Shown: positions 1 through 64,000 of the stretch, in pieces | Position numbering within the stretch: the stretch's first letter is position 1 | Layout: each line of letters opens with the position of its first letter | From: Ornithodoros turicata | Taxonomy: Eukaryota > Arthropoda > Arachnida > Ixodida > Argasidae | Length of the DNA: 64,000 bases | Assembly (NCBI RefSeq): GCF_037126465.1 | Contig: NC_088201.1 | Span: 196,920,403-196,984,402, forward strand | Direction: 5' to 3' | Program-made: the position numbers and the translations under genes | Notes under the pieces: model-generated | What the model was told of the DNA's origin: nothing | The model's database searches: none | Seen by the model: only the letters and a program-made list of their open reading frames with translations

Positions 1-103
1 TTCAATGCTGAGCCAAAGGAATGAACGTGCAGTATATTTCTATTGTCGGGAAAAACTCACGTGAGCTCTGACGTCGGGCCAATCGTTGGGCCTCGGTGGA
101 GTA

Positions 104-352
104 CACTCTTAAAAATGAATTTCACCGCATAGCACGTTCTTAGCCAACCATAATCTCGAATGATATCGTTATGTGCCCTGATTTGTCGAAAACGGGAGCC
201 GTACGCCTTTTCTGTGACAATTATGAACAGCATAAGTGTCACAGAAAAGGCGTACGCCTACCGTTTTCAACAAATCAGGGCAGATAACGATATCATTCGA
301 GATAATGGTTGGACAAGAGCGTGCTATGCGGTGAAGTTCATTTTTAAGAGTG
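104..352. mobile_element. Fold-back MITE, copy 1 (249 bp)
   Basis: Almost the whole element is one inverted repeat. It begins CACTCTTAAAAATGAA and ends with the reverse complement, and the arms meet around a short centre near 220-235. The arms contain the blocks CATAGCACG, AGCCAACCATAATCTCG and GATATCGTTATGTGCCC. A second copy of identical length lies at 5797-6045. Flanks are TA/TA here and TG/TG at the other copy, so a 2-bp target duplication is possible but unproven. No coding capacity. The arm motif also recurs as an array in the terminal repeats of the element at 40.7-48.1 kb. Confidence 0.85.
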
Positions 353-1088
353 TAGTTTCTTGCTTTGTTTTATTTTGTCTCCCTGGGTGACAGATGACGG
401 AAAGCGACGCTGCCTAGGCGTTCTTTTTCCCTTTCCCCTCTGTTCTCTCCCCCGTTGTTTTGGCAGTTTATGGCTTTCCCTTTCTCATCTGTTCTCTCTC
501 TCCCCCCCGCTTTGGTCGTTCTAGATTTTCGTTCGCATCGAGTGAAATAAATAAAACGCGGAAACCTTGGCTGTTTCTGTTGCACACGGTGCTTTATTTT
601 TCGGGATTGGTATTTCCAAATCACACATATGCAGTCTTCTGTATCTGCGCCAAACACGAACTTGACATGAACATTGCTTCTGAAGTTCGAGTAATATGCC
701 GAAGCAACTTCGCGTTCACTGTTTGCTGATGTCTCACGTGGAAGATTTCACAGTAGATCAGTAGATTCACTGCACAGGCACACACATTCACAGATCCAAC
801 ACGACAGAAAACCTGTCCATACCCCTTTGCTGCTTGTGTAGTGTCACATGTCAAGGCTGACCCGTCACAAAGGAACCTGTGCAGCTGCTATGACGATAGA
901 TGTTGTTCCAACCACTCAGAGTGGCTTATCCATTCTACTGCATCCATGCAGATGCTTTTCTGAAGCAGATATGACTTGAGCGGTACCTAGTTGATACCTG
1001 AGCAAGAAAGACCAGAACAGGGAACAGAAAACGTGAAAACTAAAAATTCTACTGGCCGAAATGTAGCGTATATGCCTCAGGTGTGGTG

Positions 1089-1110
1089 CTATGCTATGCT
1101 ATGCTATGCT
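1089..1110. repeat. (CTATG)n microsatellite
   Basis: About four tandem copies of a CTATG-type pentamer. A related CATAG-type run occurs on the other strand near 38735-38758. Confidence 0.8.
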
Positions 1111-2560
1111 AAGCGGAAGAGGAACTGACTTACCTGTCATCGAGTGGAAAAACACAGTATTGATCCTTCTTGAATCGTTGTCGCAAGCAAAGCAGACCTG
1201 CCTTCCACTTACCTATCGCTGAATTCACTTGCAGAATTATCCAAGAGGCTTCGAGTTTTTCAGAGTCGGTATCGACGGGCACTAAAAGCCACCCAAAGCG
1301 GTACCGACAAAGATGCTTTGCGTGTGTCCCTGCTGCTGCATATTTCGAAACTTTACGGCGAACTGCTCCGGCACCCCCCGACACGGCGGTGCCAGCTGAC
1401 GCGCGCCACGAAAACGTTATAATTTCAAACCGACCAATGAGCGCTCGCATACCGGGGGAGCGGCCGCAGGAGCCAATGGGATGCTCTCGGTTGAGAACTC
1501 ACGCTTCGACGTAAAAATTTTGACGTTTCATGATGTTCGATGACGCGAACAGTTCGCAGCGCCTCACTTTAGTCCGCAAAGGAACTCGCAAGTTGCATCC
1601 CCTTGGCTGAGCGCTGGCGTACGGAGTGTTCTTCGATGACAGGTTGTGTACAGTATCCAGGGACGGATCCGGGAATTTTCTGAGAGGAGGGGGGGCGGGC
1701 CCACCCTTGACCAGCAAAATATTACGCGATCTAGTCAATTCAACAGTATGTGTAGACAGAAACTGAAGTGGGGGTCAGAACACGGCGACGCGCCTCCAGA
1801 TCCGCTCCTGTTCATGTGGGTCAATGTAGCTTTGCTTGCTCATTTTAGCTATCGCTCAATGTTCGGCGACGATGTCGCAAACGAAAATCTCAACTCGTAG
1901 GATTTTTAGTCCGACTTCGCCAATTTCCGAACATTTTATGTCCGGGTTACACCTTCGCTCGGACACCGAACGCGAGCCTTGAATTTCCGAACTGTCCGGA
2001 CAGGAAGCAAGCCCATGTAGTCATGTGTCGTTCGTGAACGAGCCCTTCTCACTGAACGAGTCATTCGGGTGAGCGGAACGAGCAAAACATTAGTTCAGCA
2101 GTTCAGTTCACTGGGCCTCGCCACAAACCATAGACTTCAATGCCGCAAGCCCACAACCCCACAACGCATACGCGTCTGGCATCTGCGGCATCTATATGGA
2201 GCGTTTTGTACAGCTAACCTGCGCATGCGGGCAAGAAGTGGGGGGGGGGGGGGGACCGCCACAGCGCATATGCGTACTGGGCGGAACGCTGCGGTCTTGG
2301 GTGTATACGGCTGTGACGCTGCGCTCAAGTGACTGTTGAACGTGTGAACTAGACGAAGGCATTGAACTGGATAAACTAAACGACTACCTGGGTTGTTCTG
2401 AACTGCTCGCTGGGTCTGCCGCTGTCCGAAACTTCACTGCCCTGCGGCTCATAAAGTTATTGACGACCTCGTCGTGACCGCCCCCCGCCCGGGTTTTTCT
2501 CGCCTGGATGCCGGACGTCTTCCAATCTCAGCGCATCAACCTGAGCCAAAAAGCTTCACT

Positions 2561-2660
2561 TACAAATTATGGGAAATTATTATTGGAAATTCGAAATTAT
2601 TATTGGAATATTATTGCAAATCATAATTATTATTGAAAATTGGAACTTATTATTGGAAAT
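2561..2660. repeat. AT-rich degenerate tandem repeat
   Basis: Four to five degenerate copies of a unit resembling AAATTATTATTGGAAATTC occur back to back. No coding sequence crosses it. Confidence 0.75.
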
Positions 2661-5600
2661 TCAAAGCGTGTTCACTGGACAAAAATAAAAAGTAAAAATC
2701 TTGCACAACGGCATGCTGCACATCCGCATGCTTCGCTCACCGACAGCGCACGAGAAGCGGTTTTCTTAGGCTTTCGCCATCCGCTCTCAGCCGGGTACTC
2801 ACCGGCTAAACTCCCGATGGGCCCAAAACTCAACTGCAACGTTATCTCCGGAATCCCTCATCTCTACCTGGCCACGTGTACGCAGATGTAGACAACGGTA
2901 CCTGAAACTACAAGTCTTACGGGCGACATGACATGACGCAAGGCTCCGGGCAGCAGGGCCTCCACAATTACAAAACGGAACTGCCGCACGCACCTTAGCC
3001 GGCGCCGCCACACGCGGCACAACATGCAGATGCCCCGAGATCGTATCTCGTCCAGACTGAAACTGGGCTGAAGAGGCAGACCTAGAAAGCATCTCCAGGA
3101 GGTACCGCCATCAGCGCCGACGAGATCAACACATGCTTCTTCGGGGCTCCCCTCGACAGCGGCAAGGTGGTGAGCCCCAACTGGTGCAAACCTGGTCGTG
3201 GCGAACCGTGAGGAAACCCTAATGCTACGACTCCAGAAGCTGTACGGGTGATTAGCTGTACGGGTAGTGATTGTACCGGTGGTGTAAACACAATGACGAC
3301 GGGGTTTTTTTTTTAACCTGAGGCGTGATCACTTGGGTGGCATCATTAAACGTTCTGTCATCCTTCTGGATGGCTGTGCTTTTCCTGTAGTCCGACTTCT
3401 GCCTCGTCCCTCGACCACGACAGAGCAAGCACAAGAACGAACCAAAGGCTTGCGCTAACGCATTTCCAAAGGATTCACCAATTGATCTTCCTAAAGTTTT
3501 CTTTTTCATAACAATGCTGAATTCATGCCCACATCATTAATGTATTAGCGGCCAGGAACGCATTGCATATACGTGAAGACGTTTTTGAGATCTCTTCAAG
3601 GTCTATGTGATCTCCAAACGGAACGGGCGCCGCAATAGAGAGGCTAACAAGCTGGAGCAGTGTGACGCAGAAGTGTATGTCAGTCCATCCGTCCTTTTCG
3701 TTTCCCCAGGAGTCGGGGAGGGGGGTATTGATTTTAGACTGAGGTAACAAACTGCCCAATTTTCAACTTTATCCTTTGTTTAGTGTGACGCAACGGGGAT
3801 GCCGAGGCCCCAAAAGCGCGCTAAAGGAATGCTATCGCATTTAAAAACCGAAGCAATGACGACCCTGTAGTCGCCTCTACAGTCGAGAATAGCGACTTTT
3901 AGTACATGAAAAGAACTCTACGGAAACGGCAATCCAATTGATCCAATGAAATTCAATTCACCATAGCAAAGTGATGTCACTCTCTTGAAAGGGCCATTGG
4001 CTTGTCATGTTTTCGATCAAGAGCTATCGTGGACACTTTCCGATCTACTTATTATGTTTACTCGCTGATATTTACGCTTCTGAACAGAAAAAGGCAACGT
4101 TGCGCCAGAGTGAAGGTGCTCGCAAAACGATATTTTTTATTATTAACGATATTAAACGATGTTTTTACTTAGATACCACGAAAATTCGCGAAATCTTGCA
4201 CAACCCATGAAGACCCTACCTCAGGATTCGGATCTGCTAACGACACAGGTAGAAACATTAACCAGAGGTTCATCAATGACGAGTCTAATGCAAATGTAAT
4301 AATTACGGAGGATAGGATGAGGTTACCACGTCATCAGCATGTTATTTAAAGTTTCGCGAATATTCTGACGTTTAGATCAACGCACCTGACTCTGTTGTGC
4401 CCAAACTCCGCGAAGGTGTCCACACGTTGTACAGCACGATGACTATCGGTATGATCAGCGACCGCATGGTTACCTAAGATGTCTGTCGAATGCAGTCCGG
4501 CAACGGAGTGACGTGTCGATCTTCGGAAACGCACCTGGATGAAGCAATCTGCCTGGACGAGGCAGTTTTACGGCCCCGCTGAAGCCGTGGCGACTCGAGC
4601 TGCTAATTATTTTCGCCCACCTTTTTATTGTTTCCGTGAGAGGTTCCAGAAAGCCATATCATGCTTTCTGCTTGCACCTGGTGATATAAAAAAAATGTGT
4701 GGCGCCGTTGGTAGCCTTGTTCGCTCCTGCGGCAAAATTATCATGTTCACTCCTGCTGCACAGTCGTTTGAGACATCATTGTAGTTGAGACATGTTTAGC
4801 ATCAATTCATAATCATTTGCTTTAGCCGATTCACAATACGAAGGGCGTCCAACACATAGCCTCAAAAACTGATTTGATATCTTGTGTTTTTTGTCGTGGT
4901 CACGATTCCTGCTGCAGAATTTAGTGTAGGTCTTTTGCTATGCAAAACGTTCTTTGGGGGCCCAGCGCCACGCACGTAGTCATTTGACTGCGTAGTCATT
5001 TGATTCCAGGGCACATTGGAGGTGTGCACCGAAGGAGAAGGTGATCGAGCGAAGGCGAGAAACTCATTGACACCCCGCATCGCACGAAAGCACTGTATGT
5101 AATTTATCAGTAATACTGTGGTGATCTCGGGATGGATGCCTAAGTTCACCGGAGATACGAACATGTATTCGAGATATAGAAACATGTATGTACAAGCTGC
5201 GTATTTTTCCTTGCGTATCGTGTCCTATATCTGAAACAACCGTGATATTTTGGTCGCGTTTCATTAGTACACTGCTGCACCTGCGCTTCCCACGGAAAGG
5301 AATGCTTAATCACCATTTTTTTGAAAATAACTTTACAAATGTTGTAGCAGTTGATACATATTTTGCCTGCACCAAACCGACGAGCGTGCTAGACACTTTC
5401 AAGATAGAATACAGGTTACAGTTTACATTGTTCCTTTCCTAAAGTTAAAGGTACGGATTTAAATTTTTCCTCCCACGTTTGGAGGCTTCTTTACGAAAGG
5501 CCTCTGCCTCCGGGTTCGTAAGGCACGGTCACCTAGGTATATTCCCAGTTCCAATGTGCCACGGTTTTCCCACGTGTTAGGGGTCCTTTTGTGCTATGTT

Positions 5601-5796
5601 GGGTGCCCCGTTATCTGCTGGTATGCGCACCGTAGAAATATGGCTGGCTGCTGGAACTTCAAATACCTGCACCTTACTCTTTTCCTCATGCGTGTTATCC
5701 CTCGAGAATGCATGTTCAATCGCAGATGCGGCCTGATTAAAAAAAATACCATTGAGGTTTACATCGTGAATGGTTGTCCTTTTCTGTAATGTGCTG

Positions 5797-6045
5797 CACT
5801 CTTAAAAATGAGCTCCACCGCATAGCACGCTCCTAGCCAACCATAATCTCGCATGATATCGTTATCTGCCCTGATTTGTTGAAAACGGGAGGCGTGTGCC
5901 TTTTTTGTGACAATTATGAACAGTATAAGTGTCACAAAAAAGGCGTACGCCTCCCGTTTTTAACAAATCAGGGCAGATAACGATATCATTCGAGATTATG
6001 GTTGGCTAGGAGCTTGCTATGCGGTGAAGTTCATTTTTAAGAGTG
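5797..6045. mobile_element. Fold-back MITE, copy 2 (249 bp)
   Basis: Same length, same termini (CACTCTTAAAAATGA and its complement) and same arm blocks as the copy at 104-352. The arms are close to perfect complements, with the turn near 5915-5930. Substitutions between copies are scattered, consistent with independent insertions of a family. Confidence 0.87.
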
Positions 6046-7410
6046 TGACCCATGACATCATATAGTAGTAATTGGTCCCGTGTGTGGCAGCCCTTGCTCT
6101 CTCCGCGTAAGTGGAGCAGAATTTTCTTTATCTGCGCGTATCCGCGGAATACAGAACATCTTGGCGCACTGCTCTGTTTTCTTACGTGTGTTACTTTTTC
6201 AACCAACTCAGGGAAAACAGGTGCAGGAATCGAACCCGGGTCGCAAACCTGTCGAAACTGAGTCTAAGCTGGGTCTAAGCCCCTGTCAGATATGCAAACC
6301 GCGACACCACACCAGCACGCCGTTGCCCTGTGGAGATCAGAAGGCCCAGGTTTGATGCCTGGCGTCAGCACCCCTTTTCCCTGAATTGTTTGAAACAGTT
6401 AATTTCTGGGCGGGTGAGTGTTATGTGTCTGTGTCGTGCGTAACTGTGGCCTGCCTCGGCTAATTCTCGTTGTTTACGTGGCTTACTTCCCTACACCGCA
6501 GACAGAAGAGGGGTCTACCTGCGATAGACACCGAGTCAGACGTCACTCTGAGGATGTGTAAAAAGCTTTCAATCTGAATTCCCTCGTCTATTGCCTGGTG
6601 GAATATCCTGGTGGTCGTTTCAGCATCTTTAAAGAAGTCCCCTTCAAACAATGCTCGATCAATTGCATGTACTTTCCCGTGAAAGTTGGAACCTTCGTGC
6701 ACGTCATCATCGGTAAGGCGGTCCGCACGCAATGGACTCGTACAGCCATTTTCATGACCTGAGAGCTGATAAGGCATCGCTCACTTTGCAGGTAGTACAT
6801 ATATCGATACACGGCCAGGGGCCCCTAGTAAGCTATAACTTTTATAACTTTAATTCAACATTCCATCGGCTTCCAAAGATTCTGCTTTGCTTCTGCTTAT
6901 TCCGTTGTAAACATATTGTAGGGCTGAATAATGAGCTGCCACAACGTTTGACGAACAGCGACAGCATCTTTTCGAAAGCGAGGGTGCAGGTGGAAGAAGT
7001 GACATCTCCTTTGCTCCGTTGTTATAGGTATGGCCACCACTTGTCCAGGGACCGAATGAAGTGAAGGTGGCTGTATGCGCAGGCGTGAGTAGTATTATCC
7101 CATTACGTATAACATCCTTTTTTCAAACATTATTTGGTACAGAGATGGTCACCTCCGGTCAGCCCTAGGACTCCCACAGATGAGGCCGCGGCAACACTGC
7201 GTTGCCTTCAGAGGAACTGATTTCAACTTTTATTCAATAAACTTTTGAGACAGCCATCACCCTCAGCCCAGGCATCCAAACCCTTTATAGGTTGGTGAAC
7301 CCCAACTGCTATTGGTCTATGCCCTCCCTGCCGCTTATTGTTTTTACTATTCTTGCCATGGAGTTACTTCGATTCATATCTAAGCTTCTAAACCCCTCAT
7401 AGGAGTAATA
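6046..7410. other. Intergenic DNA with a SINE-like remnant
   Basis: No supported gene. A tRNA-like segment lies near 6215-6370. The remainder up to the palindromic element at 7411 is unique-looking sequence with only short ORFs. Confidence 0.5.
6215..6370 (-). repeat. tRNA-derived SINE-like fragment
   Basis: On the minus strand there is a pol III B-box-like GGGTTCGATTCC (near 6229-6242) in a T-arm-like context, preceded by tRNA-like sequence. There is no matching acceptor stem, so this is not a working tRNA gene. Confidence 0.45.
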
Positions 7411-10400
7411 AGTACTGGACTCTCACAGTGCACAACGCTCAACTGTCCCGAACACGATTTAATTAGCAATTAGAACTAATAGGGACCCCCCACATTAATC
7501 AGCACCCTCCAGGGAGCCACCACACTAATTGGGGAACATCTAACTCGTGTTCAGGCCAGCTGAGCGTTGTGCACTACGAGAGTCCACAAAAAATAAAAAA
7601 AATAGATAGAGATAGAGTGGAGAGAAGAAGGTTAATTGAAGATCAACGACGCCATCTTCATGAAAGCGGCCCGGAAAGGCCGCTGACCATCGCCGGGGAA
7701 CGGAGCACAGAGGCAGGTTGCAAAGCATCGCAGCTATGACCACCAGAACCGGACATCATGTGACGTCAGCTGTGACGTCATCATGGGATGTCTGGGCAAG
7801 TTAGGACAGCTCTGGACATGCAAGGAGAAAAACACTCGTAATACAGAGGCTGGGAAAGCAAGAGTATGCAAACCATCAATAGCTAACAAGAAAATAGAAT
7901 TAGTTACACAACAAATGATCCCACCACAACAGGAGCGCAGAAGATGCGACTGCTCTATCCGACAGTCAGGCAGAGAACTGACTCGTAATGGTTTTTTTCT
8001 CCTGTATAAAGCCCGGCAGCTGCACCCCCTAGCGGTTACTTTCTCAACTAATCTCACAACAAAATTATTAAGAATCACACCAGCGCTACTCCCGTTCCCA
8101 AGGCAGAAGAAGATAGAAAATGGCGGGGATGCTCGGACAACAGCAACCAGCACCCGACGTGCACTGGCACGAAAATCGCAAACAAAGCGGGAACAAAGTT
8201 GGCGAAAGCATTAGTTACACAACAAATCAGCTCACCACAGCAGGAGCGCAGACCGATGCGACTGCTCTCAGAGACAGCCAGCGAGAAACTGACTGGGGCG
8301 CCGCTCCGCGGCCGCTACGCATACGCGCTCCTAGCGCCCTCTGGGGCGACCACCTCCGAGAGGCTAAGAGTGAAGAGCATTCCTGCGCCCTATGCTGGCC
8401 GTTCTCATTGGTCGTGAGGCTAAGAGAGAAGAGCATTCTTGCGCCCCGTGCTGGCCGTTCTCATTGGTCGTGCCGTCATCCTATTGTCTCAGGGCTACCC
8501 TGTTTCTTTCCACTAATGCTCCTCTAGACAAGGTCAATCTGCAATGAAGCTACGGTATGACGTCATCATGCAGCTGCGTGGCTCAAGGTCGCGTACGCTC
8601 TAGACAGGGGACCTATTATTTATTGAATCATTATCCCAAGATTATTTCCTTTATTCTTCTATAACGATTGAATAGGAAACTATTGCAGAAGAGCACTATG
8701 CATGAAAGCTGATCGTAGGAATTCCAAAGTCTTACTAAATGAGACTTGCAAAAAAACAAAATATCCTAACACGTAACTCCATCAACGGCAAATAAGAGGA
8801 CTAGGCGCTCAACAAATCAACACAGAGTACGGGTAGCCAGGAGCGCAGAACTCAGGTCAGCACTATCGTCAAGACAACAATGTTCCTTGTCAAAAGAGAA
8901 AAAATACAAAGCGTCAACAAAGAAAAGCATGCATATCGGGTCATGTCAGGACACGTCAGGACAAATGGTACGACTGCTGGGCAACAGAGGAAAACAAACA
9001 AACACTTGAACAGAGTGAAAAAGACACTCACCATCATTTTTCCCGTTCACAGCATTCCCTCATTGTAAATCCGCTCATCACAAAATCCACCTGCATCGTC
9101 GAACACCATTCACCAGTGACGAACCACACATCCGCACCCCATCAGAGGCAGACAGAACCCCACCGAAGCTACGCTCTTCCACTGACGGCCAACGCAATTA
9201 CCAGGAGCAGAATTTGCGTGTCCAGACCCGTCAGTGTCCAAGAGAGAAGTGAATCCTTGCGCCCCCTGCAGGCCGTTGTCATTGGTCGTGACGTCATCCT
9301 ATTGTCTCAGGGTACGCTGTTTTTTTCCACTAATGCTCCTCTAGACAAGGTCAACCTGAAACAATGGTCTCGCGGTATGACGTCATCATGCAGGTGCGTG
9401 GCTCAAGGACGCGTACGCTCTAGACATGGGACCTGTTATTTATTGAATCACTATCCCAAGATTATTTCCTTTATTCTACTATAATGATTGCATAGGGAAC
9501 TATTGCAGAAGAGCACCATAGGCAAGAGGAGATTGTAGCATTTCATTCCCAAAGTCTTACTGTAGAGGGAAAAAATAATGGTTCAGCAAGACATGTCCAT
9601 CCCAGCCGAGAGCCATGCAGCTAAGTGAATAATGACGCTTTATTCCTCCTGAATAAAGTCACACACCTGTCCCCCTCGCTGTTACTCTCTGAACTAAATG
9701 AATCGCAAAATTATTAAGAATAGCTCTACTCCCATTCAAGCCAGCACTATCGTCAAGAATATTCCTTGTACAAAAAGAAAAAAGCTACATGTAGAAGGAA
9801 AGCATGTCAGAACAAGCCCAGGCATGTCAGCGCATGTTTGTCAGACAACAAGGGGGGGAAAAGCGAAAAGAAACAAAGAAGAAAACCAGTATCAAACTAT
9901 TTCTAAGCACACGCACTCCTCTTATTCAAAAACAGTGCTCATCATAAATCCGTCCACGGCAATACACACCATCTTTCTATTGCTACACTTTTTTTCCAGT
10001 AACGGTCAATGCATTGCTACAGACTGCGTGACGTCATCACATCCTGTCTGAAGAAGAAGACAGCAGCAAAGATTCCTATCATTCATTGAATCGCAAGATT
10101 ATTTCCTTTGTCCTACTCTTAATGACATTGATTCTCTCATTAAAATTCAACAAAAAAGCACCCCGCATATTAACGATTTTCACCCCAAAGGCTCATCATG
10201 GTCATTAGAATTACAGTAAACTGCCACTGCTCTTTTAAAATAATAAGTGAGACCACTCAACATCACCTCCAGGCTTATGTAATACATGACCCTTTCTATG
10301 CTCACGCACTCGTTGTCTGAGGCTACACCTGCGAGCAAAAAGGCGCGAAAGCCGGGAGCAAAGTTCCATTCGCGCAGGCCAAAGCACAAGATAGAACGCC

Positions 10401-12145
10401 TTTACGGGAACACGATGGCATTCCTATACTATATTAATGATTATTGCATTGCAGTTTAGAAAAACTACAACTAAACTATAATTTTAGGAGCCCATTAAAA
10501 TTCTACTTTCTATGGAAACTATAATTGCCCTATTACTTGGATCGCTATTAATGAAGCGCTCCAATTTTTTCTCTCTTCCCATTTCAGCCTTGTCATGCAG
10601 TGAAGCAGACTCACATCCAAAATAATTAATTTACACTGAGGGTGCCGTGCTTCAGCAATTCCCATCCTGCGCTCAGATGCAAGCATTTCTTCACGGATAC
10701 CTTTAACAGCTGACTTCCTCAACATACCGAGCTCCTAACAACATCTAACAAACAATCAGAGAAACCCTCTTCTCAACTGCACCATGCGACTTTCTTCTGC
10801 GTAAAATCGGTGATTTGAGGAAGAGAGCAGCGAAAAATTGCGCGCACTTGTGCTTGACTTAAAAAACCTGAAGCATATGCTAATCAACTAAGAAAATGAC
10901 ACTCATGTCTGGTATCTGATAGTGCCACATACACAGACGCACTGCCCTTGCGCAAAGAAAGCACAGGACAGGGATACACAAATTTCCTTAGGTGAGCAGG
11001 GAAAAGTCTTAAGACCTCAGGTCACCACACATCGCCACGCGGCTAGCACAACATGACACCAACAACATTCTAGCAGCGGGAAGAACTGCAACACTGCTAA
11101 ACATGTCCAGACATGCCACGATGACGTTACAACTCAGGAAAAAAAAGCACACGCATGCACGCACAGAGGACAACGCATTAAACACACGGAGCGCTCAGGA
11201 ATAATCGTAGCGTTACCGCACGTCGCTACGAAGGTCAACGTCTAACACAAGACGACAGCAACAAGATATTAGCGAAGATTAAAAATTGCAACACTACTGA
11301 ACAAGTCCAGACATGCGACATCGCATACAAAACACTGCTCATCGGGGATAAGGCCTAAGCCTGCGGCGGATCATCATAGAGCATACAGAACTTCATTTTT
11401 CTATTTTGCGTAAACTAAACGCGGTCTGCTTGGAAAACGACGTACACATTTGCTTAGGGAGCAGAGAAATATAGACATTTCTACTCCGTGCTCAGATACC
11501 AGCATTTCTGCTCTAAAACCTTCAAAATTAAGCACTGCTTACTTCGTCAAGATATCGAACACCCAACAAAATCAAACAAACAACCCCACTTCCACTGGTA
11601 GAACACTATTCAGCTTTTACGCAGGAGGCTTTCTTCTACATAAAAAGTAGAGAAAATAAGAAAAGAGCAGCGAAAAATTACATGCACTTTTGCTCGCATA
11701 GCTATAAGAGAAAAAATCAATAAAATAACGACGCACACGCTAATAAACTGTGACAAAGACACCCATTTCTGCTATCAGATAATTATTGCATAATGCTAAA
11801 TACTCATTTGCATTGACCCTGCCTGAAGAAAGCACAGGACAGGGATACACAATTTATTTTAAGCGAGCAGGGAAAGTCACTTCTACTCGAACGGCTTAAT
11901 ACCATAAAGTCTGAATTTTTGCAAAGAAAATAAAGCTTGAACAGAGCTACGAAGGTGACAGACACATACTAACAAACAAACAAACACTTCTATTCATTTC
12001 TATTGATACAGGCGTAAACCACACTACAAGGACAAAGCACACTGCTTCAGGAGAGCGCATCAAATGCAACGGAACAGGACCGGCTCTCATAAAATAGCCT
12101 ACCCAAAACAAAGACTTCACCAGGTTCGCGAGGCAATTCCATTAA
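7411..12145. repeat. Left arm of the giant palindrome
   Basis: Inverted repeat partner of 12711-17819 plus 33371-33662. Examples of pairing are the segment ending at 12145 with the one starting at 12711, and 7919-7926 (TCCCACCA) with the Polinton insertion site in the right arm. The arm carries about one fewer ~840-bp internal unit than the right arm. Its short ORFs are duplicated in the right arm because the DNA is duplicated, so arm-to-arm conservation is not evidence of coding. Confidence 0.88.
7417..7585. repeat. Terminal hairpin of the giant palindrome
   Basis: A stem of about 41 bp starts GGACTCTC and continues AGTGCACAACGCTCA, with its complement ending at 7585. It encloses a loop of about 87 nt. 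The loop, with blocks TTAATTAGCAATTAG, GGGACCCCCCACATTAATCA and CACTAATTGGGGA, is nearly the same as in the Polinton terminal hairpins, but the stem sequence is unrelated to theirs. Confidence 0.85.
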
Positions 12146-12710
12146 AAACGCTCTCGATCTATCCTACAGATAGCAATGCAAGCGCTGCTACCCTTATTTT
12201 TTAAACCACTATTCCACGCAATAGTACATAAATGTATCACTCGTGTCACATGAAAAGGCACACACAAAGAACGTACTTGTCAAGTGAGATCCCTGGTTCA
12301 GAAAAGCGTCCGCGCACACACAGACGCACACTCACATTTTCACACTCACAAACACAAAGTCTATTCTCACAACCACATAAATCCACATTATTCCTCAGGT
12401 CAATAATTATCCTACCATCGTCAAAAGATGGCTCACTCTTGTATGCGATCGCAAAGCGATAGGTCCTCGTTCCGAATGTAATAGGATATCGCCACTCGAC
12501 CGACGCGAACCAAAAAAGAAAGAAAGAAAGGAATGCACGTTCGCTATACCTCCACGAAGAAAACGCTGCCGTGCTTCTACGCAGCGATCATCATACAGGA
12601 GTGCATTGTCTTCTTGGTTTTCCTTTTATTTTCTTGCACCCATATATTTTGCAAGAATACTATAGAGACCCAACAAAGCAGTAGTGCGCTCCCATCAACA
12701 CACCTTGGGG
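12146..12710. other. Loop of the giant palindrome
   Basis: This 565-bp spacer is unique relative to the arms. It holds an ACAC-rich stretch near 12310-12360 and a short AAAG-type run near 12513-12530. Two short ORFs (12232-12462 and 12533-12739) have no recognisable features. It gives the palindrome the form of a long snap-back molecule. Confidence 0.7.
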
Positions 12711-13170
12711 TTAATGGAATTGCCTCGCGAACCTGGTGAAGTCTTTGTTTTGGGTAGGCTATTTTATGAGAGCCGGTCCTGTTGCGTTGAATTTGATGCG
12801 CTCTCCTGAAGCAGTGTGCTTTGTCCTTGTAGTGTGGTTTACGCCTGTATCAATAGAAATGAATAGAAGTGTTTGTTTGTTTGTTAGTATGTGTCTGTCA
12901 CCTTCGTAGCGCTGTTCAAGCTTTATTTTCTTTGCAAAAATTCAGACTTTATGGTATTAAGCTGTTCGAGTAGAAGTGACTTTCCCTGCTCGCTTAAGAT
13001 AAATTGTGTATCACTGTCCTGTGCTTTCTTCACGCAGGGCCAATGCAAATGAGTATTTAGCATTATGCAATAATTATCTGATAGCAGAAATGGGTGTCTT
13101 TGTCACAGTTTATTAGCGTGTGCGTCGTTATTTTATTTATTTTTTCTCTTATAGCTATGCGAGCAAAAGT

Positions 13171-14845
13171 GCGTGTAATTTTTCGCTGCTCTTTTCTTAT
13201 TTTCTCTACTTTTTATGTAGAAGAAAGCCTCCTGCGTAAAAGCTGAATAGTGTTCTACCAGTGGAAGTGGGGTTGTTTGTTTGAGTTTGTTGGGTGTTCG
13301 ATATCTTGACGAAGTAAGCAGTGCTTAATTTTGAAGGTTTTTGAGCAGAAATGCTGGTATCTGAGCACGGAGTAGAAATTTCTATATTTCTCTGCTCCCT
13401 AAGAAAATTTGTACGTCGTTTTCCAAGCAGACCGCGTGTAGTTTACGCAAAATAGAAAAATGAAGTTCTGTATGCTCTATGATGATCCGCCGCAGGCTTA
13501 GGCCTTTTCCCCGATGAGCAGTGTTTTGTATGCCATGTCGCATGTCTGGACTTGTTCAGTAGTGTTGCAATTTTTACTCTTCGCTAATATCTTGTTGCTG
13601 TCGTCTTGTGTTAGACGTTGAGCTTCGTAGCGACGTGCGGTAACGCCACGATTATTCCTGAGCGCTCCGTGTGTTTTTTGCGTTGTCCTCTGTGCGTGCG
13701 TGTGCCTTTTTCCTGATTTGTGACGTCATCGTGGCATGTCTGGACTTGTTTAGCAGTGTTGCAATTCTTCCCGCTGCTAGTATGTTGTTGGTGTCATGTT
13801 GTGCTAGCCGCGTGGCGATGTGAGGTGACCTGAGGTCTCAAGCCTTTTCCCTGCTCACCTAAGGAAATTTGTGTATCCCTGTCCTGTGCTTTCTTTACGC
13901 AAGAGTAATGCGTCTGTGTATGTGGCACTATCAGATACCAGACATGAGTGTCTTTTTCTTGGTTTATTGGCATAATCTTCAGGTTTTTAAAGTCAAGCAA
14001 AAGTGCGTGTGATTTTTCGCTGCTCTTTTCTTATTTTCTCTACTTTTTATGTAGAAGAAAGCCTCCTGCGTAAAAGCTAAATAGTGTTCTACCAGTGGAA
14101 GTGGGGTTGTTTGTTTGATTTTGTTGGGTGTTCGATATCTTGACGAAGTAAGCAGTGCTTAATTTTGCAGGTTTTTGAGCAGAAATGCTGGTATCTGAGC
14201 ACGGAGTAGAAATTTCTATATTTTTCTGCTCCTTAAGAAAATTTGTACGTCGTTTTCCAAGCAGACCGCGTTTAGTTTACGCGAAGTAGAAAAATGAAGT
14301 TGTGTGTGCTCTATGATGATCCGCCGCGGGCTTAGACCTTTTCCCCGATGAGCAGTGTTTTGTATGCGATGTCGCATGTCTGTACTTGTTCAGTAGTGTT
14401 GCAATTTTTACCCTTCGCTAATATCTTGTGGCTGCCGTCTTGTGTTAGACGTTGAGCTTCGTAGCGATGTGCGGGTACGCTACGATTATTCCTGAGCGCT
14501 CTGTGTGTTTAATGCGTTGTCCTCTGTGCGTGCATGCGTGTGCTTTTTTTTCCCTGAGTTATGACGTCATATTGGCATGTCTGGACTTGTTTAGCAGTGT
14601 TGCAGTTCTTCCCGCTGCTAGTATGTTGTTGGTGTCATGTTGTGCTAGCCGCGTGGCGATGTGTGGTGACCTGAGGTCTTAAGCCTTTTCCCTGCTCACC
14701 TAAGGAAATTTGTGTATCCCTGTCCTGTGCTTTCTTTGCGCAAGGGCAATGCGTCTGTGTATGTGGCACTATCAGATACCAGACATGAGTGTCTTTTTCT
14801 TAGTTTATTAGCATATGCTTCAGGTTTTTTAAGTCAAGCACAAGT
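13171..14845. repeat. Two ~840-bp direct repeats in the right arm
   Basis: Units start at 13171 and 14005, and a third partial unit starts at 14846. Each begins with GCGTGTxATTTTTCGCTGCTC-like sequence followed by the same series of blocks. The left arm has one fewer, which accounts for most of the length difference between arms. Confidence 0.8.
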
Positions 14846-16466
14846 GCGCGCAGTTTTTCGCTGCTCTCTTCCTCAAATCACCGATTTTACGCAGAAGAAA
14901 GTCGCATGGTGCAGCTGAGAAGAGGGTTTCTCTGATTGTTTGTTAGATGCTGTTAGGAGCTCGGTATGTTGAGGAAGTCAGCTGTTAAAGGTATCCGTGA
15001 AGAAATGCTTGCATCTGAGCGCAGGATGGGAATTGCTGAAGCACGGCACCCTCAGTGTAAATTAATTATTTTGGATGTGAGTCTGCTTCACTGCATGACA
15101 AGGCTGAAATGGGAAGAGAGAAAAAATTGGAGCGCTTCATTAATAGCGATCCAAGTAATAGGGCAATTATAGTTTCCATAGAAAGTAGAATTTTAATGGG
15201 CTCCTAAAATTATAGTTTAGTTGTAGTTTTTCTAAACTGCAATGCAACAATCATTAATATAGTATAGGAATGCCATCGTGTTCCCGTAAAGGCGTTCTGT
15301 CTTGTGCTTTGGCCTGTGCGAATGGAACTTTGCTCCCGGCTTTCGCGCCTTTTTGCTCGCAATGCGCGAATGGAACTTTGCCCCCGGCTTTCGCGCCTTT
15401 TTGCTCACAGGTGTAGCCTCAGACAACGAATGGGTGAGCATAGAAAGGGTCATGTATTACATAAGCCTGGAGGTGATGTTGAGTGGTCTCACTTATTATT
15501 TTAAAAGAGCAGTGACAGTTTACTGTAATTCTAATGACCATGATGAGCCTTTGGGGGAAAATCGTTAATATGCGGGGTGCTTTTTTGTTGAATTTTAATG
15601 AGAGAATCAATGTCATTAAGAGTAGGACAAAGGAAATAATCTTGCGATTCAATGAATGATAGGAGTCTTTGCTGCTGTCTTCTTCTTCAGACAGGATGTG
15701 ATGACGTCACGCAGTCTGTAGCAATGCATTGACCGTTACTGGAAAAAAAGTGTAGCAATAGAAAGATGGTGTGTATTGCCGTGGACGGATTTATGATGAG
15801 CACTGTTTTTGAATAAGAGGAGTGCGTGTGCTTAGAAATAGTTTGATACTGGTTTTCTTCTTTGTTTCTTTTCGCTTTTTCCCCCCTTGTTGTCTGACAA
15901 ACATGCGCTGACATGCCTGGGCTTGTTCTGACATGCTTTCCTTCTACATGTAGCTTTTTTCTTTTTGTACAAGGAATATTCTTGACGATAGTGCTGGCTT
16001 GAATGGGAGTAGAGCTATTCTTAATAATTTTGCGATTCATTTAGTTGAGAGAGTAAACGCGAGGGGGACAGGTGTGTGACTTTATTCAGAAGGAACAAAG
16101 CATCATTATTCACTTAGCTGCATGGCTCTCGGCTGGGATGGACATGTCTTGCTGAACCATTATTTTTTCCCTCTACAGTAAGACTTTGGGAATGAAATGC
16201 TACAATCTCCTCTTGTCTATGGTGCTCTTCTGCAATAGTTCCCTATGCAATCATTATAGTAGAATAAAGGAAATAATCTTGGGATAGTGATTCAATAAAT
16301 AACAGGTCCCATGTCTAGAGTGTACGCGTCCTTGACCCACGCACCTGCATGATGACGTCATACCGCGAGACCATTGTTTCAGGTTGACCTTGTCTAGAGG
16401 AGCATTAGTGGAAAAAAACAGTGTAGCCCTGAGACAATAGGATGACGTCACGACCAATGACAACGG

Positions 16467-16480
16467 CCTGCAGGGGGCGC
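16467..16480 (+). promoter_or_regulatory. CTCF-like motif
   Basis: CCTGCAGGGGGCGC resembles the CTCF core (CCASYAGRKGGCR) and lies just after an ACCAATGA box. Its mirror copy in the left arm is at 9259-9272. Occupancy is inference. Confidence 0.4.
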
Positions 16481-17283
16481 AAGGATTCACTTCTCTCTTG
16501 GACACTGACGGGTCTGGACACGCAAATTCTGCTCCTGGTAATTGCGTTGGCCGTCAGTGGAAGAGCGTAGCTTCGGTGGGGTTCTGTCTGCCTCTGATCG
16601 GGTGCGGATGTGTGGTTCGTCACTGGTGAATGGTGTTCGACGATGCAGGTGGATTTTGTGATGAGCGGATTTACAATGAGGGAATGCTGTGAACGGGAAA
16701 AATGATGGTGAGTGTCTTTTTCACTCTGTTCAAGTGTTTGTTTGTTTTCCTCTGTTGCCCAGCAGTCGTACGATTTGTCCTGACGTGTCCTGACATGACC
16801 CGATATGCATGCTTTCCTTTGTTGACGCTTTGTATTTTTTCTGTTTTGACAAGGAACATTGTTGCCTTGACGATAGTGCTGCCCTGAGTTCTGCGCTCCT
16901 GGTTACCTGTACTCTGTGTTGATTTGTTGAGTGCCTAGTCCTCTTATTTGCCGTTGATGGAGCTACGTGTTAGGATATTTTGTTCTTTTGCAAGTCTCAT
17001 TTAGTAAGACTTTGGAATTCCTACGATCAGCTTTCATGCATAGTGCTCTTCTGCAATAGTTTCTTATTGAATCGTTATAGAAGAATAAAGGAAATAATCT
17101 TGGGATAGTGATTCAATAAATAATAGGTCCCCTGTCCAGAGCGTACGCGTCCTTGAGCCACGCAGCTGCATGATGACGTCATACCGTGGCTTCATTGCAG
17201 ATTGACCTTGTCTAGAGGAGCATTAGTGGAAAAAAACAGGGTAGCCCTGAGACAATAGAATGACATCACGACCAATGAGAACG

Positions 17284-17354
17284 GCCAGCAGGGGGCGAAG
17301 GAATGCTCTTCTTTCTTAGCCTCACGACCAATGAGAACGGCCAGCAGGGGGCGC
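17284..17354 (+). promoter_or_regulatory. Tandem CCAAT / CTCF-like motifs
   Basis: A ~57-bp direct repeat carries ACCAATGAGAACGG followed by CCAGCAGGGGGCG at 17284 and again, with a full match, at 17341-17354. Degraded mirror copies are at 8385-8398 and 8441-8454. The motifs point outward in both arms (minus strand on the left, plus strand on the right). Confidence 0.45.
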
Positions 17355-17813
17355 AGGAATGCTCTTCACTCTTAGCCTCTCGGAGGTGGTCGGTCCAGTG
17401 GGCGCTAGGAGCGCGTATGCGTAGCGGCCGCGGAGCGGCGTCCCAGTCAGTTTCCCGCTGGCTGGCTCGGAGAGCAGTCGCATCGGTCTGCGCTCCTGCT
17501 GTGGTGAGCTGATTTGTTGTGTAACTAATGCTTTCGCCAACTTTGTTCCCGCTTTGTTTGCGATTTTCGTGCCAGTGCACGTCGGGTGCTGGTTGCTGTT
17601 GTCCGGGCATCCCCGCCATTTTCAATCTTGTTCTGCCTTGGGAACGGGAGTAGCGCTGGTGTGATTCTTAATAATTTTGTTGTGAGATTAGTTGAGAAAG
17701 TAACCGCTAGGGGGTGCAGCTGCGAGGCTTTATACAGGAGAAGAAAACCATTACGAGTCAGTTCTCTGCCTGGCTGTCGGATAGAGCAGTCGCATCTTCT
17801 GCGCTCCTGTTGT

Positions 17814-17819
17814 GGTGGG
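17814..17819. repeat. Target-site duplication, left copy
   Basis: GGTGGG immediately before the Polinton terminus. Reading the terminus one base later would give an 8-bp duplication TGGTGGGA. The 6-bp reading with an AG start fits the known Polinton habit and is preferred. Confidence 0.85.
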
Positions 17820-17831
17820 AGTAGTATGGGA

Positions 17832-18003
17832 TCAGCTCAAGTATCCGGAAACTCACATCTTCGTCTGGACGCCATTAATTAGCAATTAGAGCTAATTGGG
17901 ACCCCCCACATTAATCAGGACCCACCAGGGAGTCATTACACTAATTGGGGATCATCTAAGACACGTCCAGACCACTGTGTGAGTTTCCGGCTACTTGAGC
18001 TGA
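17832..18003. repeat. Polinton left terminal hairpin
   Basis: A stem of about 40 bp begins TCAGCTCAAGTA and CCGGAAACTCACA, with its complement ending at 18003, and encloses a ~92-nt loop. The loop is shared with the giant palindrome's terminal hairpin, but the stem is not. Confidence 0.87.
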
Positions 18004-18370
18004 TAAAAAATAAAAAATAGGTAGAAAATAAAATAAGAAGATAGAAATAGAGTGGAGAGAAACAATTTATTCGAAAATCAACGATGCCGCGGCGAAGAAG
18101 CCGCTCCGGGGTGACCAGCGCCCGCCATGTTGGTAGTTTGCACCCAGCAGTTGCAGAGATCGACGACAGGTGGCCACTTAGTTGCACGGCATCACACCAG
18201 ATGGCGCCACCATCATAGCTCTAGACGAGAAAGACAGAACAAGACACTAGCGGCAGGTAAAAATGACAGCACTGCTAAGCAAGTCTACGCATGCGAGAGA
18301 AAAGGTCTAACCGCTACTGCTAAACAGAAAACAGTACACATCGGGGAAAAAGGCTTACGGGGACGATCGC

Positions 18371-18730
18371 TTAGGCCTAACCACAACACTACGCAGCTAA
18401 CACAAGGCGGGAACCACACATCGCTAAACATGCGTCAACAGGCTTGGACACCGCAAAACAAGTCTAAACATGCGAGAAAAGGCTTAACACGAGCGCGGTC
18501 AAATCACTCGTTGGTCACCGCTAAACACGGCAAACATACGAGGAAAGAGGCTTACGGGGACGATCGCTTAGGCCTAACCTCAACACTACGCAGCTAACAC
18601 AAGGCGGGAACCACACATCGCTAAACATGCGTCAACAGGCTTGGACACCGCAAAACAAGTCTAAACATGCGAGAAAAGGCTTAACACGAGCGCGGTCACC
18701 GCTAAACACGGTAAACATACGAGAAAAGGA
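18371..18730. repeat. ~190-bp tandem repeat inside the Polinton TIR
   Basis: Two copies, starting near 18371 and 18560, share blocks such as TAGGCCTAACC, CACTACGCAGCTAACACAAG and AAACAAGTCTAAACATGCGA. The mirror copies are near 32450-32830. Each unit includes a p53-type decamer pair read on the opposite strand. Confidence 0.82.
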
Positions 18731-19099
18731 GCGCGTCAAATCACTCACCTTTTCCCCCGTGGCAACTTCCAGGCAGAAACTGAGCGAGCGCGGAGAACAC
18801 ACGTCTGCTCTCTACGAGAGGCAGCCAGAAACTGAGCGAGCGCGCGGAGCGCACGTCCGTCTTCCGCGACGGTCCGAGAGAAACTGAGAGAGGCGACGCG
18901 CAGCGGCAGCTATGGATGCGCGCGCGCCCTCTGCTCCACCCGTCCGCGCATGCGCGCGCGCTGCTAGCTCCCTCTGCGCCGGCCGCGGGTGTTTTCGGTT
19001 TCGGCTCTCTGCTGCGCGCGCGCGCGCGCTCCTAGCGGCGACGGGTGGCTTTTCAGTTTCGCTTTCATTCTCCGTTCTTTGCGCGCGCGCGTTTATCTC

Positions 19100-19106
19100 T
19101 ATAAAG
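19100..19106 (+). promoter_or_regulatory. TATA box in left TIR
   Basis: TATAAAG lies 38 bp upstream of the first start codon (19144) of the left-end gene. The same box is mirrored in the right TIR, so each end carries an inward-firing promoter. Confidence 0.65.
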
Positions 19107-19143
19107 GCAGCGCGCACCGCGCTCGCGTCATCACTACGTGAAG

Positions 19144-19602
19144 ATGTTCAGCTACCACTCTTTACAAAATTGTTCCCGCACCCACGCTTCTTGGGAAGAA
19201 GTGGAGAAGGAATGTTTCAACGGCGAAAGTCCCCGCAACGAGCTCGTCATCACTGCTTTTCGCTACGTGATAGACATGGTAGGCTTTGGCAATATATGAG
19301 AGCTCTCGCCGGGGCCGCTGCAGGAGATGGTGCGTCGAATTTACGCCCGTTACAAGAACGTCTGCATAACGGTTCCGCACGGACCCCTGGGACTAGTGAG
19401 CGAATTTGTGAGCTTGTCCAACGCAGAATTCAACTACATCGCTGCAGACATCGTGGACCTTCTCGCTCGTGCCATCGCTCATATTAAGCACGCTCTACGG
19501 AAGCAGCGACATTTGCAAGCAGTCTACATCGCCAACTTTGTCACTGATTTATTGAAATACCACTTGGTTATTGACATGCAACGCATTAAACAGTCCGAAT
19601 AA
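19144..19602 (+). pseudogene. Accessory protein (FGxM family), in-frame stop
   Basis: The frame starting at ATG 19144 reads to a TGA at 19297-19299 after residue 51 and then continues open in the same frame to 19602. The product on both sides of the stop is clearly homologous, at matching spacing, to the intact 148-residue ORF at 44585-45031. Shared blocks are SWE-V, PRN, YV-DMV-FG, YKN-C, GPLGL and QAVYIA-F-TDLLK. A single nonsense change, possibly C-to-T in a CGA codon, would explain the break, although readthrough cannot be excluded. It is the first gene after the left TIR promoter. I recognise no domain; the sequence looks mostly helical and soluble. Function unknown. Confidence 0.8.
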
Positions 19603-19746
19603 CTTTGACGAGACTCTGTGTGTTCTTTCACTGAAACATCTTTATTGAATACATACAAAGGACTTGGTCGATAGATGCCTGCACCCTCCCTGACTTGCCT
19701 CAAGAGAAAGGATATGGGGTATCTTCATCGCAGCGTCGTCATTGCG

Positions 19747-19827
19747 CGGGTCACTGCACCAGCACGATGACGGAATGGTAATTCTTTTCGTACACCCATT
19801 CCGCTACCACACTGCCACGATGACCCG
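19747..19827. repeat. Imperfect hairpin between convergent genes
   Basis: CGGGTCA and CGGAATGG pair with CCATTCCG and TGACCCG across an AT-rich turn. It lies in the gap between the left-end gene (stop 19602) and the leftward polymerase (stop ~19922), where both transcripts should end. A role in 3' end formation is speculative. Confidence 0.5.
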
Positions 19828-19921
19828 TACTTCTCCTGTCTGCGAGAGAGAGAGAGAGAAGCATGTCTCGACTAGAACTTTTATTCTCGATTACATGCGC
19901 GTGCAGCTCTTTGTTCCGCGG

Positions 19922-22900
19922 TTACTCGATGCCTGACGACGACGCTCTCGGGCTCTCTTCCGGGTTTTCCGTTGCTGCACAAAGAGAGAGCACTATCGTA
20001 ATCCTATACGCGTCAAAACATAACAAAGCTTACCGTATTCGCAGCTCCCATAAGGGAAGGAGTGTACGGCATCCACGAGATAGCGCTTGTCGTCGTAGGG
20101 GACCAAGCTCTTCTTGAGTCTCGAAATGGTGTACATCGTTTGCTTTATACTCTGGATGGTGCACTGCTTCTGAGAGACCGCCTTTTCATTGAACAGAGAA
20201 TCTCGGTACACTTCGTGCAATAAATGTTTCCTCACCACGTCCTTCTTAACTCCTTTCTCTCGCGCGATCTGTTTGTGTGACCCAGCCAAGAGAATGCTGT
20301 ACATTTTCGCTCGGATGGCTACGACTTCCTGAATAACTCCACCCCCCGTCTCGTCTTTGAAGAACCCCATCTGGTTCGCGTGCTCGTCGTTGAAAAGCGG
20401 GTGGTCTGGCGGATAGGAAGACAGATCTAACTCACTCTCAATCTTCACCAGCTGCTCTTCCAGGCTTTCACACGTGAGAGAAAAAATTATGCTGTCCGTG
20501 TCGCTATAGATCAATTGCACTGGACATGACAAGCGAGAAAAGAGCGACTCGTAAATGAAGCTGTACATTCGGACTTTGGATATTTCTAGAATGGCGAAGC
20601 CCACGTAAAGGGGGTGCGTGCATTTGATGCGGCGCTGCTTCATCTCGTACAAGATGCACTTGTCACTCAGAATGAGAAAATGCTGACAGTCGATGGAGCT
20701 AGCTTTTCTGAGCGCGCTTTCTTTGTCGTAGGCTAGGGCATACCTTTTCATCCGTCTTACATTTTGTATCGTCTTACCGAACGTACTATTCGACATGGTT
20801 TTGTACAGAAGTCGCTCGAATTTCGTGGTCGCGGCATTCCTCAACGCGACGTTTCTCTGCACGAAGGTTCGCAAAAAGTTGTCTTGGCGGAACGAGGATG
20901 CTGTGAACACGTTTTATTTTCATGCCCAACCTCACGTACAGAGCGAGCAATGCATAATGAACGACGTAACGTTCGTTGTCGTAGCACGTCAGCAAGAGTT
21001 TCTTGGTGGGAGGGGCGTTCAGCGACAACGCATCTTTCAGGTGGCGTTGGTAGGGGGAGAGTTCGTTCTCGTCCACGCACCTGTGTTCGGGTGCCAGGGG
21101 AAAATCCCTGGTGAGTGCGTGCAGTTCTTCGGGATACGACAAGTCTACTACGTAGACGTAACCCACTTCCGAATCGTGAGGAATGTTGAGAAAATCGATC
21201 TCGCTCCCCCTCGAAGGATCGACCCACTCAAAGCCCCCTGTTGGGAGATGAAAAGTCATCGCGTAGGGGTACAAACTGTTCACGTCGAGGTACTGGATAA
21301 AAGTCTTTTCTTGCTGGGGATCGTAATCGTCGCACCCCTCGTGGTTAGCCCGACAGTATCTGTGGAAGCTGTTACAAATGCCTCCCCTGATTCCCTTCTC
21401 GATCGTTTCGTACATCTCTTGGTCGCTTATGAGCTCGAGTTTGACATTGGTGAGCTTCAAAGCGCTACTCCACGCGTAACTGGCGAGGGACACGGTGCGT
21501 AAGATATCTATCCCATCCGTCTCTAGCGCAATCTTTCTGAAATACAGCACGATGTCGCACAGCTGACAGGTGTCGAGCGTGACGTAGAGACGCGTGTAAT
21601 CTCCTAGGTCCTTGCATTTGAACAATTCGAAAATCTCGAGGGCGTACTGATAGTCCTCGTCCGTGATCTCTTCATCGTTTAGGTCACTTTTGAAAGCTTC
21701 CTTTGGCGGTAGTGCGGGCAAATTGTACGCTTCGAAACTGTCGACGAAGGTGTACGGGTAAATTCCCTTCTTGAGAAGCCGTCGGAAACGGTCACCAAAC
21801 ATTTGACGGGTGCAATGAAACGCACTCTCGCCACCGCTGGAGAGGAGCGTTTCTACCAGGTTAGACAACGAGAGGTTGAAAAACTGCGTGGTATCGCGGA
21901 AATGGAGCTCGCCAATATTGAAGCCTCGTATTTTTTCTGTGGTAGACGCTAAGATCCACGGTTCTCCCATATTTAGAACGTGCATATGGCGGTGAAGGGA
22001 GCTCAAATCGTACTGCAGGTTGTGCACGCACACGACGAGTTCTTTGGTGTTACGACACGTAAGGTTACACGTATCACACAGCGTCGCAACAAAATTCGAG
22101 GAACCGGGGTCTACGAAACGGGTGTGGTCGTGATGTGACACCTTCCGCGTATGTCGGTTAAATTCGCACCCGCAAAATTCGCAGTGCGTAGCGCTCGCGT
22201 GCCGAAAGTGGTCTTCCATACTCATGACCAACGTAGAGGGAAGACGGTTCAGCCTATCGATTTGTTCGCTAAATCGCTTGAGCGAGAGCAAGCATTTTTC
22301 TGCCGCGTTGGGTCCCAAATAGCCATCTACGTCCATTATTTTCCCATCACAACTTCTCACTAGCACGATGCTATACGAGCTCATCCTGTGCACACTCGAG
22401 GCGTCCTTAACGAGCGCGTCCTTTTCCAGTATGCTTTCCGTGTCCAACACCGCAAAATAGGGATAGGGATGCATGTACTGTATCTTGGTGAAGGAAACGC
22501 TCTCCCCCGCTTTTGTCATTTCGAGAATTACTTCGTTTACGTCTCGACACAAACGTTCGTGCTGCTCCAACGCCCCTCTCGTCCTATAACCGCTCGTGCA
22601 TTTCTCGCAATAAAAATAGTCACCTCGCCCCATGAAAGTGCTAAATTTTCGGATCCCATAGAAATGCTCCCTAACCTCGAGCAGGAGGACTTTGTCCTTA
22701 TAGAGCGTGCAGGGAACCCGTCCGGTAGATATCGAACTCGTCTGCTCGTCGAACACGTAGATGTACACGGAGATTTTGTTTTTTCTCTCCCACAGGGCAA
22801 TGTCTTCGTAAGTGACTGGGAAGCAGGGTGGCCAGTATGTTACACGCGTCTCCGGATTCGAAGGATTCATGTATTTGTGGTATCTAACATGAAGGTTTGG

Positions 22901-23293
22901 TTTGCTCCTCAACGGATGCAAGAGTGCCAGCACGCTATACTTGAAACACTCGTTTTCGTGATTCGGTGGAAGTTTGACGTTTGTGAGAGTCTTTGTTTTT
23001 TTCTTCAACATTTCGGGTAGCTCGATCGTGCACCCAATCCGCTTCGGTTTCAAACGCGTTAGTTTTAAGTCGACACATTGGACGTCGTTCGAGGTGAAAC
23101 CAGACCCTTCTCTCGCATAGTTTTCTACGCGTTGCGAGGATTCTGCGATAGCAGCATTTATCGCGTCTTCGATTTCTTGACGGTTATGAACCACTCTCAT
23201 GTGAAGGTTCACGTGAAGGAGATGAGAAGTCAACCCGTCGGCTCCGTCCTTAACCATGAGCGCTTTCGAGCACAGACAAAATTTGAAAGGCAT
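19922..23293 (-). pseudogene. Protein-primed DNA polymerase B, frameshifted
   Basis: Replicative polymerase of Polintons. The 835-residue upstream frame contains a C2HC finger (C229, C232, H245, C249), exonuclease motif I (D284, E286), a zinc cluster at about 371-413, exonuclease motif II NLQYD (about 425-429), an exonuclease III-like YVTLD (about 570-574) and polymerase motif A DVNSLYP (about 670-676). A shift of reading frame near 20890 moves the rest, with motif B (NSTFGKT) and motif C (YSDTDS), into another frame that runs to a stop at 19993. The downstream frame contains a plausible 59-bp intron (donor at 20033, acceptor ending 19975), which would end the protein at 19922. All catalytic motifs are present, so the break looks recent. 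The true N terminus is uncertain; see the acidic ORF upstream. Confidence 0.9.
19975..20033 (-). other. Putative 59-bp intron, 3' end of polymerase
   Basis: On the minus strand GGTAAGC opens and a CT-rich tract with TTTGTGCAG closes a 59-bp segment. Splicing it keeps the frame open for 17 more codons. The size matches the other proposed introns of this element (60 and 61 bp). Confidence 0.5.
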
Positions 23294-23328
23294 GGGATAT
23301 GCTTCGAGGACGGGCGTGATTACTGGAG

Positions 23329-24240
23329 CTACGGTAGATAGAGTCGCAAATCGTCGACGTTGTCGTCGTGCGGGGAACAGAGAAGCGTGTACCTAGTAGC
23401 CGTTCCGTCAAATGCCTCATCTGTGACAAAAAAAGGAAGGAATCGTCTCTCCGTGACGGAGGGATGATTCTCTACGACGTGTTCTCTCAATTCAACGATT
23501 CTACGACCCTGGACAGGCTCAGCTTCGTTTCGAAATTCTGGGCTTGCATCTGGTGATTCATCTCGAACCCTACCAGACAGAGGAATGAAATCTGCATACG
23601 ACTGATCCCCTTCCCACATGAGCAATTCGTCTGCATTGTCATGTCCATCTAGGGGTTCGTCGTCGTCGTCGTCGTCCGTTTCAGGTATTACGAAAGGCGG
23701 ACTACTGACTCTGTCGTCGTCGTCGTCATCTGAAAGGACGACTGGGCTATTACCGAGATTCTCTATTCTAGCTTCGTGCTCTCTTTCTACGGCCACGAGC
23801 ATGGCATCGATGGGGTCGTACTGACATACGAGACAGCGCGGCACTGCGGTCAAACAAAATCAGTACGAGATTTCCTCTCACGAAACAATGCTCACTTTTC
23901 CCTTCAGTTGAGGAACGCTTGAGATTGATGATGATGATGAGAGAGGATGGGATGAGACCCTGTGTTCAGTGTCATGCGGTGACAGCGGCTATTGGTTCCT
24001 GAAAAACAATGTCATGCATAGAATACACTCTCACAGCAGAGACGGTCAACTTACATTTTGGCCCACGAAACGACTCACGTCGTGGATGAATGCCCCTCGT
24101 GGGCTGTCGATCAATCGTCGTAGAACTAGCGCACCTTTTATAATCGCTACACCGCTCTCCTCCTCCTCGCATTGCGACGGTGTCGTCTGTACTTTGACCA
24201 CCCCGCCTTCCGTCTTTCGCGCCTTTTTGCGATGTCGCAT
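23329..24240 (-). CDS. Acidic protein upstream of polymerase, probably spliced
   Basis: The main exon (open from 23853 to the stop at 23329) encodes a C-x2-C pair, then two aspartate runs of six residues each, and a C-terminal part ending about 36 bp before the polymerase ATG in a different frame. An upstream ORF from ATG 24240 encodes 62 basic residues and ends exactly at a strong donor (AAT/GTAAGT, 24054). An acceptor ending at 23821 would join in phase, giving a 234-bp intron. Start near the divergent control region supports 24240 as the true beginning. It could be a separate protein or the N-terminal extension of the polymerase separated by another lesion. I do not recognise a domain. Confidence 0.5.
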
Positions 24241-24311
24241 ATGACAATGATGTCATCGGCGTTGAATAAAACATTACACTAATTTCTAGCTAACACTCTG
24301 GGTCTTCTTGT

Positions 24312-24398
24312 CGTCATGTACAAGTCGTCCCAGAGTGGGATTCGAACCCAGGATCCTTCTACACTGGGCGCGACACACTAACCACCAATCTAATTCGT
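24312..24398 (-). repeat. tRNA-like (SINE-type) segment inside the Polinton
   Basis: The minus strand reads a tRNA-like T-arm GGGTTCGAATCCC (a perfect pol III B box) and an acceptor-like CTCTGGGACG, with D-arm-like TGGTGGTTAGTG upstream. The 5' acceptor strand does not pair, so it is a tRNA relic or SINE head, not a functional tRNA. Confidence 0.6.
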
Positions 24399-24445
24399 AC
24401 TGCGTGACGTTTTTCGTATTGCGGGGTTCGTGTCTACACACGTCA

Positions 24446-24494
24446 CAACATGTTCAAACACGTCCAAACATGTTCAAACATGTTCAGTGACGTC
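24446..24494. promoter_or_regulatory. Decamer array module 1 + TGACGTCA
   Basis: Four abutting decamers occur at 24446, 24456, 24466 and 24476. The last two are AAACATGTTC, a perfect RRRCWWGYYY; the others have one mismatch. TGACGTCA follows at 24487-24494. Confidence 0.7.
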
Positions 24495-24495
24495 A

Positions 24496-24544
24496 CAACA
24501 TGTTCAAACACGTCCAAACATGTTCAGACACGTTCAATGACGTC
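24496..24544. promoter_or_regulatory. Decamer array module 2 + TGACGTCA
   Basis: Four abutting decamers occur at 24496, 24506, 24516 and 24526, the third a perfect consensus match. A TGACGTCA palindrome follows within 2 bp of the last decamer. Confidence 0.7.
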
Positions 24545-24609
24545 ATAAAGAGGAAGAGAGAGGAACGAGTGTGTCCAGGGGCGACTTCGACGGTTCGCCG
24601 CCCGTGTCC

Positions 24610-24669
24610 GAACATGTTCAAACATGTTCAAACACGTCTTAACATGCCCAAACACGTTCAATGACGTCA
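24610..24669. promoter_or_regulatory. Decamer array module 3 + TGACGTCA
   Basis: Five abutting decamers occur at 24610, 24620, 24630, 24640 and 24650, the first two being perfect consensus matches. TGACGTCA follows at once. The TATA box of the rightward gene begins 26 bp further on. Confidence 0.7.
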
Positions 24670-24694
24670 TAGAGAGTGAGAGGCAAAGCTTTAC

Positions 24695-24700
24695 TATAAA
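24695..24700 (+). promoter_or_regulatory. TATA box of the rightward gene
   Basis: TATAAA in a good context, 33 bp upstream of the proposed ATG at 24733. Confidence 0.65.
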
Positions 24701-24732
24701 TGTCGAAGCGAATGGTCGATCGTCATTCCATT

Positions 24733-25122
24733 ATGATCAGCTTGGTAGATCCTCGTAAGTAATACCCATGACGTCATCATCATCGTCGAAATGTTTGAAG
24801 AGTTTCGTTTCCAGTGTACAACACTTTTGCTGCGCGTGAAGTCGGTTTTTTCCCGCCTCACATATTTCGGGAGATTGGCAGGGCCCGCTTCTTCTGCACC
24901 AATTGCGGTGGATTGTGGTCCAAAGGTACACTTCCTCGTTATCTTTTTTTTAATACGTTCTATAATCGTTCACATTTTTTTCCAGAGCAAAAGCATTGGA
25001 CGGACCGATTGATTCGCCCGTTTCTCGGCTGTCGGACGGTACCGTTCGACGTACGTTGCGAAGGACTTCGACTATTGAAGGAAGATGGAGAAGATGGACC
25101 ATCAGTGTCACTCTGTGACTGA
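24733..25122 (+). CDS. Small CxxC-GGLW protein A, three exons
   Basis: Exon 1 (24733-24754) ends at a consensus donor (CTC/GTAAGT). A 60-bp intron ends with TTTCCAG at 24814. Exon 2 (24815-24925) ends AAAG/GTACAC, and a second 60-bp intron ends TTTTCCAG at 24985. Exon 3 runs to TGA at 25120-25122. The spliced protein is about 89 residues. It contains CTNCGGLW, then 17 residues ending in PFLG and a Cys, a likely metal-binding module that is repeated in the next gene and in the element at 40.7-48.1 kb. The second intron is a multiple of three without a stop, so retention would also be translatable. Function unknown. Confidence 0.6.
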
Positions 25123-25397
25123 AGAAGATTGTACGTGTGTGTGTGTTTGAGTTAAAAAAAACACGCGTTTCTCACACTCCTTTCGTTGCAGATTACGAAT
25201 GGCTACTGACGGGAGATCTACCCCTGGTCCTAACCTTCAAGCCTCCTCCAAAGACCTTCTTTTTGCGAATCGGCGATCAACTGACTACCTGTCGCTGCGG
25301 TGGACTCTGGTCGAGAAACCCCAGCCATTCGTTAGACTCGAGCCTTCGTCCGTATTTGGGCTGCCTTCCCGGCTACGAAACCAAAGCTGGAGCCTAA
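25085..25397 (+). CDS. Small CxxC-GGLW protein B, two exons
   Basis: The start ATG at 25085 lies inside the last exon of protein A in another frame. Exon 1 ends at 25130, a 61-bp intron (GTACGT to TTCGTTGCAG at 25191) is removed, and exon 2 runs to TAA at 25395-25397. This gives about 83 residues. It repeats the module of its neighbour: a C-x-C GGLW segment, then 17 residues ending PYLG, then Cys. This looks like a tandem duplication with overlapping reading frames, or two products of one alternatively used transcript. Function unknown. The exon structure is inferred from splice signals and the conserved module only. Confidence 0.55.
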
Positions 25398-25452
25398 TTC
25401 GTGTGTAACGAGAAATAAAAAAAAGGTTGTCTACTCTCATTCCGTCTCAGTC

Positions 25453-25848
25453 ATGATGACGCCCGAGCAGAGGTTTGCCACCTTTGTGCAAACGCGAATG
25501 TATCGGGACTTGCTGCGATTACGCGATTATATTCACGGCGATAGCTGCGAGGGAGACTTTCGCTCGATTCTCAAGACGATACCCTTACGTCTGTTCACCG
25601 TCAGTGGGAAGATTGCAAAGAAAATGAAGCGTTTTGTAGATTACAAGCTCGAGCTGCTGGAGAAGTATAGACGAGGAGAGACAGTCGACCCGTGTATCAT
25701 CAACGCGGGTTTCAACCGACCTATCGTCCGTCGCTACTGGCTTCTCCACACATCCCTCGACGTCACGGTGCAGACCGGCGACGACGGCGGTGAGCGTCGG
25801 GTCAGCACGTTGGAAGATCGTCTTGCAAGGGTCTTGTGTATGTCGTGA
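25453..25848 (+). CDS. Accessory protein (NAGFxRP family)
   Basis: 131-residue intact ORF starting at tandem ATGs (25453, 25456). The central block INAGFNRPIV and the preceding LLEKYRRGE segment match the 115-residue ORF at 44167-44514 (INAGFKRPII, LLKQYKHGD) at the same spacing. The Lys/Arg-rich stretch before it is also shared, although the two DNAs differ strongly in base composition. It ends 26 bp before the convergent protease gene stop, and AATAAA follows at once (about 25851). No known domain recognised; conservation across two elements argues that it is a real protein. Confidence 0.75.
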   Translation: MMTPEQRFATFVQTRMYRDLLRLRDYIHGDSCEGDFRSILKTIPLRLFTVSGKIAKKMKRFVDYKLELLEKYRRGETVDPCIINAGFNRPIVRRYWLLHTSLDVTVQTGDDGGERRVSTLEDRLARVLCMS

Positions 25849-25874
25849 AAAAATAAATAGTCTATTTTTTTTTT

Positions 25875-26315
25875 TTACGAAACGAGTTCGCTCACGAGGA
25901 GACGTTTTATTGTTTCGTCATTCTCTTCGAGGTTACAGGAAAACATGGATACACAACTTTTCAAGCTGTAGCGTTTCGACATGCGCGTGGCTACGTAGAT
26001 ACAAAAAAGCCCGCAGTAAGGCGAAAAAGGCGATTGAATACACTTGTCGTTATACTCGTCCACTACAGGTAAAGTCCTTCGAAGGTTTGCTTCGATGGGG
26101 GGAAGTCCGTAGCTGTCGAAAAACACGGCAGACCCGTCGTAGTTTTTCAGGTAGAGCACCCAGTGCTGCCCGCGCCTTCTTCGCTCTTCCGTATTGATGA
26201 TTAAATAACCGGCCTTGCGTAAAACGAAGGCTTCGTCGGAAGCGCAAATGCCTCTCAGCATGGAGGAAGCGAGGGGGTTCAGGGACACGAGTTCCAAGAT
26301 GTCGCTCTCGTACAT
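25875..26315 (-). CDS. Adenain-like cysteine protease (PRO)
   Basis: 146 residues, short and compact as in Polinton proteases of the adenovirus-protease/Ulp1 clan. The expected catalytic order is visible: His51 in GQHWVLY, Asp67 in FFDSYG, Gln94 and Cys101 in QSPFSPYCGLF. It would process virion proteins during maturation. It is the last gene of the minus-strand run, 6 bp after the major capsid gene, an association typical of Polintons. The ORF is intact. Confidence 0.9.
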   Translation of the reverse strand: MYESDILELVSLNPLASSMLRGICASDEAFVLRKAGYLIINTEERRRRGQHWVLYLKNYDGSAVFFDSYGLPPIEANLRRTLPVVDEYNDKCIQSPFSPYCGLFCIYVATRMSKRYSLKSCVSMFSCNLEENDETIKRLLVSELVS

Positions 26316-26321
26316 CTTTTC

Positions 26322-27608
26322 TTATGGGAAGGTGACCGTACGGTCCTTGTCGACGTACATGAGCTTGGGACACTCGGAAATCAAGAGGACGGTGACCGCG
26401 TGTGGAAGGGCTTTAGCGAAGCGTAATTGCAGGCGAACGTTTCCTTTTCGCCACTCGTTCAAATGCGAAGGAGAAGAACACTTGTCCACGTCCAAGTTAA
26501 AGTAGAGAAGGAACCCGTTCGTTTTAAATCGCTCGTAGCTATACTTGAAATGTTTCTCTCCCAGTTCTTGCAAGAAGTTAAAGTAGGGAATTTTGACGAG
26601 GTCGTTCTGAAAGTCGTACTCGGCTCGCACTTGCTGACCGTCCACGGAGAGCATCGAATGAGACAGGTCGTAATGACGGAATTTGTAGGGGTTCGATTGG
26701 ATGTCGCTGAGAAAGTCGGACGTGGCGAGCAGGGCGACGCATAATTTGGAAGGCACCCTTTCGGGGTAAACGTTTTCAAAGTGAGCGTCCAAGCTCCCGG
26801 CACTCAAGCTCCGCACCTTGGTTTCCAATCCGCGTAACACGTAGATGGCCGGCGTGGTCTGAAGCCGCCGCTCGTATTCCAAAAACAGGGAAGGTGCCAG
26901 CGTCACCTTTTTCAAGTGTAACGTCATTGTAATGTCCACCTCGTAATTGTACGTTTTCTTGTCTTTGGGGACCGATACGAGTTTAAATTCGTCGTTGTTT
27001 AATAGGAAAACGACGCGAATTTCGACGGCAGGTACCATCAGGCGCGGCTGTTGAAACAGGTCGGTATTGATCTGACCGACCAGGTTAAAGTATTTGCCAC
27101 CCTTCGTCGCTTCGTAACGTTGTTTCGGACCGCGAGACGAGACGTCGTAATCGTCCTTTAAATGTTCGTCGTCCTCGATATAAAGTCCAGCCGCGTGCAC
27201 TGTTTCTTGAGCCATTTGCGTGGAGTGAAGCACGACGTCCAAAATACTCCTGTAGGCGTACAACTCGTTGGAACTGACGAGTTTGTTGTTCGCATAAACG
27301 GTGACCGTCTTAAACATGCCGCTCAACAGGTGGTTTATTGGGAAAACGACATCTTTCTCGTCCATTTCTTCCCCGTCGTCGCGAACAATGCGCACGGTCA
27401 AAGACACGAAACTGCCGTAGAGATCCAAGTGTGCCCTTTGCAAATTTTGAATACAAAACTCGATCACGGAATTATTTACTCCGTTGACCGGATAAAAAAG
27501 TTGGTACGAAGTATCTTCCACGCCGTATTGAATGGAAGGGGGTTCGAATATCATCACATCACTCGTTAGACAGATCGGCGTCTGTATTTTTCCTTTCGTT
27601 GACGTCAT
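26322..27608 (-). CDS. Putative major capsid protein (double jelly-roll type)
   Basis: 428 residues, intact. The N-terminal part resembles the widespread Polinton protein family represented by C. elegans F54H12.2-like proteins: an early PPSIQYGVED motif, then FPINHLLSGMFKTVTVYANN and a SSNELYAYRS segment. Alternating hydrophobic strands throughout are consistent with a beta-rich capsid fold. It is placed between the pX/pVI-like gene and the protease, the usual order for capsid genes. The fold is inferred from family knowledge, not seen directly, and some longer relatives exist. Start chosen at the first ATG after the upstream stop. Confidence 0.78.
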   Translation of the reverse strand: MTSTKGKIQTPICLTSDVMIFEPPSIQYGVEDTSYQLFYPVNGVNNSVIEFCIQNLQRAHLDLYGSFVSLTVRIVRDDGEEMDEKDVVFPINHLLSGMFKTVTVYANNKLVSSNELYAYRSILDVVLHSTQMAQETVHAAGLYIEDDEHLKDDYDVSSRGPKQRYEATKGGKYFNLVGQINTDLFQQPRLMVPAVEIRVVFLLNNDEFKLVSVPKDKKTYNYEVDITMTLHLKKVTLAPSLFLEYERRLQTTPAIYVLRGLETKVRSLSAGSLDAHFENVYPERVPSKLCVALLATSDFLSDIQSNPYKFRHYDLSHSMLSVDGQQVRAEYDFQNDLVKIPYFNFLQELGEKHFKYSYERFKTNGFLLYFNLDVDKCSSPSHLNEWRKGNVRLQLRFAKALPHAVTVLLISECPKLMYVDKDRTVTFP

Positions 27609-27638
27609 GACGGAGCGCGCGCAGCGGATGTGTGACCT

Positions 27639-27968
27639 TCACGGCGTACCAAAGATATCTGCAGGTGCGTCGTGTGTCGGCGCCTTTTGTTGTCGTTTGC
27701 GGCGTTTCTTCCCATTGTTGTTTCCAGAGCCCTCCATGGAATCCAGCACGTCTCTCCCTGTTGCTATGGCCGTCTTTTTTACTGCGCACGATATTCCTTC
27801 GCCATCGGCCAAATTCCGCGCCAAGCGCTTCAACGTTCTCTTGGCGATCGGTTTTATTTGCTGCCAGATGGGAACGATAAACTTGGATATGTTGCTCAAC
27901 ACACCGCCCCCTCGTTGGAAAAGGGGTCCCGTGTACACGGGAATTATTTTGGGGGAATTACGGTACAT
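27639..27968 (-). CDS. Small basic pX/pVI-like virion protein
   Basis: 109 residues. The N-terminal PVYTGPLFQRGGGV followed by a helical, Lys/Arg-rich segment (IKPIAKRTLKRLARN) matches the layout of the adenovirus pX/pVI-like proteins found in Polintons and adintoviruses. The C-terminal third has a KKRRKRQQK basic tract. It overlaps the end of the minor capsid gene by 11 bp and precedes the major capsid gene by 30 bp. A role in genome packing or membrane lysis is inference from the family. Confidence 0.65.
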   Translation of the reverse strand: MYRNSPKIIPVYTGPLFQRGGGVLSNISKFIVPIWQQIKPIAKRTLKRLARNLADGEGISCAVKKTAIATGRDVLDSMEGSGNNNGKKRRKRQQKAPTHDAPADIFGTP

Positions 27969-29231
27969 ATTTGAAATGCAACGTTAGATTGGTTCTGCCT
28001 TTGGACCGCAACGGCAAACGTCTTCCCGTTTCGTCCGCGAGAACGATCGTCACTGAAGGAATTTCGAATTGAGACAGGTTAAAATACTGGATGTTATCTA
28101 ACGTGTAGGTGACGACGTGCTTGTCTTTCTCGTAATAAAAGGGCAGTATTTTTAATATAGGTTTTTTCCCGCTCCCCACGTACGTGGGTTCCACGATATC
28201 CGTGTACACGATTATGTTGTGAAACGGGGGTTCCAGGAGTACCTCGACGGAGCTCGTAGCATCCTCATCCTCCGTGAACACGGTTCGCGATTCGAAGCCC
28301 AAAAGCACGGCCAGGTACTCGGAAAGTCTTAGGGTGGAGGTGCCCTCGGAAAGCCGAATTTTACATTTCTGTTCGGTTCCGTCGAAGCTGAAGCGCGCGC
28401 GTTCGCCTACGCGCTGATTAATCGCATTTAGAAGTGCTTGCGGCGTTGCATAATAGCCGGGAGGCAGATGTACTTGCAAAGATCGAGGAATTTTCGTCTT
28501 GATCGTGAAAGAAAATTGACGCGCTATGGGGAGAGAGACGCGTAGCGTTTCTTCGTGTCCCTCGACGGCTGTGAGATGTAGCAGCCTGACAAAGGGTTCC
28601 GGTACGTGCAACCCTTTCGGTGTTTTCAGAGAGTACACGTTATCCGCGAATTCTAGCGAGGCGTCCAGCTTGTGCGTCTGGAAATACTTGTTGAGTGTGT
28701 TCCGTAGGGACGTGGTTTCCGAATTCAGAGTGACGTCGCCGAAAGCGACGGCTGCGGCGTGCTCCAATAAGATGGAGGTGGCTTCGCGTTCGCTCAATTT
28801 GGGGGGTTTCACCGCACAACCTGCTTCGCGGGACGCTAGCGAGGCGTCGAGCGCTTGCGCGAGCCGAGGGTCCAATTCCACGGCTTTCACCTCCACGGGT
28901 AGGTGAAGTCGTATCGCGATTTATTGTACACGAAAGAAACGTAGAATTCCGAAAGGGCTTTTCCCAAATCCCTCTCGAGATCCGAGGGGACACGAAAAGT
29001 TCTGCCGGCTTCCACCGTATCCTCGAAAGAAACCTCGATTTTTGCATCTTGCCTTTCGTACCCGATATTTAAAAAATCTTTACTTATGCTGAGATCCATC
29101 AGACCGACTTTATACTGATTCGAGAGCTGAAGCGGACTATCGAAAGCTACCGTGAAGGCGTTGAGTTTATTCGAGGGAAACTTATCCATGCTGGCGTTCG
29201 AGAGCAGATGGACGTAGATGTCTGACATCAT
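27958..29231 (-). pseudogene. Minor capsid (penton-like) protein, frameshifted
   Basis: The N-terminal frame (start ATG 29231 or 29228, stop 28887) contains the family signature IYVHLLSNASMDKFPSNK followed by a VGLMDLSIS segment, typical of the single jelly-roll minor capsid protein of Polintons. The rest of the protein continues in another frame from about 28900 to 27958 (312 residues, no good ATG at its start). This points to one small indel at about 28895-28905. Programmed frameshifting is possible, but I see no slippery heptamer. The start overlaps the integrase stop (ATGA arrangement). Confidence 0.8.
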
Positions 29232-30271
29232 TTCCCAATCTTGACCACGTCGCTGCTCGGAACCCAACTGTCGTGTTCTTTGTCGTAACCGAACCAGCGA
29301 ACCAAGGAGAAGCTCTGACCGTTCAGTTGCTTCTTTCTCAGCACTTTCGTTACTGGCCAAGGCTGATTGGCGTCTCGGGTTACGACGAGTACCTCCTCCG
29401 GGTAGAAAGATCCGTCCACTTCCTTACCCCGGTAATCTTCCAGGTGTATGACGGGAGGAGAGGTGTCTCTCAGGCGGGAGACGGTGAAAATCTGAGGCGA
29501 CCAACTCCCTTCCGAGCTCTTATGAAAACCTTTTCTGTGAAGTTGGACCCTCACCTTATCCCCCAGTTTGAGCTTCTTTTTCACGGAGGGTACGACGGGC
29601 TTCCCATTTATCTTATTGAACAGCTCCAATTCGTTTTCGGGCGTGACTTCGGACGGGCTGATGCCCAAAGTCCTGTGTTTGGTGGTGTTGTAGTCGCGCA
29701 CGATCTTGGGAAGCGCGGAAACGAAGTGGTATTTTCCCGTTATTCTAAAATAACGGAATATTCTGTCGCGTAAAGTGCGTATGACGCGCTCTGCCTGCGA
29801 TGCTTTGATTACTGGAGAGAAGGTAGAATACATGTGAACCTTCTTTCGTGAGAGATACTCCTTGACGGTCTTGTTGTAGAATTCCCCGCCTCTGTCGCAA
29901 AAGATGCGTGTAGGTACGTTACCTCCCCGAAAAAGTCTTATCATGGCCCTTTTCATTTCGGCGGGGCGCTTCGTCTTTAGCGGGAGGGTGCGCAGAAAGC
30001 GGGAGAGGGAATCGATTGCCACGAGAATGTAGCGGTAGCCACCGTTGAATCTCTTGTATTTTGAAAAATCGGCGAGGGCCATTTGCCACACGTCGTTGAT
30101 CTTGAGCGCGATGATGCGTCTCCTATTAGACTTTCTTCTGACCGGATGGTGGAGCGTGTAGGCATCCAGCTTTCTGAGAATGGTGAGAGCCTTCTTTTTG
30201 CTCAAGTGATGCGCTTTTCTATAGCGTTCCACACCCCCCAAACCACCCTCTGGTTTCTCATATCCCTCCAT
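29228..30271 (-). CDS. Polinton integrase with chromodomain (INT)
   Basis: 347 residues from ATG 30271. An HH-containing basic N-terminal region is followed by a DDE core: Asp68 (LADFSK), Asp126 (FCDRGGEFYN) and Glu161 (KASQAERV). An SH3-like basic domain (about 235-275) and a C-terminal chromodomain (VRWFGYDKEHDSWVPSSDV) come next. It inserts the element with a 6-bp stagger, in agreement with the observed duplication. The start overlaps the end of the upstream gene by 14 bp, and its stop overlaps the minor capsid ATG. Intact. Confidence 0.95.
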   Translation of the reverse strand: MEGYEKPEGGLGGVERYRKAHHLSKKKALTILRKLDAYTLHHPVRRKSNRRRIIALKINDVWQMALADFSKYKRFNGGYRYILVAIDSLSRFLRTLPLKTKRPAEMKRAMIRLFRGGNVPTRIFCDRGGEFYNKTVKEYLSRKKVHMYSTFSPVIKASQAERVIRTLRDRIFRYFRITGKYHFVSALPKIVRDYNTTKHRTLGISPSEVTPENELELFNKINGKPVVPSVKKKLKLGDKVRVQLHRKGFHKSSEGSWSPQIFTVSRLRDTSPPVIHLEDYRGKEVDGSFYPEEVLVVTRDANQPWPVTKVLRKKQLNGQSFSLVRWFGYDKEHDSWVPSSDVVKIGK

Positions 30272-30734
30272 AAGTCGTCCACGCAATGGAGGCCTGCTGC
30301 TGCTGCTGTTGAGGCTCGCGAGATTTGGGTAGAGAAATCAGACGCAATAGTTTCGAGACTTTGGGGAACCAGGAAGGTTTCTTTCCCATCTTACGTTGCA
30401 ACAAATAATTGACGAGTTCGTAAACTGAGGAGTGTCTGATGGGCTTGCCCGACACGGAGACACAACCCTCGTGATCCCAGGAAAGAACCTTCTTTAATTC
30501 CGAGACGACCCTTTCCGCTTCCTCTTCGTCCACCTCTGGAGAGAGGAGCGAATAGTCAAAGTCATTTGTAGCGTCGGACGCCTTGTTTTTATTGTCGTAG
30601 GGGTCAAATCCGTACTGCTTGAGTATGCGATACAGTGCTTGCAGTATGAGTTTCACTTTGACGTCGTCACTCTCCTTCGAGGAAAGAATGTTTCCGATGG
30701 AGGAGGAGGTGGTCACTTCAATTCTCTTGGCCAT
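30258..30734 (-). CDS. Hypothetical Polinton protein, 158 aa
   Basis: Intact ORF starting ATG 30734, 17 bp inside the upstream gene and ending 14 bp inside the integrase. It has a Ser-rich start, a middle acidic region (EVDEEEAER), a segment RHSSVYELVNYLLQRK resembling a conserved part of small Polinton proteins, and a C-terminal Gln run of seven. Function unknown. Position between two hallmark genes and the tight overlaps support that it is expressed. Confidence 0.65.
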   Translation of the reverse strand: MAKRIEVTTSSSIGNILSSKESDDVKVKLILQALYRILKQYGFDPYDNKNKASDATNDFDYSLLSPEVDEEEAERVVSELKKVLSWDHEGCVSVSGKPIRHSSVYELVNYLLQRKMGKKPSWFPKVSKLLRLISLPKSREPQQQQQQASIAWTTYGGI

Positions 30735-31062
30735 TGGCGAAAAGGTTCAACACGGAGGAAAGCAGGAGAGGAACCACCGACGAAAGAACGCCCTGTCCTC
30801 GCTGCTGAGACAGATAGCGCTTCAAACGTTGCGGATTATTGTGAATCTTTTTGTAGGCGAGCCGTCGTAAAAAGCGTTTGTGCTTCTTCAAACGCGCGAA
30901 CGTATCTGGAGCTAGAGCCACCTTTCCGTTCAATACATTGAGGCAAATTTCGGAGAGGTGTTTCATGTCGGACGAGGACGAACATCTCAAGACGTCGCGG
31001 CGGCGTGGAGGGGGTAGAGTGGAGAGTACTTTGAGTAAAGTGAGGTGAGGGCGGAGATTCAT
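30718..31062 (-). CDS. Conserved small Polinton protein, 114 aa
   Basis: A basic N-terminal half contains the segments CLNVLNGKVAL and KKHKRFLRRLAYKK, followed by a Q-R-G-Q-G motif and a hydrophobic tail (VVPLLLSSVLNLF). This layout recurs in a small unnamed protein family of Polinton-like elements. The hydrophobic tail could be membrane-active, and the QRGQG could be a maturation cleavage site, but both are inference. It overlaps the ATPase stop by 4 bp (ATGA). Confidence 0.7.
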   Translation of the reverse strand: MNLRPHLTLLKVLSTLPPPRRRDVLRCSSSSDMKHLSEICLNVLNGKVALAPDTFARLKKHKRFLRRLAYKKIHNNPQRLKRYLSQQRGQGVLSSVVPLLLSSVLNLFANGQEN

Positions 31063-31709
31063 TTCGGAGCGTAGATATATTGACGTTCTCCCGGAAAGAT
31101 ATTGCTACGCAACCTGTGATCCTCGTGCGTATAGTTGTGAAGATCCACGAGTAAATATGCGTGGGGCGACGACATCGCTTGTTTATATGCGTCCAGAAAA
31201 TACTCCAATCTTTTTCTGCCAAATAGCTGTTGGCCGAAATGTTCCATCTGGTGCACGCTGCGCACGGTGCGCCACAGGACGACGTAACTGGCATTGTAGG
31301 ATATTGTTCTAAAATGGCTACTGTCGAAAAAGATGTTTTGAACGAGTAAGAAGATCGACGCGTTGGCGTGGTGAGAACCCCGAATGAAAAGATCGGTCAC
31401 CTCCTTCAAGGAACCGGCGTCGGTCATGTGATCGTCGACGACGATCAGCGTAGCGCGCGACGTGTCCCACTCTCGCGGTAGCTCCTTGGTAAATTTTACG
31501 GAGTCCTCGAATTCGTCCTGCATGCTCGGCGAAGCATATTTCTGCACGTAGAATATTTGTGACGGAGGCTTGTCCACCACGTCGTTCAGGTTCCTCAACA
31601 CGTTAGCAACGAACGTAGATTTGCCGCACATGGAGGGACCGCTTAAGATACAGCGAAAAGGATGACGGAAACGAAAAAGTTCGGGGGAAGACATGTTACG
31701 TGCATACAC
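31059..31709 (-). CDS. Genome-packaging ATPase (ATP), A32/FtsK type
   Basis: 216 residues from ATG 31709, or 211 from the ATG at 31694. Walker A GPSMCGKST (24-32) and Walker B LIVVDD (88-93) are intact, followed by a sensor-like LLVQNIFF segment. This is the size and layout of Polinton/adintovirus packaging ATPases, which drive DNA into the capsid. Second gene of the minus-strand run. Confidence 0.93.
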   Translation of the reverse strand: MYARNMSSPELFRFRHPFRCILSGPSMCGKSTFVANVLRNLNDVVDKPPSQIFYVQKYASPSMQDEFEDSVKFTKELPREWDTSRATLIVVDDHMTDAGSLKEVTDLFIRGSHHANASIFLLVQNIFFDSSHFRTISYNASYVVLWRTVRSVHQMEHFGQQLFGRKRLEYFLDAYKQAMSSPHAYLLVDLHNYTHEDHRLRSNIFPGERQYIYAPK

Positions 31710-31764
31710 GTTTCACGAAGAGAAAGAAGAGACTGAGACTCGAAGAGAAATGCATCGCTTTTAT

Positions 31765-32052
31765 TTACACATCCTCGTCGTCGTCCTCTACATCGGAACT
31801 GCGTTCCCAATACAGATTGTCCAGGCTAAAGTTGGACTTCTTTTTCGCCAGTCTGTCCGCCGCTAAGATGCGGTCGAGCGTCTTCATCTTGTCCTGACAC
31901 ATCTCTTGACGTGCTTGCAACCATTCCAGACGGTGGACTTGAAAGGCTTCCTCCACGATGCCGCGTATAAATTCGCGAAGTTCTTCGTTTTTTGTCTTTT
32001 CCTTGCGACGACGAGAAACGCAGGAGAATAAACCACACATGGCGTTTTCCAC
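31765..32052 (-). CDS. Small coiled-coil-like protein, first gene after right TIR
   Basis: 95 residues starting 14 bp inside the right TIR boundary. A Cys-containing N terminus (MCGLFSCVS) is followed by a basic stretch, a probable helix rich in Glu/Gln/Arg, and an acidic tail (DVEDDDEDV). A TATA box lies 41 bp upstream. I do not recognise the family. By position it mirrors the left-end accessory gene but is not related to it. Confidence 0.6.
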   Translation of the reverse strand: MENAMCGLFSCVSRRRKEKTKNEELREFIRGIVEEAFQVHRLEWLQARQEMCQDKMKTLDRILAADRLAKKKSNFSLDNLYWERSSDVEDDDEDV

Positions 32053-32092
32053 GTATCGGTCAGAATGATGACGCGAGCGCGGTGCGCGCTGC

Positions 32093-32099
32093 CTTTATA
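32093..32099 (-). promoter_or_regulatory. TATA box in right TIR
   Basis: TATAAAG on the minus strand lies about 41 bp upstream of the ATG at 32052 and probably starts transcription of the minus-strand gene run. Confidence 0.65.
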
Positions 32100-33180
32100 C
32101 AGATAAACGCGCGCGCGCAAAGAACGGAGAATGAAAGCGAAACTGAAAAGCCACCCGTCGCCGCTAGGAGCGCGCGCGCGCGCAGCAGAGAGCCGAAACC
32201 GAAAACACCCGCGGCCGGCGCAGAGGGAGCTAGCAGCGCGCGCGCATGCGCGGACGGGTGGAGCAGAGGGCGCGCGCGCATCCATAGCTGCCGCTGCGCG
32301 TCACCTCTCTCAGTTTCTCTCGGACCGTCGCGGAAGACGGACGGGCGCTCCGCGCGCTCGCTCAGTTTCTGGCTGCCTCTCGTAGAGAGCAGACGTGTGT
32401 GTTCTCCGCGCTCGCTCAGTTTCTGCCTCGAAGTTGCCGCGGGGGAAAAGGTGAGTGATTTGACGCGCTCCTTTTCTCGTATGTTTGCCGTGTTTAGCGG
32501 TGACCGCGCTCGTGTTAAGCCTTTTCCCGCATGTTTAGACTTGTTTTGCGGTGTCCAAGCCTGTTGACGCATGTTTAGCGATGTGTGGTTCCCGCCTTGT
32601 GTTAGCTGCGTAGTGTTGAGGTTAGGCCTAAGCGATCGTCCCCGTAAGCCTCTTTCCTCGTATGTTTGCCGTGTTTAGCGGTGACCGCGCTCGTGTTAAG
32701 CCTTTTCTCGCATGTTTAGACTTGTTTTGCGGTGTCCAAGCCTGTTGACGCATGTTTAGCGATGTGTGGTTCCCACCTTGTGTTAGCTGCGTAGTGTTGT
32801 GGTTAGGCCTAAGCGATCGTCCCCGTAAGCCTTTTTCCCCGATGTGTACCGTTTTCTGTTTAGCAGTAGCGGTTAGACCTTTTCTCTCGCATGCGTAGAC
32901 TTGCTTAGCAGTGCTGTCATTTTTACCTGCCGCTAGTGTCTTGTTCTGTCTTTCTCGTCTAGAGCTATGATGGTGGCGCCATCTGGTGTGATGCCGTGCA
33001 ACTAAGTGGCCACCTGTCGTCGATCTCTGCAACTGCTGGGTGCAAACTACCAACATGGCGGGCGCTGGTCACTCGGGTGTTGCGGAGCGGCTTCTTCGCC
33101 GCGGCATCGTTGATTTTCGAATAAATTGTTTCTCACCACTCTATTTCTATCTTTTTATTTTATTTTCTACCTTTTTTTTA

Positions 33181-33352
33181 TCAGCTCAAGTAGCCGGAAA
33201 CTCACACAGTGGTCTGGACGTGTCTTAGATGATCCCCAATTAGTGTAATGACTCCCTGGTGGGTCCTGATTAATGTGGGGGGTCCCAATTAGCTCTAATT
33301 GCTAATTAATGGCGTCCAGACGAAGATGTGAGTTTCCGGATACTTGAGCTGA
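33181..33352. repeat. Polinton right terminal hairpin
   Basis: Mirror copy of the left terminal hairpin, 172 bp, with the same stem and loop. Confidence 0.87.
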
Positions 33353-33364
33353 TCCCATACTACT

Positions 33365-33370
33365 GGTGGG
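33365..33370. repeat. Target-site duplication, right copy
   Basis: GGTGGG directly after the terminal ACTACT of the Polinton, continuing into TCATTTGTTG, which matches the uninterrupted left-arm site near 7909-7926. Confidence 0.85.
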
Positions 33371-33662
33371 ATCATTTGTTGTGTAACTAATCCTATTTTC
33401 TTGTTAGCTATTGATGGTTTCATACTCTTGCTTTCCCAGCCTCTGTATTACGAGTGTTTTTCTCCTTGCATGTCCAGAGCTGTCCAAACTTGCCCAGACA
33501 TCCCATGATGACGTCACAGGATGTCCGAAACTGGTGGTCATAGCTGCGATGCTTTGCAACCTGCCTCTGTGCTCCGTCGCCCGGCGATGGTCAGCGGCCT
33601 TTCCGGGCCGCTTTCTTGAAGATGGCGTCGTTGATCTTCAATTAAACTTCTTCTCTCCACTC

Positions 33663-35200
33663 CTGACACGGAACAGAAAAAGACGACACGACACATTCTC
33701 AAACTCAGCAGTCCATTTAATGACAACCTACACTCCCAATGACAACCTACACACCCTGATGGGTGGAAAGGGGGAACAGGGGGAACAATAACGCAACTGC
33801 CTCGTCACTTAATCCCTTTGAATTCAGGTAAGAGTCGCCCAAACGGGTCACGCACCTTTTTGGAAACACTGGTCTCTTGGAAATGCTTGAAACAATTGTG
33901 ACATTCTGTCATCATATTTTATCGTTGTTTTTACAATGTACCAGCTCGCCTGCACCCTTGCATTTCTACCATTGATCGAGGCATTTATAATTGTTGTATG
34001 CAGGTAACGGGTTGGTCTTCAAGGCCAAAGAGAGAGTGACTAAACATGTGAATGAAAAATGAATTTTGAGTAATATTACAGTTCTGCAAGTACATATTCA
34101 AGTACTACAACATATGGCCGCATTACATATAACAAAATAAAGTTTGCAAAAATATTAATTTATGCAGTAGTACTTATAAATAAATTACAGTTGTGGACAA
34201 TACACAATTTTAAATGTATGAAATATTTAATAATACACATTTAACACCAGAATACTGTCATAACAAAAACACACAACAGGCACAGAATATTAAAGCATGC
34301 TTCATACAACCAACCATAGAAATACTGAAATAGGCAATAAGGTTTTAAAATTGTTACAAAAGTTATCACAGATGTGTGCTGATACAACAAATCCTATTGG
34401 AGGTAGTGTAGGGGACATGACTGTCTAAAATCAGCACTCTGTGGTTTATCCCCTCTGAAATGTGCAGGCGTGCAAGACTATCTCTTTTGAGTAATAATTA
34501 GCTGTTGCACATGGTCCACATTCAAATACTATAGTGGCACAATACTTTCAAGTGTAACTGAGGTAATATGGGTCGCGGAACTACTGACCGGAGATTTTAG
34601 CTAACCGTGTCCCCAACAGTATAATGAATGTTGGAAGCTTAAAGATGCATAGAAAGTAACAAGAAAAGCACAGTCACCAAAATACTGTTGCAGAGAGGTG
34701 CCCAAGACCAACATAATGTGCAGTATGCAATAAATCTAGTATGTCACATAAGAAAGCAGTTTCGTATGAAATCGACTGCACACATGTTCGATAAGATTCA
34801 ATGAACACAATAGGTAATATGGACTGTACTGAACGTACATTCTCACATAGAAAAATATGATACAATTCTTTTTTCAATAACAACATACCAGCCTTTCAGA
34901 CATCGTCCCATTCATCTTCACGAGGCTACGGTGATACAGCACACTGCTAGGAGCTTAAAGGCGCATAGAAAATAACAAGAAAAGCACAGTTATCATAACA
35001 CCCTCGCATAAATAACAAAATACCCAAACTATGTAGGGCATGCGATAAGTATAAAACTACAATGCCACAGCAGTTATTTACAAAAATAAAACGACAACAC
35101 GCATATTCAATAAACACTGTGTCCTTCAGAGCATGAAATACCGCGTTAGCTGATGGAACAAAAAAGTATGGTACAATCCCATTTGGAAGGTATCTATGGA
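33663..35200. other. AT-rich intergenic DNA with a duplicated block
   Basis: No supported gene. Two related blocks about 315 bp apart, starting near 34637 and 34952, share GCATAGAAA and AACAAGAAAAGCACAGT. They may belong to the 3' side of the decayed transposon that follows. Confidence 0.5.
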
Positions 35201-35219
35201 AATCTCAACTCATTCATCT

Positions 35220-37495
35220 TTAGTTGATATCATGAAGATTCAGAGTTTCGCAGCAGTAAACAGAATTACCCACATCTACCCTGACTGCTTTTGCACGCGC
35301 GTCGGTGATGCTGCACATTTCCACACCACCAACTGTACCTCTTACAATATGCTTCGTGCCATAGAAGCTTGTGTCCGTTGTCTCGAAACGGTCAACAGGC
35401 AAACCAGCTTGCTTTGTCTCATGCAAGAACGTGAAAATCCATCGTATGGAACAAAACATAACATTTTGTAGAATGAAAACTGCATCCTTTGTCTTTTTCG
35501 GCCGAGAATATGATAATGCATGAAATTTCAAACGCCTAAAATCATTTTGTCAAACTGCAGGAGACAGTGTGGAACAAAACCCAGAAATGATATTATGCGC
35601 GTCTTTTCTGCTGCAATCCGTCTGTACAGTCGCCCTTTTCCTAACAGTGTTGCACCTAATATTGTCTCGGAGAAGGCACACTTTTTGTTTCACTTTTCAG
35701 TGCAGAGAAATATGTTTGCAATCTCGGTGTACATTTCAGCTGAACGTATCAGTGCAAAGGCTGTTTCAGTATAGCTTTATGCAATATTTGATCTGCGACA
35801 CCATGATAGCCTTTCACGGATTTTATGAGCATGCCATTGCAAGACTCAAATGTGAATGTCGAGTGTGTCCATAAAGAAGCCTGCCTCACTGAAGCACTGC
35901 CTCAAGTAGGTGCAGTAGCAAGTGAATGTTGTATACCATGTTAATGTCTCTATAAATTATGTTGAGTTTAATAACATCCTTGTCAGTAACGCTTCTGCTG
36001 TGTTGATGTCTGCTCAATTATTGTCTCCTGTAGCAAAATATATATGGCTTGAACAAGAAGGGATGCATGCCGATGATATTTAGGAGGCAGGATTCCATTC
36101 ATAACAGGAAGACAGTAGTAAAAGGAGCCGTGACCGGAACTCTTGCACTTTCCACAGCTTTCTCTCTGAGATTTGACGAGGGAAGCGACCAATGGAAGAA
36201 GGTGGCTTTATGCGGCGCATCCTGTCATCAATGAGAGATACAGTGGATGGCTCTCCAACGAAAATACTAATTGCCGTTGCTCGAGGTTTCAAACAAGAGT
36301 TTTCAGAGTGCAAATAGACTGGTACATAGGATGAAACGACATCTAAGGACGGCAGGTTCAGAAGAACAGGAGGAACACATTCTCATGATGATAGCTCGTC
36401 GCGCAGCAGCGGCATACATGTGTCGGACAGCTATAGCAGTTGTACGTGCTGCCGTCACCTTTTCCGTCATGGGGTACCCTACTTGACCGTTTACGATCAC
36501 CCCAGGGTGGTAACACCGTGCGCATCTAAGATATCCGTTCAATTTTATCCTGTATTGCAGCAGTGTCCACGCTGCAACAGACGACAAAAACCTTGCTGAT
36601 CACATCAGCTCCATTTCGCTTCCACATAAACCTCTTTTCAGCCAAGAGTCTGCACTGCTCCACAAATGTCTGCAGGAAAACTTCCATTGCCGACTGTCTT
36701 TTTTCGAACCAGACTGCGGACTGAATAATAAGCTCATTCATTATGACCTGCACAGGTCAAACTGATAAGCTTCTGCTTCTGAAAACCGAGCATCCATCCG
36801 TATTCATGATCAAGGAGATGTTATTTGAATTTCAAAAAAGATCGTAATCCTTGCAAAGGTCTCTATACGGTTGGTGGTCCCATATGTCCCTCCCAACACC
36901 TGTCTGTTGGCGTACCTTTCCGTTAGGAATATATAGTCTAGGAGTGTTTCAGACTGGCGATTATTGGATGGGGTAACTTCGCCAATAATCCTGGCGGTTA
37001 CCGTGGTACAGGGAGCATCCCAATGAAGACTACTGATGGATGCTCACATGTTTTCTGTGGTGGGTAGCACACCTCTCCCTATCCTGTGCCACCATCATCT
37101 TTCCCCTCCCTCTTTCACCCTCCCCACTTCTTCCTCCTCTGGGTGCACCGAACCGCCACTTTAGAGCAGGCTGACCGCACCTTCCCCCTACATCACCCCC
37201 CCCCCCCCCCGGAGTGTTTCAAGAACGTTCTCAAGCTGTGCTTCAAGTGGTGATGATAAAAACATGGCAACTTCGTCTCGGTTCGTCACAACAAGAGATT
37301 GCACACTTTTGGATGTTTGAACTGGCAGAAACGAAGGTCATAAATGCTGATGAGCGCTTGGAACAATAGTAGGTAACGTCAAAGTTTCTACAGAACATTA
37401 GTGCCTTTTTAAAGATATACAGACTAGCTGAAACAACAGGCTTCCCGAACATTGTGTTGACAAGCAGGAGCAGATCCTTCATTGCCGCCAAGGGC
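35220..37495 (-). pseudogene. Decayed DNA-transposon transposase
   Basis: Fragments in several minus-strand frames appear in a consistent order. At 37491-37243: DLLLLVNTMFGKPVVSASLY. At 36753-36526: KVFVVCCSVDTAAIQDKI. At 36587-36303: NGYLRCARCYHPGVIVNG. At 36313-36080: RRIKPPSSIGRFPRQISER. At 36192-35983: YYCLPVMNGILPPKYHRH. At 35531-35220: a likely C-terminal part. The NG-x2-C-x2-C-x-HPG and IGRFPR blocks recall large CACTA/Plavaka-like transposases of arthropod genomes. The superfamily assignment is tentative. Several frameshifts and stops show an old, dead copy. No element ends were identified. Confidence 0.6.
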
Positions 37496-40326
37496 AGACC
37501 ATGTCGGATCGTGAACAGTATGAGGTGGACAAGAGCTTCAGCACGGGTTACACCTCCTTCACGTGTTAGCTGATCATCACGAAAAAGAGGATCTTCAGCA
37601 TCCGTTGTGTGTGTGTGTTGCTGTCATCATCCCCGCTGTCATCGTCCTCGCTGTCATGGCCCTCGCTGTCAATTCGAACTGCTGACGCTTTCCTCAGATA
37701 GTGCCGAAGATTCAGCTAAATCGCTTCTTGTTCCCTAATTTAAAAAGTGTGTACACCATGTAGTTGCACACGGCATACCACAGCAAGTACATTGTTACCA
37801 GAATGATCCAGAAAGCAGACAAACACACAAAACAAACAAATCGACTTGCATTACGTTATGTATAAGTATTTGTAATTCAAGTAATTAATTCAACCAGGAT
37901 AGCTTGAAGATGTAGTTCTTGCAGGTGTACATACCCCAGGCAGTTGCATGAGAAAACTAGATTTTTGCACTCAGAATGTCTCTCTTGCTTCACATCTGTG
38001 ACAGTGAAAGCAAAGAAGCAGAGTCAATGAATTATTCGATTCGCAAAGGAAATACTGGACAGCAGCGGTTTCTTCTCCCCCTTATACTACAGAGGATATC
38101 CTTTCATTCGGTCAGCATGGCTGCTAGTACAATAAAATCTATTCATCTCGAAATGGCAAGTCCACCTCGGCATTAGTCATTAGTCAAAAGCGAAAGCAAC
38201 CACACTCAAGATTTTCACCGTTGTGAACATGGTTGGGGATGCACGGATACGAATAATAACAACAACAACAACAAGGGAAGACTTTCTGCTAATCACAACA
38301 AGGTCAATCGCAAAACATACACTACTCCAATATACGCTGTCACATAATCACAGTTAGGGGGTAGGTAAACGCGACAAGAGGAGAAGCATTAAAGCGACAA
38401 CTCACCGACATCCAACCATATCTGTACGCACACACCGTCCACCATCTTTTTTACATGGCTAATGTGTTCACCATCCCATCAACGGTCAAGATACGAGCGA
38501 TGAAGCAAACAGAGAACTGAATCTGGCGAAGGGACCTGTCGTTCTTCAATGAACCGTTCAGACTTCATGACTAACTTGCTTGTATTGAATAAACTCGTTC
38601 ACCACTGGCCACAGCATTAGTTCATAGTTCCCTTCGAATCGGAGTTGAAGCGATTCGAAGCGTCGCCGCCGGAATGAGGCGGGAAGTTAGCGCGACGACA
38701 GCGGCGCCATTAATTTTCTTATATCTAAAGCATAGCATAACGGCATAGCATAGCATAGGAACACAGAGGTGACACTGTTTACATGTCGTTTTGCCGCTTA
38801 CCGACATATTTCCGTTGTCATAACGCCAAGAGATGAACGTATTTTGCCAGGGTAAACTATGCGGTGCTTCTTCCGCAGCATGGTAGCCAATTTCTAATTA
38901 GTTTAGGTGCATCGCATCGGCTCAGTGAGAACGCGCGGTCGACATCACATCTTTGGAAGTCAACAACAATACGAGCGCTTATGTGCAAAACTACGCGGCT
39001 TAGGGCTAGATTATCGGATAAATATAACTACCATGATCAAAAGACATCCAAAACGTTGCGCAGAAACAACAACCGCATTGTTTACATACGGTTTGGCCAC
39101 CGATCACGGGCGCCGGCATCTTTAAGGCCACGTGTGCCTTGACGTTTTCTGTGACGTGCGACCAGGACCTGTCCGGATGCATTGCGTTCGCCCAGCACGC
39201 TTTTTGTCTACGGAGCAATACACTGGATGCCACCCCTGTGCATAGGAAAGTGTTGGAATACCTTTCTGGCGTCTCCCTGTGAGTGGTGCCCGTGCGCACT
39301 GAACATGCGCGGGTATGGGGCTTTGAACGGTTTGGAGTGGTGAGGCGAAATGAATGATGAATAGCCTGGCAATGCGCGTACGACTGGGTGACCGGGCTTC
39401 TGGAGTTCTAACGCGTTCTTCAGTAGTCAGCAGTTCAGTCGTTCAGTGTTCGTCGTTCTGCGTCGTTCGCCTGCGTTTGCGTCAAATTTGCTTCCTGGCG
39501 TGAAGGCCACCAATGGATTGCGGATTGCACTTACTGCAGGTGACCAGATACCAGACACTGGCTGTGTTGCAGTGGAGGGACGGGCGAATTTTCAGTGTGA
39601 AATTAGAGGTGTTGCTGTGCGCAACAGCGCATGTCACAGTGAAGCACATGTTTGGCAGCGCTCTCCATTACAAGGACGACAACCAGGTTCCTCCTGCGTC
39701 ATCAGAGAAGAAATTAGAGGATATTTCTTTTGTGGTGAGTGCTTGCTCTTTTTTTCCTGATGGAGCATGGTCCACGATTCGAAAGCTTTAGATAAATTTT
39801 AGGAAGTTTCATTGCCGTTCTTCAGTTGTTAAATTTTCCCCTCTCCTCAGAGGAAGGGAGGAAGGAAAGCGGCGACAAGAGTGGCACCATCTACTTTCTT
39901 CTATCTAAAGCCGAGCGCACTGTACATCAGCGGAGGAGGAAGGAAGGTGAAGTCTGAACTGGTCTGAACTGCTTGGTCTCCGAATGAATGAGTTCTCTCC
40001 ACCACTCCTCACGTTCTTGCTTGCTTTCTTTCATCGTAGGAGTTCTCCGGCGCACTTCCTTCGTCTGCTTCTGACGCGTTCTCGGGCTCGCTTCGTCAGC
40101 TCAAGTGTTCGTCCATTGTGATGCGCTCGAGGGCAACAGGCGTCCGCGGGCGCTTGTAATCGTATGTTTCACCGGGAAATATCGTGACATGCGTTGTCCG
40201 TCCGTTTGGTGTTCTAGGTTGCCGGGAATGTTCGTATTTCACGTGCTGGTGTCGCTTGTATATTGCCACGCTTTTGGACCGTAGCTGGAGGGTTATGGAA
40301 GCTCTGTCTATAGCGTTCTTCTCATG
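37496..40326. other. Intergenic DNA, one possible exon
   Basis: Short repeats (a TGTCATC-type run at 37622-37675, a C-run at 37197-37210 just before, an AAC run near 38255-38272). Apart from the candidate exon at 39513-39734 I find no supportable coding sequence. Confidence 0.5.
39513..39734 (+). CDS. Candidate 5' coding exon of an unknown gene
   Basis: The ATG at 39513 opens a 74-codon frame that ends exactly at a strong splice donor (TTTGTG/GTGAGT). The protein contains YQTLAVLQWRDGRIFSVKLE, which reads like a short beta-rich N-terminal domain seen in arthropod transposon-associated proteins. CAGTCGTTCAGT-type initiator-like sequence lies about 80-100 bp upstream. No downstream exon was identified. 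It could be a host gene start or a repeat. Confidence 0.35.
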
Positions 40327-40622
40327 TACAGTGCTGGACAAAAGTTTACGGAACGCGCAAGCAGCGTATTTTCTGTGAGCAGAGGCACCCTAGCGCCAAG
40401 CTGAAGCGGTCGAGTTCACTCCTTCGGAGGGATGGAAGGCGGTGCTTGTGGCGGCCCACCGTGATAAGATTGGTAACGTTGCTTTTGAAATGGCTTTATT
40501 CTTTTTTTCTCTCGCTCCGCTGCACTAAGCGCGAGTTGCTATCGCGGGAAGGGTGTCTCTCTGCTATCGTAGAGATAATGGGGTGCTGAGATGAATTCAG
40601 GTGACTTTTGCCCAGCACTGTA
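40327..40622. mobile_element. Tc1/mariner-type MITE
   Basis: Termini CAGTGCTGGACAAAAGT (from 40329) and its near complement ending at 40620 are flanked by TA on both sides. The internal ~260 bp have no transposase, so it is a non-autonomous copy. Confidence 0.75.
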
Positions 40623-41233
40623 CCTCAAGCACCAAACGTCCGTTCGTTATGTACCATTTGGAAGGATTTCTGAGGTGCATCTCATATGTTAGTAGTAGAG
40701 AGGGGTATAGAACCCAGCCCCATGCGAATCCAGCAGACCAGCACCCCCCCTACCCTGAGCCCTGCGCGGCGCGTGTGCGGAGGGTTGTCCACGTGATTAT
40801 CGACGGGGGAGGGCTGCGCGTGCGCTCATCGTAGCATATTTTTCAGCCTGGGCAGACTTCTTTGGCCATACTTGGGCCGACTTCACATATTTTTCCGATA
40901 CAACAGGTGAGCGGTTTACATGCAGAGACATGCAAAGAAGGGTCATACACAAACAGTACAAGTCAAAATATATTTATTAGTGTCATTCAAGTTGAGATAT
41001 ATTTATTAAAGCCAATAGTGCTGGGAATTGTGATGCCAATCAGGTGAAGGAGAAAAACCCAGCCGAAAAAACCTTCACCACCTGTAACAGGGCGGAGCGT
41101 GACCGGAGGGCTGTTGTGGTGGCGGAGTGTGACCGGAGGGCTGCGTGCTTACCATTCACCCTGGGCTGACTCGTTTCACAATTTTCCTACTTGGGCGTCG
41201 CGTGGCCGGAGGGCTGCGTGTGCGTTTACCATT

Positions 41234-41345
41234 CAGCCTGGGCCGCCGACTTTCGTCATTTTTCAGTCTGGACCGCCGACTTTCGTCATTTTTCAGCCTG
41301 GGCCGTCGACTTTCGTCATTTTTCAGCTTGAATCGACTTGAATCG
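41234..41345. repeat. ~33-bp tandem repeat in the second palindrome's arms
   Basis: Three to four copies of a unit with CCGCCGACTTTCGTCATTTT and CAGCCTGGG. Mirror copies lie at about 47400-47510. Repeated ORFs here are a by-product of the repeat. Confidence 0.8.
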
Positions 41346-41789
41346 TAATTTTTCCAGCTACAACAGGTGTGCAGTTTACATGCAAAGGATAGCCATACAC
41401 AAAAGTACAAGTGAAAATATATTTATTAAAGTCATTAGGAATTATGTTATGACTCTGCGTGAATGGGAAAAACTTAGCCAAAAATCTGAAATAGAAGGAA
41501 CACAATACACGTAACAAAGAATATTACAGGTATGATACATTAACATTGAATAGGTATCACAAATCAGAATTGACAGCGCATTTAAAATATTCTTAATCAA
41601 TACGATTACAATCAAAATTGCAAATTGTATTATAAAACGTCTAATATTCCTATACGTGAGAACCATCTTTGCAATAGCGGGAACTTCTGATAGTTGTATG
41701 TAATTAACTGTGAACAGCAGAGACACTGGAAGACTATGGGACACGAACACAAGACGAAATAAAATCTATACCACTACAAAGAAGATATT

Positions 41790-42460
41790 CCACTTCACCA
41801 CATAGCACGCTCCTAGCCAACAAACAGAACAAAGCACGACACGAACACAAGAGGAAAATCAGAAGAAAAAATCAAACTCATCAGAAAATAGATATGTTAA
41901 AAACGAACTTCACCACATAGCACGATCCTAGCCAACAAACAGAACGACACGAACACAATACGAAATAAAATCTATACCACTACAAAGAAGATATTCCACT
42001 TCACCACATAGCACGCTCCTAACCAACAAAGAACGACACGAACACAAGAGGAAAATCAGAAGAAAAAATCAAACTCATCAGAAAATAGCCATGTTAAAAA
42101 TGAACTTCACCATATAGCACACTCCTAGCCAACAAACAGAACGACACGAACACAAGAGGAAATAAAATCTATACCACTACAAAGAAGATATTCCACTTCA
42201 TCACATAGCACACTCCTAGCCAACAAACAGAACAAAGAACGACACGAACACAGGAGGAAATAAAATCTATACCAATACAAATAAAATATTCCTAATCAAA
42301 ACAACATAGTAATCTATCATTCAGTAAATTAGAAGAAAAAATCAAACTTATCAGAAAATAGACATGTTAAACCATAACCAGAACTTCACCATATAGCGCG
42401 CTCCTAGCCAACAACCAGATCTAATGATATCTGACCTGCATGATTTGTTGAAGACGGATG
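41790..42460. repeat. Array of units related to the 249-bp MITE ends
   Basis: About six copies of a block reading ACTTCACCACATAGCACG and CTCCTAGCCAACAA, separated by AGAACGACACGAACACAAG-type spacers. The block equals the outer arm of the fold-back MITE at 104-352 and 5797-6045. The last unit (about 42380-42460) extends further into the MITE arm. Mirror array at about 46290-46960. Confidence 0.8.
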
Positions 42461-42936
42461 CCGACAGATGTATGGGAAGACCACGGAACACGAGCGACAA
42501 GAGGAAATAAAATCTATACCACTACAAAGAAGATATTCTTAATCAATACGATTACAATCAAATTACAAATTGTATTATAAAAGTCTGTGACGTGAGAACC
42601 ATCTTTGCAATAGCGTGAATATTTGTCATAACATTTCGAGCGCAATAGGGAATCTCAGTTTCATATTCCAACATTACTCAACTTTTAATTTCTTATTAAG
42701 TGAACAGCATAGACGTAAGGAAATAACGAGAAACAACACAATCATCAGCTACAATTAATAGAGAGCCAAACCTGCGCACCGTCCACCACATAGAGAAATA
42801 ATAGCTAATCAATCTATCAATGGCGAAATAGCAGACTTAACGCTGAAGAACAGAGGAACACGCGGCGACACGTAAACATCAACAGAGGAAAATAATCTAT
42901 CATTGAACCATCATAAAATCGATCAATATACAATAC

Positions 42937-43474
42937 AAATATCTTGTAAAGTTTATGTGAGTATATGCACAACTTTTTAATCTATATCTTTAGAAAAATG
43001 CAAGAAATAGCGTGCAGTTTTGATTTTGAAAATTTAAAGAAGAAAATGATCTTTAGTGTGGAATTTGCGTTTTACAATGTTATGAGCTAAAGACTTATAA
43101 AATTACAGTATGGCCTTTCCATTTGTAGTGCCTAGATGCTATGACACTAAAATAATGTGATAGTTTTTTCTGTATGGTTACGGGAAATCTCTAGTATATT
43201 TTGTGAATTGGATCTACGTTTATGTGTGACCTGCGCTGATCTGGTTATTATAATTAATATAACATATCTTCCATTGTGCTTATGCATAACGCTCATCTTC
43301 ATTGTATATTGGTTAAGCACTTCTGATGGCAGTTGTGTGATCCGCTTCTCCCAAAATCTGATTGCCACTTGGAAATTATTTCGTATACGTTTGTGTGCCG
43401 TGTGTTACGAAGACTACATGATTAGAAATGTAGACTTGGCCTGCACGTCGTGCTCGTAAAATATTTCGTTTGCA
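42937..43474. other. AT-rich core of the second palindrome, left part
   Basis: Strongly AT-rich. A hydrophobic ORF on the plus strand (43157-43459) and an overlapping minus-strand ORF are not recognisable. Upstream exon(s) of the gene at 43475 may lie here. Confidence 0.45.
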
Positions 43475-43768
43475 TTGTGGCATCTGATAATAGATTCGCT
43501 TTTCGCGAAGGCTTCGTATTATCTCCCAGGCAGTGAACCCCAATGCGATTGTAAAAGTTGTCGCGAATGGCCAGCCGCAATCAGTTATCTTGCCTTACTT
43601 CCCGTTTTGCCATATCTTGGCCCCCACTGCAAGCCTTGGACGGCTCCTTTTTCCTACTCATACAAATGGACAACTGTGTTGACAAAAATATTTATTTATT
43701 TGTTCCGCACTCCAATCGGTTGCTTGTCAAAGACGCCTTTTCTTCTTCTTTTACTATGTCTGGGCTAG
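43475..43768 (+). CDS. Relative of the small CxxC-W accessory protein (partial)
   Basis: No ATG opens this frame, so it is probably an internal or last exon. It contains CKSCREW followed by exactly 17 residues ending PYLG, then a Cys two residues later. The two Polinton proteins at 24733-25122 and 25085-25397 have the same W-to-PYLG/PFLG spacing of 17. Identity outside the pattern is low. I infer a diverged homolog; the spacing match could be chance. Confidence 0.45.
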   Translation: MWHLIIDSLFAKASYYLPGSEPQCDCKSCREWPAAISYLALLPVLPYLGPHCKPWTAPFSYSYKWTTVLTKIFIYLFRTPIGCLSKTPFLLLLLCLG

Positions 43769-44166
43769 TGCAACTGATTGAGAAATATACATGCACTGTT
43801 GAATTTAATTCGTGAAATATGATAAGTTTTCACATGAGATTAGTGATCCTTTTTGTAATCATAGACCGATGTATCATATCTCTAAATTTCAATGACCGAT
43901 CCTTCTCCGGCAATTCTATCCTTCGGGTGTTGAATTTGTACAGAGTGTAGTCGAGTAAAACCTATTTGGTGGTCAGGTCTCATTCCATATGAGAATTCTT
44001 ACACAAATTGTGGAATATTTCGTTTCCTTAGCGATCATTGTTCTCAGTCTAGCCATGCTAAATGTAAAGTGTTTTTCATTGTGATGCGAAGCATTCATTT
44101 TAATGATGACAAAGATTACAATTATTGTTTCACTTATACACTTGTTTATTTCGATAAATTACAATT

Positions 44167-44514
44167 CTATTTCAAACTCTGAAGTTTTCGTTTGTTGTCT
44201 TCATTGATGAATTCCGAAGACATTAAATAGTTTATTCTGATTATTGGGCGCTTGAATCCAGCGTTGATTAATGCAGGCGCTATGTTGTCGCCGTGTTTGT
44301 ATTGCTTCAACAACTTGCACTTTGTCGCGATGAATTTGCAGAGTCTCTTATTGATGCTTCCTTTCTTTGCATGAAGGTTCTTGAATGGCGTACAAGAGAG
44401 TATTAGATGAAAATCGTCCGGTGGTCCACCGCAATTGATATGTTTGTTGAGTTTCAACAGGTGATAATACATCAGACCTTGCACGACAATATTGAACTTC
44501 TGTTGATTCGACAT
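44167..44514 (-). CDS. NAGFxRP-family accessory protein
   Basis: Intact 115-residue ORF. The block INAGFKRPII and the preceding LLKQYKHGD, with a Lys-rich segment before them, match the 131-residue Polinton protein at 25453-25848. This copy is shorter at the C terminus. It lies 70 bp downstream of the next gene, on the same strand. AT-rich codons contrast with the GC-richer Polinton version. Function unknown. Confidence 0.72.
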   Translation of the reverse strand: MSNQQKFNIVVQGLMYYHLLKLNKHINCGGPPDDFHLILSCTPFKNLHAKKGSINKRLCKFIATKCKLLKQYKHGDNIAPALINAGFKRPIIRINYLMSSEFINEDNKRKLQSLK

Positions 44515-44584
44515 CGTTGCAGAGACTGGTAGAAGAAAATAATTGCGTTGCCGTGGTAGTGGAATATATCACCATGATAGGATT

Positions 44585-45031
44585 TTATATACTTTCCATC
44601 TCAGATATGTGTAATTTCAACAAATCCGTAATGAATCGTGCGATATAGACCGCTTGTATATGATAATTTGATCCGACTGCTTTCTTGATGTACGCAATGC
44701 CCATTGCAATGATTACAATTACATCTGGTCTAGTGTATTTCAATTCTTCGTTGGCAAACCTAAAAAACTCCGCCATCAATCCCAATGGCCCTTCAGACGT
44801 TGATGTGCAGATATTTTTATAAGTATTGTAGATTCGGCATATAAATTCTTGCACCTTCAGTTCTGTAGTTTGTACCATATCTCCGAATACGACCATGTCT
44901 AGGACGTATTGAAATGCAGCGATAATGAAATCGTTTCGCGGCTCCTCCTTTTCGAAGCAGTTTTTTATCACATCTTCCCATGACTTATGGTATCGAGTAC
45001 AAAATCTGTCCATCTTTTCAAAGTAGAGCAA
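44585..45031 (-). CDS. FGxM-family accessory protein, intact
   Basis: 148-residue intact ORF; the likely start is ATG 45031 or the in-frame ATG at 45013. Blocks SWEDV, PRNDF, YVLDMVVFG, YKNIC, GPLGL and QAVYIARFITDLLK match the broken Polinton gene at 19144-19602 along the full length with no gaps around the stop position. It appears mostly helical, with no signal peptide seen. With the adjacent NAGFxRP gene it forms a two-gene minus-strand unit. Function unknown; the intact frame in a non-autonomous element suggests selection or recent transfer. Confidence 0.75.
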   Translation of the reverse strand: MLYFEKMDRFCTRYHKSWEDVIKNCFEKEEPRNDFIIAAFQYVLDMVVFGDMVQTTELKVQEFICRIYNTYKNICTSTSEGPLGLMAEFFRFANEELKYTRPDVIVIIAMGIAYIKKAVGSNYHIQAVYIARFITDLLKLHISEMESI

Positions 45032-45813
45032 TTGTCTCTTCTGTTTTCAAGTGCACGTCTACACTTAATTAAAATCATATCTATGTTTATTTTATTGATT
45101 AAAATTTTATTATCTGATTTAGAATGCTATAATCTCCACCTGTCGTGAGAATTATTGTTTTGATTTTGTTTCAAGTATTCACTCGACTGATATTCTATGA
45201 GTTGTGAACTTACCGCTCGAGATAATTATTGTCTTGTATTTGTTTCAATTGTTCACTCGATTGACATAAGTAAGTACCTCTAAGATGGGAATGCCTCATA
45301 GCTCTGAGTTGCATTTCACATTTGATATTTCTGTGTGGTTCATTAGAAATTTCTGTTGCAAAATATTACAAAAATTGACGTAATTAAATTTGTTTCTCGT
45401 TTTTGATTGAGTATCGTTGCTACCAATTAATAATTTGGACTTTCTCTACATTTTCAATAACAATATCGCATCTCTACAAACTTAGCCGACTTGACAACCA
45501 CTTTGACGAAAGATTTCCATTTCAGGGAAAGGATGCGAAAAGAGAGTGACCCCAGCGAGTGATATCGACATCTATTTGCGCTGCACAATAAACTATATCG
45601 CCTTTGAACTCTCTTATCTGACCTCTAGAGCGCCCCGTTTGCTGGACAAAGTAATATAGCCCCTAACCCTTTGAGTGATAAAGCATGCGCTGTGCTATGG
45701 TCACATAGATATAGACATAAAGCCTCCTGGCTTTGAGGAAAAGAGTGAAAACCGTGCATATTTCCTATGTCTTGGATACCTCCATCAAGGTTCGTAGTGT
45801 TTGTTAGAATGAA
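45032..45813. other. AT-rich core of the second palindrome, right part
   Basis: Upstream flank of the minus-strand gene pair. Probably holds their promoter, but no clear TATA could be singled out in the AT-rich sequence. Nothing else recognised. Confidence 0.45.
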
Positions 45814-48065
45814 AATTGTATATTGATCGATTTTATGATGGTTCAATGATAGATTATTTTCCTCTGTTGATGTTTACGTGTCGCCGCGTGTTCCTCTGTT
45901 CTTCAGCGTTAAGTCTGCTATTTCGCCATTGATAGATTGATTAGCTATTATTTCTCTATGTGTTGGACGGTGCGCAGGTTTGGCTCTCTATTAATTGTAG
46001 CTGATGATTGTGTTGTTTCTCGTTATTTCCTTACGTCTATGCTGTTCACTTAATAAGAAATTAAAAGTTGAGTAATGTTGGAATATGAAACTGAGATTCC
46101 CTATTGCGCTCGAAATGTTATGACAAATATTCACGCTATTGCAAAGATGGTTCTCACGTCACAGACTTTTATAATACAATTTGTAATTTGATTGTAATCG
46201 TATTGATTAAGAATATCTTCTTTGTAGTGGTATAGATTTTATTTCCTCTTGTCGCTCGTGTTCCGTGGTCTTCCCATACATCTATCGGCATCCGTCTTCA
46301 ACAAATCATGCAGGTCAGATATCATTAGATCTGGTTGTTGGCTAGGAGCGCGCTATATGGTGAAGTTCATTTTAACATGTCTATTTTCTGATAAGTTTGA
46401 TTTTTTCTTCTAATTTACTGAATGATAGATTACTATGTTGTTTTGATTAGGAATATGTTATTTGTATTGGTATAGATTTTATTTCCTCCTGTGTTCGTGT
46501 CGTTCTTTGTTCTGTTTGTTGGCTAGGAGTGTGCTATGTGGTGAAGTGGAATATCTTCTTTGTAGTGGTATAGATTTTATTTCCTCTTGTGTTCGTGTCG
46601 TTCTGTTTGTTGGCTAGGAGTGTGCTATATGGTGAAGTTCATTTTTAACATGGCTATTTTCTGATGAGTTTGATTTTTTCTTCTGATTTTCCTCTTGTGT
46701 TCGTGTCGTTCTTTGTTGGCTAGGAGCGTTGCTATGTGGTGAAGTGGAATATCTTCTTTGTAGTGGTATAGATTTTATTTCGTATTGTGTTCGTGTCGTT
46801 CTGTTTGTTGGCTAGGATCGTGCTATGTGGTGAAGTTCGTTTTTAACATATCTATTTTCTGATGAGTTTGATTTTTTCTTCTGATTTTCCTCTTGTGTTC
46901 GTGTCGTGCTTTGTTCTGTTTGTTGGCTAGGAGCGTGCTATGTGGTGAAGTGGAATATCTTCTTTGTAGTGGTATAGATTTTATTTCGTCTTGTGTTCGT
47001 GTCCCATAGTCTTCCAGTGTCTCTGCTGTTCACAGTTAATTACATACAACTATCAGAAGTTCCCGCTATTGCAAAGATGGTTCTCACGTATAGGAATATT
47101 AGACGTTTTATAATACAATTTGCAATTTTGATTGTAATCGTATTGATTAAGAATATTTTAAATGCGCTGTCAATTCTGATTTGTGATACCTATTCAATGC
47201 TAATGTATCATACCTGTAATATTCTTTGTTACGTGTATTGTGTTCCTTCTATTTCAGATTTTTGGCTAAGTTTTTCCCATTCACGCAGAGTCATAACATA
47301 ATTCCTAATGACTTTAATAAATATATTTTCACTTGTACTTTTGTGTATGGCTATCCTTTGCATGTAAACTGCACACCTGTTGTAGCTGGAAAAATTACGA
47401 TTCAAGTCGATTCAAGCTGAAAAATGACGAAAGTCGACGGCCCAGGCTGAAAAATGACGAACGTCGGCGGTCCAGACTGAAAAATGACGAAAGTCGGCGG
47501 CCCAGGCTGAATGGTAAACGCACACGCAGCCCTCCGGCCACGCGACGCCCAAGTAGGAAAATTGTGAAACAAGTCAGCCCAGGGTGAATGGTAAGCACGC
47601 AGCCCTCCGGTCACACTCCGCCCACCACAACAGCCCTCCGGTCACGCTCCGCCCTGTTACAGGTGGTGAAGGTTTTTTCGGCTGGGTTTTTCTCCTTCAC
47701 CTGATTGGCATCACAATTCCCAGCACTATTGGCTTTAATAAATATATCTCAACTTGAATGACACTAATAAATATATTTTGACTTGTACTTTTTGTGTATG
47801 ACCCTTCTTTGCATGTCTCTGCATGTAAACCGCTCACCTGTTGTATCGGAAAAATATGTGAAGTCGGCCCAAGTATGGCCAAAGAAGTCTGCCCAGGCTG
47901 AAAAATATGCTACGATGAGCGCACGCGCAGCCCTCCCCCGTCGATAATCACGTGGACAACCCTCCGCACACGCGCCGCGCAGGGAAAAATACGCGCAGGG
48001 CTCAGGGTAGGGGGGGGGGGTGCTGGATTCGCATGGGGCTGGGTTCTATACCCCTCTCTACTACT
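45814..48065. repeat. Right inverted repeat of the second palindrome
   Basis: Mirror of 40691-42936, with a small indel near 47980-48000 where this copy has extra sequence. Confidence 0.88.
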
Positions 48066-50344
48066 GATGTTACCCTGACTCTGTTATTCCGAAGAATCCG
48101 CGGTCGTGTTTTTGGCGCTCTGTTTTCCACGTTACTTCCTCGGGAAGTTCTACGTTGATATATGCCGTTATCGCCAATATCCTTGAATAAATTAGAGAAA
48201 ATCGTTCCTGTACCTGCCTGCGTGAAGGATTTCAGCAGACTTTCCGCGGTAGAGTACAGGATAGGTGAACGATTCCGACTTATTCTCACCCAGGTTGTTG
48301 ATTTCGAATTTCCTCTCGTGTCTCTTACTTTTAGTAATGAATATTAAAGTGCTTGGCTGTCCCTATGAGACACCCGCCTTGCAAAGCAAAGCACCACGTG
48401 AGAAGGTGTTTTGGGGGTGACTGGGGTGTGTAATCCTACTTTACACCCATTTCACACTCATGCAATACCCATTTGCATTTTGAAGGGTGTAGAGAAGGGC
48501 GTTGCCGAAAACAAAGAGTGTTATAGACGTATTACACCCTATCCGCACCCTATAAGGTGTAAAAACATTTGCTGTGTAAGCTACAAGCACAGTCGCGTCT
48601 ACATTGGCATTACCAATGGATGTACTAGAGCGCAAAATTGCTTGTTGCGTGCAAAATTGCACGCTAACTGCGGATAATTGCTGAGTGGAGGTGGTTGAGG
48701 GAGCTGCGAAATCGTAACGTTTTTGTCGCAAGGTTTTCCTTTCTTTCTTTCATTTATGATATTTGCTTCTGTGTCATGTTTCAATTTGTCAATACTTCTA
48801 ATGTTACCTCGTAGTGCCATTTGTTCTTGTCCTATATGTTAATAGGATGCATTACAATTCACTAAGCTTTCCCATCGTTCATACCCTACATAGCCATGTG
48901 TTCAACACCGTTCCCGTTACAATTGTTTTGATGCATGCTGCCGTCATCTAATATCGGACCAGGGACGGCGACGACAGGCAACGCGCCACTATAGCGAACG
49001 AATGCGGAGCACTGTCAGAGGGATGTTTTCTACGCGCTTTTAGATTCCTAATACGTGTGCTCTATGAGGAATACACAGGTGAAGCCTGCTTTGCGTTCTG
49101 TCCCGAATTCATGTGCGTGTAGTTCCTTAAAGGTCAGCTATGCCGATATCCCAAATAGTCTAAACGGTTGTGATATTCTGAAAGCCCACATCCAGCTCTC
49201 CCCAAAATACACCTTCATTCTCTCAGTTCGGTACAGTACCATGTCAAAAAAATAGGTAAGTCATTCCGAAACACACATGGGCGCAGCCATTTTTATGACG
49301 TAGATGCACCCGAACGGGCATTGTGACGTGTACGCGCCTTCGTACTTGTCAGTGGATTTCAGCTACGGCTTCTCGCGGCTTCACGTATCTGTGCTTGAAG
49401 ATGGCGGACAGCCGGGTTCCACCGTTCCGCGATAAGTAAACAGTGCAGCAGCTGCGAACTCATTCGCGAACCAACCTCTGTGCGATGTTGTGACTGGAAT
49501 TCGTCGTTTGTGTTTTGTGAGCACGTACAATTTCTATCAAGTTGCGTCTGCGTTAGCCCCTTTACAGCACTTGCCCATTGTAGAGGCTGACGTTTCGACA
49601 GCCGTGTCAGCAAGAAAAAGCCGACAGCGTTTTATTACTGCAGGAAAATTGTGCTATGTATTTGAGAGACCGCATACTGCTATGGGACAAGTTTTACGTA
49701 CGATTTATCAATGTGCAACAGCGTCGACGATGGTATGTAATGACGAAAGACGTAAAACGAAATACAAAAATAATTTTAAACTTTTTGTGGGATTCTGTGC
49801 ATTTTCCAGAAGCTTTCTTTGAATCACACACTCCCATGTCACGCTGCGTTGTGTGGTACGCTACTACTGCATTTTATGTCTAACATCTGGATATTGTTTG
49901 TAATGAACACCGTCGCACAAAAACATGCACACGAAAGCTCCAGTAGCCATGTGGTTGCACACTATGCAGACGCAAAAGAAGTACCAGAGCACATATTGCC
50001 ACTTAGAAATGTGGTGTCTGAAGAGTTAGGGCATAGCATAGATCCTAGAAATCAGGTGCACCTTATCCTTCTGTAGAGTGCTCTTTCAATTCACAACTCA
50101 GCCCATGGGGTGTAAAAGTGTTAAAGGCAATTATGTGACTTGTCGTCCTGGGTGACATCACTGGCCAGCCTCGGGATTAATTCCGTGCTCAGGAATTATT
50201 GTACAAATCACTTTGTATGTAGGACGTGATAAGCAATATGTAAGTTGCAACCTTGTCTGCAGCATTCTCGATTGCCTCTTACCTTTACAGTTCGAGACAC
50301 GTTACCAAACCATTTGCAAAGGGCACTCTTACAGGGGCCGTGTA
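48066..50344. other. Intergenic DNA, no supported gene
   Basis: Several TTACACCC-type short repeats at 48410-48575 suggest a small dispersed element. Overlapping plus-strand ORFs at 49490-50076 are unrecognised and shift frame repeatedly. Confidence 0.45.
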
Positions 50345-51604
50345 ACTTGAGTTTTTAGTTTATTTATTTTTATTCAGAGAGCTCTGCAGCGCCGTGAGGC
50401 ATTACAGCAGAGGAGTGAGGAAGTACAATGGTGATGCTACTTGCATCATTCTCAGGAAAACACACCAATATTGTACACTGACTACACACAGTATTACATG
50501 GTAGAAACGAAAAAAAAAAAGAAGAGTAACAACAAAAACAAAGAATCAGTGCATAAGACACCTAATCTTAGCCATAAATAATGTATTATTGGCAGCATTA
50601 ACGGCTTCTTGGGGCAGAGAATTCCACTCTGGGATGGTGGAACAAAAGAAAGATTGCTTTAAAACACTCGTTGAAAAACGCAATGGTTCAATTTTTTTAG
50701 AGTGATCCATCCTGGACGATACACACACAGCTGGTAGAAGAAATTCATCTTTATTTAGAGCAGTGTTTATGCTATGAATATCGTACAGCAATTTCAATCG
50801 ATTATGTCGCCTTCTATTCTTTAAATTGTCCCACCCTAAGTCGGCAATGAGTTCATGAGAGCGGATAAGAAAAGAATAATTACCCGACACGAACCTCGCT
50901 GACATATTCTGAACTCCCTGAATCCTTTTCTGTAAATATTCCTGCTGGGGATCCCACACCACCGAAGCATACTCTAATATGGGGAGAACGTATGATTTGA
51001 AAACAGTTTCATTTACATTACGCGGCGCCCGCTTAAAGTTGCGTCTAAGAAAAAACAAAGTACGACTTGCCCTGGACACAACCTGATTGATGTGACCCTC
51101 CCAGTGTAAGTTAGACTGGAATAAAACACCCAAGTATTTGTATTCATTTGTCAGCGCGAGAGGAACAGATCCTATTACATACGAAGGTATTCTTGTGCGA
51201 CTAGTGCGGTTAAAATGAAGAACTTTACATTTACTAGTATTTAGGGTCATGCCCCATGTAGCACACAAGGCAGCAATAGCGTCAAGGTCTCTCTGAAGTA
51301 AGAGAACGTCATTCGGTCCTGATACCTTGCGATACACAACGCAGTCATCTGCGAATAATCGGATGTTCGACTGAATATTCGTTGTAATGTCGTTAACATA
51401 TATTAAAAAGAGCAAGGGCCCCAGAACGGACCCCTGAGGGACACCCGAGGTCACGAAGGATCGACACGAATTAGCACCATTAACTACAACACGTTTATAA
51501 AATTTATAAAAATATAAGTATACAATATGTAATATGAAATTTATATAAAATAAAAAATAACATTTATAAAAAGAATTTATAAAAAATAAATAAAAAGGCT
51601 TCAT
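50345..51604 (-). pseudogene. 5'-truncated non-LTR retrotransposon, RT fragment
   Basis: The minus-strand ORF 51604-50546 carries reverse transcriptase motifs SGVPQGSVLGPLLFLIYVND (palm) and FADD (catalytic), followed by the thumb-like region and a conserved C-terminal part typical of Jockey/CR1-type elements. The N-terminal ~40 residues are AT-derived and do not look like RT, so the copy is truncated just before the palm. A 3' region of about 200 bp runs to an A-rich end near 50345. No endonuclease domain. Dead fragment. Confidence 0.85.
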
Positions 51605-53487
51605 GGAAGCAATCCGTTAGCATACCCATTGCACATGAAGCACAATTATATATGCTTGGACATCATCTAATTAATCTTCTGAACCATATGTGTGGCTGCA
51701 TACGAAATTTTTTATGCGCATCCTCTACCTTCCTATTCCTACATGTGCACACGAATAACAGTGCATATATGTGAAGTGGCAAAAAGCAACGCTAGACTCT
51801 ACCATCATTGTGCCCCTTTAACTTTTCCACATTTATGTCTGGTGAACAGGGAATATCTCACTAGAAAAGAAGACATTTGTGCATTGTTTGGCAAGCAAAT
51901 AAATATACTTATTTACATTTTCCATAAATCAACAATGTTGTGACCTGGTGCAAATATTAATGTCAACAAGTAAAGTACTTACAAATTATTCCTATGTGCT
52001 CAAATGCAGATATGACAATTCTGTTTTTGTACCTCAGCACAGTACAGTTTCAAAATTAACAAACTGCACAGCATCAGCAATCTTAAAGTATCTGAAGAGG
52101 GGAATCACATAAATCTCCAATAATAGACTGTGCAAACAAAGCTAAAAAAAACAAAGTACTTCAAGAAAAATCTGAATAATCGGTTGCCGTTGTGATATGT
52201 ACTACTATGCACAGTTCATGAATGGAACATGTTACCTCATTGCATTGCCTCCATGTGAGCACTAGAACAGGCAGCTTTTTAGGTCGCTCTTTCCGTGTTT
52301 TTCTATTGTGATTTTTTGTTTTCTGTTTTTGCAATAGCAAGCATGGCCATAGTGAATCACAAGCAACCAAGGACAGGATGAGACATCTACAATGCGACTG
52401 TTAGCTCTAAACTCAGACTCTGGAAGGCTCTAAGCAGTCTCTGGAATATACACACATATGCTGCTAAGAAAATTACAATTTAACCAATAGAATAACAGAC
52501 AAGAAAAAGGGTTATATATCTTCCCCTCTCCTCATTCTATTTCACAGGCAGCCCTAGTATCATTCTGAGTGTGTCCGTGCGTTCCCTTTGAGATAACATA
52601 TCTCTGACAGAAGCAAATCCAACAGCGGACTGCTTACGGATGCAACTATCTTGGATTTCTCTAACCACTTGTTATTTAACCGCTGCCTTGAGCTGTGTGT
52701 TCTGGAAATTTAGGCAGCATCCAGAGTCCCTGCAATGTGTTGCCATGTTTCTCGAGGGCCTGTGTTTCACTATGGCTCTCAGATAGAAAGAACCCTATTT
52801 CAACACAGTACAAAACACAGATTTGTAAATAGCATCTGTTGATTGCACTGTACATACCCCCCACATAAAGGATCATAGTGGATACTACATCTTGTGCGAT
52901 AATGTCAGGAACACAAAAAAGTTAGATTTGAAACCACTCTTACGTCGTAGTAGTAGTATTTGTGTGAAGCTGCGCAATTCCTGTCCTGCAAATAATTTAA
53001 ACCATATGTTTCATCTGCCAGCGTGATGATCCCCTGAAAAGCAATTCACACTTGGCAGGAACTACCGGTTCTGAAACCTATCCCTGACATGTGTAGCCAT
53101 CAGGGAGGAAACCCAAGGGCTGCGGTGGAAAAGACAAACACACACGGGCTATGTTCTCTCTGTGTATCAGCTGCCCTGGCTACTAAGAAGAACATGTTCC
53201 AAATTAATATAACATGGCTTGACATGATACGCCAGCGAAAGCTAACCAATGAAATTAGTAGTTAAATGTACAATACGTAAACACTTGCCATAACATGACA
53301 GTTTCCTTCCTGCATTCATGCGCTACCATTCAACCCACACAAACAGTGTACTGAATTTTTTTATAGCATTACAGGTTGTTTGACAGAACTTGAACAAGAT
53401 TATATAGCACACGATAAAAGTAGAGTGAACATAATGTGCAGAAAAAATGGCTGCAAGCAAGCGAGCTGGTGAAGATGATGCATATGT
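51605..53487. other. Intergenic DNA, no supported gene
   Basis: Only short ORFs without recognisable features. No repeats of note were seen by eye. Confidence 0.5.
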
Positions 53488-53561
53488 AAAACCCCGAGAC
53501 TAGGGAACACAAAGGGACATGTTTGTGTCTGTCCCTTCGTGTTGCCTAGTCTTGGGGTTTT
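53488..53561. repeat. Short near-perfect hairpin
   Basis: AAAACCCCGAGACTAGG pairs with CCTAGTCTTGGGGTTTT, and the flanking AACACAAAGGGACA pairs with TGTCCCTTCGTGTT, around an ~8-nt turn. Possibly the product of a fold-back insertion. Confidence 0.8.
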
Positions 53562-53853
53562 ACATCGTGGATAATGTGCAGGTTTCTATTCACGCTTAAT
53601 GGCCGTAGCAGTAATGCATGAAGACCACTGCTAAGTTGTGTTGAGAAACACCACTTTATGTTTGCCATGTCTAAATGAAACGTACCTGACCTGATCCAAA
53701 TTAACCGTTCTGAGTCTGGAACACACAAAGAGAAAAACGCAACACACGACACAACATTAACAGATAGCAAATGAGCTGTAGCGAGCTCCACCTTGGGACA
53801 AAGTCAACAAGTAATTCACCAAAAGTCAATGAGCGCCTGAAATGTAACATATC

Positions 53854-54272
53854 CAGTGGCGTAGCCAGACCTCAAAGGTAGGGGGGGCTCGATACGAAAA
53901 CTCGCCCCCCCCCGCTGATCCTGTGTCGACAACACACACATACTTGTGCACACTGCAAACTGAGGATTAAAAAAGGGAACGAAAATAGTTGATTTAGACG
54001 TTCACAGTACGATTACATGTATAGGCTGTCATGACCAATGAAGTGGAGTATTGGAGTATTGGAAGTATTTTGAAAAGCTCATACTTTGAAAACCATTCAA
54101 GAGTGCTTCTCAGATAGACGCCATGAACTGCAAGAACTTTCGCGATAGTCACACTGGTCCCCCCCCATATATTATGTTCTCGGATTTGCACGATTTGTGT
54201 GGGTCGGTCCGTGGCAGGTAAGGGGGGCTCGAGCCCCCCCCCCCCCCCTAGCCCCCCGTGGCTACGCCACTG
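53854..54272. mobile_element. hAT-type MITE (419 bp)
   Basis: Terminal inverted repeats CAGTGGCGTAGCCA and its exact complement. Flanks AACATATC and AACATCTC form an 8-bp duplication with one mismatch, as expected for hAT elements. It has G/C runs inside both ends and no transposase. Confidence 0.78.
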
Positions 54273-54279
54273 AACATCT

Positions 54280-54345
54280 CTGACTGGTAGCAGGACGGTC
54301 CACGTTCAATTCCTGGTGCTAGCACTGACTGGCTTTTTCATGAAT
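54280..54345 (+). repeat. SINE-like tRNA remnant
   Basis: A B-box-like GTTCAATTCC in a tRNA-like context directly after the hAT MITE. Too short and unstructured for a tRNA gene. Confidence 0.35.
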
Positions 54346-54548
54346 TATTTGTTGGAAGTTTCGATGTGCTTGAGAACCATTCGTCAACCATTGTATCCTC
54401 ATGAGGTGATGAGGGTTTGCCATCCCAAAGAGACTCCCTTTCTGGCATGTGTCCTTATGGATGCTCATCACTGCAGAAAAAAAGAAAGAAAGAAAGGAAA
54501 AGCATTTAATGACAAGAAATGGATAGTCGCATTTACTGTATAATGATT

Positions 54549-54830
54549 GTGCACAACAGAAACAGAAGGCTGTACTTCTTGATGTCTAACATCAAGTTAC
54601 AAAATTCCAGAATATATGACATGTTGTAAGGTAAGGCTAAGTAGAGTTATTGAGTTGTCGAGTTGAGTTGAGGGGGGAGTTGTACCCCCTTTTTATTTTA
54701 TTATATATGATTATATAATTATCTTTATGTCTGTACCACCCCTCGCTCTCTACATTACAACATGTTTTATATATTCTGGGATTTTGTAACTTCATGTTAG
54801 ACATTAACAAGAGCAGCCTTGTGCACGAAA
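54549..54830. repeat. Fold-back repeat (~280 bp)
   Basis: GATGTCTAACATCAAGTTAC and CCAGAATATATGACATGTTG on the left pair with their complements on the right (ends near 54805), and weaker pairing extends to GTGCAC at both edges. No gene. Probably a MITE. Confidence 0.72.
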
Positions 54831-57800
54831 GTCTCGTCTCATTAAAATTTAGATGCTCTCAACAGTCTTCTTTCTGTTGTGAATCTCTATCGCAGCATAC
54901 CTGCACATTGCTGTTTTACGTACTGTGACTTTGCAGTAAGAGTATGGACTTTGGGTAAAAGGACTACACAGCACTGCTCAGGTATTTTTGCCTATCGAAC
55001 AGTATGTATGTATGCAGTATGCACACAGTATTTGTGCACCGGACCCACTAAAAATGTAGTGAAGTGGCATTGCCCACGGTAATGCACCAAGTTGAACACA
55101 ATTATTGTAGAATCCAGGTATTTTAGCTTACATGTCAAGCCAGTACCACACCAGTATCCAGTGTGAAGTTGTGACAAATAAATAGTTTCCATTTTTCTTC
55201 TTTCAGCTCTCAGAAAACAGACAGTGAATTAATAAGAGTAGACAATGTTAACATGAATTCTGGGCTATTCTTCAGTTGAAGATTCACAGATAGTAAAGGC
55301 ACCTTCCTCAATGGACGTTGGTGACACTGAAAATTATAAAACGTTATCAGAGGCGACATCAGCTTCGGTGTGTCAAAGGATTGTATGTCCAACAGTAATC
55401 CAGCTAACAGTAACAAAAATGTGCAAAAGACAAATTAACTGAACTAATGTAACGTACCTTCTATATCAGACAGTGAAGCTTGTAACACCTATCCACAGGA
55501 ACCAGTGTCCAGACACAAAAGTGCTTGAACTGGGAGATAGCAGCTAATCGGAATGGCGACCTTTGTTTTCCACCCTGTGCACACCCTGTGCTGTGTAACT
55601 TTGAGGGTAGATTTAAAAGTGGTGTCAAGATGTCTGCATGCGAGTGCACATGAAAAGTTGAACATAGATGAATACTCAAATTATAACATCACATTGTCAT
55701 ACCTGTTGGTGGAGGTGGACTGCAACTAACGTGTCAGCAATTTCTTCATGACCAGATGCAAGCCAGATCATGCTTCATTTCCGCCTTCGGCGTGCACCTG
55801 TGATAGTTCAGAACTTAGATTATCAATAGTACTATTGTGTTGTTAGTCGTGGTTATATCAGAGTAAGCGCAGTAGGACAGCTGCACAATCGATTCATTAA
55901 GCTTGCTATTTTTTATATCTGAACGTCGACTTGCCATTTTTTGCTCTCGTTTTTTGCCTTGATCCTCCGTGGCACGTTCAAATGTTATGCGTCGGGCACC
56001 TCAGATTTTCATCAGACGATTTCGTGCCGAGATTCCAAATTGCCTCTGGAGTCGCGCGTAACCTATGATAACATTCGTGGACGAAATCCTTGCAGTGGAA
56101 ATTAGCAGGCACCACTGTCAGCCAAGAGCTTCGCACTGCTTGGTCTTTTGGCAGCTTATAATAGGTAACACTTGAATGCTCCGATGAATTGTTCTAACAG
56201 CGTAGCACTGTCGCATCTTCGACAACTTCGCCGTGGCATATTCACGAATCATATCGCTCCAGCCCATAAAAGGCAAGGTCAGAACAAGGAAGTGCACTTT
56301 CCAAACGACGCTGTGCCAAAAAAAAAAACATTCACATGCTTTGTTTCCGGCTTAGCAACAGCATAACAGCTGTTCGCTTATGTACGATGCACAGAGGAGG
56401 AAACGAAAGAAGCCAAGCAGCCAAGCCAAAGACAGATAAACCGAGAGCAGTGACGTCGGTGCGCCCGTGCGCAGGGTTTGCCGACGGTCTGACGGCCGGG
56501 CGTGGGAACTAAAAAAACTGTTTTCTAAAAAACTACGAACAGTTGGAGCAAGATATTTTGCACACATATTCAGTGTTCGGTAATGAACACACAGCGCGAG
56601 TATCGCTCAGTTCTGCGGCACTTCAAAATCGGTATATCTGACCTTTAAAGCATAGAGTTTGTATTGCACGTTACAATCCCTACACTACATCAAATCTCGT
56701 GCCAGCCAACAATGTAAACATCTGATACGCGCGAAGAAACCTACCGCGTATCACAAGCGCAAGCGCAAACACAAGGTAATAATATACCCGCGATGACAAT
56801 GCATCATATACTGTTTCCGTTCTGTTTCTCTTTTCTTTACCTTTCCGTTTATTTTCTGTTTCCTTGCTTTCTCTTTTCACTTTACAGTATTTGCACTAGA
56901 GCTTTCATTTGTTCTGGCTCTCAGCCTAACGTAAGCACTTCACGTTCTATGGGACATTCTGACGCCATTCAATTAAAACTTGGCTACCCACATGGTGGTA
57001 ACGACGTACCGATGAAGCTGAAAGGGCTGTCCAATACTGCCGTGAAAACATTCCAGTTATAAACACTTGGAAGACCACATTCTCTCAATGCACGATGTTT
57101 TTATTCAATTGATCGATTCACAGCGTGGACTGTAATCAAACTACTTTCTCGGTCGGGCAGTCTTTCTCCTGGGGTTTCACTATCGTCTTGCCCTTGGTTC
57201 TCTCGTCAAATTTCTTCTGACAGGAGTCAGTCTCATTGTCACTGGCGCTGCTGTGTTTCCAAAGGCTGTAAGCTGCAGTGGGATTCATGTTCTCGTCATA
57301 ATTTTGGCTTCACATTAAATGGGTGAAATGGGAAACGCGAAACACAGCTCGGTATTTCCTGACCTGCATTGCCATGTCAGGTGGTTCCATGTTTACTAAT
57401 ATGTACGTAAGACAAGAAATGTTGGTTGGATGAAAAAAGGTTGTTTGTTCGCAAGTTCGCTATTTTTTTACGCTTGACATTTTTTTACAACACGATTTTT
57501 TTACGAGTTATCCACAGATTAATAATTTGAATTGAGATGAGTGTCTCTAATAAGATGCTGCATAATAAAATTCGAAGTGATTCCGTCCGTCTTGAGATTT
57601 CCCTGACATTAATTTTCCTAAATTTTCCAACTCTACATGTACCCATATTTAGAAAAGGCACATCGACCACTCAGCAATAATACTACTCGAATTATTCCTA
57701 TATCAAAATATGTGCATTACAGACCTCAATAAATTTTCATAATGAGAGGACACGCTCATGTGGGAAAAAATGTGAAAAAAAAAGGTAGTATTCAAAGCTA

Positions 57801-58201
57801 CGGCCCTGAAGCTACAAATGTTTTCTTGGAACACACATTATTTTGGATCTACGTGCACTTCGACTGATTTGGAAGACCACCGTGTACCTCGAAAGAAGTT
57901 CCAATGGATGGCTTTACTAACAAAAAGGGAAGTCGTGAGAGCGAGAAGCATTAAAGTAATAATAATAATAACAAATAACAATAATAGTAATCTTTAATAA
58001 CGTGCCCAAGAACATCCAAAGTCTTGGTATTGGCTGACGTAGACAATACAGTGCTTACACATAGAGGCTGTCCAAGCAAAGTGTGAATATATTTTTTAAG
58101 TATATATGTGACGTAACGACGAAGAGACTGAACTCACGCTCGTGCATGGGCAGGGATATTCATTAAACTGACATTCCTCGGGACGGATGTTCTTGTGTTC
58201 G
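54831..58201. other. Intergenic DNA, no supported gene
   Basis: Only short, overlapping ORFs. An ATA-type run near 57956-57985. Nothing recognisable as coding. Confidence 0.5.
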
Positions 58202-58202
58202 T

Positions 58203-58254
<52 letters not shown>
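58202..58254. repeat. (CA)n(TA)n microsatellite
   Basis: About twelve CA followed by about twelve TA dinucleotides, directly abutting the first satellite unit. Confidence 0.92.
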
Positions 58255-58256
<2 letters not shown>

Positions 58257-60917
58257 CTCATTGAACGATGCGACAGCACCAGAGGACACGTGTTTCGCCG
58301 TGTTTGCGGCTCGTCGGCCCTGGGTAGCTGCGCATCGTTCGGGATTGGCAAACCAGGGGTCACTCAACGAGCGATATACACCTGGGAGGGTGACTGAGCA
58401 CTCCTCAATGCCACAGTGCAAGCCAGTGAATTATAAAGAGGGGGGAAAAGCCATTAAAAAAATAATAAGTAAATGATGCTAGACGTGTTTGAAATTCAAA
58501 CTTACAGATTAAAATGGCTTCTATGGCTGCACGTAGAGAAACAGATACTCATTGAACGATGCGACAGCACCAGAGGACACGTGTTTCGCCGTGTTTGCGG
58601 CTCGTCGGCCCTGGGTAGCTGCGCATCGTTCGGGATTGGCAAACCAGGGGTCACTCAACGAGCGATATACACCTGGGAGGGTGACTGAGCACTCCTCAAT
58701 GCCACAGTGCAAGCCAGTGAATTATAAAGAGGGGGGAAAAGCCATTAAAAAAATAATAAGTAAATGATGCTAGACGTGTTTGAAATTCAAACTTACAGAT
58801 TAAAATGGCTTCTATGGCTGCACGTAGAGAAACAGATACTCATTGAACGATGCGACAGCACCAGAGGACACGTGTTTCGCCGTGTTTGCGGCTCGTCGGC
58901 CCTGGGTAGCTGCGCATCGTTCGGGATTGGCAAACCAGGGGTCACTCAACGAGCGATATACACCTGGGAGGGTGACTGAGCACTCCTCAATGCCACAGTG
59001 CAAGCCAGTAAATTATAAAGAGGGGGGAAAAGCCATTAAAAAAATAATAAGTAAATGATGCTAGACGTGTTTGAAATTCAAACTTACAGATTAAAATGGC
59101 TTCTATGGCTGCACGTAGAGAAACAGATACTCATTGAACGATGCGACAGCACCAGAGGACACGTGTTTCGCCGTGTTTGCGGCTCGTCGGCCCTGGGTAG
59201 CTGCGCATCGTTCGGGATTGGCAAACCAGGGGTCACTCAACGAGCGATATACACCTGGGAGGGTGACTGAGCACTCCTCAATGCCACAGTGCAAGCCAGT
59301 GAATTATAAAGAGGGGGGAAAAGCCATTAAAAAATAATAAGTAAATGATGCTAGACGTGTTTGAAATTCAAACTTACAGATTAAAATGGCTTCTATGGCT
59401 GCACGTAGAGAAACAGATACTCATTGAACGATGCGACAGCACCAGAGGACACGTGTTTCGCCGTGTTTGCGGCTCGTCGGCCCTGGGTAGCTGCGCATCG
59501 TTCGGGATTGGCAAACCAGGGGTCACTCAACGAGCGATATACACCTGGGAGGGTGACTGAGCACTCCTCAATGCCACAGTGCAAGCCAGTGAATTATAAA
59601 GAGGGGGGAAAAGCCATTAAAAAAATAATAAGTAAATGATGCTAGACGTGTTTGAAATTCAAACTTACAGATTAAAATGGATTCTATGGCTGCACGTACA
59701 GAAACAGATACTCATTGAACGATGCGACAGCACCAGAGGACACGTGTTTCGCCGTGTTTGCGGCTCGTCGGCCCTGGGTAGCTGCGCATCGTTCGGGATT
59801 GGCAAACCAGGGGTCACTCAACGAGCGATATACACCTGGGAGGGTGACTGAGCACTCCTCAATGCCACAGTGCAAGCCAGTGAATTATAAAGAGGGGGGA
59901 AAAGCCATTAAAAAAAGAATAAGTAAATGATGCTAGACGTGTTTGAAATTCAAACTTACAGATTAAAATGGCTTCTATGGCTGCACGTAGAGAAACAGAT
60001 ACTCATTGAACGATGCGACAGCACCAGAGGACACGTGTTTCGCCGTGTTTGCGGCTCGTCGGCCCTGGGTAGCTGCGCATCGTTCGGGATTGGCAAACCA
60101 GGGGTCACTCAACGAGCGATATACACCTGGGAGGGTGACTGAGCACTCCTCAATGCCACAGTGCAAGCCAGTGAATTACAAAGAGGGGGGAAAAGCCATT
60201 AAAAAAATAATAAGTAAATGATGCTAGACGTGTTTGAAATTCAAACTTACAGATTAAAATGGCTTCTATGGCTGCACGTAGAGAAACAGACACTCATTGA
60301 ACGATGCGACAGCACCAGAGGACACGTGTTTCGCCGTGTTTGCGGCTCGTCGGCCCTGGGTAGCTGCGCATCGTTCGGGATTGGCAAACCAGGGGTCACT
60401 CAACGAGCGATATACACCTGGGAGGGTGACTGAGCACTCCTCAATGCCACAGTGCAAGCCAGTGAATTATAAAGAGGGGGGAAAAGCCATTAAAAAAATA
60501 ATAAGTAAATGATGCTAGACGTGTTTGAAATTCAAACTTACAGATTAAAATGGCTTCTATGGCTGCACGTAGAGAAACAGATACTCATTGAACGATGCGA
60601 CAGCACCAGAGGACACGTGTTTCGCCGTGTTTGCGGCTCGTCGGCCCTGGGTAGCTGCGCATCGTTCGGGATTGGCAAACCAGGGGTCACTCAACGAGCG
60701 ATATACACCTGGGAGGGTGACTGAGCACTCCTCAATGCCACAGTGCAAGCCAGTGAATTATAAAGAGGGGGGAAAAGCCATTAAAAAAATAATAAGTAAA
60801 TGATGCTAGACGTGTTTGAAATTCAAACTTACAGATTAAAATGGCTTCTATGGCTGCACGTAGAGAAACAGATACTCATTGAACGATGCGACAGCACCAG
60901 AGGACACGTGTTTCGCC
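58255..60917 (+). repeat. 291-bp satellite array, forward block
   Basis: About nine tandem units with period 291 bp (one unit is 290). Units begin around ACTCATTGAACGATGCGAC and differ at only a few positions. Each unit repeats the same 63-71-codon ORFs on both strands, which reflect copy identity and not coding selection. The block ends abruptly after GTGTTTCGCCG in the tenth, partial unit. Confidence 0.95.
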
Positions 60918-63900
60918 GGACATCTGTTTCTCTACGTGCAGCCATAGAAGCCATTTTAATCTGTAAGTTTGAATTTCAAACACGTCTAGCATCATTTACT
61001 TATTATTTTTTTAATGGCTTTTCCCCCCTCTTTATAATTCACTGGCTTGCACTGTGGCATTGAGGAGTGCTCAGTCACCCTCCCAGGTGTATATCGCTCG
61101 TTGAGTGACCCCTGGTTTGCCAATCCCGAACGATGCGCAGCTACCCAGGGCCGACGAGCCGCAAACACGGCGAAACACGTGTCCTCTGGTGCTGTCGCAT
61201 CGTTCAATGAGTATCTGTTTCTCTACGTGCAGCCATAGAAGCCATTTTAATCTGTAAGTTTGAATTTCAAACACGTCTAGCATCATTTACTTATTATTTT
61301 TTTAATGGCTTTTCCCCCCTCTTTATAATTCACTGGCTTGCACTGTGGCATTGAGGAGTGCTCAGTCACCCTCCCAGGTGTATATCGCTCGTTGAGTGAC
61401 CCCTGGTTTGCCAATCCCGAACGATGCGCAGCTACCCAGGGCCGACGAGCCGCAAACACGGCGAAACACGTGTCCTCTGGTGCTGTCGCATCGTTCAATG
61501 AGTATCTGTTTCTCTACGTGCAGCCATAGAAGCCATTTTAATCTGTAAGTTTGAATTTCAAACACGTCTAGCATCATTTACTTATTATTTTTTTAATGGC
61601 TTTTCCCCCCTCTTTATAATTCACTGGCTTGCACTGTGGCATTGAGGAGTGCTCAGTCACCCTCCCAGGTGTATATCGCTCGTTGAGTGACCCCTGGTTT
61701 GCCAATCCCGAACGATGCGCAGCTACCCAGGGCCGACGAGCCGCAAACACGGCGAAACACGTGTCCTCTGGTGCTGTCGCATCGTTCAATGAGTATCTGT
61801 TTCTCTACGTGCAGCCATAGAAGCCATTTTAATCTGTAAGTTTGAATTTCAAACACGTCTAGCATCATTTACTTATTATTTTTTTAATGGCTTTTCCCCC
61901 CTCTTTATAATTCACTGGCTTGCACTGTGGCATTGAGGAGTGCTCAGTCACCCTCCCAGGTGTATATCGCTCGTTGAGTGACCCCTGGTTTGCCAATCCC
62001 GAACGATGCGCAGCTACCCAGGGCCGACGAGCCGCAAACACGGCGAAACACGTGTCCTCTGGTGCTGTCGCATCGTTCAATGAGTATCTGTTTCTCTACG
62101 TGCAGCCATAGAAGCCATTTTAATCTGTAAGTTTGAATTTCAAACACGTCTAGCATCATTTACTTATTATTTTTTTAATGGCTTTTCCCCCCTCTTTATA
62201 ATTCACTGGCTTGCACTGTGGCATTGAGGAGTGCTCAGTCACCCTCCCAGGTGTATATCGCTCGTTGAGTGACCCCTGGTTTGCCAATCCCGAACGATGC
62301 GCAGCTACCCAGGGCCGACGAGCCGCAAACACGGCGAAACACGTGTCCTCTGGTGCTGTCGCATCGTTCAATGAGTATCTGTTTCTCTACGTGCAGCCAT
62401 AGAAGCCATTTTAATCTGTAAGTTTGAATTTCAAACACGTCTAGCATCATTTACTTATTATTTTTTTAATGGCTTTTCCCCCCTCTTTATAATTCACTGG
62501 CTTGCACTGTGGCATTGAGGAGTGCTCAGTCACCCTCCCAGGTGTATATCGCTCGTTGAGTGACCCCTGGTTTGCCAATCCCGAACGATGCGCAGCTACC
62601 CAGGGCCGACGAGCCGCAAACACGGCGAAACACGTGTCCTCTGGTGCTGTCGCATCGTTCAATGAGTATCTGTTTCTCTACGTGCAGCCATAGAAGCCAT
62701 TTTAATCTGTAAGTTTGAATTTCAAACACGTCTAGCATCATTTACTTATTATTTTTTTAATGGCTTTTCCCCCCTCTTTATAATTCACTGGCTTGCACTG
62801 TGGCATTGAGGAGTGCTCAGTCACCCTCCCAGGTGTATATCGCTCGTTGAGTGACCCCTGGTTTGCCAATCCCGAACGATGCGCAGCTACCCAGGGCCGA
62901 CGAGCCGCAAACACGGCGAAACACGTGTCCTCTGGTGCTGTCGCATCGTTCAATGAGTATCTGTTTCTCTACGTGCAGCCATAGAAGCCATTTTAATCTG
63001 TAAGTTTGAATTTCAAACACGTCTAGCATCATTTACTTATTATTTTTTTAATGGCTTTTCCCCCCTCTTTATAATTCACTGGCTTGCACTGTGGCATTGA
63101 GGAGTGCTCAGTCACCCTCCCAGGTGTATATCGCTCGTTGAGTGACCCCTGGTTTGCCAATCCCGAACGATGCGCAGCTACCCAGGGCCGACGAGCCGCA
63201 AACACGGCGAAACACGTGTCCTCTGGTGCTGTCGCATCGTTCAATGAGTATCTGTTTCTCTACGTGCAGCCATAGAAGCCATTTTAATCTGTAAGTTTGA
63301 ATTTCAAACACGTCTAGCATCATTTACTTATTATTTTTTTAATGGCTTTTCCCCCCTCTTTATAATTCACTGGCTTGCACTGTGGCATTGAGGAGTGCTC
63401 AGTCACCCTCCCAGGTGTATATCGCTCGTTGAGTGACCCCTGGTTTGCCAATCCCGAACGATGCGCAGCTACCCAGGGCCGACGAGCCGCAAACACGGCG
63501 AAACACGTGTCCTCTGGTGCTGTCGCATCGTTCAATGAGTATCTGTTTCTCTACGTGCAGCCATAGAAGCCATTTTAATCTGTAAGTTTGAATTTCAAAC
63601 ACGTCTAGCATCATTTACTTATTATTTTTTTAATGGCTTTTCCCCCCTCTTTATAATTCACTGGCTTGCACTGTGGCATTGAGGAGTGCTCAGTCACCCT
63701 CCCAGGTGTATATCGCTCGTTGAGTGACCCCTGGTTTGCCAATCCCGAACGATGCGCAGCTACCCAGGGCCGACGAGCCGCAAACACGGCGAAACACGTG
63801 TCCTCTGGTGCTGTCGCATCGTTCAATGAGTATCTGTTTCTCTACGTGCAGCCATAGAAGCCATTTTAATCTGTAAGTTTGAATTTCAAACACGTCTAGC

Positions 63901-64000
63901 ATCATTTACTTATTATTTTTTTAATGGCTTTTCCCCCCTCTTTATAATTCACTGGCTTGCACTGTGGCATTGAGGAGTGCTCAGTCACCCTCCCAGGTGT
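60918..64000 (-). repeat. 291-bp satellite array, inverted block
   Basis: The same unit in the opposite orientation, about 10.6 copies, continuing beyond the window. Copies are practically identical to one another. The turn point is not at a unit boundary. Confidence 0.95.

Follow-up and report, generated by a model that had tools for sequence, protein, structure and literature searches.

The element at positions 40691-48065 of the analysed window (the whole 64,000-nucleotide stretch of Ornithodoros turicata DNA) raises the question why a mobile element without detectable enzymes should keep intact protein-coding genes. Because proteins that act in trans are of equal use to every copy, selection at the protein level should be lost in DNA transposons that are non-autonomous. 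An earlier note, made from the letters of this window, had described the element as a palindrome that carries an accessory pair of genes in common with the Polinton of the same window, and had proposed that these genes are under selection. We asked which of these statements hold, and whether the element is dead debris or, as seems possible, a parasite of Polintons with genes of its own.

The window Polinton (17820-33364) has 1.3-kb terminal inverted repeats (TIRs; ends AGTAGTATGGG), is flanked by the 6-bp target-site duplication (TSD) GGTGGG (17814-17819 and 33365-33370) and represents a candidate type of helper. Pfam recognized its PolB and integrase genes above the cut-off and its protease and ATPase genes just below it; the frame at 26322-27608, which has no Pfam match, is presumably the capsid gene. 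The element is flanked by TATGTT (40685-40690) and GATGTT (48066-48071), a TSD that matches at five of six positions. Its left TIR (40691-42934, plus strand, beginning AGTAGTAGAGAGG) is the remainder of the left arm and its right TIR (45815-48065, minus strand) is the outer end of the complete arm, with repeated segments in the inner part; the two are 98.4% identical over 2259 columns (blastn). The window element is a truncated copy that lost the gene block of its left arm at about 42930 and is less palindromic than its relatives.

Comparison of the whole element with the window Polinton by tblastx returned nothing at E<1e-3 outside the frames overlapping two genes, here called A and B; these two are the only genes of this Polinton that could be detected in the element. 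By this comparison it has neither the PolB and RVE integrase by which a Polinton/Maverick is recognized nor the capsid, protease and packaging ATPase, as judged against one Polinton whose capsid gene is our assumption; the reported absence of the hallmark genes was borne out. At the DNA level the two have no blastn match (word size 11, E 1e-5, alignments of at least 60 columns), and their TIRs have no detectable similarity beyond the terminal heptamer. That the element arose from this window Polinton by loss of its interior, an outcome of the kind that the note had said would refute its reading, can be set aside because of this lack of DNA similarity (the encoded proteins are 36-50% identical) and because 150 copies were scored in the host genome; derivation from another Polinton remains a rival and is weighed below.

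Both genes have open reading frames and are indeed homologs of Polinton genes. Gene A (44167-44514, minus strand, 115 aa) matches the product of the Polinton frame at 25453-25848 on the plus strand (BLASTP, 36% over 102 aa, E 3e-24). Gene B (44585-45013, minus strand, 142 aa) starts at the ATG at 45013 and not at 45031, as had been proposed, and corresponds to the Polinton frame at 19144-19602 (plus strand). The match is split in two pieces (57% over 42 aa, E 5e-19, and 48% over 83 aa, E 4e-30) since a single in-frame stop interrupts the gene in the window Polinton; it is open in both of the two other Polinton copies read, and an uninterrupted Polinton copy elsewhere gives 50% over 129 aa (E 6e-50). 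The matches support an accessory pair common to both kinds of element, and its order and direction are alike when read inward from the TIR (TIR, B, A), with other genes standing between B and A in the Polinton. Neither protein has a Pfam match above cut-off or a PDB sequence match of value; the protein database search gave two candidates for each, none at E<=0.001, no relatives were found among viral contigs, and the three motif matches in prokaryote genome contigs (best tblastn E 0.035) were taken as chance. The structure models are helical and of low confidence (pLDDT 54.7 and 51.9), and the best Foldseek hit of the weak B model (E 1.0) was given no weight.

Two further frames were rejected as genes. 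The frame at 43460-43768 (plus strand), whose part from 43475 had been matched to CxxC-W proteins of the Polinton, has no tblastx match at E<=1, stays open in 9 of 29 copies from the genome and behaves as noncoding, with a pN/pS of 0.741 inside the noncoding range given below. An open frame across the centre of one relative (L019, 4812-5120) was treated likewise (pN/pS 0.954 for the whole frame in 8 copies and 1.10 for the arm part in 17 copies).

A search of the 1.07-Gb host genome for B, of which the best 150 copies were scored, confirmed that there are many copies of one kind, 147 of these being without a stop. Sixty-six of the best 150 places form 33 head-to-head pairs within 10 kb, against no back-to-back and one same-strand pair. 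This proportion is a lower bound on the palindromic form, since a partner outside the best 150 stays unseen, and it is a better guide to frequency than the 20 loci that were fetched from the best B scores, 17 of which were picked as listed facing pairs. Within this sample, so chosen, B is complete in both arms at 17 loci, an inverted self-match over 700 bp occurs at 19, and at 15 each arm of a near-palindrome holds a complete B and a complete A, a head-to-head duplication of one genome end that the window copy does not have. The copies measure about 7-11 kb. In the fullest ones two head-to-head arms, each with the outer TIR, B, A and some 1.6 kb more, flank a centre of about 0.1 kb, although its length varies: of the 19 loci with a self-match only 4 fall within 99-106 bp. 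Others are missing a portion of one arm or of both. The earlier note had not recognized that in many relatives the gene pair is present twice, once per arm. In 12 of the 16 elements compared, the two arms were nearer to each other than to any other sampled element; in the remaining four an arm was nearer to another element.

Polintons/Mavericks are also recognized by TIRs that start with AG and by a 6-bp target duplication. The element ends start with AGTAGTA, the same as in the Polinton; as this heptamer served to locate them it is no independent evidence, which comes instead from the matching 6-bp flanks: the duplications are perfect in seven of the nine elements with both ends located (the other two are the window element and L021, in which four of six positions are alike). 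In the fetched DNA we could not find the heptamer at the right end of L029, at the left end of L031 or, on the left, within the L028 region. In seven of nine elements the first 30 bases are the same at both ends, the exceptions being L020, whose two ends differ, and L023, whose ends differ at 3 of 30 bases. The element thus combines what is expected of a non-autonomous Polinton: Polinton-type ends, no enzymes and many copies.

The earlier note had inferred protein-level selection from open frames and had named a dN/dS near 1 as the outcome that would speak against it. Between elements we found a pN/pS of 0.218 for A (bootstrap 0.144-0.309, 19 elements) and of 0.204 for B (0.130-0.326, 20 elements), the latter biased since the loci were picked for high B scores; A played no direct part in this choice. 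Eighteen noncoding frames of the same elements (six stretches in three frames, one strand) gave 0.385-1.095, so that the proposed selection is supported. Changes common to at least three elements are all silent (four of four in A, two of two in B; small counts), those in A common to exactly two elements comprise two silent and seven replacement changes, and 9 of 35 full-length copies of A carry damage. Differences in B between the arms of one element show no codon-position bias, and arm-to-arm pN/pS is 0.56 for B and 0.39 for A, the value for A touching the lower limit of what the noncoding frames gave. Since the ratio is low between elements and arm-to-arm differences in B are unbiased, selection on A and B appears to act during propagation. 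Two genes at a pN/pS of about 0.2 (in the sampled copies) within an enzyme-less element imply a benefit to the element that encodes them.

We consider it probable, at roughly two chances in three, that the element is a non-autonomous, snapback-type Polinton satellite that is mobilised in trans and relies on the A and B that it encodes. It would have originated by a fold-back event that doubled one end of an ancient Polinton. Polintons would supply polymerase, integrase and possibly the capsid in trans, and the satellite the AGTAGTA ends, followed by insertion with the 6-bp duplication that is seen in the flanks. Single-stranded satellite DNA may fold into a hairpin, in which pairing of the arms and repair could produce the equal arms and ends observed in most sampled elements, and selection would keep A and B between insertions, as it did in the sampled copies. 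Our best guess is that the DNA of the element itself is the target of A and B, which might for instance recognize its origin or termini in a way tuned to its TIRs.

In a possible but rather doubtful variant of this explanation the proteins target the host or the Polinton (as suppressors of silencing or apoptosis, or in superinfection control) and are kept since each infected cell or germ line begins with few copies. Such a role would fit the small size of the proteins, their lack of a known domain, the helices of the weak models, a coding strand opposite to that of the main Polinton cluster and the presence of these genes in Polintons as well; no known suppressor was matched in fold or sequence, although the B model used in the fold search is too weak for such a test. 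Somewhat less probable is that the elements arise again and again by deletion from an autonomous Polinton, itself unseen, that has the same ends, A and B being selected in this master and the satellites being short-lived by-products. Non-autonomous elements usually arise in this way, and B then A follow the order and direction of the Polinton. However, the fetched loci share one unusual anatomy and the same B-A block and do not look like clearly independent origins, and the silent changes in at least three elements also argue against it, although they are few and a master could carry them too. It is very unlikely that we are dealing with dead repeats in which recent spread, gene conversion or copy choice mimics constraint: the loci were picked by best B score and the copies are only about 1-5% apart, but A, not used for choosing, matches the ratio of B below the noncoding range, and gene conversion should have no preference for third positions. 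Fold-back assembly errors are least credible of all, for although a small contig (L044) bears a Polinton with one inverted copy of 100% identity, the satellite arms differ by 0.06-2.7%, 18 of the 20 loci lie on six contigs (C1-C6) of over 70 Mb each and seven of nine TSDs are perfect.

The preferred satellite reading can be set against several known systems. With Polintons/Mavericks the element has in common the AGTAGTA-starting TIRs and 6-bp TSD of the window Polinton and two homologous genes, but it is without matches to PolB, integrase, protease, ATPase or other genes, is about 7-11 kb long and often palindromic. Linear DNA viruses such as adenovirus form palindromic snapback defective-interfering genomes, in which likewise one genome end is duplicated head-to-head, hallmark genes are lost and a helper is implied; the element differs in being genome-resident, in many copies and with two genes under apparent purifying selection. 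Helper dependence, the lifestyle proposed here, is that of virophages and satellite viruses, but virophages encode their own capsid and no capsid gene was seen in the element. Foldback elements and MITEs have long inverted repeats, no transposase and no selected coding capacity; the element resembles them in the first two respects, whereas its arms hold conserved protein genes with the low ratios given above. The Tlr elements of Tetrahymena have long TIRs. Polinton-related like the element, they were once suggested to be non-autonomous Polinton derivatives, but in the passages on them in PMC4028283 they carry an MCP and form an outgroup rather than a derivative. Among the open-licence papers listed we found no report of a non-autonomous palindromic Polinton, judged by titles and abstract openings, and a single search there yielded no paper on palindromic snapback defective genomes.

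Snapback defective genomes would have a natural counterpart in this element, which also singles out two uncharacterised Polinton genes, A and B, as worth study. Selection of this sort is expected with virion-like bottlenecks and less with plain transposition, and therefore bears on the question whether Polintons move as viruses. We tentatively raise a stronger form, which we hold to be possible rather than probable: the element could be a genome-resident satellite virus of Polintons, a snapback genome in which A and B serve as origin-recognition or terminal proteins fitted to its TIRs, while Polinton proteins package and insert it and it is selected individually via single-genome transmission. 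If that were true, protein selection in an enzyme-less element would be the footprint of infection-like Polinton transmission in this host.

The element at 40691-48065 belongs to a real multi-copy family of snapback-type non-autonomous Polintons, whose fullest copies have two head-to-head arms. It is bounded by terminal inverted repeats (TIRs) at 40691-42934 and 45815-48065 with 98.4% identity, its ends read AGTAGTAGAGAGG, and it is flanked by the hexamers TATGTT/GATGTT. The region between the TIRs contains two open minus-strand genes, B (44585-45013; 142 aa) and A (44167-44514; 115 aa), which the earlier note had related to genes of the Polinton at 17820-33364. The homology was recovered for both: A matches 25453-25848 (+) with 36% identity over 102 aa, and B matches 19144-19602 (+) in two pieces because this Polinton copy carries one in-frame stop. 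In both other Polinton copies that were read (L058 and L059) gene B is open, and with that of one of them the B of the element shares 50% identity over 129 aa. Read inward from the TIR, element and Polinton share the order (B before A) and direction of the two genes, the Polinton carrying further genes between them. In line with the proposed absence of hallmark genes, tblastx of the element against the window Polinton retrieved no further gene of the latter at E<1e-3, and blastn (alignments of at least 60 columns shown) found no DNA similarity between them. A third proposed match, the CxxC-W frame at 43475-43768, is unsupported as a gene.

Between element and Polinton (A and the two B pieces), synonymous divergence is at or close to saturation (pS 0.73-0.83) at a lower pN (0.28-0.43). 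Second codon positions are the most conserved (identity 0.62-0.83) and third positions the least (0.33-0.38). Together these values argue that both lineages have retained these proteins over a long time.

Several other features occur in the window. A second palindromic element (7615-17820 and 33364-33662; arms of ~5 kb), into which the Polinton is inserted, has a best tblastx match with the element at 40691-48065 of E 0.72. A reverse transcriptase frame lies at 50546-51604 (Pfam RVT_1, 6e-17), and a tandem satellite of ~291 bp, inverted near 60920, occupies 58243-64000 and has 19 Rfam matches to the type I hammerhead ribozyme.

The host genome (1.07 Gb, 379 contigs) yielded 4576 first-look candidates for gene B. 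The best 150, which were scored, are all at least 96% identical and 147 have no internal stop; 66 of these 150 places form 33 facing pairs within 10 kb, next to one same-strand pair and no back-to-back pair. We sampled 20 regions of 10 kb, 17 picked as facing pairs and 3 as single listings. Given that selection, both arms carry a complete B in 17 of the 20 loci and a complete B and A in 15, the genes reading inward, and an inverted self-match of more than 700 bp is found in 19, the exception (L027) being a region that ends after one arm. The unpaired centre measures 99-106 bp in L012, L017, L019 and L029, at a different place in L017 because the palindrome there turns inside gene A; in the remaining loci, where arms miss parts, it ranges from 195 to 3479 bp. 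In L019, a 102-aa open frame (4812-5120) starts in one arm and crosses the centre, without sign of selection. Complete elements with both ends located span ~8.2 to 11.3 kb; the 7.4-kb window copy is shortened, with its left TIR joined at ~42930 to that end of the right arm which lies nearest the centre.

Both ends could be placed in nine elements, window copy included. The flanking hexamers are identical in seven; those of the window copy agree at 5/6 positions and those of L021 at 4/6. The Polinton at 17820-33364 shares the AGTAGTA end and is flanked by a perfect hexamer duplication (GGTGGG). The integration signature of the family is therefore Polinton-like. Beyond the heptamer, the TIRs of element and Polinton are without similarity (blastn, alignments of at least 60 columns shown), and ~10 bases after it vary between elements. 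Over their first 30 bases, the two ends are the same in 7/9 elements, with three differences in L023 and more in L020. A TIR piece at 46292-46408 shows ~77-80% similarity to a palindromic repeat of 250 bp that lies close to the left edge of the window (104-353 and 5797-6046).

In the block of A, B and B-to-TIR DNA, 12 of 16 elements have arms closer to one another than to those of any other sampled element (exceptions L012, L016, L029 and L030). For noncoding DNA (nc1), divergence is 1.3% from arm to arm vs 4.9% from element to element. A hairpin intermediate, in which the arms pair and repair follows, would produce this pattern.

Protein-level selection, which the earlier note had suggested, was supported by the pN/pS check: between elements the ratio comes to 0.218 in A (95% bootstrap interval 0.144-0.309; 19 elements) and to 0.204 in B (0.130-0.326; 20 elements), vs 0.385-1.095 for 18 noncoding control frames from the same elements. 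Between elements, differences fall mainly at third codon positions (A 0.014/0.017/0.038; B 0.009/0.007/0.023), whereas between arms they are flat for B (0.0049/0.0045/0.0049) and less biased for A (0.0092/0.0092/0.0135), with pN/pS of 0.56 and 0.39, respectively. Changes common to at least three elements are all silent (A 4/4, B 2/2); those in exactly two elements run in the opposite direction for A (2 silent, 7 replacement) and number 4 silent and 2 replacement for B. Across the 20 loci, 37/38 B matches have full length, all 37 of them intact, as do 35/37 A matches, 26 of them intact. Picking loci by B score biases B but not A directly. The three B copies compared from the Polinton family are too alike for a selection test.

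For the Polinton integrase, 6187 first-look candidates were found in the host genome; the 117 scored matches, the window's own included, all have at least 97% identity and no internal stop, so that Polinton enzymes are plausibly on hand in trans. At least three facing pairs occur among these scored matches, and in L044 (G000:C59:43000-52999) a Polinton stretch continues into a 2.6-kb inverted copy that is 100% identical and contains the integrase; these represent either snapback forms built from the other end of the Polinton or fold-backs made in assembly.

Searches with A and B gave nothing above cut-off in Pfam, no sequence match of value in PDB and no homolog in the protein database, and their structure models are helical and weak. 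Both genes look selected in this family, which is a possible satellite virus. They may act on the element's own DNA, since an enzyme-less element should not keep trans-acting proteins and since the TIRs have diverged together with the A and B proteins.
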